Source of the DNA: an uncultured Clostridia bacterium | GTDB taxonomy: Bacteria > Bacillota > Clostridia > Christensenellales > Borkfalkiaceae | Reading direction: 5' to 3' | DNA length: 64,000 nucleotides | Assembly: GCA_947626575.1 (NCBI GenBank) | Contig: CANQSR010000008.1 | Coordinates: forward strand, 1 to 64,000 | Shown: piece after piece, positions 1 through 64,000 of the stretch | Layout of the letters: each line of letters opens with the position of its first letter | Numbering within the stretch: the first letter of the stretch is position 1 | The notes under the pieces: generated by a model | What the model saw: the letters and a program-made list of their open reading frames with translations, nothing else | Told to the model about the DNA's origin: nothing | Database searches by the model: none | Made by a program: the position numbers and the translations under genes

Positions 1-160
1 AAGTGAGGCGGAAATCCATCGTGGAATTTGCAAAAACGTTTGCGACCGAAGCGGCCGATGCGGACATGGGTCCCACGAAAGCGGTCAACATGCAAAAAAG
101 AATGATTGCGGCAAACAGCGCCGAGAGCGCCGCGAGTAGCTTGCTTTTTGAAAATGTCAT
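1..160 (-). CDS. Secreted or membrane protein, N-terminal fragment (runs off the left edge)
   Basis: ATG at 160 overlaps the TGA of the upstream gene (ATGA) and has a GGAGG ribosome site inside that gene. The 53 visible codons start MTFSKSKLLAALSALF and continue with a hydrophobic core and a small-residue stretch (MSASAASVAN) that looks like a signal peptidase site. It is the last visible member of the minus-strand operon starting near 3930. The residues after the signal (ANSTMDF) loosely recall the same place in the 676-residue neighbour (AKSAVMDDL), so the two may be related; this is inference. Function is unknown and most of the gene lies outside the window. Confidence 0.75.
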   Translation of the reverse strand, partial: MTFSKSKLLAALSALFAAIILFCMLTAFVGPMSASAASVANVFANSTMDFRLT

Positions 161-2187
161 GATTTTTCCCTCCGGTTCTTCTTAATGACTTTATAGATGA
201 TGACGCCGATCAGAACGGCGACGACGACGGTGAGGATCACCGCGAGGATCTTCTCCCAAACGCGTTTATCGCTATGGACATCGAGGGGCGGCGTCCCATC
301 GCTCCCGGCATCGATCGGAGAAGAAATACACGGCAAGATGATGGTTTTTGCATCATCGGAAAACTCTAAGTGGATGACATCGACGCCAAGATACACGCTG
401 AGATTGAAAGTCCTGCAATTTGTATCTCCATTATTCCATCCGGTTACAAGGCCATTGGGAGATGTTGGAACCCCTTCATGTGCCTCGACGGCTTGATATG
501 TACCGACGTCATACCGTATCAATACAACGGTTTCATCGTTTTTTGCGGCATCATCGTAAAATTCTTTGAACTCATCATAGTCGTCGATGTTGATATACAG
601 CGCGTTGCAGGTGGCCGCTTTGCTTGATTTGAAATCATCCTTTCCAACGGGGTAAATGGCCTTGATCCCGTCAAATTTAGATGTGTTGATCGTATAAGCC
701 TCTTCGGCGTCAAAGCGGAGGTACCCACTATCCGCATCGAGGCCTTTCCATCGGCGGTCGATCGTTGCATCCGTAAGCGTATAAGTCATATCGGCGGATA
801 TATCCATGACCGATTTTTTCTTCGCTACCCATTGAAAGAGGGCGCGGCTATATGGATACGTCACGCCGCCGACTTTTACGAGATCGCCGTTATACGGCGC
901 ATCATAAATAAAATTTCCGCCTTTTACGGGATCTTGTCCCACAAGATGCTGCGGTTGCTCGTACGCTTCATCATAGTAACTGTGGGCATGATCATATTGC
1001 GCGGTGTAGCCCTGCATCCATTCGAGAATTGTCTCCCAAGGCACGATATATGTATCGCCGCTATCGGTCGAATAATCGCTTGTATGAAAGAGGAACGGGA
1101 TATAGGATAACGTCGATTGAGAGCCGGGGCGGTTGCCGTTGAACGTCCCCGCCAGCTCTGAGGAGAAGCCATATTGAATCGGAAGAGGTTGACCGTTGTC
1201 GTTTTTGTACTGATACATGGAATTACCCTTCATCTTATCCCATGTGCCGAAGGTATTCACGCCGACCCAATCAATGAGCGCATTATATATATCTTTGTTT
1301 CCCGTAACGAAACCCCATGCGGTTTGCGCTTTTAGCCACTCCATGCGGACGTTGGTGAGCGTAAAGTCGTTTTCGAAATACTTGTTGGGGATAGAGAAAT
1401 AGACGGATTGTAGCGTATCCTGCGTGAATTCATTAACGCCATTCGATCCGCTGGGGCGGTAAAAGGTTTGGCGGAGACCGCCTTGACGCTCAATGTCGAG
1501 GATATCGGTGGCGTCTTTGGTGAACGTCAGCGTGCTTTCGGTCTGCGCACCGGCGCCGTATCCCTTGACATAGCCCGTGAAGGTGTAAGTCTGCGCGATC
1601 GCGTATTCCGTCGCATTGAAAGAGGCGGGGTCGCGAAGCTCGAAGCCGCTGAGCTTGTAAACGCGTTCCTCGCTCTTCGCCAGCTCTTCGAGAAGCTCAT
1701 CGCGCGTATTCTCGCCCAACGAGATCTGAAATTTGTAAAACCGCCCGTCGCATCCGTCGGCGGCCGTACTGCGGTTGAGATAGATCATGCTATATTTTCG
1801 ATAGCCTTGCTCATTCACCGCGAGTTGGATCTTGTTAAAATATGTATTGGCCGCGACGGAGTTATCAAAGGTAATCCCGCCGGGGTTGTAGACGTAAGCA
1901 AAAAGCCCGAAGTCCTTTGCCTTCGCGGGATCTTTGCTGAAACAATACTCGGTGAAAAGCAAAAGCTCCGGCGCGGCATCCGCCTTAGCCGGGTAGTCGT
2001 CGAGATCGAAGATCTTGCCGTCGATCGTTGCGCCTTTCAGATCGTCCATGACGGCGCTCTTCGCGTACGAGACGGAGGCATCCGCGGCGCGAACAAGTAC
2101 GCCGCGGGCCTCAGTCAAGAAGGAGAGAGCCGCGATCGCGGCGATGAGGATAAGCGTCGATATGGTTGTGGATATGCGTCGGATCAT
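157..2187 (-). CDS. Large type I membrane-anchored surface protein of unknown function
   Basis: 676 residues with an N-terminal signal or anchor (about residues 8-30), a roughly 600-residue polar, aromatic-rich ectodomain, and a C-terminal membrane span (about 645-668, KILAVILTVVVAVLIGVI) followed by a basic tail KKNRREKS. This topology places the bulk outside the cell. It is coupled by ATGA overlaps to the genes on both sides. From memory, the segment after the signal (DDLKGATIDGKIFDLDDYP, then FAYVYNPGG) resembles large membrane proteins found on prophage-like elements of gut Firmicutes. I cannot name a family. No enzyme motif is visible. Confidence 0.8.
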   Translation of the reverse strand: MIRRISTTISTLILIAAIAALSFLTEARGVLVRAADASVSYAKSAVMDDLKGATIDGKIFDLDDYPAKADAAPELLLFTEYCFSKDPAKAKDFGLFAYVYNPGGITFDNSVAANTYFNKIQLAVNEQGYRKYSMIYLNRSTAADGCDGRFYKFQISLGENTRDELLEELAKSEERVYKLSGFELRDPASFNATEYAIAQTYTFTGYVKGYGAGAQTESTLTFTKDATDILDIERQGGLRQTFYRPSGSNGVNEFTQDTLQSVYFSIPNKYFENDFTLTNVRMEWLKAQTAWGFVTGNKDIYNALIDWVGVNTFGTWDKMKGNSMYQYKNDNGQPLPIQYGFSSELAGTFNGNRPGSQSTLSYIPFLFHTSDYSTDSGDTYIVPWETILEWMQGYTAQYDHAHSYYDEAYEQPQHLVGQDPVKGGNFIYDAPYNGDLVKVGGVTYPYSRALFQWVAKKKSVMDISADMTYTLTDATIDRRWKGLDADSGYLRFDAEEAYTINTSKFDGIKAIYPVGKDDFKSSKAATCNALYINIDDYDEFKEFYDDAAKNDETVVLIRYDVGTYQAVEAHEGVPTSPNGLVTGWNNGDTNCRTFNLSVYLGVDVIHLEFSDDAKTIILPCISSPIDAGSDGTPPLDVHSDKRVWEKILAVILTVVVAVLIGVIIYKVIKKNRREKS

Positions 2188-2339
2188 GCGTTGTCGTCCT
2201 CTATATAGCCGATGGCTTCTTTTGCGAGTTTAGACGCGCAGTCGTGGGTGTCTATGTAGGGGCAGTCGGGGCATGCGGGTTCAGATTGTGAACAGCACGC
2301 AAGCCCTTTGCGGATCTTCTGAACTTGTTTTTGCGTCAT
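2184..2339 (-). CDS. Small cysteine-rich phage-type protein
   Basis: 51 residues starting MTQKQVQKIRKGLACC, with the pattern CC-SQSEPAC-PDC-PYIDTHDC, six cysteines in the first half. Small proteins with this GL-CC...C..CPY....C layout are common on Firmicutes phages and conjugative elements, where the cysteines probably bind zinc; the role is unknown. The ATG at 2339 was chosen because it overlaps the stop of the upstream gene (ATGA at 2336-2339). A longer reading from 2471 would lie antiparallel in frame to nothing useful and overlaps the neighbour for 130 bases. The stop overlaps the next start (2184-2187). It is therefore embedded in the surface-protein operon. Confidence 0.7.
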   Translation of the reverse strand: MTQKQVQKIRKGLACCSQSEPACPDCPYIDTHDCASKLAKEAIGYIEDDNA

Positions 2340-3625
2340 GCCTTCGCCTCCTGTATAGACCGGGCGCAAAGGCGCGCGCCTACTTCGGGGAAAACTCCCG
2401 TTTCGGTCAACCCGCTCGCTGATGAGAACAGGCCGTAGACCGCGGCCTCGAAGGCCTCGCCCGTCCAGCATCCGCCGACGTACATCGTCTTTCCGCCGCT
2501 GTAATCGTACACAGAATAGATATCTGCCGTGTAGTTGAGTTTCAGCTCATCGGCGCCCCAATCGGTATCATCGAGGAGCGCTGGGAAGATCACGGAATGC
2601 GCCTTGTCGCCCGTTCCCGGCCGTAAGGCCCGGATGACGCCTGTCGATAGCGGGCGCGCAAAGCCGAGATCCACGCCGCCTTCGGCGTCGGAAAATTCAT
2701 CGGGATCTGCGATGTAGAAGATGTGATCTTTTTCGAAACGGATGCCGTCTACCCATGCCGCCATATTCCCGGCGGAATTTTCGACGCCGAGGAATTTGTT
2801 GACGTTGGTGTTGGTCTGCCAACCCGTGAGATTTTTGATAAATTCCGTGCCGCCCGTGGCCATGGGGCCATCGAGCGCGTCTCCCTGCCCGACGATCCCC
2901 GGATTTACACTTTGGATATCCATCGTTCGGAGATAGCACGCGGTGAGGAGCTGATAGACCGTCCACATGGATATGTCGAGCTGTTGGTAATAACCGCCGT
3001 TGCCTTCTTTTGCGTTATAGGCACGTGCAAGATCTCGGCATTCACTGCGCGTGAGGTTGCCCGTGGGCTGATATTGTGTTTTTGAAACCAATTCGCCGGC
3101 AGAAACATAGCCTTCGTATTTGCCGATGTAAAAGGCATCGGTGATTTTGCCCTCCGCATCCTTATAGGCATCGGGGATGAAGTAATTGTTCCCCGCTTTA
3201 TAGTTTGCGAAGTTGACGCCCTCGATGTTGCCCGCGGCGTCGAGTTCGTAACTCATGTAGAGTTTCGGAAACTCAATGAACGCATTGCCGTATTGGTCTT
3301 TCACTTCTCGAATGAGCTTATAGGGGAAGATCTCATCGAGCTTAGACGTAACGGCAACGATATGCGTCGCATCCGGCTTCGCCGCCGGGTTTTCGTGAGT
3401 TTCAAACGCCGCTTCGCCGTTATATTGGGCGATATCGTGCGTCCACGTGAGCGTGCTGTCCTCGTTTTGCATGCCGGTAAAGCCGATCACCGTACGGTCT
3501 CCGCCGCCGATGGGGGCGAAGGCATCCCGCGCTTTGACGATGATTGCCGCCGCGCCGCCGACGATCATGAGCGCGAAGATCGCCGTCAGCACGTAACATA
3601 CAATTTTTCCAAAGCCACTTTTCAT
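2336..3625 (-). CDS. Membrane-anchored protein with a C-type-lectin/FGE-like C-terminal domain
   Basis: 429 residues. An N-terminal anchor (about 7-30) precedes an extracellular part. Residues about 150-429 have the layout of phage C-type-lectin or formylglycine-enzyme-like display domains: FYIGKYEGYV, then an ARAYN helix, ISMWTVYQLLTACYLRT, a GNMAAWVDGIRF core, and the end segment VGGCW...GLFSSASG...VGARLCA. In phages and diversity-generating retroelements (DGRs) that fold presents the variable ligand-binding surface. Here no reverse transcriptase or template repeat is in view. It is the second gene of the repressor-controlled operon. The fold assignment rests on motif layout, not on a search. 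ATG at 3625 follows an AGGAGG site. Confidence 0.7.
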   Translation of the reverse strand: MKSGFGKIVCYVLTAIFALMIVGGAAAIIVKARDAFAPIGGGDRTVIGFTGMQNEDSTLTWTHDIAQYNGEAAFETHENPAAKPDATHIVAVTSKLDEIFPYKLIREVKDQYGNAFIEFPKLYMSYELDAAGNIEGVNFANYKAGNNYFIPDAYKDAEGKITDAFYIGKYEGYVSAGELVSKTQYQPTGNLTRSECRDLARAYNAKEGNGGYYQQLDISMWTVYQLLTACYLRTMDIQSVNPGIVGQGDALDGPMATGGTEFIKNLTGWQTNTNVNKFLGVENSAGNMAAWVDGIRFEKDHIFYIADPDEFSDAEGGVDLGFARPLSTGVIRALRPGTGDKAHSVIFPALLDDTDWGADELKLNYTADIYSVYDYSGGKTMYVGGCWTGEAFEAAVYGLFSSASGLTETGVFPEVGARLCARSIQEAKA

Positions 3626-3657
3626 TCAGTGGTCCTCCTGTTTTGCCGCCTTCGGCG

Positions 3658-3930
3658 TCACATTGACGCGGCGTCTATATTTTGTAAAAATTCATCCAAT
3701 TCTGAGGACATCGTATCAAGGTTATCGATCGCATCTTGCAGGGCATCGATGGCGGCCTGCGCATTCAGACCCTTTATCCCGTTTTGAAACGGTTCGGGCA
3801 TCATGTCGTAATAGTCTTGCTCTTCGGCTTGGATCTGTTGGAGATCTTCGCTGACTGATGCGAGCTTTTCGATGATCGCATCGGTGCGGACTGCGATCTC
3901 GTTGAGGCGTTTCCTTCGTTCTTTGTTCAT
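3658..3930 (-). CDS. Small coiled-coil phage-type protein
   Basis: 90 residues starting MNKERRKRLNEIAVRTDAI. Charged and helical throughout, with EKLASVSEDLQQIQAEEQ and a DALQDAIDNLDTMSSELDEF end that look like a two-helix coiled coil. The middle motif EEQDYYDMMPEPFQN...A is typical of small helical proteins on Firmicutes phages and conjugative elements; their function is not known. A TTG at 3954 would add eight residues but lies inside the palindromic operator, so the ATG at 3930 is preferred. It is the first gene of the leftward operon and lies directly after the promoter at 3973-4001. Confidence 0.7.
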   Translation of the reverse strand: MNKERRKRLNEIAVRTDAIIEKLASVSEDLQQIQAEEQDYYDMMPEPFQNGIKGLNAQAAIDALQDAIDNLDTMSSELDEFLQNIDAASM

Positions 3931-3947
3931 TTCCGTTTTCCCTTTAC

Positions 3948-4012
3948 TCGCCAAGTTGGCGATTTTGAAACCATTATATCGCCATATAGACGATTTGTCA
4001 ACAGTTTGGCGA
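3948..4012. promoter_or_regulatory. Three operator-like sites in a divergent control region
   Basis: Site 1 (3948-3962) is a perfect palindrome, TCGCCAA-G-TTGGCGA. Site 2 (3979-3993, TCGCCATATAGACGA) and site 3 (3998-4012, TCAACAGTTTGGCGA) keep the same 15-base length and one good half-site each. Site 1 is just downstream of the predicted leftward transcription start, site 2 fills the gap between the -10 and -35 boxes, and site 3 covers the -35 box. Site 3 is also nearest the rightward repressor gene. This matches a temperate-phage switch in which the adjacent XRE protein would bind all three. Binding itself is inferred. Confidence 0.75.
3973..4001 (-). promoter_or_regulatory. Consensus sigma-A promoter of the surface-protein operon
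   Basis: On the minus strand TTGACA (3996-4001) and TATAAT (3973-3978) are separated by exactly 17 bases. Both hexamers are perfect, so the operon should be strong when not repressed. Transcription would start near 3966 and run through 3930 to beyond position 1. Confidence 0.85.
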
Positions 4013-4019
4013 TAAATAA

Positions 4020-4047
4020 TTGAGATTTTCTTTGGTGCAATTAAAAT
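4020..4047 (+). promoter_or_regulatory. Promoter of the XRE repressor gene, probably giving a leaderless mRNA
   Basis: TTGAGA (4020-4025) and TAAAAT (4042-4047), 16 bases apart. The expected start point, about seven bases after the -10 box, is the A of the ATG at 4054. No Shine-Dalgarno sequence is present upstream. Confidence 0.55.
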
Positions 4048-4053
4048 AAAGCT

Positions 4054-4386
4054 ATGGAAAATCTGAAACTATTGAGAAAAGAACAGGGACTTACTCTTGA
4101 TCAATTGGCGATGCAATTGGGTTTGACGCGGCAAGTGCTTTCGCGATACGAGCGCGGGGAGCGGCAAGCCGATTATAGTACGTTGATCAAAATCGCGAAA
4201 TATTTCGACGTTTCCGTTGATTATTTGCTGGGGAATTCCACTTACTACTATCCGGATTTAGTGCGGGGACGGAAGGGAGATTTTACCACGCTCGAAGAGG
4301 ATCTCATCACTTTGTTCCGGCGTCTCCCCGCTCAGACGCAAGACTATGTTTTTGGCATTGTAAAAAGCCTTGCCGTTAATTCATAG
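4054..4386 (+). CDS. XRE-family repressor
   Basis: 110 residues. Residues 1-62 form a Cro/C1-type helix-turn-helix (KLLRKEQGLTLDQLAMQLGL, then RQVLSRYERGERQAD and LIKIAKYFDVSVDYLLG). The short C-terminal part lacks a peptidase, so it is not a self-cleaving LexA/CI type. It sits divergent to the surface-protein operon and next to three palindromic sites, which suggests it represses that operon and possibly itself. There is no ribosome site before the ATG. It is followed after 20 bases by a small membrane protein and then the integrase, the arrangement of an integrative element's control module. Confidence 0.9.
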   Translation: MENLKLLRKEQGLTLDQLAMQLGLTRQVLSRYERGERQADYSTLIKIAKYFDVSVDYLLGNSTYYYPDLVRGRKGDFTTLEEDLITLFRRLPAQTQDYVFGIVKSLAVNS

Positions 4387-4406
4387 AAAAAATTTTGGAG
4401 GAGTAT

Positions 4407-4673
4407 ATGAATTTACTTATTACGCTTTTAGATGCAACGCCACCTTTATTGACGACTTCGGATGAAGCCGCGGCCAATATTGTATTGCCGGCATCTTCCA
4501 TATGGTTGATGATATTTATTTTTATGGTGCTTGTAGCCGTGATCGTTGTTATGATGCTCATTATGATTATCATGGTCCTCGATCGGATGCCAAGACGCAA
4601 AAAAGATAAAAAGAAAGTGGAAAAATATCAAGATACTGCTACCGCAGATGCCGATAAGGATGAAACGGCTTAA
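4407..4673 (+). CDS. Small single-span membrane protein
   Basis: 88 residues starting MNLLITLLDATPP. One long hydrophobic segment (about 29-54, SIWLMIFIFMVLVAVIVVMM) is followed by a basic stretch (RMPRRKKDKKKVEK) and an acidic tail, so the C-terminus is probably cytoplasmic. The ATG at 4407 has a strong GGAGGAG site; an upstream TTG lies inside that site. It is in line with the repressor gene. The function is unknown. Small proteins of this kind next to a repressor can be exclusion or toxin proteins, but nothing in the sequence decides this. Confidence 0.7.
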   Translation: MNLLITLLDATPPLLTTSDEAAANIVLPASSIWLMIFIFMVLVAVIVVMMLIMIIMVLDRMPRRKKDKKKVEKYQDTATADADKDETA

Positions 4674-4733
4674 TTGCTTGCTGTAAATTTTTAAGCATGG
4701 TAAAATCCTTCTACAAATTTGTGGGAGGTAGTT

Positions 4734-4781
4734 ATGACAGAACTCGAAAAAAAAGCATCTTTGGTTGTGTTCAGGTCTTGA
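4734..4781 (+). other. Leader mini-ORF overlapping the integrase start, with an A8 slippery run
   Basis: A strong GGGAGG site precedes ATG 4734, which opens a 15-codon frame (MTELEKKASLVVFRS) ending in TGA 4779-4781. That TGA overlaps ATG 4781 of the integrase frame (TGATG). The mini-ORF contains eight A residues read as GAA AAA AAA G. A -1 slip there enters the integrase frame directly. The integrase frame itself has no good ribosome site. Confidence 0.5.
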
Positions 4782-6019
4782 TGACACTTCTAAACGAGGA
4801 TGCAAAGCAAGCAGAGCGCACCGCATCGGCGACGGCTGCCGAGGCGGATCCTTACGGAGGAACGCAGAAGCGTGCGGTCCAAGTGTTGAAAGAATTGTCG
4901 AAAAAGGAGGTGAAGAAAGGGGCGTCGGGCAAAGTGCAAGGGCAATATAAAAAATTGTTGATTTCGAAACGAAAAAAGGAGTTTGAAATGTTATCGAAAT
5001 CGACGCAACAAAAGATTGTGCGAGCTTTATCGCGTGATCCAAGGCTTCATAACCGCGCATACGAGATGCGAGCTGTTATTGACGGCACCGTGATTTATAG
5101 CTGTGCTTCTGATCGAGAGAGTTGTCGGGATATTTTTTTTGAAAAGATTGTTGAGAAAATATTGCATGTGAATGAGACAACACAACAGAGACCGCAGGGA
5201 AAGTCAAAGCGCGGGTGGGTATTTACGGATTTTGCGCAAGAATGGTTCGAGCAGATCCATGCCAAAAAAGTAATTTCCGATACTTATTCCCACGATCTCG
5301 CTATTTATCAGAAGCATATCGTACCCTTTTTCACCCATAGAGATCTTGCCGGTATTACCACCGCGGATTGTATGCGTTATGGGATGAATATGAAAGAGAA
5401 GGGGATCGGGCGAACGGCTGAGCAATGCGACCAGATCCTTCGGCAAATTTTCGATTATGCGGAAGCAGAGAATTTGATTAAGAAAAATCCGATGGAAAAG
5501 TTGAAACGTGTAAAGTCGGAGCGCGAGAACGGGGTGCCGCTTACAAAGAGTGAGGAACGTGCTTTTGTAGAATCCATACGTGGATCGAGGCACGAAGCTG
5601 TGTTTTTGCTGATCCTTTATTGTGGATTGCGTCCCTGCGAGGTTACCTCCGCGCAAATTGACGGCTCGTTTGTTGTTTCGCAAAACCGAAAGCAGAAGGA
5701 CGGGAAGATCGTTTTCAAGAAAATTCCCATTACGCCGATGTTAAGCAAGCATTTAGATGTAATTATGAATGCCCTTCCGATCCTGTCGAGCTTGGTAAAA
5801 AGCATAACGTATATCAATGATTTGTTCCATAAGCATTGTAAAGGGCATAGGTTATACGATTTGCGGACGACTTTTGCAACACGGGCGCAGGAGTGTGAAG
5901 TGCCTGAGACCGTCGTGCAGGCGTGGATGGGACATTCGGCAAAGACGCTTTTAGGAAGGGTTTATACAAAATTTTCCGATGATTACCTTCTGAAAGAAGG
6001 TATGAAGGTGAATTATTAA
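4781..6019 (+). CDS. int: Tyrosine recombinase (phage-type integrase)
   Basis: 412 residues from ATG 4781; the open frame extends to 4697 without a ribosome site. A SAM-like core-binding region (about 160-255, WVFTDFAQEWFEQIHAKK...) precedes the catalytic domain. Visible catalytic residues are the first Arg (YCGLRPCE), a beta-hairpin Lys (QKDGKIVFKKIP), the second Arg (YDLRTTFATRA, with Tyr where His is usual), His in MGHSAKT and the nucleophile Tyr in RVYTKF. It would insert the element into the tRNA 3' end found 100 bases downstream. Translation probably depends on coupling to, or frameshifting from, the leader mini-ORF. Confidence 0.9.
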   Translation: MTLLNEDAKQAERTASATAAEADPYGGTQKRAVQVLKELSKKEVKKGASGKVQGQYKKLLISKRKKEFEMLSKSTQQKIVRALSRDPRLHNRAYEMRAVIDGTVIYSCASDRESCRDIFFEKIVEKILHVNETTQQRPQGKSKRGWVFTDFAQEWFEQIHAKKVISDTYSHDLAIYQKHIVPFFTHRDLAGITTADCMRYGMNMKEKGIGRTAEQCDQILRQIFDYAEAENLIKKNPMEKLKRVKSERENGVPLTKSEERAFVESIRGSRHEAVFLLILYCGLRPCEVTSAQIDGSFVVSQNRKQKDGKIVFKKIPITPMLSKHLDVIMNALPILSSLVKSITYINDLFHKHCKGHRLYDLRTTFATRAQECEVPETVVQAWMGHSAKTLLGRVYTKFSDDYLLKEGMKVNY

Positions 6020-6125
6020 GTTTTGCCCCCAAAAACAGCCCCCAAAGTTGATGAATATTATTCTTGGATGATATGGCGTTTTGCGAATAGAAAACTGTAA
6101 TTTTGCAAAAACGTGTATTTTTTTT
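6020..6125 (+). other. Integrase-to-att spacer with short repeats
   Basis: This 106-base A/T-rich stretch between the integrase and the tRNA fragment has two close copies of GCCCCCAAA (near 6024 and 6038) and an imperfect inverted pair built on TTTTGC...GCAAAA. Such short repeats beside a tyrosine recombinase are often arm-type or core-flanking sites. No ORF or promoter is evident. Confidence 0.35.
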
Positions 6126-6127
6126 GT

Positions 6128-6161
6128 TGTGGTTGAGGTTCGAATCCACCTCTTCCCACCA
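6128..6161 (+). other. attR: Attachment site: 3' end of a tRNA gene
   Basis: GGTTCGAATCC followed by ACCTCTTCCC-ACCA has the T loop, the 3' acceptor strand TCTTCCC, discriminator A and the CCA end of a tRNA. The 5' T-stem strand (TGAGG) no longer pairs with CCACC, and no D arm, anticodon arm or 5' acceptor strand precedes it. This is what integration into a tRNA 3' end leaves at one element boundary. The intact tRNA should lie at the other end, left of the window. Confidence 0.75.
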
Positions 6162-6162
6162 A

Positions 6163-6212
6163 GAAAAACCTAAAACGAACCACTTTCAATGGCAAGTTTT
6201 GGGTTTTTTCTT
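6163..6212 (+). terminator. Hairpin terminator after the tRNA fragment
   Basis: AAAAACCTAAAAC and GTTTTGGGTTTTTT can pair around a 20-base loop, and the 3' arm ends in a T run. It fits the original terminator of the target tRNA gene, now right of the attachment site. Confidence 0.5.
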
Positions 6213-6292
6213 TATCCTTATATAGAAAAACTTTTCAAGAAATGATATTCATGCTATAATGATATCATGTCATTGTGTGCAAGGAGAAGCGA

Positions 6293-6499
6293 ATGGATTT
6301 TGGGTATTATATAGATTATTTTCATTTTTTGGAAAAGCGACTTTTAGATACTAAACGTTATGTCGCATTTGAAAAAGAAAATCTTGATGTGTTTTCGATT
6401 GAATTTGCGAGTATCATAAATGACTGTTGCGGGATTATCAATGGCTTTTGCTTTGAACTTTGCCAAGCGGAAAATCCTAAAAAAGATAGATTTTATTGA
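6293..6499 (+). CDS. Small hypothetical protein overlapping a DUF6339-like gene
   Basis: 68 residues starting MDFGYYIDYFHFLEKR, after AAGGAG. A good TATAAT-like box (near 6252) lies upstream. Charged and helical, with ENLDVFSIEFASIINDCCGIINGFC in the second half. The reading ends at 6499, while the next frame (DUF6339-like) is open from 6420. Two neighbouring genes rarely overlap by 80 bases, so either the second gene starts later (TTG near 6522, after AAGGA) or the two were once a single frame broken by an indel. The function is unknown. Confidence 0.5.
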   Translation: MDFGYYIDYFHFLEKRLLDTKRYVAFEKENLDVFSIEFASIINDCCGIINGFCFELCQAENPKKDRFY

Positions 6500-7073
6500 A
6501 ACCAAAAGCAAGGATGATCTATTGAATGTCAAACTTTTGTATTCCGCCTATAAAGACAAGTTAATGCCGCTACAGGCTTCTGATCCATTATTATGGTCTG
6601 CGTTGTGTCACATAACATTTAAAGATTATGTGCTAAAGCGTTGGAAAAAGGACAATGGAGAAGTCAGTATTGCACAGAGATTTTTTGCGACGGAAGGTCG
6701 CGGATCTTTGACATATTATAATGCAATATCGCGCTTGTGGTGGTCGGGCTATTTGACTTATGACGAAGACCGTGCATCTACGAATCCGTGGCATTTAACC
6801 GAAACCCTGTTTTCTGCGCAACAAATACAAAAAGATTTGTTTGACCAATCCTTTAGCATGAACCGTACTATTGTGAAAGGACTACTGTCTGCCTTGAAGC
6901 GTGTGCAGGAAGAAAATGGAAATAAATGCACCATCATCTTTCGAGAATGTTGTGACTCTTATATAAATCATTTTGGAGCAGTTTCGATATTGGATACACT
7001 TTCTGCCGCCGAGATTGAGGCTGTTGCGTATGAATATATGAGGAAATTGGTTAAGACCACCCCTATCAATTAA
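6420..7073 (+). CDS. DUF6339-like protein
   Basis: 217 residues in the longest reading; the real start may be a TTG near 6522. The core SALCHITFKDYVLKRWKK ... YNAISRLWWSGYLTYDEDR ... PWHLTETLFSAQQIQKDLFD matches my memory of the DUF6339 family of uncharacterised proteins, which often sit in accessory and defence-rich regions. No catalytic motif is visible. The gene lies just right of the attachment site, so it belongs to the chromosome or to a neighbouring accessory block. Compared with the rest of the window its base composition is A/T-rich, which suggests transfer. Confidence 0.65.
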   Translation: MTVAGLSMAFALNFAKRKILKKIDFIETKSKDDLLNVKLLYSAYKDKLMPLQASDPLLWSALCHITFKDYVLKRWKKDNGEVSIAQRFFATEGRGSLTYYNAISRLWWSGYLTYDEDRASTNPWHLTETLFSAQQIQKDLFDQSFSMNRTIVKGLLSALKRVQEENGNKCTIIFRECCDSYINHFGAVSILDTLSAAEIEAVAYEYMRKLVKTTPIN

Positions 7074-7208
7074 GAAATACCGGCTGACTATTACGTTGGC
7101 CGATATAAAAATAATAAAAATTGACCTTCCCCGTTCAACCTATGCACGAGGTATCCATCGTGCATTGCAAGGAATCTGCGGTACATTTGTGTCAATAGTT
7201 GATTATAT

Positions 7209-7829
7209 TCATTCCCCGTAAATTGCAGTATATCTTTGGCGCATTTTTATGAAGTATTCAAATACCGTGGATTGCGCTCTTTCGAGTATTCTGCCGATTT
7301 CGGGATAACTCAACCCCGACATCCGGCATTCAAGCGCAGTTTTCATATTGTCCGTTAAATTCAAGTTCTCAACGATACTGTTTGCTACGGTATAGTCCTG
7401 TTCCGTTTCTTCCTGTATCTCTGTGGAAGGTTCACTTACAGGCGTCAACGCTTCAAGGCTCACGCTTCTGTAATGGTCGCGTGTCTTGCGGTTGATGAGT
7501 TTTGCCATTCTCTTGATACAAGCAATTTGCACGGTGATCTTCTTTCCCTTCTTGGTATAGCCGATAACATCACTCAAATGCTTTCCGTAATGTTCGCAGA
7601 GGAACAACGCGCCTTCCTGCACCAAGTCATAACCGTCGCTGAATACATGGCTGACATCGTTCTTGCGCTTGATATCCACATAGACGTCACGGTACAATCT
7701 CTGCATCCGCGTTCCCATATATCCGATGAGATACTGCGTTTCGAGGACTGCAATGAGTTCTGCCATAGCAAGCACGTTTTCCTTTGAGATCTCCTCGCGG
7801 AGAACACCGTAATCCAACACTTTGCTCAT
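7209..7829 (-). CDS. Sigma-70-like HTH protein of mobile-element type
   Basis: 206 residues starting MSKVLDYGVLREEISKENV after a GGAGGAAAAG site; the longer frame to 8027 runs through a hairpin and is not used. The first half (YLIGYMGTRMQRLYRDVYVDI, FSDGYDLVQEGALFLCEHYG) is the layout of sigma-factor-like proteins carried on Firmicutes conjugative elements. The C-terminus has a region-4-type helix-turn-helix (ALECRMSGLSYPEIGRILER). It probably acts as an element-specific regulator or recombination accessory. No recombinase is adjacent, so it may be a remnant of an older element. Confidence 0.7.
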   Translation of the reverse strand: MSKVLDYGVLREEISKENVLAMAELIAVLETQYLIGYMGTRMQRLYRDVYVDIKRKNDVSHVFSDGYDLVQEGALFLCEHYGKHLSDVIGYTKKGKKITVQIACIKRMAKLINRKTRDHYRSVSLEALTPVSEPSTEIQEETEQDYTVANSIVENLNLTDNMKTALECRMSGLSYPEIGRILERAQSTVFEYFIKMRQRYTAIYGE

Positions 7830-7956
7830 TTTCTTTTCCTCCGAGCTGTTTTTCTCGCCTTTCGGCGCACCCAACCCCAAACGGAGAGACAATGGCGGTT
7901 TTATGAATTGTGTTAGGCATGCCAGAATAGAGGTATTGTTAGAGAATAAGGCACTT

Positions 7957-8006
7957 CCTGCCGTCAAGGGCGACCGAACGGGAGTGCATTTACCCTTGAC
8001 GGCAGG
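7957..8006. repeat. Perfect 14-bp inverted repeat
   Basis: CCTGCCGTCAAGGG (7957-7970) and CCCTTGACGGCAGG (7993-8006) flank 22 bases. There is no T run, so it is not an ordinary intrinsic terminator. It lies upstream of the sigma-like gene on the minus strand and could be in its 5' leader or a recombination site. Confidence 0.7.
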
Positions 8007-8135
8007 TGGCTTTCCGTTTACCACCAAACGCCGAAAGACGAAGAAAAATTGTAGTCACGGAGAAAAAATGAGATAAAGATTTAGAAAGAGATAAAGACTT
8101 AGATGGTTCTACAAAGCATCCAAAAAGGTCAAATA

Positions 8136-8203
8136 ATATTCGTTTTAGGTTATCAATGCTCCACCACGCAGGGGGACGGCTTTGCCGTCCTTTTTGTGTG
8201 GTG
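8136..8203 (+). repeat. Conserved-prefix hairpin element, copy A
   Basis: A prefix ATATTCGTTTTAGGTTATCA is followed by a nested hairpin. The outer arms are CCACCAC and GTGGTGG; the inner one is GGACGGC-TTT-GCCGTCC (8174-8190), followed by five T. The inner part can act as a rightward intrinsic terminator. The same prefix recurs at 8474, and a variant at 12141. Confidence 0.65.
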
Positions 8204-8473
8204 GGAAGAGGTGGCAGCAAGAAACCCGACGGTGGTTACTTCGCCTACGGCTCGTGCCGTCCTTGGACGACTTAATATGTGCGGGCGGGACGCGCGAGCA
8301 AACGAAGTTTGCGAAGCTTTGCCGAGGGGACCCCCTCAGGGGTTTCGGCAAAATCCACCTACGCTTTCGAGCGGTTCTTGCGAGAAAGTGTCTTGTTTCT
8401 CGACGAGACCCCGCAGTTTCTATTTCGTCTCAGGGCGGCACGAGGAGCGAAGCGAAGCTAATTCACCCCTTCC
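8204..8473. other. Spacer between repeat copies A and B
   Basis: No convincing coding region: several short frames overlap on both strands, none with a ribosome site or recognisable protein. It contains small local palindromes (GGGGACC...CCTCAGGGG near 8326) and GC-rich segments unlike the flanks. It is bounded by two copies of the same hairpin element, so it may be a passively inserted or decayed segment. Confidence 0.4.
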
Positions 8474-8540
8474 ATATTCGTTTTAGGTTATCAATACTTC
8501 ACCACGAAAGGGACTGACTTGTGTCAGTCCCCTTTCGTGG
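8474..8540 (+). repeat. Conserved-prefix hairpin element, copy B
   Basis: The same prefix as copy A (ATATTCGTTTTAGGTTATCA) leads into a long hairpin with arms 8502-8518 (CCACGAAAGGGACTGAC) and 8523-8540, 17 pairs with one bulge and a TTGT loop. The hairpin sequence differs completely from copy A while the prefix is identical. Confidence 0.65.
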
Positions 8541-8563
8541 GCGGCCGAAGCGCTTAAAATCCA

Positions 8564-8592
8564 TTGACATTCTGCATAGCTTTGGATACAAT
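8564..8592 (+). promoter_or_regulatory. Promoter of the HNH gene
   Basis: TTGACA (8564-8569), 17 bases, TACAAT (8587-8592); 38 bases before the ATG. Confidence 0.75.
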
Positions 8593-8630
8593 GAAGATGT
8601 ATTTGCAAAAAATTCAGTAAAAGGCATGTC

Positions 8631-9449
8631 ATGATTTTCCTCATTGTATTTTTAGTGATATTGTTTGCCCTGTTGGCGGTATTTATCGGGCTGCATATCA
8701 ATCAAAAACGATATACCGCTTTCGTATCGGAAAACAGTTTATGCTTTTGTTCGCTGAAAGAAATCAATTCAAGATTTACCTTTTACCCGAAGATAAACTA
8801 CGATCAATATCACACTTACGATAATGAAGACTTTTACAATACGATCAGCTGTGACGATTATTTGATCTATCAATTGCAATATCAAGCCCAAAAAATAAGC
8901 GAACAAATCGAAAAAATCCGCCGCAATGAAGTCGAATACAAGAAATATCTCGATCAAATAAAAACGTTGCAGCTTGGAAATTTCTCCGCGCCCATCGGGA
9001 AATTGAAGAAAGAAAAGTTATTGAAAATTGAAAAGAGGCTTTGCCATAAAGCAAAACTTTCGGCTCCCGCCACGCAATTTTATCTTACAGTGACGCTGCA
9101 CCGTTCCAATATCAACGGAAGAACGTATGACTCCAAGACAAAAACCTATTCCGCCGAAACCATTTTCATGTTGATAAAACGCTTACGGAACAAGAGTGGA
9201 GCATACTATCGGGACCGCGAAATATGGGATGCTATTTGTCGGGTAGAGAGGGGAAGAGTATCCAATAAAATGCGCTTTTCGATATATGCAAGGGATGGAT
9301 ATAGATGTAGGAAATGCGGCATCTCCCAACGCTATGCCACGCTGGAAATAGATCACATTATCCCGATTGCAAAGGGCGGGAAAAGTACATATGACAATTT
9401 ACAGACCCTTTGCCACAGATGTAACGTCGAGAAAGGAGATAAACTTTAA
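8631..9449 (+). CDS. Membrane-anchored HNH endonuclease-like protein
   Basis: 272 residues. Residues 2-22 (IFLIVFLVILFALLAVFIGL) are a membrane span with no cleavage site. A coiled-coil stretch follows (about 75-130, rich in QAQKISEQIEKIRRNEVEYKK). The C-terminal 50 residues are an HNH domain: CRKCG, then the catalytic LEIDHIIPIAKGG, then LCHRCN, giving a CxxC...CxxC zinc frame with DH as metal ligand. The large insert before it is unassigned. HNH domains tied to the membrane are unusual and suggest cutting of incoming DNA, or a degenerate homing-type protein. It has its own promoter and terminator. The ATG at 8631 has an AAAGG site. Confidence 0.8.
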   Translation: MIFLIVFLVILFALLAVFIGLHINQKRYTAFVSENSLCFCSLKEINSRFTFYPKINYDQYHTYDNEDFYNTISCDDYLIYQLQYQAQKISEQIEKIRRNEVEYKKYLDQIKTLQLGNFSAPIGKLKKEKLLKIEKRLCHKAKLSAPATQFYLTVTLHRSNINGRTYDSKTKTYSAETIFMLIKRLRNKSGAYYRDREIWDAICRVERGRVSNKMRFSIYARDGYRCRKCGISQRYATLEIDHIIPIAKGGKSTYDNLQTLCHRCNVEKGDKL

Positions 9450-9478
9450 GAATCAATTTGTTTTATATTCCTACTGTT

Positions 9479-9519
9479 CCACGCAAAAACCCTTGCCCTG
9501 CGCAAGGGTTTTTGCGTGG
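9479..9519 (+). terminator. Intrinsic terminator of the HNH gene
   Basis: Perfect 18-bp stem (CCACGCAAAAACCCTTGC and its complement) with a five-base loop, 30 bases after the stop codon. The A and T runs in the stem make it usable in both directions. Confidence 0.75.
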
Positions 9520-9598
9520 GGAAAAGGGGTTGCGGAAACGCCGCGAGGTGCGTCCCGACCGGAAGTTCGATGCTCCCCGAAAAAATTTTCAGCCGCTC

Positions 9599-9628
9599 TT
9601 GACAAAATGGCTTAATTTATGATATACT
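9599..9628 (+). promoter_or_regulatory. Promoter of the structured RNA candidate
   Basis: TTGACA (9599-9604), 18 bases, TATACT (9623-9628). The predicted start, seven bases on, is 9635, the first base of the long closing stem. Confidence 0.75.
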
Positions 9629-9634
9629 AAAAAT

Positions 9635-9860
9635 GCCAAACAAGTTTATATTTCGATAAAAGGAGGCGTACAGTTTTTTTCATGTAATTTTATTTAGAAG
9701 GGGAAGGTATATCCTGTCCCCACAGCGTTCATATTTAGATTTGGCAATAACGCAAATTCTAATATATGGGCGTTGTAAAACTGTACCCCTATATAAACTT
9801 GTTTGGCGACAATCGGAGTTTGCGTTTTGTATGCGTCAACTTCGGTTGGCGCATTTTTTA
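9635..9860 (+). ncRNA. Highly structured RNA candidate, free-standing or leader
   Basis: P1: 9635-9651 pairs perfectly with 9791-9807 (17 bp, GCCAAACAAGTTTATAT). P2: GTACAGTTTT (9668-9677) pairs with AAAACTGTAC (9777-9786). Inside, GGGG(A)AGG...CCT(G)TCCCC forms a short hairpin, and a long one starts with ACAGCGTTCATAT (9722-9734) pairing fully, with G-U, to ATATGGGCGTTGT. The 5' internal loop contains AAAAGGAGGC. A UUCG terminator (TGCGTCAAC-TTCG-GTTGGCGCA, then a T run) ends at about 9857. A promoter fires at its first base. It is either an independent small RNA or the attenuator leader of the lipoprotein gene at 9883. Confidence 0.65.
9832..9859 (+). terminator. UUCG intrinsic terminator
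   Basis: TGCGTCAAC and GTTGGCGCA (one mismatch-type pair) with a TTCG loop, followed by six T. It ends the structured RNA and lies only 23 bases before the next start codon, so read-through would be needed to express the lipoprotein from the same promoter. Confidence 0.8.
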
Positions 9861-9882
9861 TTTTCATTAAGGAGAAATTTGT

Positions 9883-12111
9883 ATGAAGAAATGGCTTAAA
9901 ATACTTTTACCGCTCATGTTAACGCTCTGTCTTTGCTTCGGGTTCGCGGCGTGCAATACGGCTGTTCCGGGGCCGCAAGGCGAGCAGGGAATCCAAGGGC
10001 CGCAGGGCGAGAAAGGTGAGCAAGGCGAGCAAGGGATCCAAGGACCGCAAGGCGAGCAGGGTGAGCAAGGCGAGCAAGGGATCCAAGGACCGCAAGGCGA
10101 GAAAGGTGAACAGGGCGAGCAAGGGATCCAAGGACCGCAGGGCGAGAAAGGTGAGCAAGGCGAGCAGGGGATCCAAGGGCCGCAGGGCGAGAAAGGTGAA
10201 CAGGGCGAACAGGGGATCCAAGGACCGCAGGGCGAGAAGGGTGAGCAAGGCGAGCAAGGGATCCAAGGACCGCAAGGTGACAAAGGCGAGAAAGGCGATG
10301 ACGCACCTCATGCCAATGAGACACATAAAGTTACATATAACGTAAACGGCGGTACCATGCCTGAGGGGCAAGCGTCGGAAATCACGGTCAACTATGGCGA
10401 TGTACTCGAACTTCCTGTCCCCACGTACACGCATTATATCTTCGAGGGGTGGTATACCGGCGAGGGCGTCAACGACGGAAAGTTCACTTCCGTGACGCCC
10501 GTGACACGCGATATCACGCTCATTGCGCGCTGGAAAGCGGATACGACTTACCGCATTCTCTTCAACACGATGGGCGGAAACGGCATTGCACCCCAAACCT
10601 ACTATTTCGATGAGAAAATCTATGAGCTACCCACGCCCGTTAAATATGACTGTGAGTTTGTAGGTTGGTATCTCGACGAAACGCTTCAAAAACCCGTGGG
10701 CTATCCCCTCACGCTCACGGAGAATACCGAACTTTTTGCGAAGTGGACGACGGCGTATTACTATATCAATTTCCACACCAATTGCGACGTAACCATGTCC
10801 GCAATCTATGCCGCGGCAGGCACTTCTTACAGTGAACTCTCCGCCCCCGATAATGCCCATAAAGAGTTCAAGGGGTGGTATTACGATTCGGGGTTCTCTC
10901 AGCCTGTTGAATATCCCTTTGAACTGCATTCAAACCTCGACGTCTATGCAAAATGGGACGACGTCTACTACACCGTCTCCTTCCAATCCAACGGCGGCAG
11001 TCTTGTTACCGCGCAGAGCTATCTTGCGGGCTTTTTCGTGCATGAATTCCCCACGCCCACGCGCCTGAACTATAAGTTCCTCGGTTGGTATACCGACGGT
11101 GAATTGCACAACAAGGTGAGCTATCCTTACGAAGTGACCGAGAGCATAACGCTCTATGCCGATTGGCAATTTGTCGATCCCTATGCCGACTATGTGAAGA
11201 TTTCCGACGTTGTACAACTCCAAAAGATCAGTGACCGCAACGGGAAATATGTGCTTACAAGTGACATCGACTGCGAGGGCGTACAGCTCTCCATGATCGG
11301 CTCGGAGACGGCTCCCTTCACGGGGCTCTTTCTCGGCGACCACTACACCATTTCAAACTTCTCGCTTTACATTCCGAGCGGCTCCAACGTTGCGGGAATG
11401 TTTGCGGTAAATGGCGGAACAATTCGCGATTTGCACATCGAAAATATGACGGTGGAGTTAAATTATTCCTTGACGGAAAGTGCCAGGAATTACGGAGGAC
11501 TAGTTGGTATAAATAATGGTGCAATTGAGAATGTATCGGTCAATGCCGAGATACTTATGTCGGATATGGGTACTTGTAATAGAAAAAATAACAATACAAA
11601 TACAGGATTGATTGCCGCATATAATACCGGAACCATCAACAATTGTTGTTCAGAAGGGCTACTTTCTTCTCAATTGGACCTTTATTACACAGGTGTCAGG
11701 TATTCGGGTATCCATACCGTAGGCGGCATTAACGGAGTCAATGAAGGCTCTTTGACGAATTGTATGTCGTCGGCTACTGTAATTTCCAATAATGATACAA
11801 CATCCGGTACGCGCATTTCCGCAGGCATCGTCGGTATCAACAATAAAACGGTAGAAAATTGTCTCTTCCTCGGCTCTGTGAGTGGAACCAATACCACTGC
11901 CCAAAATGCCATTTGCGGCTCTATGGGAACGGATGCCACGCAGGAAAATTGCTTTAAGGCGTATAATATCGTTACGGCCGGCGGCAGTAGTGCCACGCTC
12001 AGCTATCTTAACAGCGATTCCTTCTATACGGATACACTCGGTTGGGATAGCTCTATATGGGATATTTACGGCTTAGATTATGAGCGCGGTCTCTATCCGG
12101 CATTGAGATAA
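9883..12111 (+). CDS. Collagen-like, InlB-repeat, GLUG-type surface lipoprotein
   Basis: 742 residues. Lipoprotein signal with lipidated Cys24 (CFGFAAC). Residues about 30-140 are collagen-like Gly-X-Y, mainly six repeats of [15 protein letters not shown]. About 147-440 holds four InlB/Listeria-Bacteroides repeats, each ending in an F-x-GWY...A-W pattern. The remainder (about 445-742) has GLUG-like repeats ([33 protein letters not shown]). It would be anchored in the membrane outer face with a rod-like stalk and an adhesive head. AAGGAG precedes the ATG. Expression may be linked to the structured RNA just upstream. The end of the gene is more A/T-rich than its start. Confidence 0.9.
10006..10275 (+). 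repeat. Six tandem 45-bp repeats (collagen-like stalk)
   Basis: Each unit encodes GE(K/Q)[12 protein letters not shown]. Units are almost identical in DNA, differing mostly at third positions, so copy number should vary by slippage or recombination and change stalk length in 15-residue steps. Confidence 0.9.
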
Positions 12112-12140
12112 CGAATTGACGGTTATCAAACAATAAATAG

Positions 12141-12202
12141 TCGTTTTACGTTCTCAATGTCCCACGGCGCAGGGTGCGGCTCTGCCGCGCCCTGCGCCGT
12201 GG
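12141..12202 (+). terminator. Hairpin element copy C / terminator of the lipoprotein gene
   Basis: A variant prefix (TCGTTTTACGTTCTCAAT) precedes a 19-bp stem (12162-12180 with 12184-12202, one G-U) and a TCT loop. It has the same architecture as the elements at 8136 and 8474. The T run is weak, but the stem is strong. Confidence 0.6.
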
Positions 12203-12223
12203 AGTAATTTATCGGCATGATAC

Positions 12224-12253
12224 TTGACAGTCCGCCCTGCGTTTATGTATAAT
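12224..12253 (+). promoter_or_regulatory. Promoter of the 12272 gene
   Basis: TTGACA (12224-12229), 18 bases, TATAAT (12248-12253), followed by GGAGG and the ATG at 12272. Confidence 0.8.
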
Positions 12254-12271
12254 CATATTGCGGAGGACGAT

Positions 12272-12946
12272 ATGATAGCGCGGATCAGGACAAAAGACGG
12301 ATTTTACGATTCCGCCGTCTTTGCGATTTACGACCATGAAACCTATGCCGAGGCGCTCGTTTTCGACCGGGAAGGGAAAGTCCCGGTGCGGAAACGCTTC
12401 ACGGCGCGTATGCGTCACGGGATACGCATTGACGTCTTTATTTTTGATACGAGAACGGAAAATTGGCTTCAAAAAGGAAAAGATGAGGGTTACGATTGGC
12501 TTCTCGGACGGGATATCGATGAGGCGATTTTGAAGCGTTGCAGGGAAATTCAGGCGCGGGTGCATACGCCCGAATGGTTCGAAATCAAGAATGAGGATGA
12601 CGTCAACGGCCTCATCAGCGCCACCACGGGGCTTCACGACGCCTATGTCAAAAAAATCTACAAAAGAGGCGAAAAGCTCTTCATCCGTTTTGCCGCATGG
12701 AGTTGCGAAGTCCTGTTTGAACTCACGGGCAACCCTGAGACCAATCTCTGTGAGGGGTACGGGCATATGTCGATCGGGGATGAATATCCGCTCATCTTTG
12801 AGACGTCCGTCTTTTTTGAGGACGGAAAAGTGTGTTGGACGGATTATGGGGGGGCGAAGAGCTTTGCCGACCGCGATAAATACAAATGCGCTTACTTCCT
12901 CGCCGAAAAGATCCGTTGGAAGTTCACCTTGACCGCAAAGGCCTAA
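12272..12946 (+). CDS. Hypothetical cytoplasmic protein
   Basis: 224 residues starting MIARIRTKDGFYDSAVFAIY after a GGAGG site. No signal or membrane span. The middle region (GLISATTGLHDAYVKKIYKR, then LFIRFAAWSCEVLFELTG) alternates strands, and the charged, acidic composition recalls small immunity or DUF4085-type proteins; I cannot confirm a family. It is a single-gene unit with its own consensus promoter and is convergent with the lipoprotein gene on its right. Confidence 0.7.
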   Translation: MIARIRTKDGFYDSAVFAIYDHETYAEALVFDREGKVPVRKRFTARMRHGIRIDVFIFDTRTENWLQKGKDEGYDWLLGRDIDEAILKRCREIQARVHTPEWFEIKNEDDVNGLISATTGLHDAYVKKIYKRGEKLFIRFAAWSCEVLFELTGNPETNLCEGYGHMSIGDEYPLIFETSVFFEDGKVCWTDYGGAKSFADRDKYKCAYFLAEKIRWKFTLTAKA

Positions 12947-12959
12947 ACTCCATTTAGGC
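12941..12959 (+). other. Small hairpin over the stop codon
   Basis: GCCTAAA-CTCCA-TTTAGGC forms a 7-bp stem that includes the TAA of the gene. It may stabilise the mRNA end. The following TATTGATACTGCG weakly resembles the repeat prefix at 8141. Confidence 0.4.
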
Positions 12960-13014
12960 TATTGATACTGCGCCTTTTGGCGGCTTGGCAACAATATAAA
13001 ACTTTCCGCACAAA

Positions 13015-13044
13015 AAAATACCACCCGCGATGGGGTGGTATTTT
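13015..13044. terminator. Bidirectional terminator between convergent genes
   Basis: AAAATACCACCC (13015-13026) pairs with GGGTGGTATTTT (13033-13044). A runs on one side and T runs on the other let it serve both the 12272 gene and the leftward lipoprotein gene. Confidence 0.8.
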
Positions 13045-13101
13045 CATCATTGGCGTCGCGCGGGGTTCAGACCCGAAGGCCGCGCTTTACTTTACCATGC
13101 T

Positions 13102-16008
13102 TCACCTTACAATGCGTTTCATGTCCGCAATGGCCGTTTCGGCGGGCATGGCGGCGGCCGCTTGCGCCGCGGCGCTCTGCTCTGCGGAAGAAGCTCCGTC
13201 CGCGGCCTTTTCCGTCAGCCGCGTAAAGACGCCGTAAGACCCCGCGTCGATGGTATCCGTCGCAACATCATAGGTACAGGTGAAGGATTTCGACCCGCCT
13301 TCGGCAGGGCGTACGCCCTGAAAACGGAATTCGATCTTCGACGCGGTAGCGGTAAATTTCGTATAGGCGCCGGCCTTATAAGTCCCGCTCGTCTTGAAGG
13401 CGTCCCATGCCATCGTCATTCCGCTGATGCGAAGGTATTCCGTTCCGCTCCCGCTCTCGTATGCCCAGATGCCGGAGAGGGTATCCATGGCGGCATTTTC
13501 TTCGGAAAGCGCTTCCCACGTGGCTTCAAGGCTCACGCCGTCCTCTTTGAGATCGAGGGCGTCGCCCGCTTGATATACTTTCTCGCCGCAACGCCAACCC
13601 GTGAAAGTATAGCCCGCGCGGACGGGAATTTCCATCAAAATCTGCCCCTCGTAATACGTCGTCTCTTCGGGCATACAGGTCACGTCATCTTGCTCGGAAC
13701 CGGACTGATAGGTTACGGCATGGGTGGGGACCTTCTTCCACTTCGCCGTGAATACGACGTCGTGCGCGGGCATGGTGAACTCGGCGTTGCCCTGATAGAG
13801 GGTACCCGTCCCGTCGTCCCAGCCGAGGAATTCATAGCCGCCCCACTTGATCGCCCTCGCGATCTGGAATATGGCGCCTTCCCAGCTATCGTTGCGCGTG
13901 TCGATCTTCGTTTGTCCGCCGTAAGGCGTGCCTTCGTATTCGCCGCCCACGAAGGTGACGGTATAATGTTGAAGTTCCTTCCACTGCGCCGTCAGCTTGA
14001 CGTCGGTTGCGGGCATGGTATAGTCCGATCCCGCCGCAAGCGTATTTTCGCCGTCGTTCCAGCCGAGGAATTCATAGCCGCCCCATACGGGCGCATCGGC
14101 AAGCGCGAACTGCTCGCCTTCCGCGAAATAGGCCGTTTGGGGAACGGCAGAGAACCCGCCGTAATTCTTATCGCCGCACTTGCCCATCCCATAGGAGACG
14201 TAATACGTCTTTGCCCATACGATCTTATAGACGATCGTGGAACCCGGCTCCACGGAGAAGGGGCCGTCTACTTCGATCGCTTCGCCGTTCACGCTGACTT
14301 CCCAACCGGCAAACTTGTAGCCTTTCTTTTCGAGCTGATACTGATTGAAGCCCGGAAGCCCGCCGATATCGTATTTTCCCGTCTCATCGTTATACTTTCT
14401 GGTGGGGTAGGTGAAATTCGCCCGCTCCGCGCCGCCGTCTCTATCGAACTGAATGGTGATGCCTGCTCTCCATGCGGCGGTGAAGTTCACGTCGCTGTCG
14501 CCGACGGTGTAGGTATCGCCCGACGCATAATAGTCGCCTGCGCCGTCTGCCTGCCAGCCGAGGAATTCATAACCGCTGCGGAAGGGTGCGGAACCGAAGG
14601 TATAGCTGTCGCCCGTGCGGAAGTGGCGCACCACCGTCGTATCTTCATCATATTCGATGGAGAGCTTGATCGCATCTTGCATCGGATACTCTATGCAAGC
14701 ATTCTCCGCTACGCAATGGTCTGCGCCGAAGATCACGAGCGCGCTGTTCATCTTGGCGGTATCGGTGAACACTCTGTTGTGGGAATATTCATCCGAAGTG
14801 AACGCGAAGGTGTAGGTGAGGACGCCGTCCGTACTGAGCGCGACGGTGATGGTCGTTTCGCCCGACCGGGTTTCTCTGTAAGTATCCCTGTTCCAACCGC
14901 CGTCGCTGACGGTGAATCCGTCGTTCGTTTCGTTCCAGCTCCAATTCGTGCGCTTCACGATGAAGTCGCAGCGGCATTGATAGAAAGAATTGTTGTCTGC
15001 AACGCTGTTCGGGAAGATCTTTGCGTTGATGCCGTAAGCGGAGTCGGAAGTCTCCTTGTTGACGGAGGCCGTGATCGTCACGTGCTGTCCCTTCAAGATC
15101 CGATAGCCGCCTTCCGTTGCGCCCTCTTCCCACGCGGGAACGTCGATGTTGGTATCCTTTACATGGGGAACGGGTTCCCACTGCGCCGTGAGCGTGACGG
15201 CCTTCGCGGGCATGGTATATTCCGCTTCGGCGTCATACGTCTCCGTGCCGTCGTTTCAACCCTTGAAGATGTAGCCATCCCAGACGGGTGCGGCGGCGAG
15301 TTCAAACGTTGCGCCCTCTTCCTTATCGCTTACGGTGGGGAGCGCGCTGTTGCCCGCATAGGCAGTATCTCCGCACTTGCCGAAGGCGTAAGTTACGGCA
15401 TACTTTGCGGGCGGCTCCTTCTCCCACTGCGCCGTGAGCGTGACGGCGTGCGCGGGCATGGTATACTCCGCTTCGGCGTCATAGGTTTCCGCGCCGTCGT
15501 TCCAACCCTTGAAGATGTAGCCCTCCCAAACGGGTGCGGCGGCGAGTTCGAACGTTGCGCCTGCCTCCTTATCGCTTACGGTGGGGAGCGCGCTGTTGCC
15601 CGCATAGGCGGTATCCCCGCACTTGCCGAAGGCGTAAGTTACGGCATACTTTGCGGGCGGCTCCTTCTCCCACTGCGCCGTGAGCGTGACGGCCTTCGCG
15701 GGCATGGTGTATTCCGTTTCGGCGTCATAGGTCTCCGTGCCGTCGTTCCAACCCTCGAAGGTGTAGCCATCCCAGACGGGTGCGGCGGCGAGTTCGAATG
15801 TTGCGCCCGCCTCCTTGTCGCTCTCGGTGGGGAGCGCGCTGTTGCCCGCATAGGCGGTATCTCCGCACTTGCCGAAGGCGTACGTCACGGTATAGGTTAC
15901 GGAGACGGGGTCTGCATTTTCCCCGTTACAGGCGGCCGCAAGGGCCGTGACGCCGAACATCATGCAGACGGTGGCGGCCGCAAGCATGATCTTTCCGCTA
16001 AGTTTCAT
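13102..16008 (-). pseudogene. InlB-repeat lipoprotein gene interrupted by one in-frame TGA
   Basis: One 969-codon frame with an internal TGA at 15256-15258. Start ATG 16008 follows AGGAGGG. A lipoprotein signal ends at Cys27 (VTALAAAC). Three near-identical 82-residue units follow (VTYAFGKCGDTAYAGNSAL... GYxFxGWNDG... AVTLTAQW), then more divergent InlB-type repeats and a C-terminal domain of about 110 residues. The TGA replaces the conserved Trp of the GWNDG motif in the third unit (one base, TGG to TGA). Downstream codons are intact. Without read-through, only a 250-residue lipoprotein is made. It could be a recent nonsense mutation, a phase-variable off state or a sequencing error. Confidence 0.8.
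15262..15890 (-). repeat. Three tandem 246-bp repeats
   Basis: Identical landmarks recur at 15349, 15595 and 15841, a 246-base (82-codon) period. The copies differ at few positions, so they arose by recent duplication and can recombine. Confidence 0.85.
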
Positions 16009-16042
16009 AACTTTCCCTCCTTTCACGGCTCGCTTGGGGACC

Positions 16043-16081
16043 GCTTTGAATACATTTTAATCCAAAGCGCTCAAAATACAA
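16043..16081 (-). promoter_or_regulatory. Promoter and operator-like palindrome of the InlB-repeat gene
   Basis: Minus strand TTGTAT (16076-16081), 16 bases, TAAAAT (16054-16059). The pair GCTTTG...CAAAGC (16043-16068) is centred on the -10 box and may bind a regulator. Confidence 0.5.
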
Positions 16082-16143
16082 TATTTTTCGCCGAGGAAGA
16101 GAATATCCTCTATATTTTTTTGCCGCGGGGAACGGTTGCCGTC

Positions 16144-16172
16144 TTGACAGGCCGTTTCCCCCAAAGTATAAT
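16144..16172 (+). promoter_or_regulatory. Promoter of the GH127 gene
   Basis: Perfect TTGACA (16144-16149), 17 bases, TATAAT (16167-16172), 31 bases before the start codon. Confidence 0.85.
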
Positions 16173-16202
16173 AGACGCAGAAACAGGGGAAAGGAGAAGA
16201 TC

Positions 16203-17996
16203 ATGCGTCCGCTTACAATGGAAAACGTCGTGCTTACGGAGGGCTTTTTCGGAGACGTGCAGCGAAAAAACGCCGAAGTTTCGCTCATGAACATTTACCG
16301 CCGCTTTGCCTCCACCCGCTTTGCCACCCTCGATTGCGTCAAGCGGGATCCGCCTTCCCACATCTTCTATGATTCCGATGTGGCGAAGTGGCTTGAAAGC
16401 GCGGCCTATTTTTCGGTGCGCTATCCGAGCGAAGAGGTGGCGCGCATCGTGCATGAGACGACGGAAAAGATCATTTCGCACCAACTCCCGTGCGGCTATT
16501 TCAACAGCTATTATCAGACGTATAAACCCGATAAGATCTTTTGCGAACGCACCGAACACGAACTCTACTGTGCGGGGCATCTCATCGAGGCGGCGGTCGC
16601 GCTCGATGAAACGGGTCTTGACCATACGCTCCTGCCCGCCATGAAGAAGTATGCGGATTACATCTACAAGCGTTTCTATGTTGCCCGCGATACGGCGTTC
16701 ACGACGTGCGGGCATCCCGAAATCGAACTCGCGCTTGTGCGGCTGTATTCCCATACGAGGCAAAAAAAGTACCTCACGCTCGCAAAATTTTTTCTCGATG
16801 AGCGCGGGAAGCGTGCGGAGGAGATCTATCCGGGGCGGGACCGCCAATATGACCAAAGCCACCTGCCCGTGCGGGAGCAAACGGAGGCGGTGGGACATGC
16901 CGTGCGCGCCCTGTATCTCTATATCGCCATGGCGGATGTGGGGCGGCTGACGAAGGAGAAGGCGCTGTCCGCGGCGGCGGAGCGATTGTTTGAAAACGTC
17001 GTCACGCAAAAAATGTACATCACGGGCGGGACGGGTTCCAACTATGCGGGGGAATGGTTTACCGAGCCATACGATCTGCCCAATGAATATGCGTACGCCG
17101 AGACGTGTTCGGCCATTGCGCTCGCGCTGCTAAGCGGGCGGCTCGCGCAGATCAAAAACCGCGCGGAATATCACGAGGTCATGGAGCGCGTCCTCTGCAA
17201 CAACCTGCTGGCGGCGCAGTCCAAGGACGGCAAAGCCTTCTTCTATACCAATCCCCTTGAAACCAACGCGGCCCACCTGAAATTTGCGCGCGAGCATGCG
17301 TTTCCGTATCAACCCATTGCCGAGCGCGTCGAGCTGTTCGATTGTTCCTGTTGCCCGCCCAACCTCACCCGCTTCATCGGTTCCCTCGAAGAGCGGATCT
17401 ACGGCGTGGAAAGGGGCGTTCTGTATGTAAACCAATATATTTCCTCAGAGGCGAGCGGGGCGGGGATCTCGCTCTCGCTCCGCGCCGCATACCCCTTCGG
17501 GGGGAGCGTACGCATCCGCGCCGAAGGCAAGGGGACGCTCAAACTCCGCATTCCCGCGTGGAGCGGAAAGGTCTCCTGCACGGTAAACGGAGCATTCTAT
17601 CCCGTCCGTCCGCGCGGGAAGTATTTCGCCGTGCGCATCGACGGCGAGACGGAAATCGGGCTGGACCTTGATATGCGCCTGCGGTTTACGTACGCAAGCG
17701 CGCAAGTTGCGGAGAACTGCGGCAGGCACGCCGTGGAATACGGCCCGCTCGTGCTGTGCGCGGAAGGGGTGGATAACGGCGGCGGCCTGCGCGGCCTTGC
17801 CATACGGTCGCTGAAAGGGGAGATCGAGGCCGAAAATGGGATGCTCGAAGTGACGTTGCCCGCGCATAGGCTTTGCTCGGCAAGGGAGCTTTATTCGCAC
17901 AGGAAACCTTCATTGGAGACGTGTACGGTGAAGCTCATCCCGTATTTTGCCTGGGCGAACCGCGGCGAAACGGAGATGCAGATATGGTTTTTATAG
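16203..17996 (+). CDS. GH127 beta-L-arabinofuranosidase
   Basis: 597 residues, cytoplasmic (no signal), the usual DUF1680/GH127 length or slightly short. An (alpha/alpha)6 barrel is indicated by HELYCAGHLIEAAVA, TTCGHPEIELALVRLY, REQTEAVGHAVRALYLY and ITGGTGSNYAGEWFTEPYDL. The zinc-cysteine catalytic motif CSCCPPN lies near residues 380-386, with the partner Glu in the preceding AYAETCSA segment. Members cleave terminal beta-L-arabinofuranose from short arabino-oligosaccharides with a Cys nucleophile. It has its own promoter and complements the GH51, GH36, GH2 and araA/araD genes 18-30 kb downstream. AAAGGAG precedes ATG. Confidence 0.92.
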   Translation: MRPLTMENVVLTEGFFGDVQRKNAEVSLMNIYRRFASTRFATLDCVKRDPPSHIFYDSDVAKWLESAAYFSVRYPSEEVARIVHETTEKIISHQLPCGYFNSYYQTYKPDKIFCERTEHELYCAGHLIEAAVALDETGLDHTLLPAMKKYADYIYKRFYVARDTAFTTCGHPEIELALVRLYSHTRQKKYLTLAKFFLDERGKRAEEIYPGRDRQYDQSHLPVREQTEAVGHAVRALYLYIAMADVGRLTKEKALSAAAERLFENVVTQKMYITGGTGSNYAGEWFTEPYDLPNEYAYAETCSAIALALLSGRLAQIKNRAEYHEVMERVLCNNLLAAQSKDGKAFFYTNPLETNAAHLKFAREHAFPYQPIAERVELFDCSCCPPNLTRFIGSLEERIYGVERGVLYVNQYISSEASGAGISLSLRAAYPFGGSVRIRAEGKGTLKLRIPAWSGKVSCTVNGAFYPVRPRGKYFAVRIDGETEIGLDLDMRLRFTYASAQVAENCGRHAVEYGPLVLCAEGVDNGGGLRGLAIRSLKGEIEAENGMLEVTLPAHRLCSARELYSHRKPSLETCTVKLIPYFAWANRGETEMQIWFL

Positions 17997-18009
17997 CCTG
18001 CGGCGGTGC

Positions 18010-18101
18010 GGCGGTCCGAGTGGCAATATTATTTCCATGGGAAAGGGGAACACAAAAGCGTTCCCCTTTCCCATGGAGCTGATGAGCGGACTCGGACCTC
18101 G
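18010..18101 (-). repeat. Duplicated tRNA-Thr 3' end with its own terminator
   Basis: 18074-18097 is identical to the last 24 bases of the tRNA-Thr gene, but no 5' part precedes it. It is followed by a perfect 17-bp hairpin (18035-18051 with 18060-18076) that includes the CCA triplet, then by a 20-base block (18010-18029) also found after the real tRNA at 18209-18228. Offset between the copies is 198-199 bases. Confidence 0.8.
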
Positions 18102-18208
18102 TCGACGCGCGCCTTTTTCATACGCTTTTCTTGCGAAAAGCTCTTTTTTCAGGCGGCGTCTCCTCCTCCCACAAAAATACTGCGTCTTTTTGTGGGAACC
18201 CTTTGGTC
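18102..18208. other. Spacer between the tRNA-end copies
   Basis: No gene. It holds a GCTTTTC...GAAAAGC hairpin and a CCCACAAAAA...TTTTTGTGGG hairpin (about 18167-18195), each with T runs. Confidence 0.5.
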
Positions 18209-18271
18209 GGCGGTCCGAGTGGCAATATATTACCATAAAAAAATGGAATGCGTTTGCATTCCATTTTTTTA
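18209..18271 (-). terminator. tRNA-Thr terminator and conserved distal block
   Basis: The 19-bp stem 18233-18251 with 18256-18274 (loop GTTT) starts with the tRNA's own CCA and ends in seven T on the minus strand. The block 18209-18228 beyond it repeats 18010-18029 and is the inverse of the T-arm bases GGCGGTCCGAGT. Confidence 0.8.
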
Positions 18272-18347
<76 letters not shown>

Positions 18348-18373
18348 ACTACACCAGCACAACTTACCTATAT

Positions 18374-18402
18374 AGTATAGTAAAATCCGCGCACCCCGTC
18401 AA
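18374..18402 (-). promoter_or_regulatory. tRNA-Thr promoter nested in a terminator loop
   Basis: Minus strand TTGACG (18397-18402), 17 bases, TATACT (18374-18379). The -35 box lies in the loop of the hairpin 18382-18421. Confidence 0.75.
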
Positions 18403-18421
18403 GCGATAATGCGCGGATTTT
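18382..18421 (-). terminator. Terminator of the asd-dapA-dapB operon
   Basis: AAAATCCGCGCA pairs with TGCGCGGATTTT (12 bp), 25 bases after the dapB stop, ending in TTTT on the minus strand. Confidence 0.75.
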
Positions 18422-18446
18422 GCAAATTTCGGAGAAAAGTTTTTTG

Positions 18447-19193
18447 TCATCCAAGCATATCGTTGAGCATATCCTGCATGCCGTATAGCCCTGCCGCCGC
18501 CGTGCAGAGCCACCGCGCGGCGGAGAGCGCCCCTGCCGCAAAGACCTTTCTCGACCGTGCCGAATGGGAGAAGGTGACGATCTCGTCCTCGCCTGCGAAC
18601 ATCACTTCATGTTCCCCGACGATATTGCCGCCGCGTACGGCGTGGATGCCGATCTCGGATTTGCTTCTCGGACCCGTCATGCCCTTGCGCCCATACACCA
18701 AGTCCCCGCCGCGCACCTTCTCCACGCGTTCGGCGAGCATGAGCGCGGTGCCGGAGGGCGCATCTTTCTTTGCGCTGTGGTGCCGCTCGATGATCTCCAC
18801 GTCGAAATCTTTGAGGACCGCGGCCGCCCGCTCGGCAAGCGTTTGGAGCAGGCTGATGCCGAGGGAGAGGTTGCCCGATTTGAAGATGGGGATCCGCTGT
18901 GCATATGCGCAGATGAGCGCTTCGTCGTCGGCGGAATACCCCGTTGCGCCGAGCAGGATGGGGATGCCGCGCGCTTCGGCAAAGCGGAGCCGCTCACTGA
19001 GCCCTTCGGCGGAGGAAAAATCTATGATGACGTCTGCGCTCTCGCCGACCGCCTCAAAATTCGGATAGACGGGGTACTCCGCGGACATGGGTACCACGTC
19101 CACGCCGCAGACCACCGTTTCGCCCCTTTCCGAAGCGCATTCGGCGACCATTCTTCCCATCCTTCCCGCCGCGCCGCAGATGAGGATCCTCAT
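18447..19193 (-). CDS. dapB: 4-hydroxy-tetrahydrodipicolinate reductase
   Basis: 248 residues. It reduces the product of DapA to tetrahydrodipicolinate with NAD(P)H in lysine and diaminopimelate synthesis. N-terminal dinucleotide fold GAAGRMGRMV (residues 7-16); the catalytic signature ERHHSAKKDAPSGTA is complete, with the His and Lys of the active site. Length is normal for the family (about 240-270). Its ATG overlaps the dapA stop (ATGA), so the two are translationally coupled. It is the last gene of the lysine-riboswitch operon. The pathway product also feeds cell wall and, in spore formers, dipicolinate. Confidence 0.97.
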   Translation of the reverse strand: MRILICGAAGRMGRMVAECASERGETVVCGVDVVPMSAEYPVYPNFEAVGESADVIIDFSSAEGLSERLRFAEARGIPILLGATGYSADDEALICAYAQRIPIFKSGNLSLGISLLQTLAERAAAVLKDFDVEIIERHHSAKKDAPSGTALMLAERVEKVRGGDLVYGRKGMTGPRSKSEIGIHAVRGGNIVGEHEVMFAGEDEIVTFSHSARSRKVFAAGALSAARWLCTAAAGLYGMQDMLNDMLG

Positions 19194-20080
19194 GCGTTCA
19201 CCTCCAATCCGAAGCGCTTCATTTCTTCAAGCAAGAGGGCGCGGTGTTCTTCCGTAAGAGGGGTAAGCGGCAGGCGCGGGATGCCCGCGCGGAAACCGAG
19301 CAGATTCAATCCCTCCTTGACGGGGATGGGGTTGACTTCGCAAAAACATGCCGCCGAGAGGGGCAGGAGGGCGTCGGCGAGCTTGTTGGCCGAATACAGC
19401 CGCCGCTCAAACACGGCCTCGGTGAGCCTTTTTACGGCGCGCGGCGCCAAATTGGAGACGACGGAGATGACCGCCGCGCCGCCCGCGCAGAGGATGGGCA
19501 GGTTGAGCGCGTCCTCGCCCGAATAGACGTCGAGCCGCCCGCGGGTACGGCACATGGTATCCAAAACTTGCGCCATGTTCCCGCTCGCCTCCTTGATGCC
19601 CGCGATATTTTCAATGTCCGCGAGCCTTTCCGCCGTTTCGGGAAGCAGGTTGACCCCTGTGCGCGAGGGAACGTTGTAGGCGATCACGGGGATGCTTATG
19701 GCATCGGCGATCGCCGCATAATGCGCGATAAGCCCCGCCTGCGTGCATTTGTTGTAGTAGGGGGTCACGGCCAAAACGCCGTCCGCCCCCGCCCGTTCGG
19801 CCGCCTGCGCCCCGATTGCGGCGCAGGCCGTGCTGTTACTGCCCACGCCCACAATGATCTTGGCGCGTTTTCCCGTCTGTTCAACGGCAAAGCGGATGAG
19901 TTCCGAACGCTCCGTTTCGGACATGGTAGCGGGTTCGCCCGTCGTTCCGAGGATCACGAGCGCATCGGTGCCGCCCGCGAGCTGATATTCGATCATCTCC
20001 CGGAAGCTCTCGAAGTCGATGCCGTTTTGGGTAAATGGGGTGACCATAGCGGTCGCGCTCCCACGCAAAAATCCTGTCAT
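19190..20080 (-). CDS. dapA: 4-hydroxy-tetrahydrodipicolinate synthase
   Basis: 296 residues, the normal length. It condenses aspartate semialdehyde and pyruvate. Visible signatures are LGTTGEPATMSETER, the Tyr of YNVPSRTGVN and the Schiff-base Lys of IAGIKEASGN, all in a TIM barrel. It lies 42 bases after asd and overlaps dapB by four bases. The riboswitch upstream of asd should shut it off when lysine is abundant. Confidence 0.97.
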   Translation of the reverse strand: MTGFLRGSATAMVTPFTQNGIDFESFREMIEYQLAGGTDALVILGTTGEPATMSETERSELIRFAVEQTGKRAKIIVGVGSNSTACAAIGAQAAERAGADGVLAVTPYYNKCTQAGLIAHYAAIADAISIPVIAYNVPSRTGVNLLPETAERLADIENIAGIKEASGNMAQVLDTMCRTRGRLDVYSGEDALNLPILCAGGAAVISVVSNLAPRAVKRLTEAVFERRLYSANKLADALLPLSAACFCEVNPIPVKEGLNLLGFRAGIPRLPLTPLTEEHRALLLEEMKRFGLEVNA

Positions 20081-20122
20081 GATTGCTCCTTGTTACATTC
20101 TATGGAATTGCGCGGAAATCGG

Positions 20123-21199
20123 TCAGCCGAAGTATCCCTTTACCGCGAGCAGTTCGGCGAGCAACACCGCGCCGCCCGCCGCGCCCCGCAGCGTGTTGTG
20201 CGAACAGCCGATGAATTTCCAATCGAACACGCTGTCCTCCCGCAGCCTGCCCGCCGTGACGGCCATGCCGTTTTCGCACATCCTGTCGAGTTTGGGCTGG
20301 GGACGGTCGTCCTCGCCGAGATAGTGGATGAATTTTTCGGGCGCGGAGGGGAGGCCGAGCCGTTGCGGCTCGCCCCGGAAGTTTTCCCATGCCGCGAGGA
20401 TCTCTTCGCGCGAGGGTTTTTGTTCGAAGGAGACGAACACGGCCGCCGTATGCCCGTCGCTCACGGGTACACGGACGCACTGCGCGCTGATGCGGGGCGT
20501 CGCCGCGGCGACGATCTCCTTGCCGTTGAAAGTTCCCCAGATCTTCAAGGGTTCCCGTTCGCTCTTTTCCTCTTCGCCGCCGATGTAGGGGATGACGTTG
20601 TCGATGATCTCAGGCATGGTCTCAAAGGTCTTGCCCGCCCCGGATACGGCCTGATAGGTACACACGGCGACGTTGCGGATGCCGAACCTTTTCAGGGGAT
20701 GCAGGAGGGGGACATAGGATTGCAGGGAGCAGTTGCTCTTGACGGCGATGAAGCCGCGCGAGGTCCCAAGCCGCTTTCTTTGGGCCGCAATGGCGCCGAG
20801 ATGTTCGGGGTTGAGTTCGGGGATGACCATGGGGACATCGGGCGTGGCGCGGTGCGCGGAGTTGTTGGAGACGACGGGGATCTCCGCCCGCGCATAGCGT
20901 TCTTCGAGGGCGGCCGTCTCCGCTTTCCCCATGCCGACGGCGGAAAATACGAAGTCCACTTCGCCCGCAAGTTCTTCGGGGCGGGAGGCGTCGCGCAGGA
21001 CCATTTCACGCGCAAATGCGGGGATGGGGCCTGAAAATCCGCGTGCGGCAAGCGCTTCGGCATACGTTTTCCCCGCGCTGCGGGGGCTGGCGGAAAGCAC
21101 GGTTGGGGTAAAATAGGGGTGATGTTCGAGGAGAGAGACGAATCTCCTCCCGACCATGCCGCTTGCGCCGATGATCCCGACTTTGAATTTTCTCTGCAT
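20123..21199 (-). CDS. asd: Aspartate-semialdehyde dehydrogenase, long type
   Basis: 358 residues. It converts aspartyl phosphate to aspartate semialdehyde. GIIGASGMVGRRFV is the NADP site; the catalytic Cys is in KSNCSLQSY, and the later His lies in VPVSDGHTA. The sequence belongs to the long form seen in archaea, fungi and some Firmicutes rather than the usual 330-residue bacterial Asd. ATG 21199 was chosen because AGGAGG lies five bases upstream; the longer reading starts with a GTG inside that site. First gene of the riboswitch operon. Confidence 0.95.
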   Translation of the reverse strand: MQRKFKVGIIGASGMVGRRFVSLLEHHPYFTPTVLSASPRSAGKTYAEALAARGFSGPIPAFAREMVLRDASRPEELAGEVDFVFSAVGMGKAETAALEERYARAEIPVVSNNSAHRATPDVPMVIPELNPEHLGAIAAQRKRLGTSRGFIAVKSNCSLQSYVPLLHPLKRFGIRNVAVCTYQAVSGAGKTFETMPEIIDNVIPYIGGEEEKSEREPLKIWGTFNGKEIVAAATPRISAQCVRVPVSDGHTAAVFVSFEQKPSREEILAAWENFRGEPQRLGLPSAPEKFIHYLGEDDRPQPKLDRMCENGMAVTAGRLREDSVFDWKFIGCSHNTLRGAAGGAVLLAELLAVKGYFG

Positions 21200-21209
21200 A
21201 CGCACCTCC

Positions 21210-21245
21210 TGATGATAAAGAAAGGGACGGCAATTGCGCCGTCCC
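21210..21245 (-). terminator. Riboswitch expression platform: intrinsic terminator
   Basis: On the minus strand GGGACGGC-GCAATT-GCCGTCCC (21224-21245) is followed by TTTCTTT, ten bases before the asd ribosome site. It is the expected off-state terminator. Confidence 0.85.
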
Positions 21246-21261
21246 GCCCAAACGCATTGAG

Positions 21262-21430
21262 CCGTCGAAAGCGCTCCACCGAAGGGTGACAGGGATACGG
21301 ATGTTCTCCCTTATCCCCAACGCGCCCATGGGGGAAGGCGCATTTCGGCGGCGATGCCCTTTCCTCTGCGTTCTTAGGGATTCCCCGTCCCTTCCGCAGA
21401 TTACTCTTGCTCTGCCGCTCCTCTTTTGAC
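21262..21430 (-). promoter_or_regulatory. Lysine riboswitch (L box)
   Basis: The minus-strand leader of asd carries the L-box blocks in order: AGAGGAGCGG, AAGAGTA, GGAAAGGGCATCGCCG, CCGAAATG, a GGGGATAAGGGAGAAC segment, CTGTCAC, and the closing GGTGGAGCGCTTTC. These match the conserved five-helix lysine aptamer. It is followed by a terminator just before the asd ribosome site, so lysine binding should stop transcription of asd-dapA-dapB. Confidence 0.9.
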
Positions 21431-21437
21431 AAAAATT

Positions 21438-21466
21438 ATTTTAACACGGCAAAGATGAAAAGTAAA
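21438..21466 (-). promoter_or_regulatory. Promoter of the lysine operon
   Basis: Minus strand TTTACT (21461-21466), 17 bases, TAAAAT (21438-21443), starting just ahead of the aptamer. Confidence 0.7.
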
Positions 21467-21485
21467 GAAAAATTGCCGTTTTTCA

Positions 21486-21514
21486 TTGAAATATTTTTGC
21501 GTTTGTGTTACAAT
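21486..21514 (+). promoter_or_regulatory. Promoter of the 21568 gene
   Basis: TTGAAA (21486-21491), 17 bases, TACAAT (21509-21514). It is divergent from the lysine operon promoter 20 bases away. Confidence 0.65.
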
Positions 21515-21567
21515 GGGAAAAGGCGGGTCTCCCGCCCCGAATTTGTAGGGAAAAGCGGAGTAAAAAA

Positions 21568-22878
21568 ATGGCAGATAGAGAACGCAAGGGCCTCGTGGCC
21601 CGTTGGCTGGAAGGGAAGGAACGGGATGAAGAGTATGCGCGCAGTACGCTCCCGACCAACCGCTGGTCGCTCTTTTGGGACATTCTGAAAGGAAGATTCG
21701 GGCGGCTGATGCTCGTCAATCTTCTCATGTTGCTTACCTTCCTCCCCGCGATCGCCGTGATCGTCTGGCGGTCTCTTTGGCTGTGGTCGCAGGGCGTGAT
21801 GGGGCCGTTTGCGGGCGGCCTCGGCGCGGGCGTTTCGGCGATCCCGCCCGACCAGCTCGTGGGCGTTGCGGAAATGATGGTCTTTCAGGCCGACCTCATG
21901 TTCTTCGGCCTGCTCATTCCCTGCCTCGCGATCGCGGCCGTCGGCATTTCGGGCGGCGCCTATATCATCCGCAACCTCATCTGGACGGAGGGCATCTTCG
22001 TCGCCAACGACTTCGCCCGCGGCATCAAGCGCAACTTCTGGAATGTGTTGGAGGCCGTGCTGATCTTCGGTTTCGCGCTCTTTTTGGTGCGCACGATGGC
22101 CAATCTCGCCGAGCTGTATATCGCGCGCGGCGTGGGTTCCCGCGGCTGGATGATCGCTTCGGAGACCTTCGGCTACATCATCATCGTATTCCTTCTGCTC
22201 GTCTGCATGTGGATGATCTCGCTTGGCATCAACTATAAACAGGGGCCGTGGACGCTCTTCCGCAATGCCGTCGTGATGACGGTCGGCACCATCCCGCAGA
22301 CCATCTTCTTCGGCGCGCTTGCCGCCATCCCCGTGGTACTTTCGCTGTTCGGCGGCGATTTCTTCTCGGTGATCGGCATCGTGATCTTGCTGCTGTTCGG
22401 CTTCTCCTATTTCTTCCTCGTGTGGCTGGATTTTTGCCAATGGGCCTTTGATAAGTTTGTCAATCCCAATTTCGGCATCGCAACGGGGCGCGGGCTTTAC
22501 AACAAGGAGAGCGGCAAGATGCAGGGAAGCCCCGAAGAAGCCGCCGCAGAGAGCGACGCGATGCGCGAATACCGCCGCATGATTGTGGCGCAGGGCAAGT
22601 CCACCCTCGTCTCCCGCCCCATCAAACCGCTCGATGACGATGTAGAACTCTACCAGCTCCCCGAATCCTTCTCCCGTGAGGACCTCAAAAAACTCCGCGA
22701 GAGCAAGGAGTTTATGGAAGAGGACGTCAAGGCCTATGAAGAGGAACACCGCAACGACCCCGCGTTCGTGGAATACAACCGCGAGTTCGAGGAGCGCGAA
22801 CGCGCCATCCAAGAGGAGGAAAACGGCGGCAAAAAGAAGCCGGTAAAGAAACCCAAGATGCTCAACAAACGGAAGTAA
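21568..22878 (+). CDS. Polytopic membrane protein (DUF624-like)
   Basis: 436 residues starting MADRERKGLVARWLEGKE after GGAG. About six membrane segments lie between residues 45 and 310, including RLMLVNLLMLLTFLPAIAVI near the start, a layout like the YesL/DUF624 family. The last 125 residues are hydrophilic and strongly charged (EDLKKLRESKEFMEEDVKAY...) and end in a lysine-rich tail. Family assignment is tentative and the substrate or role is unknown. It starts the rightward block that continues with a methyltransferase and Hsp33. Confidence 0.75.
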   Translation: MADRERKGLVARWLEGKERDEEYARSTLPTNRWSLFWDILKGRFGRLMLVNLLMLLTFLPAIAVIVWRSLWLWSQGVMGPFAGGLGAGVSAIPPDQLVGVAEMMVFQADLMFFGLLIPCLAIAAVGISGGAYIIRNLIWTEGIFVANDFARGIKRNFWNVLEAVLIFGFALFLVRTMANLAELYIARGVGSRGWMIASETFGYIIIVFLLLVCMWMISLGINYKQGPWTLFRNAVVMTVGTIPQTIFFGALAAIPVVLSLFGGDFFSVIGIVILLLFGFSYFFLVWLDFCQWAFDKFVNPNFGIATGRGLYNKESGKMQGSPEEAAAESDAMREYRRMIVAQGKSTLVSRPIKPLDDDVELYQLPESFSREDLKKLRESKEFMEEDVKAYEEEHRNDPAFVEYNREFEERERAIQEEENGGKKKPVKKPKMLNKRK

Positions 22879-22882
22879 CGGT

Positions 22883-23617
22883 ATGAGATCGCAGGCTTAC
22901 GATTCGCTCGCCGAGTGGTTCGAATACTTGAATGACGACTGCGACTATCCCAAATGGTCGCAGTATTTTATTGAAGGGCTCCGAGGGCGCGGCGCGGGAA
23001 AACGCGGGTTGGAGATCGGCTGCGGAAGCGGGGCGTTTTCGCGGGCTTTGACAAAAAACGGATATACCATGTCCGCGATGGACTGTTCCGCGCCCATGCT
23101 TTCAAAGGCCGCGCGGCTTGCGCGGGAAGAGGGGGCTTTGGTAAACTTTTTCCTCGGAGACGCGCGCACCTTCCGCCTCGCAAGCAGGGTGGATTTTATC
23201 ATCGCGCCCAATGATTGCTATAACTATGTGAAGGGGGAGGAGCTTGCGGGGGCGTTCGCCCACGCCGCGCGCGCACTCAAAAAGGGCGGCCTCTTTTGGC
23301 TGGATGTGAGTTCGCCCTGCAAACTCCGCGGAAAATTTGCAAATACTGTCTTTGCGGATGACCGCGACGAAGTGACTTACCTCTCCTTCAACCGCCTCTT
23401 CGAGGACCGCGCGGAGATGAACGTGACGCTCTTCGTGCGCGGGAAGGACGGGCGGTTCGGCCGTTTTGACGAGTTGCATACGCTGTACATCCACGAAGAG
23501 GAGACGCTTCTCGCAGCGCTCGCGGCCGCGGGGTTCCGGGTACTCTGCGTTGAGGGCCACCTCGGCGAGGACAAGCGGGGGAGCGACAGACTGAATCTGA
23601 TATGCGAAAGAGTTTGA
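22883..23617 (+). CDS. Class I SAM-dependent methyltransferase
   Basis: 244 residues. Motif I is GLEIGCGSGAFSRAL (about residues 42-56), followed by MDCSAPML and FFLGDARTFR, the SAM-binding layout of class I enzymes. The C-terminal strands (RFGRFDELHTLYIHEEETLL) resemble small-molecule methyltransferases of the UbiE/YodH type. The substrate is unknown. It begins four bases after the membrane-protein gene and overlaps hslO by 16 bases, so it is inside the operon. Confidence 0.88.
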   Translation: MRSQAYDSLAEWFEYLNDDCDYPKWSQYFIEGLRGRGAGKRGLEIGCGSGAFSRALTKNGYTMSAMDCSAPMLSKAARLAREEGALVNFFLGDARTFRLASRVDFIIAPNDCYNYVKGEELAGAFAHAARALKKGGLFWLDVSSPCKLRGKFANTVFADDRDEVTYLSFNRLFEDRAEMNVTLFVRGKDGRFGRFDELHTLYIHEEETLLAALAAAGFRVLCVEGHLGEDKRGSDRLNLICERV

Positions 23618-24477
23618 TCTACAAGACATTGATATGGGATGAAACGGCATCGCTTGCCGTTCTCGATACGGCCGCGCTCGTGAATGCAGCCATTCTCCGC
23701 CATGCGCTCACGCCCGTCGCCGCGGCGGCGTTGGGGCGCACGATGACCGCCTCCGCATACCTTTGCAGTTGGCTGAAAGAGGAGGAAAGTTCGCTCTCCG
23801 TGACCATTGCGGGAGGCGGCGCAGGCGGCAAGATCTGCGTTGCGGGAGACGGTGCATTGCATATGCGCGGCTTCGTCGAGCATCCGGATGCCGACCTCCC
23901 TCCCCGTGCCGACGGAAAGCTCGACGTGGGCGGCTTTACGGGTTCCGAAGGGACGCTCACCGTCATCCGCGACGACGGCGAGGGCATCCCCTTCGTGGGG
24001 ACGAGCGCGCTCGTCTCAGGCGAGATTGCCGAGGATTTTTCCGCGTATTTTCTGACGAGCGAACAGCGGCCGACGGGCGTCGCGCTCGGCGTACGCATCG
24101 ATACGGACGGCAGCTGCATGGCCGCGGGCGGCCTCTTTTTACAGCCCCTGCCGGGCGCGGGCGAGGAAGTTTTGGACCGTATCGAGGAAGTCATGCGCGG
24201 CTACGGGCAGATCTCCTCCATCCTTGCCGCGGAGGGCGCAGAGGGCATCTTCACGCGTTTTGGGGTACCCATGTCCGAAGGCAGGGAGATCTTTTTCCGT
24301 TGTCACTGTTCAAAGGAGCGCGTGGAGAGCCTCATTTTGTCTCTCGGAAAATCCGAGGCCGAGGCCATTTTGCGCGATGAAGGCGAGATCTCCGTATATT
24401 GCCATTACTGCAATACGTCGTATCGTTTCAACGAAGAAGAGACGCGGGCGCTCTTCGAGAGGGAGAACAAGCAATGA
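23602..24477 (+). CDS. hslO: Redox-regulated chaperone Hsp33
   Basis: 291 residues, the normal length. It is a cytoplasmic holdase that is activated when its zinc site is oxidised. The C-terminal redox switch is complete: CHC (FFRCHCSKERVE) and CHYC (YCHYCNTSYRF) supply the four zinc-binding cysteines. The N-terminal part has the family's ALGRTMTASA and GGLFLQPLPGA segments. It overlaps the methyltransferase gene and, by ATGA, the TPR gene that follows. Confidence 0.96.
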   Translation: MRKSLIYKTLIWDETASLAVLDTAALVNAAILRHALTPVAAAALGRTMTASAYLCSWLKEEESSLSVTIAGGGAGGKICVAGDGALHMRGFVEHPDADLPPRADGKLDVGGFTGSEGTLTVIRDDGEGIPFVGTSALVSGEIAEDFSAYFLTSEQRPTGVALGVRIDTDGSCMAAGGLFLQPLPGAGEEVLDRIEEVMRGYGQISSILAAEGAEGIFTRFGVPMSEGREIFFRCHCSKERVESLILSLGKSEAEAILRDEGEISVYCHYCNTSYRFNEEETRALFERENKQ

Positions 24478-26114
24478 ATGAGGATATCACCCTGCGGTTC
24501 GACGATGAGTTCATGCTCGACAGCGCCCAGAAGCGTTTCGATGAGGGCGACTATTTCGGCGCCTTGCGCATCCTCAACAAGCGCGAAGCCCTCAACGATC
24601 CCATCGCGGACGCTTACGAGATCTATGCGGATATTTACGAGGCTTTGGGGCTTTGGCCGCTTGCGGCCGACGCGTGGTTCCGCTTTCTGGATACCTGCGC
24701 CCGCGAGGAGTTCTCCGATGGCTTCGAGGGGCTTGCCGTCGCCTTCATGAACATGGGCAACGACTTGCAGTCGGGATACTATTACCACCGCGCCGTCTAC
24801 GGCGACGAGGAACAGCCCGAAGAGGGGCCGCCCATGCCTTCCGTTCCCGCGCTCCGTCTCGTCCACGACGCCGATGCGGGCGAGCGCAGTCCCGAACTCA
24901 TCTCCGAGGGCCTCGATTTGTTGAAATCGGGCGACCTTGCGGGCGCGCGCGAGGTCTTTGCGGATATCCCCGAAACGAGCGAAGATTTTGCTTCGGGGGC
25001 GGGTCTTTCGGCGATGTGTACGCTCATGATGGGGGATGAAACCGCGGCCGAGGAGCAGTGCGCGAAACTCATGGAACGCTATCCCGATAACGTGCAGGTG
25101 CTGACCACGTATTGCGCCGTCTTGGGGGCCGTCGATAAGAACGATGAGGCGAAGGAAGTCGCCCGCCGTCTCGCGCGGCTGGATGCAAAGAAAACGGACG
25201 ACCTCTACCGCATCGCGACGGCGCTGTGCGAGACGGAGTTGCACGCCGAGGCATACGAAAAGCTCAAAGAGTTGCGCGCATCGCTTCCCTATGATGAAAA
25301 CGTGCTGTGGTTCTTCGCCGTCGCCGCATACAAGACGGACCGCACGGAGGAAGCCGTTGAGGCGTTGGAGACCCTGACGCTGCTCTACCCGCGCAAATAC
25401 GTGGCGGCGTGGTACCTCTCCCGCCTGCGAATGCTCCTCGACGGCGGGGAGCGGGTCCCCATGACCTACTATTACCGCCTCCCGGAGTCGGAATACCGCA
25501 ACATCGCGGCCTATCTTCTCGAAATCAACGGCTATGATGAGGACGCGCGCGAGGTGGAAGTGACCAAGGAGCGTTTCCGCGAAAACTTCCGCCTTGCCTT
25601 CGACGAAATGGAGGGGCGGGATGAAAAATTACAGCTCCTCGCCTCCAAGGTGGCCGCCCGTTGCCGCGCCGATTCCCTGCTCCGCGCCGCGCTGTTGGAC
25701 CGCGACGGGGATGATATCGTAAAGCTCTCCATCCTTCACGACCTTGTCTGCCGCAACGAGGAGGATTCCTTCGGCACGGTCATCTGCGATCTTTACCGCG
25801 AGATCTTCACGCACAAGATCGAGATCGGCAGAAAATGCGGCGGCGCATTCATGCTCGCCTTCGCCGACGTGTATGCCAAATACGCGCTCATCGGCGAGGT
25901 CGCGGAGACCAAGATCTGCAACGCGGGGGAAGATATCTATGCGTCGGTCGCCGAAGCGGGGGAGTGGGAGCTGATGAACGACCGTTCCGCGCTCGCCGCG
26001 GCCATCTACCGCGAGGCGCGCATCCCCGGCGGGGAGCGTTCCATCGGGGAGATCTGCAAACTGTTCGGCGCAGACGAGGCCGTCGCCAAACGGATCCTCG
26101 AACTCATGATATAA
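24474..26114 (+). CDS. TPR-repeat protein
   Basis: 546 residues. ATG 24474 overlaps the hslO stop (ATGA). From residue 12 onward it is helical with TPR-like units (SAQKRFDEGDYFGALRILNK, GLWPLAADAWFRFL, KLMERYPDNVQVLTTYCAVL, AYEKLKELRASLPYDENV), so it is probably a scaffold for protein partners. No catalytic motif, signal or membrane span. The last 200 residues are helical but not clearly TPR. Gene order ties it to Hsp33 and the 26128 gene. Confidence 0.8.
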   Translation: MNEDITLRFDDEFMLDSAQKRFDEGDYFGALRILNKREALNDPIADAYEIYADIYEALGLWPLAADAWFRFLDTCAREEFSDGFEGLAVAFMNMGNDLQSGYYYHRAVYGDEEQPEEGPPMPSVPALRLVHDADAGERSPELISEGLDLLKSGDLAGAREVFADIPETSEDFASGAGLSAMCTLMMGDETAAEEQCAKLMERYPDNVQVLTTYCAVLGAVDKNDEAKEVARRLARLDAKKTDDLYRIATALCETELHAEAYEKLKELRASLPYDENVLWFFAVAAYKTDRTEEAVEALETLTLLYPRKYVAAWYLSRLRMLLDGGERVPMTYYYRLPESEYRNIAAYLLEINGYDEDAREVEVTKERFRENFRLAFDEMEGRDEKLQLLASKVAARCRADSLLRAALLDRDGDDIVKLSILHDLVCRNEEDSFGTVICDLYREIFTHKIEIGRKCGGAFMLAFADVYAKYALIGEVAETKICNAGEDIYASVAEAGEWELMNDRSALAAAIYREARIPGGERSIGEICKLFGADEAVAKRILELMI

Positions 26115-26127
26115 TACGAGGTAAACC

Positions 26128-26967
26128 ATGCAACTGATCGATTTTGACGGGCTGTTTGATGAAAAACTTGCGGAATACATGCAGCTGAACCGCGGCAAAT
26201 ACACGGAGAAGCAGTGGGAAGCGCTCATCCCCAAGCTCTATAAGCAATTCGGCGATACTTTCATCCCCAAGGCGGGCGCGACCCCGAAGGGGTACTATGC
26301 CGCCATGACGGACGGAGAACTCGTCGAAGCGCTCCAACGCCACGTTGCGGAAGGCGTACCCGTCTCCGACTTTTTGTGCCGCGAACTCGAAACGCGGCGG
26401 CCCGAAGGCCTCATCTCCCTTCTGGAAAAGAAGAATACGGAGCTTGTGACGCTGGCGGTCAATCTGATCGGGGCGGACCCCAAGGCGTTCGGCGCCTATT
26501 TCGATCTGCTCGCCGCCGAAGGCTGCGATGAGGACGTGGCGGAGACGGTGTGCGAACAGCTCAAAGCGGGCGCGGACTTTGCAAGGGAGAAGGCGCTTGC
26601 ATGTTATGCGCGCGGCGTGCGGACGGAGATGATGCTGGAAATCCTTTCCCGCTGCCGTACGCGCGACGACAGCGTGTTTGAAATTCTTCTGCGGGCATTC
26701 AGGGAGAGCGGGGAAGAACTTCCCATGCGCGCGAGTTATCTCGCGGCATACGGCGATGCCCGCGCCCTGCCCGTCCTCATGGAGGCGATCGACCGCGAGG
26801 ATATCAACTTCCTCGAATTTCAGGAATTGAAGTATGCCATCGAAGCGTTGGGCGGGGAATATACGAAGCCGCGCGATTTTACGGATGACGCCTATTTCCG
26901 CGAGATCATGGGCGGGCAAGCGGATGCCGTCGATATCCTCGCCTCCGGGAAAAAATCCGACGCTTAA
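26128..26967 (+). CDS. Hypothetical helical protein
   Basis: 279 residues starting MQLIDFDGLFDEKLAEYMQL after GAGG. Helical and acidic, with HEAT-like paired helices (RPEGLISLLEKKNTELVTLA, LLRAFRESGEELPMRASYLA). It has no signal or membrane span. It lies 13 bases after the TPR gene, so the two probably act together. I do not recognise a family. Confidence 0.75.
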   Translation: MQLIDFDGLFDEKLAEYMQLNRGKYTEKQWEALIPKLYKQFGDTFIPKAGATPKGYYAAMTDGELVEALQRHVAEGVPVSDFLCRELETRRPEGLISLLEKKNTELVTLAVNLIGADPKAFGAYFDLLAAEGCDEDVAETVCEQLKAGADFAREKALACYARGVRTEMMLEILSRCRTRDDSVFEILLRAFRESGEELPMRASYLAAYGDARALPVLMEAIDREDINFLEFQELKYAIEALGGEYTKPRDFTDDAYFREIMGGQADAVDILASGKKSDA

Positions 26968-26989
26968 ACGGAAGGCTGTCATAGGGCTT

Positions 26990-27025
26990 AAAAAGTTGTC
27001 CCGTTCCGCGGGACGACTTTTTCTT
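26990..27025 (+). terminator. Intrinsic terminator before spoIVA
   Basis: AAAAGTTGTCCC and GGGACGACTTTT form a 12-bp stem with a GTTCCGC loop (one T-G pair), followed by TCTTT. Confidence 0.8.
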
Positions 27026-27127
27026 TGGGGCGGCGGACGCCTTTTTGCATGTCTCCGCCCAAATGCGTGAATATCTTTCCGCCTTCCGTCATATTGTAAT
27101 TTAGCAAGTAATTCGGCGGAGGCAATC

Positions 27128-28594
27128 ATGAATACTTTCGGAGTTTACGAAGATGTGGCGACCCGCACGGGCGGCGATATCTTCATCGGCGTGGTAGGGC
27201 CCGTCAGAACGGGCAAATCCACGTTCATCAAACGGTTTTTGGAGGAACTCGTCTTACCCTCCGTAACGGGCGCGAAGCGCCAGCGCTATACGGACGAACT
27301 TCCCCAATCGGCGGCGGGCAAGACGGTCATGACGACCGAGCCGAAGTTCATTCCCGAAGAGGCGGCAGAGATCAAAGTGAAGGATGCGGTCGCGCGCGTC
27401 AGGCTCATCGACTGCGTCGGCTTTCCCGTGGAGGGGGCGTCGGGGTTTGAAGAGGACGGCGCGCCGCGCTATGTCAAGACGCCGTGGAGCGAGACGGCCG
27501 TACCCTTCGATAAGGCGGCGGAAGAGGGGACCCGCCGCGTCGTGCGCGACCATTCCACCATCGCCGTCCTCGTGACGACGGACGGCTCCGTTGCCGATCT
27601 TCCTCGCGCGGCCTATGAAAAGGCGGAAGAGACGGCGGTCAACGAGCTGAAAGCCATCGGCAAACCCTTCGTCATTCTTTTGAATTGCGCTAACCCCGCA
27701 AACTCGCAGGAGCTTGCCGCTTCCATCGGGGAAAAATACGGCGTACCTGCCATCGCGGCCAATTGCGAACAGCTCGATGCCGACGGCATTTCGGATATTT
27801 TGGAACGCATCCTGTATGAGTTCCCCGTCGTCTCCATCGACGTCAACATTCCTGCATGGATGCGCATCCTCGATGCGGATACGCCCATCATCTCCGAGCT
27901 TCTCGGCGGCATCCGCGAGCTTGCGCCCAAGATCTGCAAGCTCTCCGATTGCGCCCTGCTCGATACGCTCTTCACGGAAAGCACGCGCCTGAAACCGCCC
28001 GTCTCCATGCAACTCGATGCGGCAACGGGTACGGCGGTATGCAACGTGGAGCCGCAGGCGGGCGCCTTCTATGAGGTACTCGGCGAGGAATGCGGCGAAA
28101 AAATCGCCGATGAATACGCGCTCATGAGCTATGTGGTGGGGCTGAAAGAGGCCAAGCGGGTCTATGAGCGGGTGGGGCAGGCGTTTGCCGACGCGCAGGA
28201 ATTCGGCTATGGCATCGTGCCGCCCGACGAGGGGGAGATGAGTCTCTCCGAACCCAAGCTCGTCAAAAAGAGCGGGCGGGTAGACGTCAATCTGCATGCA
28301 GATGCGCCCAGCTATCACATCATCCGCGTGGACGTGAGCGGGGAAGTGCATCCCGCGCTCGGCACGATGGAGCAGAGCGAGGCATTTGTGCGGTCTCTCA
28401 CCGAGAGCATGGCCACGGCGCCCGAACGGGCATGGAACACGAGCATGTTCGGGCGTACGCTCAAAGATATGCTCGGCGAGGAACTCTCCGTCAAGAACCG
28501 CGCCATGCGGGATAACGTGCGCAGTAAGATGCGCAGGACGGTCACGCGCATCGTCAACGAAGGCAAGGGCGGCGTCATCTGCATCCTGCTCTGA
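27128..28594 (+). CDS. spoIVA: Stage IV sporulation protein A (spore coat morphogenetic ATPase)
   Basis: 488 residues, matching the usual 492. The N-terminal TRAFAC-type ATPase has Walker A GPVRTGKS (24-31) and the family segment RYTDELPQSAAGKTVMTTEPK. SpoIVA polymerises with ATP hydrolysis on the forespore surface and anchors the coat. Its presence shows that the organism belongs to a sporulating lineage. The gene stands alone, with a terminator upstream and GGAGG before ATG. Sporulation-sigma control is expected from biology, but I could not identify a clean sigma-E promoter. Confidence 0.97.
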   Translation: MNTFGVYEDVATRTGGDIFIGVVGPVRTGKSTFIKRFLEELVLPSVTGAKRQRYTDELPQSAAGKTVMTTEPKFIPEEAAEIKVKDAVARVRLIDCVGFPVEGASGFEEDGAPRYVKTPWSETAVPFDKAAEEGTRRVVRDHSTIAVLVTTDGSVADLPRAAYEKAEETAVNELKAIGKPFVILLNCANPANSQELAASIGEKYGVPAIAANCEQLDADGISDILERILYEFPVVSIDVNIPAWMRILDADTPIISELLGGIRELAPKICKLSDCALLDTLFTESTRLKPPVSMQLDAATGTAVCNVEPQAGAFYEVLGEECGEKIADEYALMSYVVGLKEAKRVYERVGQAFADAQEFGYGIVPPDEGEMSLSEPKLVKKSGRVDVNLHADAPSYHIIRVDVSGEVHPALGTMEQSEAFVRSLTESMATAPERAWNTSMFGRTLKDMLGEELSVKNRAMRDNVRSKMRRTVTRIVNEGKGGVICILL

Positions 28595-29260
28595 CACGCG
28601 TATTACAAAGAAGGAACAAACAGCGAGGAATTCCCCCGCTGTTTTTGTTTGGGCAAGGCTTCTCCCCTTGGGGGGAAGGTGCGCTCTTGTCTCCCCTTCC
28701 GTCATTCCGAACGAAGTGAGGAATCTCAACTTAGAGATTTCTCACCCCTGCGGGGTTCGAAATGACGCGGAGGAGCCTCTTGTCGCCCCTAAGAGGGGAC
28801 AGCGAGAACCTTCCCCCTTTTACCAGAGGGGGAAGGGTGTCCGCGGAGCGGACAGGAAGGGGGTGATGTTCCAATATGACGCCCCTTCCGTCCTCTTGTC
28901 GCCCCTGTAGGGGAGATGTCACGAGCTTGCGAGTGACAGAGGGGTTTTTGAAACCCTTTCCCCCCTTCGCTTCGCTCAGGGTACTTTCCCTGAGAGGGAC
29001 AGCAAGAGTACTCCTCGTCGCCCCTAAGAGGGGACAGCGAGGACCTTCCCCCTTTTACCAGAGGGGGAAGGGTGTCCGCAGAGCGGACAGGAAGGGGGTG
29101 ATGTTCCAATATGACGCCCCTTACGTCCTCTTGTCGCCCCTAAGAGGGACAGCGAGAGTACTCCTCGTCGCCCCTTACGTCATTCCGAGGCAACGCCGAG
29201 GAATCTCGTCCCTTACGTCATTCCGAACGAAGTGAGGAATCTCGCCCATTTTTTCAAAAA
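28595..29260. repeat. Intergenic block of interspersed and direct repeats
   Basis: No gene. Two copies of a roughly 130-base unit start at 28781 and 29016 (offset 235) and share TCGCCCCTAAGAGGGGACAG, a CCTTCCCCCTTTTACCAGAG hairpin, GTGTCCGC-GAGCGGAC and GATGTTCCAATATGACGCCC. A third start lies at 29133. Copies of CATTCCGAACGAAGTGAGGA, typical of REP-like repeats, lie near 28707 and 29221, with a variant near 29180. Each repeat is itself palindromic. This is an intergenic repeat island, not a CRISPR array. Confidence 0.8.
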
Positions 29261-29275
29261 GTTCTCTTCAAACGC

Positions 29276-29304
29276 TTGACAGAAATCCGAAGTCGTATTA
29301 TAAT
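29276..29304 (+). promoter_or_regulatory. Promoter and possible operator of the MarR operon
   Basis: Perfect TTGACA (29276-29281), 17 bases, TATAAT (29299-29304). Two copies of AAATCCGAA (29284 and 29314) flank the -10 box and could bind the MarR protein. Confidence 0.75.
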
Positions 29305-29335
29305 TAAAATCCGAAATGGAATTTTTGAGGTGAAT

Positions 29336-29770
29336 ATGAACGAACGAATCTTCTTTTATCGGCTCGGAAAGCTCGTTTACGGCCTTGACGGCGTGTATGA
29401 AGAGTATGGGCGAAACTGCCGCGTGGGGTCGCCCAATCTCTTGTGGATCTTGTATGCCCTAAACGATGGGGAGCGGCACAGCCAAAAACAGATCTGCGAG
29501 GATTGGTCCATCCCGCGGAGTACGGCAAACACGATCATCAAGGATTTGGAGAGCAAACAGTATGTTGCGCTCTCGCAGATCAAGGGGGAGCGGCGGGAAT
29601 TGCTCGTCTCGCTCACGGCGTGCGGAAAGGAATATGCGGAAAGCATTCTATCCGATCTCTACCGCAGGGAAAAGGAGATCTACGCGGAGATAGAAAACCC
29701 CGCCGCACTGCTTTTGACGTTGCAAGATTTGGCGGCGAAAATGCAAAAGATCGCCGCAAAAGGAGAATAA
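29336..29770 (+). CDS. MarR-family transcriptional regulator
   Basis: 144 residues starting MNERIFFYRLGKLVYGLDGV; ATG 29336 follows GAGGTG. A winged helix-turn-helix spans about 40-105 (HSQKQICEDWSIPRSTANTIIKDLESKQYV, then the wing GERRELLVSLT). It probably represses its own redox operon in response to a phenolic, quinone or oxidant signal, which is the usual MarR theme. It ends one base before the flavodoxin gene. Confidence 0.9.
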   Translation: MNERIFFYRLGKLVYGLDGVYEEYGRNCRVGSPNLLWILYALNDGERHSQKQICEDWSIPRSTANTIIKDLESKQYVALSQIKGERRELLVSLTACGKEYAESILSDLYRREKEIYAEIENPAALLLTLQDLAAKMQKIAAKGE

Positions 29771-29771
29771 A

Positions 29772-30263
29772 ATGAGTAAACGCATTTTGGTAGCTTACTT
29801 TTCGGCAAGCGGGACGACGAGGCGCGCGGCAAGCGCGCTTGCAAGCGCGGCGCATGCCGACCTCTTCGAAATCGAGCCGAAAGCGCCCTATACGGCCGCC
29901 GACCTCGATTGGACAAACAAGCGGAGCCGTTCGTCGCTGGAAATGAACGACCCCGCCTGCCGTCCCGAAATCAAGAGCCGTGTTTCGGACATGGGTGCCT
30001 CCGTTGCCGTCTATGACGTCATTTTCTTGGGCTTTCCCATCTGGTGGTACACGGCTCCCGCGATCATCAAGACCTTCCTCGAAAGTTACGATTTTGCGGG
30101 AAAGACCATCGTCCTCTTCGCAACGAGCGGCGGAAGCGGACTCGGAAGGACCGAGAGCGCGTTGAAGCCTTGCGCCCCCGATGCCGTATGGAAGGGCGGA
30201 AAGCTCATAAACGGCGCAAGCGAAAGCGCGCTGAAATCTTGGATGGAGAGCTTGGGCTTATGA
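29772..30263 (+). CDS. Flavodoxin
   Basis: 163 residues with an N-terminal FMN phosphate loop (AYFSASGTTRRAA) and the IWWYTAPAIIKTFLESYDF and TSGGSGLG segments of long-type bacterial flavodoxins. It carries electrons by FMN in the cytoplasm. It is close in sequence to the C-terminal domain of the lipoprotein at 32081, in the same operon. Overlaps the next gene by ATGA. Confidence 0.92.
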   Translation: MSKRILVAYFSASGTTRRAASALASAAHADLFEIEPKAPYTAADLDWTNKRSRSSLEMNDPACRPEIKSRVSDMGASVAVYDVIFLGFPIWWYTAPAIIKTFLESYDFAGKTIVLFATSGGSGLGRTESALKPCAPDAVWKGGKLINGASESALKSWMESLGL

Positions 30264-30820
30264 AGATCGCCGTTCTTACGGGCAGTCCGCAGAAGCACGG
30301 CTCGTCCAATCTGCTTGCCGCGCAGTTTATCAAAGGGGCGGAAGAGGCGGGAAGCCGCGTCTCGGTCATCGATACGGCGAAGGCAAACGTGCATCCCTGC
30401 ACGGGTTGTATCCGCTGCGGTTACGGCGGTCCGTGTGCGCAAAATGATGACATGGGGTCGGGAAAAGGAGCGATGAACGGGATCAAGGCCGAAATTCTCG
30501 GCGCGGATATGGTCGTATTCGTCACGCCGCTCTACTACTATGGAATGAGCGCGCAGCTCAAAACCGTCATCGACCGCTTTTGCGCTTTCAACGGCGAAAT
30601 CCAGAGAAAACGCATGAAGTCGGCGCTTATTGCCGCCGCGTGGAACGCGGACGGCTGGACGTTCGACGCCTTGGAGGCGCACTATCAAACGCTCGTGCGG
30701 TATCTGAATTTCCAAGAAATGGGAACAATTCTCGGCAAGGGCTGCGGCACGCCCGCGATGACCGCCCGTTCCCGTTACATGGCGGCGGCCTATGAACTCG
30801 GCAGGAGTTTGAGGGGGTAG
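30260..30820 (+). CDS. NAD(P)H-dependent FMN reductase-type flavoprotein
   Basis: 186 residues. FMN-binding GSPQKHGSSNLLA at residues 7-19, a Cys-rich CTGCIRCGYGGPCAQNDDM segment, and VFVTPLYYYGMSAQLKTVID typical of the NADPH-dependent FMN reductase/iron-sulfur flavoprotein-like group. It probably reduces quinones or similar acceptors. The start is ATG 30260, coupled to the flavodoxin stop. Confidence 0.88.
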   Translation: MKIAVLTGSPQKHGSSNLLAAQFIKGAEEAGSRVSVIDTAKANVHPCTGCIRCGYGGPCAQNDDMGSGKGAMNGIKAEILGADMVVFVTPLYYYGMSAQLKTVIDRFCAFNGEIQRKRMKSALIAAAWNADGWTFDALEAHYQTLVRYLNFQEMGTILGKGCGTPAMTARSRYMAAAYELGRSLRG

Positions 30821-30823
30821 GGC

Positions 30824-31117
30824 ATGGCGTTGACAGTGAATATCTATTACACGGGGACGAACGGGAGCGCATACAAGTTCGCGGAGGAAATGATGGCGGG
30901 CGGGCTGGCCGAAAAGGTCCGCGCCGAAGAGGGGAATTTGCGCTATGAATACTTCCTGCCCATAGGGGACCCCGAAACAATTTTGCTCATCGACGCGTGG
31001 GAAAGCGAGGAAGCTCTCGATTTCCACCACAAAAGCCCGATGATGAAGGAGATCGCCGCCCTCCGTGAAAAGTATCACCTCAAAATGCGCGTACAAAAAT
31101 TCATCGAGGCGAAATAA
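30824..31117 (+). CDS. Small antibiotic-biosynthesis-monooxygenase-like protein
   Basis: 97 residues of the ABM ferredoxin-like fold: KVRAEEGNLRYEYFLPIGDP, then ILLIDAWESEEALDFHHKSP, and a closing helix with EIAALREKY. Such proteins (YgiN type) oxidise quinols or small phenolics. It lies three bases after the FMN reductase, so quinone redox cycling is a reasonable role. Confidence 0.85.
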   Translation: MALTVNIYYTGTNGSAYKFAEEMMAGGLAEKVRAEEGNLRYEYFLPIGDPETILLIDAWESEEALDFHHKSPMMKEIAALREKYHLKMRVQKFIEAK

Positions 31118-31118
31118 C

Positions 31119-32081
31119 ATGGCGATAGATTTTCATGCGCATATCATAACTCCCGCATACAAGCGGGGGCTAAACTCTGTTGGCATCGACCCCATTGCCG
31201 CCGACGGGTTTCCTTTGCCCGATTGGAGCGAAGAAAAGCACCTCGGATTTATGCGGCAAGCGGGAATAGAGCGAAGCATTCTTTCCACGCCCACGCCGCA
31301 CATTTGGTGCGGCGACGCAAGGCTTACCGCGAAAATTCACAGGGAAGTCAATACTTCCGTTTCGGAAGTTTGCAAAAAGCATCCCGATGAGTTTTCCTTC
31401 GTCGCTTCCGTCCCTCTGCCTTTCTTAGACGCGGCAATCGGGGAATACCGCTTTGCCAAAGAAACCCTCGAAGCGGTCGGGGTAAAACTTACGACGCATG
31501 CGGGCGGCGTCTATTTGGGCGACCCGTCGCTCGATGATTTTATGACGGAACTCAACAAAGATCATGCGCTCGTCATCCTTCATCCGCAACGCGCCGCGGA
31601 GTACCCCAAAACGCCCATCACGGGAACGGTCGCCGCGATCTATGAGTACCCCGCCGATACGACGCGGGCCGTCCTCAATATGATGGCGCACAAAGTGATG
31701 ACGCGCTTCCCCGATATCCGCTTCGTCGTGCCGCACACGGGGTCATTTCTTCCCTATATGTTGCAGAGGTTTACGGGCGTTTCGGGCATCCTTGCCTCCA
31801 TGGGGATGATGGAAACGGTGGATGTACAAAGAGAGTTTCAAAATCTGTATTTCGATATCGCGGGCGACCCCGAACCCGTCGCGCTCGATATGCTGCTCTC
31901 TGTTGCGGGCGAAGAGAAGATCGTGTACGGGAGCGACTTCCCGCACTCTCCCGCGAACGTCATCATCGCAAAGAAAAAACATTTGGACGAAAATCCGAAA
32001 TATCAAAGCCTTCTCCGCAAAGTTTACGGAGAAAACCAAAGAAATTGTCTCGGAAAAAACGGAAAAAAGGGGGCGCTGTGA
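31119..32081 (+). CDS. Amidohydrolase-family protein (ACMSD/resorcylate-decarboxylase-like)
   Basis: 320 residues. The metal motif is HAH near the N-terminus (MAIDFHAHIITPAY); further elements are FVASVPLPFLDAAI, HPQRAAEYPKTP, the His of VPHTGSFLPYM and the final Asp of IVYGSDFPHSP. These follow the amidohydrolase-2 group, which includes decarboxylases and hydrolases of ring compounds. Its substrate is unknown; the redox neighbours suggest an aromatic compound. Its stop overlaps the next start (TGATG). Confidence 0.88.
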   Translation: MAIDFHAHIITPAYKRGLNSVGIDPIAADGFPLPDWSEEKHLGFMRQAGIERSILSTPTPHIWCGDARLTAKIHREVNTSVSEVCKKHPDEFSFVASVPLPFLDAAIGEYRFAKETLEAVGVKLTTHAGGVYLGDPSLDDFMTELNKDHALVILHPQRAAEYPKTPITGTVAAIYEYPADTTRAVLNMMAHKVMTRFPDIRFVVPHTGSFLPYMLQRFTGVSGILASMGMMETVDVQREFQNLYFDIAGDPEPVALDMLLSVAGEEKIVYGSDFPHSPANVIIAKKKHLDENPKYQSLLRKVYGENQRNCLGKNGKKGAL

Positions 32082-33616
32082 TGCGTAACAAATTGATTTA
32101 TATTCTGACGGCAATTGTGCTGTGCCTTGCCTTCGCGCTCTCCGCCTGCGGGGGAACGGGAGGCAACAAAGAAGATGACGGCGGAACATATTACACCGTA
32201 ACATTCGATAGCCAAGGCGGGAGCGCGGTGGAAAGCCAAAGGGTGCTTGCGGGCAATCCCGCTAACGCACCCGCTTCTCCCACGCGGGATACGTTCGACT
32301 TTTACGGCTGGTTCCGCTCTGCAAGCGAGGACGCCGCAAGGTGGGATTTTGCGGCCGACAGGGTCAACGAAAACATCACGTTTTACGCGCATTGGACGCA
32401 AAAGGAGCCACCCATGCCCACGGATACGCTCACATTTACGCGCAACACGGCGGGAGAAGGTTATCTCGTGACGGGCGATGAGGGACAGGCGGCAAACATC
32501 GTCATTCCCGCCGAACATGGCGGCGAACCCGTCGTCGGCATCGCCGACAGCGCGTTCGCCTATTCGCGGCACACGTCCGATATCCTCTCCGTGACAATTC
32601 CCGACAGCGTGACGGAGATCGGCAAGAACGCCTTCCACAATCAGGCCGCGCTTGTTACGGTGCTTATCGGTGCAGACAGCAAGCTCGAAAGGATAGGAAA
32701 CAACGCCTTTTCGGGCAACAGCGCGCTCGAATCCATCTATCTCCCCGCGGGGCTTACCTCGCTCGGCGACGGCGTTTTCAACAACTGCGGCGCGCTCAAC
32801 GCCATTACGGTCGCAGAGGGCAACGCGCACTATTCGGGCGCGGGAAATTGCCTTATCGATCTCGAAACGAACACGCTTCTTCGCGGAAGCAATCATAGCG
32901 TCATTCCCGTAGCGGTGCAAACGATCGGCGAGGCGGCCTTCCGCAGGGCGCAGATGACGGCGCTCACCGTTCCGAAGTCCGTCACCTCCATAGAAAAATA
33001 CGCCATTTCCGACAGCGCGATCGCGAAGATATTCTATGAGGGGACTTCCGATGAATGGGATGCGCTCATGGCGTCGTCGTCTGCCTATTGGAATATGGGC
33101 AACAAGGACGTGGAGATCGTTTGCTCGGATACGGCAACAGACAATATTCTGATCGCGTACTTCTCCTGCACGGGTACCACCAAGGGCGTCGCCGAGAAGA
33201 TCGCAAGCGTCACGGGCGGCGACCTCTACCGCATCGAACCCGCCGTTCCCTACACGGCCGCCGATCTGGAATACAGCAACAGCAGCTCGCGCGCGACTTC
33301 GGAACAGCGTACGCCGTCTGCCCGCCCCGCGATCAGCGGAAGCGTGGAGGATATGGCAAGGTATAGCGTCGTATTCCTCGGCTATCCCATCTGGTGGGGC
33401 GAAGCGCCCAAGATCATGTACACCTTCCTCGAAACTTACGATTTTTCGGGCAAGACGATCGTTCCCTTCTGCACGTCCGGTTCCAGCCAAATCGGAAACA
33501 GCGCCGTGAACCTGAAAAAGTCCGCAAGCGGCGCAACTTGGTTAGGCGGACAGCGCTTTGCGGCTTCGGTCACCGCGGAACAGCTTGAAAGCTGGGTAGG
33601 CGGGCTGGGCATCTGA
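32081..33616 (+). CDS. Lipoprotein fusing an InlB repeat, BspA-type LRRs and a flavodoxin domain
   Basis: 511 residues. Lipoprotein signal with Cys23 (CLAFALSAC). Residues about 35-110 are one InlB-type repeat (FDSQGGSAVESQ... FYGWF... AHW), about 120-345 are BspA-like leucine-rich repeats (IPDSVTEIGKNAFHNQAAL, IYLPAGLTSLGDGVFNNCGA), and about 355-511 a complete flavodoxin (LIAYFSCTGTTKGVAEKI, then PIWWGEAPKIMYTFLETYDF). An FMN domain outside the membrane is unusual and suggests extracellular electron or quinone chemistry. It is last in the MarR operon. Confidence 0.9.
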   Translation: MRNKLIYILTAIVLCLAFALSACGGTGGNKEDDGGTYYTVTFDSQGGSAVESQRVLAGNPANAPASPTRDTFDFYGWFRSASEDAARWDFAADRVNENITFYAHWTQKEPPMPTDTLTFTRNTAGEGYLVTGDEGQAANIVIPAEHGGEPVVGIADSAFAYSRHTSDILSVTIPDSVTEIGKNAFHNQAALVTVLIGADSKLERIGNNAFSGNSALESIYLPAGLTSLGDGVFNNCGALNAITVAEGNAHYSGAGNCLIDLETNTLLRGSNHSVIPVAVQTIGEAAFRRAQMTALTVPKSVTSIEKYAISDSAIAKIFYEGTSDEWDALMASSSAYWNMGNKDVEIVCSDTATDNILIAYFSCTGTTKGVAEKIASVTGGDLYRIEPAVPYTAADLEYSNSSSRATSEQRTPSARPAISGSVEDMARYSVVFLGYPIWWGEAPKIMYTFLETYDFSGKTIVPFCTSGSSQIGNSAVNLKKSASGATWLGGQRFAASVTAEQLESWVGGLGI

Positions 33617-33656
33617 ACAAATTTTGCGCGCGGCAGGGGCAGATATCGTCAAGTTC

Positions 33657-33685
33657 TTGACAGCGGTTGCGGGAAGTGATATAAT
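33657..33685 (+). promoter_or_regulatory. Promoter of the mscS gene
   Basis: Perfect TTGACA (33657-33662), 17 bases, TATAAT (33680-33685). Confidence 0.85.
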
Positions 33686-33707
33686 CGGGGGCAAAAGGAG
33701 GCAGGTT

Positions 33708-34652
33708 ATGCAAGAAACTGCGAAAAAAGGGAAGGGACTGACTTATACCGGGTTTGTTTTGCTCATCGTCTTTGCCGTCGTCACCATTCTGAGCTTTGTA
33801 TTTTATAACAAGATCTATGACCAGACCAGCGGCTGGTTCGTGCAGTCTGAGGAGAACGGCGCGCTGGTCAACTTCATCTACTCCATCATTCCCGATATCA
33901 TCGGGACCATGCAGGTGCTGTTCGTCACTTTGCTCGTCCTCTACATCGCGTGCGCCGTCATCAACAAGGTGTTCCGCAACACGCCGAGAAGGATCACCAT
34001 CGGCAAGCTCGCGAGCAGCATCGTCAAGGTCGTCGTGTGGGCCGCATGCGTCATCGCCGTCCTCGCCGTGTGGGGCTTCAACGTCGGCGCGCTCATCGCA
34101 AGCGCGGGCATCCTCACGCTCATCATAGGCCTCGGTATGCAGAGCCTCATCGCCGACGTCGTCGCGGGCGTCTTTCTCGTGTGCGACGGGACGTTGCAGG
34201 TGGGGGACATCGTCACCATCGACGGCTGGCGCGGCACCGTGCAGGAGATCGGCATCCGCAATACCAAACTCATCAACGCGAGCGGGGATATCCGCGTCGC
34301 CAACAACAGCACCATCAAAGTGTTCGTCAACCAGAGCCGCGAGATCTCGCTCGCGACCGTCGTCGTGGGGATCGCCTATGATTCCGACCTCCCCAAGGTG
34401 GAAGAGATCATCAAGAGCAACCTCGGCGCGCTCAAAGAGAAACTTCCGCTCGTCGCGGACGGGCCGTACTATCTCGGCGTGGACAAGCTCAATTCGTCGT
34501 CGATCGACCTGCTCTTTTCCGCCCACTGCAAGGAGGGAGATTTCTTTCAGGTACAGCGCGATCTGAACCGTGAGATCCGCATCCTCTTTGCGGAGAACGA
34601 TATCTCCATCCCCTTCCCGCAGGTGGACGTCCACATGCCCGAAGCCAAGTAA
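33708..34652 (+). CDS. mscS: Small-conductance mechanosensitive channel
   Basis: 314 residues. Three membrane segments lead into the pore helix region ([31 protein letters not shown]), followed by the MscS beta domain ([22 protein letters not shown]) and a C-terminal cytoplasmic part. It releases solutes on osmotic downshock. ATG 33708 follows AAAGGAGG. Single-gene unit with consensus promoter and strong terminator. Confidence 0.95.
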
Positions 34653-34664
34653 ACAAAAGTTTTC

Positions 34665-34696
34665 CGCCCGCGGCGCATAGAGATGCGCCGCGGGCG
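34665..34696 (+). terminator. Intrinsic terminator of mscS
   Basis: A perfect 14-bp stem (CGCCCGCGGCGCAT and its complement), AGAG loop, then TTTTTTCTTT. Confidence 0.92.
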
Positions 34697-34736
34697 TTTT
34701 TTCTTTGCAAAGGGCGGGAAATTTTCCGCCCCCCGC

Positions 34737-34765
34737 TTGAAATTTTCCATGGAATATCTTATAAT
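34737..34765 (+). promoter_or_regulatory. Promoter and palindrome of the arabinose operon
   Basis: TTGAAA (34737-34742), 17 bases, TATAAT (34760-34765). A perfect palindrome TTCCATGGAA (34745-34754) sits between the boxes and could be an operator for a sugar regulator. Confidence 0.65.
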
Positions 34766-34810
34766 GTATCCGATATATGCCCGCATCGCGTTTGCGGGCG
34801 GGAGGGAGAT

Positions 34811-36400
34811 ATGCAGAAAGGCACACTGCCCGCTTTGGAACATGCCGCGCTCGGCATCGAACTCGGTTCCACGCGCATCAAGGCCGTCCTCACGGACGCC
34901 GCGAATGACCCCGTCGCTTCGGGGAGTTACGATTGGGAAAACCGCCACGAGGGCAACATCTGGACTTACACCCTCGACGATATCCGCGAAGGGTTGCAGG
35001 GCGCTTACAGGGACCTCGCGCGCGACGTCAAGGAGAAGTACGGCGTCACGCTGACCTCCGTCGGCGCCATCGGGATCTCAGCCATGATGCACGGCTACAT
35101 GGTCTTTGACAGGCAGGGGAGGCTCCTCGTTCCCTTCCGCACATGGCGCAACAACACGGCGGCCGCGGCGGCGGACCGCCTCACCCAAGTTTTCGGCTAT
35201 CACATCCCCGCGCGCTGGTCGGTGGCGCATCTCTATCAGGCCATCTCGGACGGCGAGCCGCACGTCAGGGACATCGCGTTCCAGACGACGCTTGCGGGGT
35301 ACGTCCATTGGATGCTGACGGGAAGAAAGGCCGTGGGCATCGGCGAGGCTTCGGGCATGTTCCCCGTCGACCCCGCCACAAAGCAATACGACGCCCGTAT
35401 GCTCGCCCTCTTCAACGGCCTCATCGCGGACAAAGTTCCCTTCCAAGCGGAGGACGTTTTGCCTGAGATCCTTCCCGCGGGAGAGGAGGCGGGGCGGCTC
35501 ACGCCCGCGGGCGCAAAGTTCCTCGACCCGACGGGAAATTTGCAGGCGGGGATCCCGCTCTGCCCGCCCGAAGGGGACGCGGGTACGGGCATGGTAGCCA
35601 CCAATTCCGTCAGAAGGCGCACGGGCAACGTCTCTGCGGGGACTTCCGTCTTTGCCATGATCGTCCTCGAACGCGAGCTTTCGAAGCCCTATCCCGAAAT
35701 CGACCTCGTCACGACGCCCGCGGGCGACCTCGTCGGCATGGTGCATTGCAACAACTGCACGTCCGACCTCAACGCATGGGTGGAGCTGTTCGGCGAATTT
35801 GCAAAATTGCTCGGCGCGGACGTTCCCAAGGCGGGGCTATACGACCTGCTTTACAAGGCCTCCGAAGCGGGCGACAAGGACTGCGGGGGACTTCTCTCCT
35901 ACAACTATGTCTCCAATGAAAATATCACGGCGGTGGAACACGGCAGGCCGCTCTTCGTGCGCAAGGCGGATAACAACTTCACCCTCGCGAACTTCATGCG
36001 GTGCCACCTCTATTCGGCGTTCGGCGCGCTCAAAACGGGGTGCGATATCATGTTCGGCGCGGAGGGCGTCAAGGTGGACCGCATCACGGGCCACGGCGGC
36101 ATCTTCAAGACGGAGCGCGTCGCCCAGAGCTACCTCGCCGCCGCGCTCGGCGCACCCGTCACCGTCATGCAGACGGCGGGCGAAGGCGGGGCGTGGGGGA
36201 TGGCGGTCCTCGCAAATTACATGCTCGGCAAACGGAGGGGCGAGCGCCTCGAAACCTACCTCGAAGAGCGCGTGTTCAAGGGGAAGGAGGGGGTCACGCT
36301 CGCGCCCGATCCCGCCGACGTCAAAGGTTTCACGCAATTTGCACAGCGATATGCGGAGGGACTTCCCATCGTAAGGGAAGCCGTCCGTTCGATGAAATAA
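34811..36400 (+). CDS. FGGY-family sugar kinase, probably L-ribulokinase
   Basis: 529 residues. The FGGY fold starts at [18 protein letters not shown]; the second half has the ATP-site segments [16 protein letters not shown] and [19 protein letters not shown]. It phosphorylates a ketose. The araD and araA genes directly downstream make L-ribulose the likely substrate, although the protein is not close to the classical AraB. It is the first gene of the operon. GGGAGG precedes ATG. Confidence 0.88.
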
Positions 36401-36419
36401 ATCGGCAAAGGGGAGAATG

Positions 36420-37115
36420 ATGTTAGAAGAACTGAAAGAAAGCGTATGGAAGGCCAATCTCGGCCTCGTCAAGCACCGCCTCGTCTTATTTACATGGGGC
36501 AACGTTTCGGGGATCGACCGCGCGCGGGGGCTGATCGTCATCAAGCCCTCCGGGGTCTCCTATGAGGAAATGAAGGCGGAGGATATGGTCGTCGTCGATC
36601 TGGGCGGCAAGGTGGTCGAGGGAGATTTGCGCCCCTCTTCGGATACGCCCACGCACATCGAACTCTACAAGGCGTTCCCCGCATTGGGCGGCGTGACGCA
36701 CACCCATTCGACGTATGCGACGGCGTGGGCGCAGGCGGGGCGGGATATCCCGTTTTACGGCACCACGCATGCCGACTACTTTTACGGCGACATCCCCTGT
36801 GCGCGCGCGCTGACGCGGGAGGAGATCGAGGGGGCGTATGAAAAGAATACGGGGCTGGTCATTGCCGAGCGCTTCCAAAGGGAGGGGGCCGACCCCCTCG
36901 AAGTTCCGGGCGTACTCGTCAAGAGCCACGGCGTATTTGCCTTCGGGAAGGATGCGGCCGCCTCCGTCTATCACGCGGCGGTCATTGAGGAAGTGGCCAA
37001 AATGGCCTATCTCACAGAACAGCTCGACCCCCAAGTCCCGCGGGCCGACCGCTTCCTGTTGCAGAAGCACTACATGCGCAAGCACGGGAAAAACGCCTAT
37101 TACGGGCAAAAATGA
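36420..37115 (+). CDS. araD: L-ribulose-5-phosphate 4-epimerase
   Basis: 231 residues, the usual length. It converts L-ribulose-5-P to D-xylulose-5-P. Metal-binding His residues lie in [16 protein letters not shown] and in [24 protein letters not shown] and [10 protein letters not shown] are the phosphate-binding class II aldolase segments. ATG 36420 gives a better distance to GGGGAG than the ATG three bases earlier. It lies 19 bases after the kinase gene. Confidence 0.95.
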
Positions 37116-37163
37116 AACCTGCCGCCGAAGGGGCGGAAAAAATATCATGAAAGGAGAAGGAAG

Positions 37164-38624
37164 ATGAAAGAAAAAGTGATCTATTGGCTCACGGGTTCAC
37201 AGACGCTCTATGGGGAGGACGTCCTCGAACACGTCGCGCAGCATTCCAAAGAGATGGCGATGTATGTCAACCGCTATCTGCCCGTCACGGTGCGGTTTCT
37301 CACCGTTTGCAAGAGTTCCGAAGAAGTGGTCGCCGCCGTCAAGCGGGTCAATGCGGATGAGAACTGCATCGGCATCATCACGTGGTGCCATACCTTCTCT
37401 CCCGCCAAGATGTGGATAAAGGGTCTCTCCATGCTGCAAAAGCCCATGTGCCACTTTGCAACGCAATACAACGAGGAACTTCCCTATGATACCATCGACA
37501 TGGATTTCATGAACGAAAACCAATCGGCGCACGGCGACAGGGAATTCGGCTACATCGTCTCGCGGCTCCGCATGGACAATAAAGTCATCGTGGGGTATTA
37601 TAAGGACGCCGCGACGCTCAAAGAACTCGCATCGTGGTGCCGCTCCGCCGCGGGGTATGCCTTCTCGCGCGGGGTCAAAGTGGCGCGCTTTTCGGATAAC
37701 ATGCGCGACGTCGCCGTCACCGAGGGCGATAAGGTGGAAGCGCACATCGGCCTCGGCTGGCAGGTCGATTATTATCCCATCGGCGACCTCGCCGAGTACA
37801 TCGGCCAGGTCACCGAGGAGCAGATCGATCGGCTCATGGAGGAATACGGGGAGAAATACACCATGGCGACCGACCGCACCGACGTCGTGCGCGAGCAGGC
37901 GAAGTATGAGATCGCGATCGACCGCTTCTGCCGTGAAAAGGGCGGCTATATCGGCATCGTCGATCACTTCGGCACGCTGCACGGCCTCAACCAGCTGCCC
38001 GGCCTCGCCATTCAGGATCTGCAATCCAAGGGGTACGGCTTCGGCGCGGAGGGCGATTGGAAGATCGCCGCGCTCGGCGCAGTCATGCAGTATATGGCGG
38101 ACCAGAAGGGGACGGGCCTCATGGAGGACTACACTTACGACTTGAAAGACGGCTTCTGCCTCGGCGCGCATATGCTGGAAGTCAGCCCGCAGTTCGCGGC
38201 GACCAAGCCCGAAATTCAGGTACACCCTCTGAGCATCGGCGGCAAGGGGGATCCCGCGCGCCTCGTATTCGAGGGCATCGAAGCCCCTGAGGCGATCGCC
38301 GTCTCCATGGTGGATATGGGCGACCGCATGCGCCTCATCGTGCAGAAGATAGAACTTGTCAAATATCCGCACCCCATGCCCAACCTTCCCGTCGGCGGCC
38401 TGATGTGGAAATATCGGCCCAACTTCAAGGACGGCGTTGCGGCGTGGATCTATGCGGGCGGCGCGCATCACACCGTCGTCTCCTCCGAAGTCACGGCGCA
38501 GGAGATGGTGGACCTCGGCAACATGTGGGGCGTGGAAGTCGTCCTCATCGACGAAAATACCGAGATCAACGAGTTCAAGAAACAGCTCATGTGGGCGGAC
38601 GCCGTCTGGAAGATGAAAAAATAA
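37164..38624 (+). CDS. araA: L-arabinose isomerase
   Basis: 486 residues, close to the usual 500. It isomerises L-arabinose to L-ribulose. The family start VIYWLTGSQTLYGED, WCHTFSPAKMWIKGL, FATQYNEELPYDTIDMDFMN and the metal-site region with DGFCLGAHMLEVSP are all present. AAAGGAG precedes the ATG. Together with the kinase and araD this completes the arabinose route into the pentose phosphate pathway. Confidence 0.97.
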   Translation: MKEKVIYWLTGSQTLYGEDVLEHVAQHSKEMAMYVNRYLPVTVRFLTVCKSSEEVVAAVKRVNADENCIGIITWCHTFSPAKMWIKGLSMLQKPMCHFATQYNEELPYDTIDMDFMNENQSAHGDREFGYIVSRLRMDNKVIVGYYKDAATLKELASWCRSAAGYAFSRGVKVARFSDNMRDVAVTEGDKVEAHIGLGWQVDYYPIGDLAEYIGQVTEEQIDRLMEEYGEKYTMATDRTDVVREQAKYEIAIDRFCREKGGYIGIVDHFGTLHGLNQLPGLAIQDLQSKGYGFGAEGDWKIAALGAVMQYMADQKGTGLMEDYTYDLKDGFCLGAHMLEVSPQFAATKPEIQVHPLSIGGKGDPARLVFEGIEAPEAIAVSMVDMGDRMRLIVQKIELVKYPHPMPNLPVGGLMWKYRPNFKDGVAAWIYAGGAHHTVVSSEVTAQEMVDLGNMWGVEVVLIDENTEINEFKKQLMWADAVWKMKK

Positions 38625-38632
38625 GAAGTTTC

Positions 38633-38659
38633 GGGCGGCGCCCTATGCGGGCGCCGCCC
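38633..38659 (+). terminator. Attenuating hairpin after araA
   Basis: GGGCGGCGCCC and GGGCGCCGCCC form an 11-bp stem with a TATGC loop. No T run follows, so it more likely processes or stabilises mRNA than stops transcription fully. Confidence 0.5.
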
Positions 38660-38675
38660 AAACGGGGTAATTGGG

Positions 38676-40733
38676 ATGTTCTTTCAAAAATATACGTTCG
38701 GCGATGCCGAACTCATCTACCGCGAAGTCCCCGTCGAGGGCCGCGAAGGCGCCACAACGGTGGGCCTTGCCGTCTATCCCAAGAGGATGCGCGCCGCCGC
38801 GGAAAAGCTCATGATGGATAGCCTCGTGCAGGCGGCATTCACGGGCGACGAGGCCGTCGTCGACTATTCGGAAGGCGTCACCATGCGCAACCATTCATCC
38901 ACTATTTTGAAATTCGAGGGGCAGACCTCGGACATGGGTGGCGTGCAGACGATGCTTTCCGACGATGCGGGCAATTTTTACACGCACATTCTTCGTTATG
39001 ATAAGGAGACGGGCGTGTTTACGTCGCAGGTCGTCTACCGCAACCTGACGGAGAAGATCCAGACGTTGGAGCGGCTGGATAGCTTTTCGCTCTCCGGCAT
39101 CGGGGATGCGCAGACGGGCAACACGGAGGGCTTTTGCCTGAGCCGCATGACCTCGGCGTGGTCGCGCGAATGCAGGCTGCGAAAAGATACCTTTTCGTCG
39201 CTCGGATTGGATATGAGCTGGGCGCGATACGGCGTCAAGGTTGAGGCGTGGGGCCAAAACGGCAGTATGCCCAACCGCGGGTATTTCCCCTTCGGCGCCA
39301 TCGAGGGGGCGGGGTATTGCCTCGCCGCCATGCTCGAAGCGCCCTATTCGTGGCAGCTCGAAGTCTATAAAGAGCGCGAGAGTTGCTCGTTTTCGGGCGG
39401 CCTTGCGGACTATGAGCGCGGCCATTGGCGGAAGGAGATTTTGCCGGGGGAAACGTTTTCCACCGGCCTTGCATATTTTACCGTACAGCCCGATCTCACG
39501 GCGGCGTGCAATGCGCTCGTCGCCTTTCAGGACGGCCGCCTCGAAGTCCCCGCGTGCGAGGAGACGATGCCCGTCCTCTTCAACGAGTATTGTACGACGT
39601 GGGGTTGTCCCTCCGAAGAAAATATCCAAAACATCCTCTCCGCGCTCGAAGGTCTGCCGATCGGGTATTTTGTGATCGACTGCGGCTGGTTCAAGCCGGA
39701 AGGCAAGGGCTGGTGCAACGCCATCGGCGATTGGCAGGTGAGCGGGCGGCTCTTCCCCGAAGGCCTCGGCCGCGTCGCCCAAACAATCAGGGCGGCGGGA
39801 AAACTCCCCGGCATCTGGTTTGAATTTGAGAATGCGGGGCGGGATAGCGAGGCCTTTTGGAGAGAGGAGCTGCTTCTCAAACGCGACGGCCGCGTGATCA
39901 CGAGCAAGAACCGCCGCTTTTTGGACCTCCGCCTCGAAGAGACGGAGGACTATCTTGATGCGCGCATGACGCGTCTTTTGAAGGAGAGCGGCTTCGGCTA
40001 TATCAAGATCGACTACAACGATACCTATGGCATCGGTTGCGACAGCGAGGACGGCGCGGCCCCTGCGGAGGGCGGGCGCGAAGTCGCCGAGGCGAGCCTC
40101 GGATGGCTGGAAAAGCTGAAAGAGGCCGTCCCCGGCCTCGTCATCGAGAACTGCTCTTCGGGCGGCAGCAGGATCGAACCCAAGCGCATGAGCATGGTAT
40201 CCATGTGTTCCTTCTCGGACGCGCACGAGTGCAACGAGATCCCGCTGGTCGCGGCCAACGTTTCGCGCGTCATCCCCGCGCGGCAATCGCAGATCTGGGC
40301 CGTTCTCCGCGAAAACGAGCCTGATAGCCGCACGGTCTATTCGCTCACGGCGGCCATGATGGGGCGCATCTGCCTTTCGGGCGACGTACTCGGCCTCACG
40401 CCCGCAAAGCGCGAACTCATCCGCCGCGGGCTTGCCTTTTACGGGCAGGTCAAAGAGATCGTAAAATGCGGCAAGATCGTGCGCATCGACAGCACGGTGG
40501 AGTATTACCGCGACCCCAAGGGCCGTCAGGTCTATGAAAAGGCCTACCGCGATAAACTGCTCGTCATCGTGCATTATTTGGAGTGCGAAGAGGAAACGGT
40601 CTGCGCCGCGGGCTACCGCCTTCTTGCCGCTTACACCGATTTGGGGTATACCATGTCCGCGGACGGGCTTCACATTTTCGGAAAACAGTACCACGGCGGG
40701 GCGTTTTTGTTGGAAGAGGCGCCAAGGGCTTGA
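38676..40733 (+). CDS. GH36 alpha-galactosidase
   Basis: 685 residues without a signal, so cytoplasmic. The GH36 architecture is a beta domain, then a TIM barrel. The nucleophile Asp is in GYIKIDYND (about residues 441-449) and the acid/base Asp in SFSDAHECNE (about 512-521), with the family link ENCSSGGSRIEP between. It removes terminal alpha-galactose; related specificities (for example beta-L-arabinopyranose) cannot be excluded. It lies 51 bases after araA. Confidence 0.93.
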   Translation: MFFQKYTFGDAELIYREVPVEGREGATTVGLAVYPKRMRAAAEKLMMDSLVQAAFTGDEAVVDYSEGVTMRNHSSTILKFEGQTSDMGGVQTMLSDDAGNFYTHILRYDKETGVFTSQVVYRNLTEKIQTLERLDSFSLSGIGDAQTGNTEGFCLSRMTSAWSRECRLRKDTFSSLGLDMSWARYGVKVEAWGQNGSMPNRGYFPFGAIEGAGYCLAAMLEAPYSWQLEVYKERESCSFSGGLADYERGHWRKEILPGETFSTGLAYFTVQPDLTAACNALVAFQDGRLEVPACEETMPVLFNEYCTTWGCPSEENIQNILSALEGLPIGYFVIDCGWFKPEGKGWCNAIGDWQVSGRLFPEGLGRVAQTIRAAGKLPGIWFEFENAGRDSEAFWREELLLKRDGRVITSKNRRFLDLRLEETEDYLDARMTRLLKESGFGYIKIDYNDTYGIGCDSEDGAAPAEGGREVAEASLGWLEKLKEAVPGLVIENCSSGGSRIEPKRMSMVSMCSFSDAHECNEIPLVAANVSRVIPARQSQIWAVLRENEPDSRTVYSLTAAMMGRICLSGDVLGLTPAKRELIRRGLAFYGQVKEIVKCGKIVRIDSTVEYYRDPKGRQVYEKAYRDKLLVIVHYLECEEETVCAAGYRLLAAYTDLGYTMSADGLHIFGKQYHGGAFLLEEAPRA

Positions 40734-40758
40734 CTTTTGCGCGCGCCGCATATATAAT
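40730..40758 (+). promoter_or_regulatory. Promoter of the pyrophosphorylase gene, overlapping the GH36 stop
   Basis: TTGACT (40730-40735), 17 bases, TATAAT (40753-40758). The -35 box contains the GH36 TGA stop. Confidence 0.7.
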
Positions 40759-40780
40759 GGGGAAAAGCGAGAGGGAAACT

Positions 40781-41983
40781 ATGGAATTTGAACGGATGCT
40801 GGAACTTCACGGTCAGCAACATCTCCTCAAATACATCCACAGCGAAACGGAGAAACGCGAGCTTGCGGCACAGCTTGCCGCCGTCGATTGGGAGATGCTG
40901 GCCCGCTTCCGCAATACGGAGGGGGAGGCGCGCGGGGAGATCTCGCCCGTCTTTGGCCTTCGGCGCGCGGAGATCGAAAGGCGCCGCAAGGAGTATGAAG
41001 CGATCGGCGCGGAAGCCGTGCGGGCGGGGAAGGTCGCGGCCGTCCTGCTCGCGGGCGGGCAGGGGACCCGCCTCGGCTCGGATGCGCCCAAGGGAACGTA
41101 TGATATCGGCCTCACGCATTCCGTCACCATCTTCGCGCGGCTCATGGAAAATCTCGCGGACACGGTGCGCCGTTGCGGTGCCTATGTGCCGCTCTTTATC
41201 ATGACGAGCGAGAAGAACGATGCGGCCACGCGCGCATTCTTCGAAAAGCACGATCATTTCGGCTACCCCGCATCCTTCGTGCGCTTCTTCGTGCAGGAGA
41301 TGGCGCCGTGCGTGGACTTGGAGGGCCGCCTGCTTTTGGAAGCGCCGGGGCGGCTCGCGCTCTCTCCCAACGGCAACGGCGGGTGGTATTCTTCGCTCAA
41401 ACGCGCGCATGCCGACGGGGATTTTCCCGGAATCGAATGGTACAACGTCTTTGGCGTGGACAACGTTCTGCAACGGATCGCCGACCCCGTCTTTGTGGGC
41501 GCGACGATCGCGAGCGGATGCCGTTCGGGGGCCAAAGTGGTCTGCAAGGCCCGCCCCGACGAAAAGGTGGGGGTCCTCTGTTTGGAAAACGGCCGCCCCT
41601 CCGTCATCGAGTATTATGAACTCACGGAGGAGATGGCGAACCTGCGCGATGCAAACGGCGGCCTCGCCTACGGGTGCGGCGTCATTTTGAATTATCTGTT
41701 CAATGCGCGCATGTTGGAGGAGATCGCCTCGGCGCGCATCCCCGTGCATGTGGTCAGGAAGAAGATCCCGCACCTTGCGGAGGACGGAACGCCCGTGCGT
41801 CCCCAAACGGAGAACGGCTATAAATTCGAGACGCTCATCCTCGACATGGTAAAACTCGCGGGCAGCTGCCTTCCCTTCGAAGTCGAGCGGGAGAGGGAAT
41901 TTGCACCCATCAAGAATCTGACGGGCATCGACAGCGTGGAATCGGCGCGGGAACTCTTGAAGCGCAACGGCGTGAAACTGTAA
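40781..41983 (+). CDS. UDP-sugar pyrophosphorylase (UDPGP family, UAP1-like)
   Basis: 400 residues. The nucleotide-binding signature LAGGQGTRLGSDAPKGTYDIGL (about residues 88-109) and the substrate-site NGNGGWYSSL are those of UDP-N-acetylhexosamine/UDP-sugar pyrophosphorylases, a type more common in eukaryotes than the bacterial GalU. It makes a UDP-sugar from UTP and a sugar-1-phosphate. Next to GH36 and GH2 enzymes, a galactose-1-phosphate role is plausible but inferred. ATG 40781 follows GAGGG. Confidence 0.85.
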   Translation: MEFERMLELHGQQHLLKYIHSETEKRELAAQLAAVDWEMLARFRNTEGEARGEISPVFGLRRAEIERRRKEYEAIGAEAVRAGKVAAVLLAGGQGTRLGSDAPKGTYDIGLTHSVTIFARLMENLADTVRRCGAYVPLFIMTSEKNDAATRAFFEKHDHFGYPASFVRFFVQEMAPCVDLEGRLLLEAPGRLALSPNGNGGWYSSLKRAHADGDFPGIEWYNVFGVDNVLQRIADPVFVGATIASGCRSGAKVVCKARPDEKVGVLCLENGRPSVIEYYELTEEMANLRDANGGLAYGCGVILNYLFNARMLEEIASARIPVHVVRKKIPHLAEDGTPVRPQTENGYKFETLILDMVKLAGSCLPFEVEREREFAPIKNLTGIDSVESARELLKRNGVKL

Positions 41984-41992
41984 GGAGAAAGT

Positions 41993-42340
41993 ATGCAACA
42001 GGAAGCGAACGAACACCACATCGCCTTTATCGAGCAGCTCGTGCGGCTCAACGGCGCCATGGCCGAACTCTTCAAAAATTCCAATTTGGAACTTTTCGGA
42101 GAGATGAACAAGGCCATCAAGGCGATGTATCGGGAGCAGCACGGCAAGGACGACGAAGTTTTCCGCGCCATCGACCCCGATTGCGAAGTCATCTATGAGA
42201 ATTTCGATATGATCATTGCCGTCCTCCGCACGACGGAGAACGGCGTCATCGACGAGGGCGCGCGCAAGGCGCTCAACAAGTTTTTACACAACATCGACGA
42301 GGCGGTCGTCAACATCGCCTCAATGCTCGGCGTTATCTGA
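41993..42340 (+). CDS. Small hypothetical helical protein
   Basis: 115 residues, acidic, no signal, mostly helix (HHIAFIEQLVRLNGAMAELF; ALNKFLHNIDEAVVNIAS). It starts nine bases after the pyrophosphorylase gene following AAGGAG and precedes the GH51 gene, so it is in the sugar operon. I do not recognise it. Confidence 0.7.
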   Translation: MQQEANEHHIAFIEQLVRLNGAMAELFKNSNLELFGEMNKAIKAMYREQHGKDDEVFRAIDPDCEVIYENFDMIIAVLRTTENGVIDEGARKALNKFLHNIDEAVVNIASMLGVI

Positions 42341-42356
42341 AATCAAGAGGCATATC

Positions 42357-43886
42357 ATGAAAAAGACGAAAATTTTTGCCGACGCCAATCTTGCCGTCGG
42401 CGCCATCGACCCTAATCTCTATGGCTCCTTCATCGAGCATCTCGGCCGCGCGGTCTATGAGGGCATCTATGAACCCGGCCATCCCGAAGCCGATGAGGAC
42501 GGCTTCCGCCGCGACGTCATTTCGCTCATCCAAGAACTCGGCGTCCCCATCGTGCGCTATCCGGGCGGCAACTTCCTCTCCGGTTACGATTGGATGGACG
42601 GCATCGGCCCCAAGGAGAAGCGGCCCGTGCGGCTGGACCTTGCGTGGCACACCACGGAGCCGAACGAGTTCGGCACGGACGAGTTCATGAAGTGGTGCAA
42701 AAAGGCCGCCATCACGCCCATGATGGGGGTCAACATGGGGACGGGGACCGTCCGCGAAGCGGCGCGGCTCGTGGAGTATTGCAACCACGAAGGCGGCACC
42801 GAACTTTCCGAGCTGAGGAAGGCAAACGGCGCAAAAGAGCCATACCATGTCCGCTATTGGTGCCTCGGAAACGAGATGGACGGCGCTTGGCAGATCGGGC
42901 ATCTTTCGGCCGATGAATACGGCAAAAAGGCCGTGGAAGCGGCAAAGGTGATGCGCTGGACGAACGGCGAGTGCGATGGGTTCGGCCCCCATCCCGCACC
43001 CTTGAAACTCATCGTTTCAGGTTCTTCCAATCATGAAATGGATACCTTCCCCGAATGGGACCGCATCGTCCTCGAACATACATACGGCTATGTGGATTAC
43101 CTCTCCATGCACCGCTACTACATGTACAGCGCCGACCGCAAACATCCCTTGGAGGACTTCTTGGGCAGCGCCGACGATATGAACGAGTTCATCGGCACCA
43201 TACGTGCGACCATCGAATACGTTCGCGCGAAAGTGCGTTCGCAGAAACGGCTCTTCATCTCCTTCGACGAGTGGAACATCTGGACGCTCACCGCGCCCCG
43301 CACCGAGCCGCTCTGGAAGAGGGCGCCGCACCTTTTGGAGGACGTCTACACCTTTCAGGACGCCCTCGTCTTTGCGGGTCTCATGAATACGCTCTTAAAC
43401 AATTGCGACGTCGTCAAGCTCGCCTGCCTTGCACAGCTCGTCAACGTCATTGCGCCCATCATGACGAAGAAGGGGGGCGGCGCGTTCCGTCAGGCCTCCT
43501 TCTATCCCTTCAAGGCCATCGCGCACGCGGCGCGCGGCGAGACGCTCAGGACCTTCTCCGATTCCGCCTCCTTCGGCACCATGTACGGGAAGGCGCGGTA
43601 TATCAACGAGGCGGTCAGCCACGATAAGAACACGCGCACGGTGTGCGTCTCCCTCTGCAACTATGCGCAGGAAGCGTGCGAGACGGAACTCGAACTCCGC
43701 TCCTTCGGCGACCTCGCCGCAACGGGCTACCTCGAAATGACACATAGCGACCTCTTTGCGACCAACGGCTTCGATCATCCCGATACCGTTGTGCCGCACG
43801 AAAAGGACCTGCCGCAAGTGAAGCAGGGCAAGGTGACGCTTACGCTCCCCGCCATGAGTTGGAGCCTCGTCACCTTCCGGTATTGA
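42357..43886 (+). CDS. abfA: GH51 alpha-L-arabinofuranosidase
   Basis: 509 residues, no signal, the usual length for intracellular GH51. Family start IDPNLYGSFIEHLGRAVYEGIYEPG; VRYPGGNFLSGYDW; acid/base Glu in CLGNEMDG (near residue 174) and nucleophile Glu in ISFDEWNIW (near 303). It releases alpha-L-arabinofuranose from arabino-oligosaccharides. Its product feeds araA. The start lies 16 bases after the small gene, after AAGAGG. Confidence 0.96.
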   Translation: MKKTKIFADANLAVGAIDPNLYGSFIEHLGRAVYEGIYEPGHPEADEDGFRRDVISLIQELGVPIVRYPGGNFLSGYDWMDGIGPKEKRPVRLDLAWHTTEPNEFGTDEFMKWCKKAAITPMMGVNMGTGTVREAARLVEYCNHEGGTELSELRKANGAKEPYHVRYWCLGNEMDGAWQIGHLSADEYGKKAVEAAKVMRWTNGECDGFGPHPAPLKLIVSGSSNHEMDTFPEWDRIVLEHTYGYVDYLSMHRYYMYSADRKHPLEDFLGSADDMNEFIGTIRATIEYVRAKVRSQKRLFISFDEWNIWTLTAPRTEPLWKRAPHLLEDVYTFQDALVFAGLMNTLLNNCDVVKLACLAQLVNVIAPIMTKKGGGAFRQASFYPFKAIAHAARGETLRTFSDSASFGTMYGKARYINEAVSHDKNTRTVCVSLCNYAQEACETELELRSFGDLAATGYLEMTHSDLFATNGFDHPDTVVPHEKDLPQVKQGKVTLTLPAMSWSLVTFRY

Positions 43887-43889
43887 GAT

Positions 43890-45089
43890 ATGGCACGGCG
43901 TAAGAAAACAGGTCGGCGTCTCCTCGTCTGGGTAGCCTTTCTCCTCATCATTGCGATCGCCGCGGCGGGGATCTGGTATTTCTACCTGCGCGACGGCGCG
44001 CCCTTCAAGGAACAAGACAAGGAACAAGACGAGCCGCCCGCGGAGACGCCCGGCGGGGACATCGGAGGGGAAGGCGGCGACGGCGGCGGCGATGACGGCG
44101 GCGAGGACCCTCCCGTCATGGAGTCGGGCGAACTCTCCATCCGCTTTTTGGAACTCGGCAACGGCAACGCGGGCGACTGTACGCTTATCAAAACGGGAGA
44201 CACCGAGGTACTCATCGACGCGGGTTCCAAGCGCGGTTCTGCGGCGACGCTTGTACCCAAGATCAAGGAGTACTGCACGGACGGCGTCTTGGAATACGTC
44301 ATCGCGACGCATGCCCACGAGGACCACATCGCGGCGTTTGTGGGCAATAGCGGTTCAGACGGCATCTTCGCCAATTTCAAATGCGGCACGATCATCGACT
44401 TTGTCTATAAAAATACAACGTCCATTATTTCGAAAGATTACATAACTGCGCGTGACAACGAAGTCAAGAATGACGGTGCCGTGCACTACACCGCGATCGA
44501 GTGCTGGAATGAAACAAATGGCGCACAGCGGGAATATACGCTCGCCGAGGGCATCAGCTTCGAGATCTTATACCAAGAATTCTACGAGAAGAAGAGTTCG
44601 GATGAGAACAATTACTCCGTTTGCACCTTATTCACGCAGGGGGACTACCACTACCTCTTCACGGGCGACCTCGAAGAAGCGGGGGAGGCAAGCCTTGTAA
44701 GCTCCAATGAGCTTCCCCATTGCAAGCTCTACAAGGCAGGCCATCACGGCAGCAAAACGTCGTCGAACGACGTCCTTCTCTCCAAGATCACGCCCGAAAA
44801 CGTCTGCGTCTGTTGCTGTGCGGGAACAAATGAATATACGGGTACGAAGAATAACCAATTCCCCACGCAGGACATGATCGACCGCGTCGCGCGCTACACG
44901 AAAAACATCTATGTGACGACGCTCTCGCTCGATGGAACGGTGAATCGTTTTGCCTCCATGAACGGCGAGATCGTTGTGCGCTCCGACGGCAAGGATTTCA
45001 CCTTGGAGGGCAGTAACAATTCTGTTGTTTTGAAGGACACCGAGTGGTTCAAGGCCAACCGAACGTGGCCTTCTTACGGCGTACAATAG
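43890..45089 (+). CDS. Membrane-tethered ComEC-type metallo-beta-lactamase-fold hydrolase
   Basis: 399 residues. One N-terminal membrane span (about 9-28), a Pro/Gly/Asp-rich linker (about 35-75), then an MBL domain with THAHEDHIAA as metal motif, a later Asp in YLFTGDLEEAG and the His of KAGHHGSKTSSND. This is the extracellular nuclease-like domain of ComEC/Rec2, here without the channel. It probably cleaves a phosphodiester outside the cell. It follows abfA by three bases, an unexpected partner. Confidence 0.85.
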   Translation: MARRKKTGRRLLVWVAFLLIIAIAAAGIWYFYLRDGAPFKEQDKEQDEPPAETPGGDIGGEGGDGGGDDGGEDPPVMESGELSIRFLELGNGNAGDCTLIKTGDTEVLIDAGSKRGSAATLVPKIKEYCTDGVLEYVIATHAHEDHIAAFVGNSGSDGIFANFKCGTIIDFVYKNTTSIISKDYITARDNEVKNDGAVHYTAIECWNETNGAQREYTLAEGISFEILYQEFYEKKSSDENNYSVCTLFTQGDYHYLFTGDLEEAGEASLVSSNELPHCKLYKAGHHGSKTSSNDVLLSKITPENVCVCCCAGTNEYTGTKNNQFPTQDMIDRVARYTKNIYVTTLSLDGTVNRFASMNGEIVVRSDGKDFTLEGSNNSVVLKDTEWFKANRTWPSYGVQ

Positions 45090-45116
45090 CGTCCTAAGAC
45101 GCAATCGGAGGCACCC

Positions 45117-45731
45117 ATGTCCGAGATCACCGCGATCGAAACGCAAAAACACGATAAGACCCGTTGCAATATTTCCGTGGACGGGCGTTTTTGTTGCGGT
45201 CTGAGTTTGGAGACCGTCGTCAAACACAGGCTGAGCGTGGGGACGGTCATCACGGCGGAAAAACTCGCCGCTTTCCAGCTGGAAAGCGAGAAGCAGACGG
45301 CCTTCGATAAGGCGCTCACGCACATCTCCGCCGCGATGAAAACAGAGCGCGAATTGCGCGATTTTCTCGCCAAGAAGGGCTATTTGCAGGACGTCGCCGA
45401 TTACGTCGTGGAGAAGATGAAGGGGTACGGTTTTTTGGACGACGCGGCCTATGCGCGCGCCTATGCCGAACATGCGGGCGGGCGCAAGGGCGCAAGGCTC
45501 ATCGCCGCAGAACTCAAACGGAAGGGGGTCTCGGAAGAGGCCGTATCGGAGGCCGTCGCCGTCCTCGGCGACGGGGCGGAAGCGGCGGCGCGCGTCCTTG
45601 AAAAGTATTTGAAAGGCAAGGATACGGCGGATAAAAAAGTCATCCAAAGGGCGTATGCCCATCTCATTTCCAAGGGCTTTTCCTATGAAGCCGCGCACGA
45701 CGCGCTGAAAGCCTATTGCGGCGAAGAATGA
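45117..45731 (+). CDS. recX: Regulatory protein RecX
   Basis: 204 residues with the three-helix RecX repeats (ALTHISAAMKTERELRDFLAKKGY; MKGYGFLDDAAYARAYAEH; LISKGFSYEAAHDALKAY). It modulates RecA filaments in the cytoplasm. GGAGG precedes ATG. recA is not in the window. Its stop overlaps the birA start (ATGA). Confidence 0.92.
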   Translation: MSEITAIETQKHDKTRCNISVDGRFCCGLSLETVVKHRLSVGTVITAEKLAAFQLESEKQTAFDKALTHISAAMKTERELRDFLAKKGYLQDVADYVVEKMKGYGFLDDAAYARAYAEHAGGRKGARLIAAELKRKGVSEEAVSEAVAVLGDGAEAAARVLEKYLKGKDTADKKVIQRAYAHLISKGFSYEAAHDALKAYCGEE

Positions 45732-46408
45732 CCATGCGCACCATCTTTCTTGAAGAGACGGAGTCCACCAATCTCTACATCAGGCAATTTACGGACGGCG
45801 GCGAGGATGTCGCCGTCGTTGCGCGCCGCCAGACGGGCGGGCGCGGCACCAAGGGGCGTGCTTTCCTCTCGGAAGAGGGGGGCGTCTATTGCTCTATCCT
45901 GAAATTTTACCGCGCGCTCCCCGCCGCGGAGGTCTTCCGTATCATGGCGCACGCCGCCGTTTCGGTATGCCGCACGGCGGAAAAGTTCGGCATCGCGCCC
46001 AAGATCAAATGGCCCAATGACGTCTATGCCGGCGGCAGGAAACTGTGCGGGATCCTCATCGAGAACATCCTCGAAGGAGACTTTGTGCGGGCGAGCATCG
46101 CGGGAATGGGCGTCAACGTCACGAACGACGTCTCCTCGCTCGGCGTCGCCGTCTCGATGAAGGAGCTTCTGAAAGCTCCCCCTACGGCGGAGACCGTCGC
46201 CCGCACGCTCATTGAATTTTACGAAGCGGAGAGTTCCTTCGCGGATTACCGCGCCCGCCTCGGCTTTTTGGGCGACGTCACCGTCTTTGAAGGCGGCAAC
46301 GCCTACCCCGCGCGGGCGCTCGGCGTCCTTTCGGACGGCAGGCTCGAAGTACAGACAAAAGAGGGGATCCGCAGGCTCGGCGCCGCCGAGATCTCGGTCC
46401 GTATTTAG
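45728..46408 (+). CDS. birA: Biotin--[acetyl-CoA-carboxylase] ligase
   Basis: 226 residues, monofunctional: the N-terminal DNA-binding domain of the repressor form is absent. The ATP/biotin loop is RRQTGGRGTKGRAF, with IKWPNDVYAGGRKLCGILIE and GMGVNVTND. It attaches biotin to carboxylase carriers. ATG 45728 overlaps the recX stop; an ATG six bases later is also possible. Confidence 0.95.
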   Translation: MTMRTIFLEETESTNLYIRQFTDGGEDVAVVARRQTGGRGTKGRAFLSEEGGVYCSILKFYRALPAAEVFRIMAHAAVSVCRTAEKFGIAPKIKWPNDVYAGGRKLCGILIENILEGDFVRASIAGMGVNVTNDVSSLGVAVSMKELLKAPPTAETVARTLIEFYEAESSFADYRARLGFLGDVTVFEGGNAYPARALGVLSDGRLEVQTKEGIRRLGAAEISVRI

Positions 46409-46417
46409 GAGGTAAAT

Positions 46418-49168
46418 ATGCAATTTTCAGACCACAGGTCGTTAAAACCACAGCGGGGGACTTGTCCCGCCCGCGCGCATTATCTTGTCGGCGAGCCTCA
46501 CATGTTTACGGAGTGGGGCTTTTCCTATTTTGAGGATGAACCCTCCATCGAAGAGGCGATCGCCTGCGTTCCCAAGCAGAATATCCGCGTCCCCTCGTGC
46601 ATGGAGATGCTCGGCTTCGGCACCCACCAATATACGAATATCAGGTATCCCTTCCCGTATGACCCGCCCCGCATCGACCGCAATAACCCCTGCGGGGTGT
46701 ATGTGACGTATTACACGCGTCCCGCGCGGGAAGGCAAATACTATCTGAATTTCGAGGGCGTAGACAGCGCGTTCTATCTCTTCGTCAACGGGAGGGAAGT
46801 CGGCTATTCCTCCGTTCCGCACAGTCCGAGCGAGTTCGACGTCACGGAGTTTTTGCAGGATGAAAACGAACTGCGCGTCGTCGTATTCAAGTATTCCGCG
46901 GGTAGCTACTTGGAGGACCAGGATAAATTCCGCATGAGCGGGATCTTCCGCGACGTCTACATGCTTCACCGCCCCGAAGGGCATGTGTCCGATTACAGCG
47001 TCAGCGCAACTTACGAAGGCGGCAAAGGCACGCTCAAAATCACGGCCGACGCCGTCTGCCGTTTCACCCTCAAAGCGGACGGGGAAGAGCGGCAGGCCGA
47101 GGGCAGGGAGGCTGCGTTTACGTTGCCCGTCCGCCCGTGGACGGCGGAGACGCCGGTTTTATACGATCTCATCATCGAATGCGCGGGGGAGCGCATCGGG
47201 GAGAAGGTGGGCTTCCGCACCGTGAAGGCGGAGGGGAACGTACTCACCCTCAACGGCAGACCCATCAAGCTCAAAGGCGTCAACCGCCATTCCATGACGG
47301 AGAAGGGCTTCGTGGAGGACGAAGCCGACTTGCGGCGCGACCTCGCCCTGCTCAAAGAGATGAACTGCAATGCCATCCGCACCTCCCACTATCCGCCGCA
47401 TCCCATGCTTGCGCGCCTTGCCGACGAACTCGGCTTTTACCTGTTGGAGGAGGCCGACGTGGAGTGTCACGGGGCATGCGCACAGCTGAACTTCCGCGAC
47501 GCGGGGCGTTGTCTGGATGCCCTCGCCGAAGATCCCGCGTGGGAAGAGCAATTCGTCTCGCGCGCGCTCCGCATGTACGAACGGGATAAGAACAGACCCT
47601 CCGTCATCATCTGGTCGCTCGGCAACGAGAGCGGGTGGGGCAGAAATTTGGCGGCGAGCGCGAAGGCGTTGAAGGCGAAGGGGGACGGCCGTCTCCTTCA
47701 CTATGAGGGGGCGTGGGACCATGCGCACGGCGTATTCCGCGACGGGGGCCTTCTCGACCTCTGCTCGCGCATGTATCCCGAACAGCGCTGGCTGGATCGG
47801 TTCGCAAAGACCGCCGACCGCCCCGTCGTGATGTGCGAGTACACGCACGCCATGGGAAATTCCTGCGGCGACGTCGCCGATTATTGGAAGATCATCCGCG
47901 CACATGCAAGTTTGGCGGGCGGGTTCGTCTGGGAATGGTGTTCGCACAGCATCCTCACGGGCGGCAAAGTTCTCTATGGCGGCGACTTCGGCGAATACCC
48001 GCACGACGGCAATTTCTGTATGGACGGCATCGTCACGACGGATAGAAAACCCAATCCCGCGTACTATCAGATCAAGGAGATCTATTCCCCCTTCGCGGCG
48101 CGGAGAGAGGGGAACGAACTCATCATCAAAAACAACGCCGACTTCCTGCCCGCATCCGCGCGGTGCGAGCTGGTCTACATGGAGGACGGCAGGGAGATCG
48201 GGCGGGAGCCGCTCGATATCCGCGGCCTCCCCGCGGGAGAGGAGCGGCGCTTCCCGTTTTTCCCGCCGCAGTCGGAGAAATATCTCTATGCAAACGTCGT
48301 GTTCTCGGATGAAGGGCAGATCTCGGCCGTGCAGATCCCCGTCGCGACGGCGCTGAAACGCACGGGAAGGGAGAGCAACGTGCTTTCGTGGAAGCTGGAA
48401 AAGGGGATGCCGCCGTCGCTCACGCTGGGCGGGCGGGAGCTGTTGCGGCAGCCCGCCTTCCTCTCGCTCTATCGCGCCCCGGCGGACAACGATATCAATA
48501 TCAAACGGGAATGGCAGGCGTGCGGTCTCGACCATGCGTATTTTTATCCCGTCTCGTGGGACGGCGCCGTTGCGCGCGGCAAGCTCGTCGCGCCCTTCCT
48601 CCGTCCCATCGGCGATATGCAGATCGCCTATGCGGAGGAGGAGAGCGGACTCACCGTCACGGCGAGCGTTGCGCTTGCGGACCACGTCGATACGCTCCCG
48701 CGCTTCGCGTTCGTATTCGACCTCGCGCTCTGGGACCCCGAAGTCGTGTGGTTCGGGCGGGGGCCGCACGAGGCCTATTGCGACCGCACGGAGATGTCGC
48801 CCGTGGGGCTATATACGGCGCGGGCAAGGGAGATGTGCTATGGATATCCCAAGCCGCAGGAGAGCGGAAGCCGTTGCGGCACGCGCTTCGTCGGCGTGAA
48901 GGCGGGCAAGGAGTATCTGCTCATTGATAGCGCCGAGGATCTTTCCTTCTGCATCTCGCCCTATCTTCCCGAAGATTTCAAGCCGCACGCGCACGAAATG
49001 GCGCCTTCGCGGCATACCTATCTCTACATTGACTACCGCATGGCCGGGGTCGGAAGCAATTCCTGCGGCCCCCGTATCAAGAGAAAATATCTGTTGACCG
49101 CGCGCACGTTCACCTTCACGTTCCGCCTGCGGAGCGCAAAGGACCTCTTCGGCGCGCACAGGAGCTGA
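46418..49168 (+). CDS. GH2 beta-galactosidase
   Basis: 916 residues, no signal. A jelly-roll N-terminal domain (YYLNFEGVDSAFYLFVNGRE) leads to immunoglobulin-like domains and the TIM barrel with acid/base Glu in WSLGNESGWG (about residues 398-407) and nucleophile Glu in VMCEYTHAMGNS (near 472). The LacZ-type C-terminal domain (FGRGPHEAYCDR) is present. It cleaves terminal beta-galactose, fitting galactan or arabinogalactan side chains. AGGAGG precedes the ATG, ten bases after birA. Confidence 0.95.
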   Translation: MQFSDHRSLKPQRGTCPARAHYLVGEPHMFTEWGFSYFEDEPSIEEAIACVPKQNIRVPSCMEMLGFGTHQYTNIRYPFPYDPPRIDRNNPCGVYVTYYTRPAREGKYYLNFEGVDSAFYLFVNGREVGYSSVPHSPSEFDVTEFLQDENELRVVVFKYSAGSYLEDQDKFRMSGIFRDVYMLHRPEGHVSDYSVSATYEGGKGTLKITADAVCRFTLKADGEERQAEGREAAFTLPVRPWTAETPVLYDLIIECAGERIGEKVGFRTVKAEGNVLTLNGRPIKLKGVNRHSMTEKGFVEDEADLRRDLALLKEMNCNAIRTSHYPPHPMLARLADELGFYLLEEADVECHGACAQLNFRDAGRCLDALAEDPAWEEQFVSRALRMYERDKNRPSVIIWSLGNESGWGRNLAASAKALKAKGDGRLLHYEGAWDHAHGVFRDGGLLDLCSRMYPEQRWLDRFAKTADRPVVMCEYTHAMGNSCGDVADYWKIIRAHASLAGGFVWEWCSHSILTGGKVLYGGDFGEYPHDGNFCMDGIVTTDRKPNPAYYQIKEIYSPFAARREGNELIIKNNADFLPASARCELVYMEDGREIGREPLDIRGLPAGEERRFPFFPPQSEKYLYANVVFSDEGQISAVQIPVATALKRTGRESNVLSWKLEKGMPPSLTLGGRELLRQPAFLSLYRAPADNDINIKREWQACGLDHAYFYPVSWDGAVARGKLVAPFLRPIGDMQIAYAEEESGLTVTASVALADHVDTLPRFAFVFDLALWDPEVVWFGRGPHEAYCDRTEMSPVGLYTARAREMCYGYPKPQESGSRCGTRFVGVKAGKEYLLIDSAEDLSFCISPYLPEDFKPHAHEMAPSRHTYLYIDYRMAGVGSNSCGPRIKRKYLLTARTFTFTFRLRSAKDLFGAHRS

Positions 49169-49169
49169 A

Positions 49170-50639
<1,470 letters not shown>

Positions 50640-50661
50640 CCAAACGGCAGAAAAACAGCGA

Positions 50662-50691
50662 AAAAGCTCGCAAAAAGCGGGCTTTTCTTAT
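50662..50691 (+). terminator. Terminator after nnr
   Basis: AAAAGCTCGC and GCGGGCTTTT pair around AAAAA, followed by CTTATTTTT. Confidence 0.7.
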
Positions 50692-50698
50692 TTTTGCG

Positions 50699-50735
50699 AA
50701 GTATTATGTGAGACATAATACTATTCAAAATGGCA
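50699..50735. repeat. Palindromic repeat, copy 1
   Basis: AGTATTATGT-GAG-ACATAATACT is a perfect inverted repeat at 50700-50722, followed by ATTCAAAATGGCAAA. A degenerate copy lies at 52718. Confidence 0.65.
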
Positions 50736-50749
50736 AATATATGCCGCAA

Positions 50750-51505
50750 TTACGCGTATCCGAGCAGGCGGACACAGACGGCGACGGCAAGGAGCAGGCC
50801 CCCCGTAATGAGATAGTAGAGCGGGAAAAAGGTGAAGAGGCTCATGAGGAGCAGAAGGCTTCCGCTTACGAAGAAGGGGCGGGCGTTGGCCTTGGAGAAG
50901 GTCCGCTTCAATTTGGTTTTGAGTTTGAACCGCGGGATCTCGCCGCAGATGAGCGGGGAGGGCGTCGTCCCCGTGCGGGCGAAGAGCGCATAGATCTCGT
51001 CGCCTTCAACGGCCCTGCGGCCGAAGGAGGACATCAGCGCGCGCGCCTCGGCGGTGAGGCCGTTGCATGCGAGCGCGAATTGCCCGTTCCCGTGGCGGCG
51101 CAGGAGTACTGCGACGGCGTCCGCCGAGACGGGCTGCATCGTAAAGAGCGGGATGACGGGCGTCCCGTCCACCGTGACCGCCTCTTCGCCTTCCGCGGCC
51201 TCCTTCCCGTCGGCACGGTAGGCGGCGGCGAGCGCCGCGATCACGCGGTCCGTCCGTTCGAGCGCGAGGTGCAGCATGAGCGCGTCCCGCTCCCGTTGGG
51301 TCTGTCTGGTCAGGCCTTTTTTGCGGTGGTTCTTGTAGATGAGCAGAAAGGAAAGGATGCCCGCTGCGAGGGCGATGAGCGCGGAAGCGGTGAATACTAT
51401 CCACGTTGCCGCGCGCAGATAGCGGAGGATGCCCACGGCGAGCAGGAAGGCGCAGGCGGTATAGAAGAGGGTATCGAGAATGAGCGGGAGATCGAATTTT
51501 TTCAT
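50750..51505 (-). CDS. Four-span membrane protein of unknown function
   Basis: 251 residues starting MKKFDLPLILDTLFYTACAF. Two membrane segments at the N-terminus (about 10-55) and two at the C-terminus (about 205-248) flank a cytoplasmic region with ALERTDRVIAALAAAYRADG and a sugar- or nucleotide-like fold that I cannot identify. It is convergent with nnr and divergent from nadD. No clear ribosome site precedes ATG 51505; the longer frame to 51754 runs through nadD and is not used. Confidence 0.75.
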   Translation of the reverse strand: MKKFDLPLILDTLFYTACAFLLAVGILRYLRAATWIVFTASALIALAAGILSFLLIYKNHRKKGLTRQTQRERDALMLHLALERTDRVIAALAAAYRADGKEAAEGEEAVTVDGTPVIPLFTMQPVSADAVAVLLRRHGNGQFALACNGLTAEARALMSSFGRRAVEGDEIYALFARTGTTPSPLICGEIPRFKLKTKLKRTFSKANARPFFVSGSLLLLMSLFTFFPLYYLITGGLLLAVAVCVRLLGYA

Positions 51506-51540
51506 GAAGGTATTTTTGACGGATTTTTTGGGATTTAACC

Positions 51541-51569
51541 TTGCAAAACGGGGAAAAGTATGGTAGAAT
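51541..51569 (+). promoter_or_regulatory. Promoter of nadD-yqeK
   Basis: TTGCAA (51541-51546), 17 bases, TAGAAT (51564-51569), very close to the start codon. Confidence 0.55.
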
Positions 51570-51575
51570 GGGAGC

Positions 51576-52718
51576 ATGAAGATGGCGATTTTCGGGGGGT
51601 CGTTCGACCCGTTCCATACCCAGCACGAGGGGCTTGTGTGCGCCGCACGCAAGGCGCTCGGCCTCGGCCGCGTGATCGTCATGCCCTCCTTTGTGGCGCC
51701 GCATAAGCGCGGCGGAGCCTCTGCCGACGGGAAAAATCGCATTGAAATGTGCAAAATCGCCCTTGGAAAGTATGATTTTGCCGAAGTCTCCGATTATGAA
51801 ATACAGGCGGGCGGCACGAGTTATACCTACCTCACCTGCCGTGCGTTCGCGGAAAAGTACCCCGGTGCGGAACTCTTTTTCCTCGTCGGCGCGGATATGC
51901 TCTCGGATTTTTTCACGTGGAAAGCGCCGGACGACATTCTCGCCCATGTGACGCTCGCCGCGTGCGGGAGAGGGGAGGCGCTCGATCCGCGCCTCCATGA
52001 AACATTCATTTCGCGCTTCGGAAAGGACTTTGCGGAGATCCCCTTTACGGGGGAGGCCGTTTCCTCCACGGATATCCGCGTCATGCTCGCCTTCGGAAAA
52101 CAGCCCGCCGCGCTCTGCGGCGGCGTGTATGAATACATCCGCGCGCACGGTCTCTATTCGTATCCCGCCATCGCGCCCGCCCTTGCGCTCGAAAAGGAGC
52201 CGCGCCGCGAACACAGTTTCCGCGTTGCAAAGCTCGCCTGCCGCAGGGCGCGTTCTCTCGGCATCGGCGAGGAAAAGGCCTTGCTCGCGGCCGCCCTGCA
52301 CGACTGCGCCAAGTATATCGCCTTGGACGATCCGCTCCTTGCGGGGTGCGAGGTCCCCGCGGACGTTCCCGCACCCGTTGTCCACCAATATACGGGCGCG
52401 TATCTCGCGGAACACGCCTTCGGCGTCGGGGACGGCGAGATCCTCGATGCCATCCGCTACCACGCGAGCGGCAGGGAGGATATGACCCCGCTCGGCAAGC
52501 TCATCTATCTTTCCGACCTCCTCGAAGAGGGGAGAAGTTTTGCGGGCGTGGAGTATTTGCGCGATCTCTTTTGGCGGGACTTGGACCGCTGTCTTGCCGA
52601 ATCTCTGCGGTGCCAGCTTGCCTATTTAGGCGAGAAGGGGGATCCGATATACCCGCTCACGAGAACGGCCTATGCGTGGATCGAGGCCGAATTAAACAAG
52701 AAAAATCGCCATAATTGA
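51576..52718 (+). CDS. nadD: Fusion of NadD and YqeK (NaMN adenylyltransferase + HD phosphohydrolase)
   Basis: 380 residues. Residues 1-190 are NadD, with GGSFDPFHTQHEGLV (the HxGH-like loop reads HTQHEG), VPHKRGG and SSTDIR. Residues about 200-380 are a YqeK-type HD domain: HSFRVAKLACRRA, then LHDCAKYIA, and YHASGREDM. NadD makes deamido-NAD; YqeK cleaves Ap4A. The two are separate adjacent genes in Bacillus and fused here. The second Met (51582) gives a better ribosome-site distance. Confidence 0.95.
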   Translation: MKMAIFGGSFDPFHTQHEGLVCAARKALGLGRVIVMPSFVAPHKRGGASADGKNRIEMCKIALGKYDFAEVSDYEIQAGGTSYTYLTCRAFAEKYPGAELFFLVGADMLSDFFTWKAPDDILAHVTLAACGRGEALDPRLHETFISRFGKDFAEIPFTGEAVSSTDIRVMLAFGKQPAALCGGVYEYIRAHGLYSYPAIAPALALEKEPRREHSFRVAKLACRRARSLGIGEEKALLAAALHDCAKYIALDDPLLAGCEVPADVPAPVVHQYTGAYLAEHAFGVGDGEILDAIRYHASGREDMTPLGKLIYLSDLLEEGRSFAGVEYLRDLFWRDLDRCLAESLRCQLAYLGEKGDPIYPLTRTAYAWIEAELNKKNRHN

Positions 52719-52791
52719 AGTATTATGCCACGCATAGTACCGTGCAAAAAGGCGAAAAACAAAAAGAAAATTTAATTCAGGGGGTATTTTT
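52718..52791. repeat. Palindromic repeat, copy 2, in the nadD-rsfS gap
   Basis: AAGTATTATGCCACGCATAG and the following TACCGTGCAAAAAGGCGAA align with copy 1 at 50699. The stem has one mismatch. No T run follows. Confidence 0.45.
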
Positions 52792-53142
52792 ATGGAAGGA
52801 CGCGAACTTGCAATGGCATGCGCGAAGGCGCTCTCGGAGAAGAAGGCGGATGACATCGTACTCATCGATGTCTCCGAGCAGACGGTGGTTTGCAGTTACT
52901 TTGTCGTTGCGAGCGGCAGATCTTCGACGCAGGTGCGCTCGCTCGGTGACAACGTCGAGGAACAGCTTGAAAAGAAATACGGCCTTTCGCCCATCCGCAA
53001 GGAAGGGATGCGCGAGGGGCGTTGGGGCGTTCTCGATTACGGCGACGTCGTCGTGCAGATCTTCAACGAGGAATCGCGGAAGTTCTACTATCTCGAACGT
53101 CTCTGGGATTCCGGCCGCAACGTGGAGCGTTACACGGATTGA
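52792..53142 (+). CDS. rsfS: Ribosomal silencing factor RsfS
   Basis: 116 residues of the Iojap/RsfS fold: DIVLIDVSEQTVVCSYFVVA, a RSLGDNVEEQL helix, then WGVLDYGDVVVQIFNEESR. It binds ribosomal protein L14 and blocks subunit joining in starvation. The order nadD, yqeK, rsfS is the classical Firmicutes order. GGGGG precedes the ATG at a spacing of about eight bases. Confidence 0.95.
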   Translation: MEGRELAMACAKALSEKKADDIVLIDVSEQTVVCSYFVVASGRSSTQVRSLGDNVEEQLEKKYGLSPIRKEGMREGRWGVLDYGDVVVQIFNEESRKFYYLERLWDSGRNVERYTD

Positions 53143-53166
53143 GCGGCCGCTCCGCTATTTGCTCCG

Positions 53167-53424
53167 CTATTTTTCCTCGTCGCGGAAGGAAATGCGCTTG
53201 GGCTCCGAATAGGATGCGCGGGCGCGTTTTTTCTTCTTCTCCACGATGTAATAGACGGGTTCCGCCTCCTTGGGGAGCGGCTTTTCGGGCTTATCCTTGG
53301 GCAGGTCCTTGCGGGCGCGGTAGCCGTAGCGCGCGAGCATATAGATGTGTACGGCGAGGAAACAGGCGAAGAGCAGGAGAAGGGCGTATAGGCCGCCGAG
53401 CCATTGGTTTGCAAGCAAATTCAT
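53167..53424 (-). CDS. Small single-span membrane protein
   Basis: 85 residues with one N-terminal membrane span (about 9-32, LGGLYALLLLFACFLAVHIY) and a long, very basic and charged tail (RARKDLPKDKPEKPLPKEAE...KKKKRARAS). The orientation is probably N-out. No family is recognised. It is convergent with rsfS and divergent from the 53507 gene. Confidence 0.6.
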   Translation of the reverse strand: MNLLANQWLGGLYALLLLFACFLAVHIYMLARYGYRARKDLPKDKPEKPLPKEAEPVYYIVEKKKKRARASYSEPKRISFRDEEK

Positions 53425-53506
53425 GCCTCCATTGTATCACCCGTCTTTTGTCATATTTTGCAAGAGACGGGAATATTTTCCGTAACTTTCGGGAAAGATA
53501 GCGCGT

Positions 53507-54343
53507 ATGGAAGGAACATTTCTTTCGGCGGCCGAGGCCGTGGAGTACGGTGAATTCAAGAGAACGCGCAGGGAAGCGGAGATCTCCGTGACCCTGCACA
53601 AACTGACGGTGGACGCTTCCCGCAGGGAGACCGACCGCTTTGCCCTCAAAACGGCGTGCGAGAGTGCGAGGAAGCTGTTTGCGTACGGCGTCCTCGTCTC
53701 GCCCGTGCATGTGGGCGCGGCGAAGAAGTATCTTGCGGGCAGCGAGACGTATGTCATCTGCCTCGTCGGCGGGACGGGCGAGACCATTGTCCCCGTCAAG
53801 CGGTTGGAGGCCAAGAAGGCGATCTCGCAGGGCGCGCGGGAGATCCGTCTCGTACTCTGCTACTCCGCCCTGCGCGCGGCCAACGCCTCCTACCTCAGGC
53901 GGGAAATCAAGAAGTTGAAGCGCGCGGCGCGGAAGATTCCGCTCGTCGTCTCGCTCGAAGACCACACGCTCGGCGAGGAAGAGATCGCTCTGGGCGCAAA
54001 ACTTGCGGCCGAGGCCAATGCGGACGCCGTCTGCGTGCGCGGCGAGACGCAACTCGTTCTGCGCGCCCTGCGTGCGGGCGGCGGAAAGATACGCGTGGAC
54101 GCCTCCGAAGTGGAAAACGCCGAACAGCTCCGCACGCTCGCAAAGTCGGGTGCCTCCCTGCTCGGAACGGCCGACCCCGAACGCATCGCGAAAGAACTCT
54201 ATGAGAGGGCGCGGGAGGAAGCGGGGCAGCTCGCGTCCGTCCCCGGCGGGAATATACCTTCGCCTGCTCCCGGCGGAAATATGTCTCCGTCTGCTCCCGG
54301 CGGAAATCCGCCTACGTCCGTCCCCGGACAGGAAAACATATAA
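53507..54343 (+). CDS. DeoC-like TIM-barrel protein, catalytic residues not conserved
   Basis: 278 residues. Residues about 20-225 follow the DeoC/LacD barrel: FAYGVLVSPVHVGAAKKYL, LVGGTGETIVPVKRLEAKKA, AREIRLVLCYSAL, GAKLAAEANADAVCVRGE and KIRVDASEVENAEQLRTL. The Schiff-base lysine motif of true deoxyribose-phosphate aldolase (VKTSTG) is replaced by CVRGE, so it may have a different function. The last 45 residues are three to four PGGN(I/M/P) repeats rich in Pro, Ser and Ala, absent from normal DeoC. Confidence 0.75.
   Translation: MEGTFLSAAEAVEYGEFKRTRREAEISVTLHKLTVDASRRETDRFALKTACESARKLFAYGVLVSPVHVGAAKKYLAGSETYVICLVGGTGETIVPVKRLEAKKAISQGAREIRLVLCYSALRAANASYLRREIKKLKRAARKIPLVVSLEDHTLGEEEIALGAKLAAEANADAVCVRGETQLVLRALRAGGGKIRVDASEVENAEQLRTLAKSGASLLGTADPERIAKELYERAREEAGQLASVPGGNIPSPAPGGNMSPSAPGGNPPTSVPGQENI
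54237..54326 (+). repeat. Tandem repeat in the DeoC-like gene end
   Basis: Imperfect units of about 30 bases, each with a TCCCGGCGG core, encode PAPGGN-type repeats. Confidence 0.65.
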
Positions 54344-54461
54344 ACGGCCCCGGCCGTTTTTTGTTTGGCGAAAAAGGGGCAAATGCGTCGCATCGCCGCC
54401 GTTTTCGGATAAAATTTTTTGTCCGTGCGGTGAAATTCTCGGAAAAACGCCGAAAATCGCT

Positions 54462-54489
54462 TTGAGATTTCCGTATTTTATAGTACAAT
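54462..54489 (+). promoter_or_regulatory. Promoter of secA
   Basis: TTGAGA (54462-54467), 16 bases, TACAAT (54484-54489). Confidence 0.6.
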
Positions 54490-54543
54490 ATACAAGTAAT
54501 ACTTTGCGCGCGCAACGCGCGCATTTTTCGGAGCATTTTCAGA

Positions 54544-57500
54544 ATGGGATTGATTTCTTTCATCAAGGACAGCGACGGCCGCAAGAGCCTCAAAAAGCTC
54601 GATAAAATGGCCCGTTCGGTCGAGGCGCTCGAACCCAAATATCAGGCGATGAGCGACGACGAACTCAAAAACCAGACCAATGTGTTCAAAGACCGTCTCC
54701 AAAAGGGCGAGACGCTCGACGATATCCTCTATGATGCCTTTGCCGCCCTGCGCGAAGCGAGCTGGCGCGTACTCGGCATGAAGCATTTCCACGTCCAGAT
54801 CGTGGGCGGCATCTGCCTCTTTCAGGGCCGTATCGCCGAGATGAAGACGGGCGAAGGCAAGACGCTCGTTGCGACGCTTCCCGCCTACCTCGAAGCGCTC
54901 GGCGGAAAGGGCGTGCATATCGTGACCGTCAACGATTACCTCGCCCGCCGCGACGCGGAATGGATGGGCAAAGTCCACCGCTTTATGGGGCTGAAAGTCG
55001 GCGTCGTCGTTCCGGGCATGTCGCAGGAAGATAAGCGCGAGGCCTACCGTGCGGATATTACCTATGGCACGAACAATGAGTTCGGCTTCGATTACCTCCG
55101 CGATAATCTCGTCTACAACATGGCGGACATGGTCCAGCGCGACCTCAACTTTGCCATCGTGGACGAGGTGGACTCCATCCTTATCGATGAAGCGCGTACG
55201 CCGCTCATCATTTCCCACAGAGGGGAGAAATCCTCCGATCTCTATGAGCGCGCCGATAGGTTCGTCCGCTCCTTGAAGGGCGGTTACGACGACGAACTCG
55301 ACCGCATCTATGAGGAGACGTTGAAGGAAGGCGCCGCGCAGGACGACGATAAGGGCCGCAAGAAACGCAGTTCGACGCAGAGCAAGCTGGATAAATCCGA
55401 ACAGCTCGGCTGGGATTACCTCATCGAGCGCAAGGACCGCGAGGTCCACCTCTTGGCGCTGGGCGCGGAGAAGGCGGAGCGCGTGTTCGGGATCGACGAT
55501 TGGGACGGCATCGAGGCCGCCAAGATAAACCATCACATCCAGCAGGCGCTCAAAGCGCACCATCTCTTCCACCTCGGCGAGCAATACATCATTGCCGACG
55601 AAAAGGACCCGAACGGGGGCGAGCGCAAGGGCATCGTCATCGTCGATGAATTTACGGGCCGTCTCATGATCGGCCGCCGCTATTCGGAAGGCCTCCACCA
55701 GGCCATCGAGGCCAAGGAGGGCATTTCCGTCCGCGAAGAGAACAAGACGGTCGCCACCATCACCTTCCAGAATTATTTCCGTCTCTACAAGAAACTTTCG
55801 GGCATGACGGGTACCGCCAAGACGGAGGAAGGGGAATTCCGCACCATCTACTCTCTCGACGTCATCGAGATCCCCACCAACCGCCCCGTTGCCCGCGAGG
55901 ACCTGCACGACCGCATCTATTCCACCGAGAACGGCAAGAAGAAGGCCATCGTCCGCGAGATCATGGAGCGGCACGCCAAGGGCCAGCCGTTGCTCGTCGG
56001 CACGGTCTCCGTCGAGAAATCGGAGGAGATCTCCAAACTTCTTCGCGTCAACGGCATCAAGCACAATATCCTGAACGCCAAGAACCATGAGCGCGAGGCA
56101 GAGATCGTCGCGCAGGCAGGCAGATACGGCGCGGTGACCATCGCGACCAACATGGCGGGCCGCGGTACGGATATCCTGCTCGGCGGCAACCCCGAATATC
56201 TCGCCAAGAAACAGCTCCGCGGCGAAGGCGTCGAACACGACGTCATCGAACGCGCCACGAGCTATGCCGAACTCGACGAGGAGACGGCGGCGGTGCGCGA
56301 ACGCTACAAGGCGCTTTACGAACAATTCAAACAGCAGACCGACGAGGAGAAGAAGAAAGTCATCGAGGCGGGCGGCCTGTGCATCATCGGCACCGAACGC
56401 CACGAGAGCCGCCGAATTGATAACCAGCTGCGCGGCCGTTCTGGCCGCCAGGGCGATATCGGCGCCTCCATCTTCTTCCTCTCGCTGGAAGACGACCTCA
56501 TGAAGCGCTTCGGCGGCGAACGGATGCAGGCCATCTATGAGCGCAGTAAGATGCAGGAGGATGAGAGCCTCGAAAGCAGTCTTTTGACCCGCCTCATCGA
56601 GTATGCGCAAAAGCAGATCGAGGGCCGCAACTTCGGCATCCGTAAGAACGTCCTCCAATATGACGACGTCATGAATAAGCAGCGTATGCTCATCTACGAC
56701 CAGCGCATGAAGGTGTTGAAGGGCGAGGACGTGCATGAACAGATTTTGAAATACATCCCCGACCTCGTGGAGGACATCGTGCGGCGCACCGTGGATAACG
56801 ACGATATCCCCGCCAAGTGGAACGAGGACGATCTGAACGCCGCGCTCGAAAAGGGATATCTTCCCGCGGAGACCAACTTCGTCACCCGCGAAAAGCTGGA
56901 AAAATGGGATTTCCCCAAGGCGATCGAAAAAATTTCCGCCAAAGTTGCCGAGACCTATGAGGCCAAGATTGCCGATATCAACCAGGCGCTCGCCGAAAAC
57001 GGCAGCGGCACGTTCGGCGACTATGAGCGCACGGTGCTTTTGCGGTACGTCACCGACGAGTGGGTGGACCATATCGACTCCATGGACCAGCTCAGAAAGG
57101 GCATCGGCCTGCGCTCCTATGCGCAGATCGACCCCGTCATTGCCTATAAGCAAGAGGGTTCGGCGATGTTCAACGAGATGATCGAGCGCATCCAAAACCG
57201 CACCATCGACCACCTTCTCCGCGTACGCCTGCAACGCCGCCCCGCCGAGGCGCAACAGCCCGCGCCCCAGCCCCGCCCGCAACAGGCCATCCCGCGCGTG
57301 TATCCCTCCATGCCCAAACAGGAGAACGGGACGCCCGCGCCCGCCGCGCCGCGCGTCTATCCTTCCGCGCCGCAGGGAGAGGGGACTGCCGCCGTGCAGA
57401 TGCCTTCCCGCACGGGGGAGACCATCGTGGATAGCGGCGTGCCTGAGAAGATCGACCTTGCAAAGTTGCAGACGAGCGGTTCGGAGAAATTCAACCCCGC

Positions 57501-57612
57501 GACGATGAAGAAGGCGAAGAAACCGGGCGCCAACGACCCTTGTTGGTGCGGAAGCGGTCTCAAATATAAGAAGTGTCACATGCTCTCCGACGAGCAAAAA
57601 TCCCGCAACTGA
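54544..57612 (+). CDS. secA: Preprotein translocase ATPase SecA
   Basis: 1022 residues, longer than the usual 840. Walker A is in KTGEGKTLVATLP, Walker B in IVDEVDSILIDEARTPLIIS; NMAGRGTDILLGGNP and GRSGRQGDIGAS are the second-domain motifs. A Gln/Pro-rich linker leads to the C-terminal zinc motif CWCGSGLKYKKCH for SecB or ribosome contact. An extra charged insert follows the first nucleotide domain (KKRSSTQSKLDKSEQ, near 275-290). It drives export through SecYEG. prfB follows directly, the classical order. Confidence 0.98.
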   Translation: MGLISFIKDSDGRKSLKKLDKMARSVEALEPKYQAMSDDELKNQTNVFKDRLQKGETLDDILYDAFAALREASWRVLGMKHFHVQIVGGICLFQGRIAEMKTGEGKTLVATLPAYLEALGGKGVHIVTVNDYLARRDAEWMGKVHRFMGLKVGVVVPGMSQEDKREAYRADITYGTNNEFGFDYLRDNLVYNMADMVQRDLNFAIVDEVDSILIDEARTPLIISHRGEKSSDLYERADRFVRSLKGGYDDELDRIYEETLKEGAAQDDDKGRKKRSSTQSKLDKSEQLGWDYLIERKDREVHLLALGAEKAERVFGIDDWDGIEAAKINHHIQQALKAHHLFHLGEQYIIADEKDPNGGERKGIVIVDEFTGRLMIGRRYSEGLHQAIEAKEGISVREENKTVATITFQNYFRLYKKLSGMTGTAKTEEGEFRTIYSLDVIEIPTNRPVAREDLHDRIYSTENGKKKAIVREIMERHAKGQPLLVGTVSVEKSEEISKLLRVNGIKHNILNAKNHEREAEIVAQAGRYGAVTIATNMAGRGTDILLGGNPEYLAKKQLRGEGVEHDVIERATSYAELDEETAAVRERYKALYEQFKQQTDEEKKKVIEAGGLCIIGTERHESRRIDNQLRGRSGRQGDIGASIFFLSLEDDLMKRFGGERMQAIYERSKMQEDESLESSLLTRLIEYAQKQIEGRNFGIRKNVLQYDDVMNKQRMLIYDQRMKVLKGEDVHEQILKYIPDLVEDIVRRTVDNDDIPAKWNEDDLNAALEKGYLPAETNFVTREKLEKWDFPKAIEKISAKVAETYEAKIADINQALAENGSGTFGDYERTVLLRYVTDEWVDHIDSMDQLRKGIGLRSYAQIDPVIAYKQEGSAMFNEMIERIQNRTIDHLLRVRLQRRPAEAQQPAPQPRPQQAIPRVYPSMPKQENGTPAPAAPRVYPSAPQGEGTAAVQMPSRTGETIVDSGVPEKIDLAKLQTSGSEKFNPATMKKAKKPGANDPCWCGSGLKYKKCHMLSDEQKSRN

Positions 57613-57620
57613 GAGAATTT

Positions 57621-58718
57621 ATGTTCAAAGCCGACGATTACAGACTGAAATTGAAGGCGCTTGAGGAGACCCTCGGCGAAGCAAAGTACGCATTGGATAT
57701 CGACCGCCGCTATGAGCAGGTAAAGTCGCTCAGGGCGGAGCAGGAAAACCCGGAGGTCTGGCAGGACCTCGAACGCTCCGCGAAGATCGGGCGGGAGATC
57801 TCCTCCAACGAGTCTAAGATCGCCTCCTATGAAAAGGGCAGAAAGGCGCTCGACGACGCCGACGAGATCGTAGACCTCATCGAGGAGACGGGGGAGGAGG
57901 ACCTCATCCCCGAACTCGATAAGATGATGGCGGCGGCCGAGGCGGATATCGAGGAGATGCGCGTACGCGCGCTTCTCCGCGGCAAATACGATAGTTGCAA
58001 CGCGCTTTTATCCATCCACGCCGGCGCGGGCGGCACCGAGGCATGCGATTGGGTATCCATGTTATACCGCATGTACTGCCGCTATGCCGAAATGAACGGC
58101 TATAAGGTCACGGAAATCGACCGCCTTGCGGGCGATTCCGCAGGCCTCAAATCGGTGGATTTCAAGGTGGAAGGCGAGAATGCTTACGGCTATCTGAAAG
58201 CCGAGATCGGCGTCCACCGCCTTGTGCGCATCTCTCCCTTCGATGCCAACAAACGCCGCCAGACTTCCTTCGCCTCCCTCGAAGTCATGCCCGAAGTGGA
58301 TGACGACGGCGAGGTGGAGATCAAGGATGAGGACATCCGCATCGACGTTTACCGCTCTTCGGGGGCGGGCGGCCAGAAGGTCAACAAGACGGAGACGGCC
58401 ATCCGCATCACGCACTTCCCGACGGGCATCGTCGTCACCTGCCAGAACGAGCGGAGCCAGCTCCAAAATAAGGAGATGGCATTCAAATATCTGCGCTCCA
58501 AGCTCATCGAAAAGCAGATCGAGGAGCGCATGGCGGCGGAGGCCGCTTTGAAGGGCGAGACGAAAAAGATCGAATGGGGTTCGCAGATCCGCTCCTATGT
58601 GTTCTGCCCGTACACGCTCGTCAAGGACCACAGGACGGGCTACGAGATGGGCGACGTGCAGGCAGTGATGGACGGCAACATTCAGGGCTTCATCATCGAC
58701 TATCTGAAAAAGTCGTAA
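57621..58718 (+). CDS. prfB: Peptide chain release factor 2, uninterrupted frame
   Basis: 365 residues. The stop-codon reader SPF (RISPFDANKRRQ, near 205) and catalytic GGQ (SSGAGGQKVNKTET, near 249) identify RF2, which reads UGA and UAA. In most bacteria prfB is split after about 25 codons by an in-frame UGA that the ribosome shifts past. Here the frame runs straight through with no TGA, so that autoregulation is absent. ATG 57621 lies nine bases after the secA stop, after GAGA; the longer reading overlaps secA. Confidence 0.97.
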   Translation: MFKADDYRLKLKALEETLGEAKYALDIDRRYEQVKSLRAEQENPEVWQDLERSAKIGREISSNESKIASYEKGRKALDDADEIVDLIEETGEEDLIPELDKMMAAAEADIEEMRVRALLRGKYDSCNALLSIHAGAGGTEACDWVSMLYRMYCRYAEMNGYKVTEIDRLAGDSAGLKSVDFKVEGENAYGYLKAEIGVHRLVRISPFDANKRRQTSFASLEVMPEVDDDGEVEIKDEDIRIDVYRSSGAGGQKVNKTETAIRITHFPTGIVVTCQNERSQLQNKEMAFKYLRSKLIEKQIEERMAAEAALKGETKKIEWGSQIRSYVFCPYTLVKDHRTGYEMGDVQAVMDGNIQGFIIDYLKKS

Positions 58719-58722
58719 TACT

Positions 58723-59733
58723 ATGAAAGAACCGTTGATTTTGGGAATCGAATCCTCATGCGACGAGACGGCGGCGGCGGTCATCCGCGGCCGCTCTCTT
58801 TTGTCCGACGAGATCATCTCTTCCGCGCAGTTGCAGGCGCGCTTCGGCGGGGTCGTTCCCGAACTTGCCTCCCGCGCCCATACCGACGCCATCGGCGAAG
58901 TGGTCCCGCAGGCCTTAAAGGCGGCGGGGGTCTCGAAGGAAGAGCTGAGCGCGGTGGCCGTCACGTACGGCGCGGGGCTTCTCGGCGCCCTTCTCGTGGG
59001 GCTCTCCTTCGCAAAGGGGCTGGCATATTCCCTGCACATCCCGCTCATCGCCGTCAACCACATCCGCGGCCACCTTGCGGCGGCCTACTTGGAGGACGCA
59101 TCCTTGGAGCCGCCCTTTGTGACGCTGCTCGCGAGCGGCGGGCATACGGCCATCCTGTATGCAAAATCGGAGACGCAGTTCGAGATCCTCGGCGGCACGT
59201 TGGACGACGCGGCGGGGGAGGCGTTCGATAAGATCGCGCGCGTCCTCGGCCTTCCCTATCCCGGAGGGCCGCACGTGGAGGCGTTGGCCCGCGGGGGGAA
59301 CCCGTCCATCCCCATGCCCCGTATGCTCAAAGGGGCGGGCGGTTATAATTTCTCATACAGCGGGCTGAAAACTTACATCATCAACTATGTGCATACGGCC
59401 GAGCAGCGCGGGGAAGAATACAGCCGCGCCGACGTTGCCTGTTCCTTCCAGCATGCGGCGCTCGATATCCTCGTCCAAAAGACGGTGGAGGCCGCAAGGG
59501 AGAAGGGGACGGATACCGTGACGGCGGGCGGCGGGGTCATCGCCAACGGCTATCTCCGCGAGAGCCTTTCCGCTATGTGCGCGCAGGCGGGCCTCAAACT
59601 CGTCCTGCCCGCGAAAAAGCGTTGCACGGATAACGCCGCCATGATCGCGGCCGAGGGCCTCATCCAATACCGTGCGGGAAATTTTGCGCCGCTCTCCGTC
59701 AACGCGGCGCCGAGCATTCCCCTGAAAGTGTGA
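58723..59733 (+). CDS. tsaD: tRNA threonylcarbamoyltransferase TsaD
   Basis: 336 residues. GIESSCDETAAAVI at the N-terminus, the metal-binding HxxxH (NHIRGHLAAAY, near 111-115), LASGGHTAI and GGVIANGYLRE are diagnostic. It transfers the threonylcarbamoyl group to A37 of ANN-reading tRNAs. It starts four bases after prfB. TsaB and TsaE are not in view. Confidence 0.97.
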   Translation: MKEPLILGIESSCDETAAAVIRGRSLLSDEIISSAQLQARFGGVVPELASRAHTDAIGEVVPQALKAAGVSKEELSAVAVTYGAGLLGALLVGLSFAKGLAYSLHIPLIAVNHIRGHLAAAYLEDASLEPPFVTLLASGGHTAILYAKSETQFEILGGTLDDAAGEAFDKIARVLGLPYPGGPHVEALARGGNPSIPMPRMLKGAGGYNFSYSGLKTYIINYVHTAEQRGEEYSRADVACSFQHAALDILVQKTVEAAREKGTDTVTAGGGVIANGYLRESLSAMCAQAGLKLVLPAKKRCTDNAAMIAAEGLIQYRAGNFAPLSVNAAPSIPLKV

Positions 59734-59766
59734 GCGGCAAAAAACACGGGGAAATTTCCGAAAATC

Positions 59767-59795
59767 TTGACAGGAAGCGCTTTCCGCGCTATAAT
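59767..59795 (+). promoter_or_regulatory. Promoter of the copper-chaperone gene
   Basis: Perfect TTGACA (59767-59772), 17 bases, TATAAT (59790-59795). The near palindrome GGAAGCGCTTTCC lies between the boxes and could bind a metal sensor. Confidence 0.8.
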
Positions 59796-59832
59796 ATATC
59801 TATCATTATTGATAAAAGGAGTGTTACGGGTC

Positions 59833-60090
59833 ATGGAAATTATTCTCAAAGTAGAGGGGATGCACTGCGGGATGTGCGAGGCACACGTGAACGACGCCGT
59901 CCGCAAGGCGGTCCCCGAAGCCAAGTCCGTCAAATCCTCCCATGAAAAGGGGGAGACGGTCATCGTCTGCGGGAGCGATTGCTCCGAGGCGGCGCGCGCC
60001 GCGGTCGAAGCGGAGGGGTATCACGTCCTCGGCGTAGAGACCAAGGAAGCGGAAAAGAAGGGATTTTTCGCAAAATTGTTCAAAAAATAG
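59833..60090 (+). CDS. CopZ-like heavy-metal-associated (HMA) protein
   Basis: 85 residues. The HMA fold carries the metal-binding MHCGMC motif at residues 10-15 (VEGMHCGMCEAHVNDAV). It carries Cu(I) or a similar soft metal in the cytoplasm. A C-terminal basic tail (KKGFFAKLFKK) is unusual. No P-type ATPase is in the window. ATG 59833 follows AAAAGGAG at a long spacing of 11 bases; an in-frame GTG overlaps that site. Confidence 0.85.
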   Translation: MEIILKVEGMHCGMCEAHVNDAVRKAVPEAKSVKSSHEKGETVIVCGSDCSEAARAAVEAEGYHVLGVETKEAEKKGFFAKLFKK

Positions 60091-60111
60091 GCGAAATTTT
60101 CAATTTTGGCC

Positions 60112-60140
60112 TTTACAAAAGCGGACCTATCGGTTATAAT
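60112..60140 (+). promoter_or_regulatory. Promoter of the DtxR-type regulator
   Basis: TTTACA (60112-60117), 17 bases, TATAAT (60135-60140). Confidence 0.75.
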
Positions 60141-60170
60141 GTGAACAAGTCCGTTCCGAAGGAGGAAACC

Positions 60171-60536
60171 ATGAAGACGCACGAATCGGAAGAGATGTAT
60201 CTCGAAACCATCCTTCTGCTCAGAAAAAAGCATCCGGGCGTCCATGCGATCGACATCGCGGCGGAGCTTGGGTATGCAAAGTCCAGCGTATCGCGCGCCG
60301 TCGGCCTCCTGCACCAAAAAGGGTACATCGAGATCGGCGAAAACGACGAGATCACGCTGACGCAGGCGGGCTTCGAAAAGGCCTCGGATGTCTATGAACG
60401 GCACCGCGTCATCACGGAACTTCTCGTGCGGATGGGCGCCGATGAACAGCTTGCGGAGGAAAACGCCTGCCGCATCGAACACGTCATCACTCCCGAACTT
60501 TTCGGGATCATGAAGAAGTACGTAAAGGGGAATTGA
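60171..60536 (+). CDS. DtxR/MntR-type metal-dependent repressor, short form
   Basis: 121 residues. A winged helix-turn-helix (HAIDIAAELGYAKSSVSRAVGLLHQKGYI) is followed by the metal-binding dimerisation region (ERHRVITELLVRMGADEQLAEENACRIEHVI), whose Glu, His and Cys are typical ligands for Mn or Fe. The SH3-like third domain is missing, as in MntR. It probably controls a metal transporter elsewhere. GGAGG precedes ATG 60171. Confidence 0.9.
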   Translation: MKTHESEEMYLETILLLRKKHPGVHAIDIAAELGYAKSSVSRAVGLLHQKGYIEIGENDEITLTQAGFEKASDVYERHRVITELLVRMGADEQLAEENACRIEHVITPELFGIMKKYVKGN

Positions 60537-60539
60537 GGG

Positions 60540-60586
60540 AATGGGGAACGCCGTCCGAGAAAATGTCTCGGACGGCGTTCCCCATT
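60540..60586 (+). terminator. Strong intrinsic terminator of the regulator gene
   Basis: A 21-bp stem (AATGGGGAACGCCGTCCGAGA and its complement) with an AAATG loop, symmetric enough to stop transcription from both sides. Confidence 0.85.
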
Positions 60587-60623
60587 ATTATTCGCTTGAC
60601 ATCGCAGAAATTTTCGCGCTTCT

Positions 60624-62357
60624 CTATTCGCGCCGCCGCGCCCGTATCTTTTTAATAAGGAAGATGACGAGGTTCACGGCGAGGAATACGCCATAGACGG
60701 CGATCGCCGCGGGCATATATCCGTTGCAATCGATGATGACGTCGGAGAATGCGGCCGCCCGCCCCGACGTGAAGAGTTCTGTCTGCAACAGCTCGGTAAA
60801 GCAGGCGAAGGTGAAGCCCAGCACGATGAGCGCGGCGAAGAGGAGAAGGCGGCGCTTCCACGAACCGTTATCATAGAAGGCGGCCGTGGCGGCGGCCGTC
60901 GCGCCTAAGAGCAAAAACGCGCCGAAATGGCCGAACAGCTTGCGCACGAACAGCCCCCAGCCGTCCAAACTATCGCTGAACGCCTGCTTTTCCACGGTGA
61001 GAAGCAGGGTATAGGTCGCGCAAAGGTCGCCGTTTTCGTCGCTGAACGCGCTGTTATCCGCCACTCTTACGGTGATCGTGACGACGCCGTTTTCCGCATC
61101 GGCGGAGGAGCGGAACGCCGCCACCGTGCCGTCGCGGTAGATGCGTGCGACGGAGCGGTCGGAAGTTCCGTAATCGACGAAGAGCTGTTTGCCGTCCTCG
61201 CAGTCGAGGTGCAGGGCGGTATTGCGCGAACCCGCGCCGAGGGTAAGGGCATATGTATTTTTCCCCGCGGCGGGGGTAAGCTCTGCGCCGTCGAGGCGCA
61301 GTTTTACGCCGAGAGAGCGGTTGCGGACTTCGAGCGTACACGTGGCCCGCACGCCGCCGCTGAATACCGAGACGGCCGTCAGCGTGACGGTCCCCTTGGC
61401 GCGCGCTTCGAACTCGCCGTCCCCGCCGACGTACAGGATATCGTCGTCCGAACTCTCCCAAAGGACGTCGTCCTCCGTGGTATCGGCGGGCGATAGCGCG
61501 GCGGCGAACGTACCCGCGTCTCCCGCATAGAGATAGGCGGCGGCGCCGTCGTAACGCACGGCGGGGGTGGCGTCGAGATCGATGGCGAGCGAGGCGATGG
61601 GGCGGACGTCGTGCGTGCGCGCGGTGACAAAGACGGCGGCCTCGCTTTGGATGGCCATTTCGGGCGCAGTCTGCGGCGTGTAGGTCGCGCGGATCGCCGT
61701 TTCTCCCTCGCCGACGGCCAAAATTATTTCGTCCTCCACCACCGCCACGGCTGGGTCGAGACTCTCGTATGTAATGACAGCATCCGCGGGTTCGGGGAAG
61801 AGCATGGGAAGGAGCAGGGCCTTATCGCCCGTCTCCAAGGAGATCTCCGTACTCCCGTTTGCAAAGCACAGCGTGAATTGCTCCGCAATGACTTCGGTGA
61901 CGGTCACGGAGATCTGCGTCTGTATCTGCGGGAGCGCGGTGAGCGAAACCGTGACGGTGGTCTCGCCGATGCTCTTCGCATACAGGTTGCCGTTTTCGGC
62001 ATGGACGATGCTCTCATCTGCCGAACTCCATTCCGCCTCGCGGTAGTTGACGGAGGCCGAGGAGGGGGAATAGGAGAGCGCAAGGGAGGCGCGGCTCCCG
62101 CTCTTCAACGTCACCGCCTCGACGGGCTTGCCCTTGGAGACCACGGAGACCGCCGTGGGCTGCACGTCGCGGATGACGTCGTCCGAGAGGTCCGTCATGA
62201 GGCCGTCCACCGCGCCGCCGAAGGCCCCGCTGCTCTCGGAGGAAATGTTGCCGGGGAGCAACGCCTCCACGGAGAGGAAGAGCATCTCCGCGATCATCGC
62301 GGCGAGAAAAATATATTTGAAAATGGTATGGATACGCGCTCTTTTCGCCAGCTCCAT
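60624..62357 (-). CDS. VanZ-like membrane protein with extracellular Ig-like insert
   Basis: 577 residues. An N-terminal membrane span (about 13-35) is followed by roughly 400 extracellular residues with BIG2-type Ig-like repeats (SPSSASVNYREAEWSSADESIVHAE, SPADTTEDDVLWESSDDDILYVG). The C-terminal 110 residues are VanZ-like (KLFGHFGAFLLLGA, FACFTELLQTELFTSGRAAAFSDVIIDCNGY) with about three spans. VanZ domains are associated with glycopeptide (teicoplanin) resistance and other lipid-linked functions. Splitting VanZ by a large Ig-like ectodomain is unusual. The start overlaps the stop of the flavin reductase gene. Confidence 0.85.
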   Translation of the reverse strand: MELAKRARIHTIFKYIFLAAMIAEMLFLSVEALLPGNISSESSGAFGGAVDGLMTDLSDDVIRDVQPTAVSVVSKGKPVEAVTLKSGSRASLALSYSPSSASVNYREAEWSSADESIVHAENGNLYAKSIGETTVTVSLTALPQIQTQISVTVTEVIAEQFTLCFANGSTEISLETGDKALLLPMLFPEPADAVITYESLDPAVAVVEDEIILAVGEGETAIRATYTPQTAPEMAIQSEAAVFVTARTHDVRPIASLAIDLDATPAVRYDGAAAYLYAGDAGTFAAALSPADTTEDDVLWESSDDDILYVGGDGEFEARAKGTVTLTAVSVFSGGVRATCTLEVRNRSLGVKLRLDGAELTPAAGKNTYALTLGAGSRNTALHLDCEDGKQLFVDYGTSDRSVARIYRDGTVAAFRSSADAENGVVTITVRVADNSAFSDENGDLCATYTLLLTVEKQAFSDSLDGWGLFVRKLFGHFGAFLLLGATAAATAAFYDNGSWKRRLLLFAALIVLGFTFACFTELLQTELFTSGRAAAFSDVIIDCNGYMPAAIAVYGVFLAVNLVIFLIKKIRARRRE

Positions 62358-63265
62358 TATTTCTTTTCCTTGCGGCGCTTATCGTTGATGATCTTCAAGG
62401 CGTCGGGGTCGATGACGGAGATGCCCTCCTGCTTTGCGATATTCACCATCTGGGTGAGGGCGGCCTTCAAAAATACGCGGGGGATCTTCACGAGCTGCGC
62501 GCAGGCCTCGTCGGTGAAGGTGATCTCAGGGTCGATGCGCTTTGCGGCATAGATGACGGAGTTGACGTCGCCCTCCTTTGCGGGGATCTTTTCGGGATAG
62601 GGCCGCCTGAACTTGGAACACCAGAAATTGGTGCTGTCACGGTAGCCGTAATCCACAGGCACGGGCGGAAATCCCGATGCCTTGACGCCGTTCACGATGG
62701 AATTCCAATATTTTTCCTTCATCAAGATCTTATCGATCTTTAAGATGAAGTGCGCGCCGAATTTGCTGGTGATGCCGTTGAAATTGCGGTAGGGAGGCTC
62801 GTACCCGTCGAGCGGCCCCGCCTGATCGAGATAGGCGTCTTCGAGAGAGGAATCCCACGTACACTCGAAAACCTGAAACGCCTCTGCGACGACGAGCGGG
62901 CGTTCGCCCTCCGCCTGCCCCTTTTCCAGCGTGAAAATGCAGTCCTTCATCTTTTCATCCGTCGTGTCTCCGGGGAAGCCGAGGCGCACCGCCTCTTTGA
63001 AATATTTGCGCCCGTCGGGGATGAAGTTGAGCGAAACTTTGCTCCCGCGCAAAATGTTCTGGCAGGTATTCGAACTGTTGCGGCATTCGAGGATCATCGC
63101 GTAATAATCCTTTCCTGCGATATAATAGGGGAAGCACAGCGAATACGCGCCGAGGTTGGTCTTTCCGTTCTCCGAGACCGTTCCGATGAGGATGGTGGGC
63201 ATGGGGAAGAAGGAAGAGGTCTGGTAAAAATTGTCTACGATGCGAAGGTCCTTGAAACTGCTCAT
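62357..63265 (-). CDS. Flavin reductase-like (FMN-binding split-barrel) protein
   Basis: 302 residues. The first half has the FMN-binding split-barrel layout (FPMPTILIGTVSENGKTNLGAYSL; ILRGSKVSLNFI) of flavin reductase-like proteins that are often found in anaerobes. The second half has no family match that I know. The ATG at 63265 follows AAAGGAG; seven residues upstream are ignored. It is first in a two-gene operon with the VanZ-like gene (TAATG overlap). Confidence 0.82.
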   Translation of the reverse strand: MSSFKDLRIVDNFYQTSSFFPMPTILIGTVSENGKTNLGAYSLCFPYYIAGKDYYAMILECRNSSNTCQNILRGSKVSLNFIPDGRKYFKEAVRLGFPGDTTDEKMKDCIFTLEKGQAEGERPLVVAEAFQVFECTWDSSLEDAYLDQAGPLDGYEPPYRNFNGITSKFGAHFILKIDKILMKEKYWNSIVNGVKASGFPPVPVDYGYRDSTNFWCSKFRRPYPEKIPAKEGDVNSVIYAAKRIDPEITFTDEACAQLVKIPRVFLKAALTQMVNIAKQEGISVIDPDALKIINDKRRKEKK

Positions 63266-63288
63266 AAAAAAATCTCCTTTCACCATAC

Positions 63289-63317
63289 ATTATATACCTT
63301 TTCGGGGGACATGTCAA
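63289..63317 (-). promoter_or_regulatory. Promoter of the flavin reductase/VanZ operon
   Basis: Minus strand perfect TTGACA (63312-63317), 17 bases, TATAAT (63289-63294). Confidence 0.85.
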
Positions 63318-63423
63318 CGGTTTGGCCTCCGCCGAAAAATTCCAAAAGGCGCACGGCCGCCGCGCGCCTTCTCCCCTCTAAGAGGGTATTTGCGGCGGGA
63401 GAGCATATCTTGACGAAAAACGC

Positions 63424-63452
63424 TTTACAAATCCCATATTTTGTGTTATACT
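63424..63452 (+). promoter_or_regulatory. Promoter of nrdR
   Basis: TTTACA (63424-63429), 17 bases, TATACT (63447-63452). Confidence 0.75.
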
Positions 63453-63478
63453 GACGCTAAGATACAAGGAGAAGAGGT

Positions 63479-63946
63479 ATGCGCTGTTTATATTGCAACT
63501 GTACGGAAAGCAAAGTCATCGACTCGCGCTCGGCGGACGACGACAGGACCATCCGCCGCCGCAGGGAGTGCATCGGCTGCGGGAGACGCTTTACCACCTA
63601 TGAGACCATCGAAGTCGCGCCCATTCTTGTGATCAAGAACGACGGAACGCGGCAGGCTTACGACATGGGCAAGGTCAGAAACGGCATCATCAAGGCCTGC
63701 GAAAAGCGGCCCGTCCCCATCGATAAGATCGATGCGCTCGCCGAGGAGATCACCAAGAAAATTTATAATTCCATGGTGCTGGAAATTTCCTCCAAGGAGA
63801 TCGGCGAGATGGTCATGGACGGCTTGAAGTCGCTCGACGAGGTCGCCTATGTCCGCTATGCGTCCGTCTACCGCTCCTTTAAGGATATCTCTTCCTTCAT
63901 GTCCGAACTCCAACGCATGATGGAAAAGAAGGACGAGAAAAAATAA
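63479..63946 (+). CDS. nrdR: Transcriptional repressor NrdR
   Basis: 155 residues, normal. N-terminal zinc ribbon with cysteines in MRCLYCNCTESK and CIGCGRRFTTYE, then the ATP-cone domain (VIKNDGTRQAYDMGKVRNGI). It represses ribonucleotide reductase genes when dATP is bound. AAGGAG precedes ATG 63479. It sits alone after its own promoter. A further gene starts 22 bases downstream. Confidence 0.97.
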   Translation: MRCLYCNCTESKVIDSRSADDDRTIRRRRECIGCGRRFTTYETIEVAPILVIKNDGTRQAYDMGKVRNGIIKACEKRPVPIDKIDALAEEITKKIYNSMVLEISSKEIGEMVMDGLKSLDEVAYVRYASVYRSFKDISSFMSELQRMMEKKDEKK

Positions 63947-63968
63947 GGCCGCGCCTGCGGGACAGGAT

Positions 63969-64000
63969 ATGCAGAAAAAAACCGTAAATGTGGGCGGCGT
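63969..64000 (+). CDS. Start of an unidentified gene (runs off the right edge)
   Basis: Ten codons, MQKKTVNVGG, start 22 bases after nrdR. The sequence is too short to identify; the pattern VNVGG loosely fits IspG-like starts, but nothing else supports that. Confidence 0.4.
   Translation, partial: MQKKTVNVGG

Follow-up and report, generated by a model that had tools for sequence, protein, structure and literature searches.

The closest described systems are the filamentous phages. In a large survey of these phages the pI ATPase was the sole conserved marker gene and was used for the search (PMC6813254), and secreted inoviruses are known from Enterocloster, a genus of gut Clostridia (PMC10061712). 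The survey describes inoviruses with attachment sites in tRNA genes, short (30–90 aa) single-TMD proteins and an attachment protein near the ATPase, all of which recall the relatives of the locus described below, together with a G2P-family initiator, which many of these relatives also have. Its criterion for an inovirus motor, Zot as the closest domain with one or two TMDs, sets the inoviruses apart from most of the relatives, whose ATPase has about four TM segments and no Zot match. In the five annotated inovirus records that were read (of 12 matched), an attachment or TspB protein is followed by a small protein and then by Zot.

The DNA analysed here (the window) is a stretch of 64,000 nucleotides from the MAG of an uncultured Clostridia bacterium (GCA_947626575.1, contig CANQSR010000008.1, here C8). 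Its first 6,161 positions (Table 1) are probably the integrase-proximal half of a filamentous-phage-type provirus at tRNA-Tyr, with an operon that builds the virion. A first-pass annotation had listed an integrase, an XRE repressor, a tRNA 3′ end and a minus-strand operon with membrane-anchored proteins, and all of these were found in the sequence; it had left the class of the element open, which can now be narrowed to the filamentous-phage type. The ATGA coupling that it read along the operon is present at three of four junctions (2339, 2187 and 160), the exception being the junction between the coiled-coil and 429-aa genes. The contig end cuts the operon, and the window would hold the integrase-proximal half alone. 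There is no ATPase or initiator gene within the window, and no relaxase, T4SS or coupling protein among the nine window proteins searched, which come from an incomplete element.

Table 1. Features in positions 1–6161 of the window (numbering starts at the first base of contig C8).
Feature	Position	Strand	Remarks
Probable provirus half	1–6161		contig C8
Fifth operon gene, incomplete, 53 residues	1–160	−	signal-like hydrophobic start; cut at contig end; ATGA overlap with SURF
SURF, 676-aa type I membrane protein	157–2187	−	signal-like start, C-terminal TM (hydropathy)
Swapped SURF ectodomain	249–1529	−	no DNA match to copy on contig C19; flanks 98.7% and 96.8% identical
51-aa protein, five Cys	2184–2339	−	
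429-aa protein, N-terminal TM and tail-protein/lectin-like region	2336–3625	−	PHROG_5302 tail protein 1.5e-13
Coiled-coil protein, 90 aa	3658–3930	−	PHROG_4068 (unknown function) 2.3e-20
Four ATCGCCAA-like sites at the promoter, putative operators	3947–4013	.	at 3947, 3956, 3978, 4006
Promoter TTGACA-17-TATAAT, directed into operon	3973–4001 (4001 to 3973)	−	12/12 consensus matches
XRE repressor	4054–4386	+	HTH_3 1.1e-18; PHROG_8 4.8e-23
Membrane protein, 92 aa, encoded between the repressor and integrase genes	4395–4673	+	
Tyrosine integrase	4697–6019	+	Pfam Phage_int_M 5.7e-11; PHROG_1 integrase 2.1e-32
tRNA-Tyr(gta) 3′ end, duplicated; integrase-side attachment site	6139–6161	+	

The switch controlling the operon had been described as phage-type, and the promoter and the operator-like sites, as read from the sequence, support that description. 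The XRE protein would silence the promoter at 4001–3973; upon derepression, the operon would make membrane-anchored virion proteins and the integrase would excise the element. We infer that SURF is an attachment (pIII-like) protein, which would sit at one tip of the particle. The proteins with an N-terminal anchor (the 429-aa protein here, and in the relatives the c1/c2 proteins, which occupy the same place) would likewise belong to the virion, as would a tiny single-TM protein, acting as a small coat or cap protein. The part of the element beyond the contig end would encode a membrane ATPase, which would then extrude the replicated DNA through the virion proteins, without lysis.

The 23-base tRNA end, with up to one mismatch, returned 12 loci in the genus, and among the seven on which ARAGORN was run six end a tRNA-Tyr and one has no tRNA. 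The copy in the window is the only one in the MAG with as many as two mismatches allowed, and since in addition the contig stops at the left, the element's own left end is out of reach. Duplicated tRNA ends are seen in relatives, and it is these relatives that support an integrative element. Direct repeats of 23–64 bp from tRNA ends, lying 12.1–18.5 kb apart around SURF, are present in seven of 18 integrase-bearing loci (the tRNAs are confirmed at six and recognized by eye only at L059); ten have no repeats in the stretch examined, and L055 shows only a 17 bp mid-tRNA repeat. The repeats of L049 enclose the integrase, SURF and Zot. L173 (13,408 bp) consists of a truncated tRNA-Tyr, the element and a 3′-end copy, and its integrase lies on the side of this copy, which is also the arrangement in the window; the two integrases are 53% identical, and an ATPPL motif is common to the 92-aa membrane protein and the membrane ORF in the same position of L173. 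The repeat-bounded elements are larger than the inovirus records that were read (5.5–9.8 kb). Whether homologues of the operon occur without an integrase, which would have counted against an integrative element, has a mixed answer: an integrase match is found in 10 of 20 loci selected by SURF and 7 of 80 selected by the ATPase (a serine recombinase match in 16 of these 80), in counts where many loci are truncated, either at a contig end or at the limit of the 10-kb flank.

Relatives of SURF are present in 118 of 398 genomes of the family. The 20 loci picked by SURF (L046–L065) are mostly on longer contigs, and 80 others (L075–L154) were picked by the ATPase. A membrane or Zot-type ATPase is located downstream of SURF in 19 of the 20 neighbourhoods, which thus have the inovirus feature of a C-terminal-TM attachment protein upstream of the ATPase: 14 have a four-TM type (about four TM segments), three a Zot type, and two a third, Zot-like type of P-loop ATPase; at the remaining locus, L053, the contig ends 1.1 kb past SURF. 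Among 102 loci examined, 75 have a four-TM ATPase within 1.6 kb of SURF on the same strand, and a tiny TM ORF lies between the two in 59 of the 75 pairs (compared with 1 of 75 when the opposite strand is read). This ORF matches the short single-TMD protein of inoviruses, with a presumed structural role, and the count of 59 is descriptive only because the search expression was written after the sequences had been seen; most of the 16 misses have a similar ORF. In the three Zot-type loci Zot is 4.4–6.9 kb downstream of SURF, and in two of them (L047 and L049) SURF lies ahead of c1/c2, unlike the order of the four-TM type. A fixed gene order across the relatives was discarded, as the Zot-type loci are arranged differently.

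SURF queries against phage records gave no match. Part of the gene set recurs in a complete circular Inoviridae genome of 9.8 kb from rodent feces, Bajarodino virus 12 (PQ006185.1). The matches are to c1 (114 bits; an Ig-like N-anchored protein with a Big_2 domain), Zot (316 bits) and XRE (95 bits), and, weakly, to a SURF-like 541-aa type I protein (15.6 bits) whose gene is followed closely by a 59-aa ORF and then by Zot. There are also differences. Its motor is Zot, unlike that of the four-TM relatives; it has no match to the profile of the window's 429-aa protein; and its integrase is only 31% identical to that of the window, compared with 57% to that of a second operon in the same MAG, on contig C19.

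The first-pass annotation had proposed that the surface proteins dress either the host cell or the element's own particle. Dressing of the particle is favoured, both because the ATPase lies downstream of SURF in 19 of 20 neighbourhoods and because the gene set is partly common to PQ006185.1. An integrative element of the mobilizable or satellite kind, which forms no particle and, when derepressed, places adhesins on the host cell, is an unlikely alternative. Lectin-like or Ig-like regions in membrane-anchored proteins would suit such an element, as would the PcfJ-family gene cluster (c12; one member tested) that adjoins many relatives; likewise, no major coat protein was identified, the candidates in the relatives being small TM ORFs only. 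However, it leaves unexplained, first, a co-encoded ATPase and replication initiator (the ATPase being Zot-type in three of 20) and, second, the c1, Zot, repressor and integrase held in common with a circular Inoviridae genome.

The initiator (REP) of a relative scores above the cut-off of REP_ORF2-G2P (PF23343) and has an HUH-type motif. REP genes are present on contigs C3 and C23 of the MAG, and so are four-TM-type ATPases, the one on C23 being cut. The Zot of L055 is above the Pfam Zot cut-off, whereas no Zot-closest ATPase with one or two TMDs was found in the window or the MAG, the latter having no Zot at an E value of 1. Searches of Pfam, PHROG and PDB with four-TM ATPase members gave no match to Zot, and in four profile comparisons with Zot the P-loop alone aligns. 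A 49-row four-TM alignment is barely above permuted and unrelated controls; a diverse 14-row core reaches a probability of 85 over 32 columns (controls 0.0–0.3). The third ATPase type (a two-sequence profile) reaches 93 over 48 columns with Zot, and 47 with the four-TM core, where non-corresponding parts are aligned. Strict inovirus membership thus fails at the motor, since that of the four-TM type lacks a match to Zot. By reading, these ATPases appear to have in common the motif order P-loop, TE.GKER, RH and DEQR.

A P-loop ATPase with four TM segments and no Zot match, together with an initiator with an HUH-type motif, could also belong to a minimal conjugative element, in which these would be a coupling or translocation motor and a relaxase, with SURF as a contact protein. 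We regard this as very improbable: the initiator belongs to the REP_ORF2-G2P family, the ATPase is of the Zot type at three of 20 SURF loci, and att-bounded L173 has no T4SS, relaxase or transfer family in the 11 of its 19 ORFs searched, the other eight being of 124 aa or less. (L173 carries a c7 HTH protein in place of the REP initiator; another cluster, c9, has no usable family match and was labelled SSB by its looks only.) Internal-membrane phages are expected to have membrane proteins and a packaging-type ATPase, but that the element is such a phage (tectivirus- or plasmavirus-like) is hardly credible, as Zot-type relatives exist and family searches of the same 11 of 19 ORFs found no capsid or lysis family. 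Nor was any tailed-phage family found in these ORFs, and a tailed phage, suggested by the PHROG_5302 'tail protein' match, was rejected.

A filamentous-phage-type provirus thus remains the preferred reading. We further propose, tentatively and with our confidence about evenly divided, that it may represent an order-wide and largely unrecognised Clostridia lineage of extruded, non-lytic phages, with a four-TM ATPase in place of the Zot/pI motor and with attachment ectodomains traded between heteroimmune proviruses in one cell. Such a lineage, with a motor that Zot models fail to match, would be missed by a pI-based survey. In pattern scans, a collection of 2.9 million viral contigs yielded a single contig with a four-TM ATPase and SURF, yet SURF is present in 70 of 395 sampled genomes of the order; with one viral contig from these scans, particles are unobserved for the four-TM branch. 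Scans of the viral contigs with the 429-aa protein, a 691-aa protein and a Zot alignment found no relatives, although short peptide patterns may miss divergent ones. If correct, the proposal would add a further class to the phages of Clostridia, and would open to testing both the extrusion of a filamentous-type phage from a single-membrane host and the swapping of its receptor-binding domain between co-resident proviruses.

The trading of ectodomains is suggested by the near-identical operon on contig C19, whose integrase and repressor differ from those of the window. The block 3943–1529 recurs there at 98.7% identity, and C8 and C19 both end at the same operon base. This copy, together with the recurrence of SURF across the order, argues that the window operon is more than a chance arrangement. 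The SURF ectodomain would set the receptor, and would be exchanged between proviruses with different repressors and integration sites. Six pairs of SURF proteins are alike at the N-terminus and unlike in the ectodomain, with three involving the incomplete row L107 set aside. The C8 and C19 operons could be two strains merged in the MAG.

Among 104 loci examined, the 429-aa and 90-aa genes are in no relative except C19, and the 51-aa five-Cys protein has no match in Pfam or PHROG. The lectin fold attributed to the 429-aa protein is a possible reading of its sequence, drawn from the PHROG_5302 match and from two distant cellular relatives (G125 and G009). These two adjoin RVT_1 reverse transcriptases, in which they recall the target proteins of diversity-generating retroelements. 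A retroelement reading was nonetheless dropped for the 429-aa protein: no reverse transcriptase was noticed by eye among the window ORFs, and the 429-aa copies of C8 and C19 are 99% identical.

Positions 1–6161 of the window, which spans bases 1–64,000 of contig C8 (88.5 kb, in a MAG of 1.9 Mb and 35 contigs), carry a putative provirus that, as known here from its sequence, we claim works like a filamentous phage. Its operon genes overlap at ATGA at three of four junctions, and the secreted ORF at the operon's end is interrupted by the contig end. A promoter scan of the stretch returned 11 sites where 5.3 are expected, and weight is therefore placed on the complete consensus match of the operon promoter and on its position. 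Four ATCGCCAA-like sites lie within 3947–4013; the motif shows no enrichment across the 64 kb (79 observed versus 85 expected), so it is the clustering of these four alone that is notable. This promoter would be silenced by repression.

Genes and sites of the element, its surroundings and related loci
Feature	Positions	Strand	Basis or remark
tRNA 3′ end, 23 bases	6139–6161		sequence
Tyrosine integrase	4697–6019	+	sequence
92-aa membrane protein	between integrase and XRE repressor		
XRE repressor	4054–4386	+	sequence
Promoter	4001–3973	−	consensus match at 12/12 positions; reads into operon
Operon		−	in order: 90-aa coiled coil; 429-aa N-anchored protein; 51-aa protein, five Cys; SURF (676 aa, type I membrane); secreted ORF
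DUF6339 protein	6420–7073	+	3e-45; right of att fragment
HNH endonuclease	8631–9449	+	1.1e-14; near att fragment's right side
742-aa protein	9883–12111	+	collagen triple-helix repeats; List_Bact repeats in four stretches
Third element of the MAG, L071 (G000 C3)	7784–17052		full gene set, with SURF, four-TM ATPase and REP
2,363-aa ORF, L072 (G000 C23)	8232–15323		N- and C-terminal TM segments; near element remnant
Third membrane P-loop ATPase, L056	13191–14627		downstream of SURF; profile-related to Zot
Third membrane P-loop ATPase, L065	5214–6488		downstream of SURF; profile-related to Zot
PcfJ-like protein, L046	16236–17582		likewise cluster c12 in L051, L052, L072 and others

SURF, the putative attachment protein, has matches in 118 of 398 host-family genomes (12 of 18 genera), and across the order its profile matches 70 of 395 genomes, from 33 of 142 genera; in a sample of the class, 4 of 391 genomes matched the ATPase profile, one of them being the window's MAG. 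Twenty SURF neighbourhoods, mostly from longer contigs, were clustered. Fourteen encode a P-loop ATPase with about four TM segments (the four-TM ATPase), three an ATPase of the Zot type found in filamentous phages and two a third kind of P-loop ATPase, which has one or two TM segments; in the last, L053, the contig stops 1.1 kb past SURF. The four-TM type has a recurrent order: the N-anchored proteins c1 and c2, SURF, a tiny TM ORF, the ATPase, and then either the replication initiator REP or the HTH protein c7. The Zot-type loci are ordered differently: Zot follows SURF downstream at 5.5 kb in L047, 4.4 kb in L049 and 6.9 kb in L055, and SURF is ahead of c1/c2 in L047 and L049. For a shorter SURF class (458–543 aa), 16 neighbourhoods were collected: in 12 it precedes the same four-TM ATPase, in three (L191, L195, L199) SURF lies close to the contig edge or at it and has no ATPase beside it, and L204 gave no SURF match.

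An ATPase scan of the genome collection returned 225 pattern stretches; 185 proved to be relatives, of which the best 80 were retained (titles mostly Clostridia, Clostridiales, Christensenellaceae or Gallimonas MAGs). Among these 80 loci, many cut by contig ends, profiles matched SURF in 63, REP in 75, c1 and c2 in 46 each, an integrase in 7 and a serine recombinase in 16. Downstream of REP-type elements, a PcfJ-like protein (one member tested) is repeatedly found together with another conserved gene, which suggests that these elements are nested inside larger mobile elements. Some SURF matches contain in-frame stops (G121, G296, G1035, G1128 and others), so decayed copies seem to exist.

Several features link these loci to filamentous phages. 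First, the L055 ATPase exceeds the Pfam Zot cut-off (21.5 versus 20.3 bits) and the L052 initiator that of REP_ORF2-G2P (44.6 versus 27.8 bits). Second, the L047 Zot matched 12 phage records, each named as an inovirus or a Dulem/bajarodino virus. One, PQ006185.1 (Bajarodino virus 12, a complete circular Inoviridae record of 9,828 bp), has a Zot 46% identical over 98% of length, matches to c1 (114 bits) and the XRE repressor (95 bits), an integrase 57% identical to that of contig C19 (see below), and a 541-aa SURF-like protein (15.6 bits; E 3e-6, with 14 proteins searched) followed directly by a 59-aa ORF and Zot. Five more of the 12 records all place Zot after a small protein (G6P-like or hypothetical) that itself follows the attachment or TspB protein, an arrangement parallel to SURF, tiny TM ORF, ATPase. 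Third, SURF and the four-TM ATPase are adjacent (same strand, ≤1.6 kb) in 75 of 102 loci, and a tiny single-TM ORF lies between them in 59 of the 75, versus 1 of 75 when the opposite strand is read and 12 among 1,840 random 400-bp windows, by a pattern devised after inspecting the sequences. Finally, direct repeats from tRNA ends flank SURF, 12.1–18.5 kb apart, in 7 of 18 integrase-bearing loci (L049, L057, L059, with its tRNA identified by eye, L060, L062, L065 and L173); ten have no such repeats within the stretch examined, and L055, with a 17-bp repeat only, was left out of the count. L049 is the one Zot-type locus of the three in which such repeats enclose integrase, SURF and Zot. In the proposed cycle the element would excise, assembly would occur at the membrane and the ATPase would drive extrusion.

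The window's tRNA 3′ end, single-copy in its MAG, recurs (≤1 mismatch) in 28 of the 61 genomes sampled from the genus. ARAGORN, run on seven loci from 12 among the matches listed, placed it in tRNA-Tyr(gta) in six, each the last gene of a Met-Asp-Phe-Thr-Tyr cluster, and found no tRNA in one. We take L173 (contig C35 of genome G057) as the best model for the complete element: tRNA-Tyr and a second 3′ end are separated by 13,408 bp, between which lie an integrase (53% identical to the window's and, like it, at the copy end), an XRE repressor, two c1, c2, SURF, the four-TM ATPase and c7. ARAGORN calls no tRNA there because the tRNA-Tyr, at the contig edge, is without its first bases. L065 is a second element at tRNA-Tyr (integrase 32% identical). 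The DNA right of the window's att fragment has little match to relatives' tRNA-Tyr loci beyond the tRNA end, so this site may have received further insertions.

The same operon is present on contig C19 of this MAG, adjoining an intact tRNA-Gln, with an integrase and XRE repressor 29% and 38% identical to the window's. The two copies share 98.7% DNA identity along 2,415 bp that begin shortly before the first gene and reach into SURF; identity is then undetected over 1.28 kb and returns at 96.8% over the final 249 bp. The ectodomain has been exchanged (N-termini 99% versus ectodomains 25% identical, the most extreme pair of 83 SURF sequences, truncated rows aside; other full-length pairs are milder, at 84% versus 45%), and it would set receptor choice. 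The ends of C8 and C19 coincide to the base, the outcome expected when assembly runs into a repeat, and the two operon copies might come from two strains. Contig C23 starts within a four-TM ATPase followed by an initiator, and may continue the C8 or C19 element. The 2,363-aa ORF on this contig partially matches an N-anchored protein of L061.

None of 12 four-TM ATPases has a Pfam Zot match, one of 49 has a weak PHROG match of unknown function, and a PDB search with the profile gave one weak match, to a chain named ATPTB1. Against the Zot profile the P-loop alone aligns, with probability 10 (12 versus 3 rows) or 0.2 (49 versus 9 rows); the cores give 1.0 versus 0.1–0.6 in controls, and a diverse 14-row core gives 85 over 32 columns (six permuted controls, 0.0–0.3). 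The third ATPase type aligns with Zot in the region of Walker B and the RH motif (probability 93, two sequences), and the parts aligned between it and the four-TM core do not correspond. Roux et al. 2019 define inoviruses by an ATPase whose closest domain is Zot and which has one or two TMDs, so most of these elements lie outside their definition; membership as inoviruses in the strict sense is not claimed. A search of literature on inoviruses with Gram-positive hosts, Clostridia, Christensenellales and bajarodino, with subscription papers mostly outside its coverage, found no description of the lineage. The four-TM ATPase also has matches in a 57 kb phage record (MT835493.1, L176) and an 84 kb viral contig (IMGVR_UViG_3300027374_000002, L069), both far exceeding the element in size, and distant relatives of the 429-aa protein adjoin RVT_1 reverse transcriptases (L009, L010).
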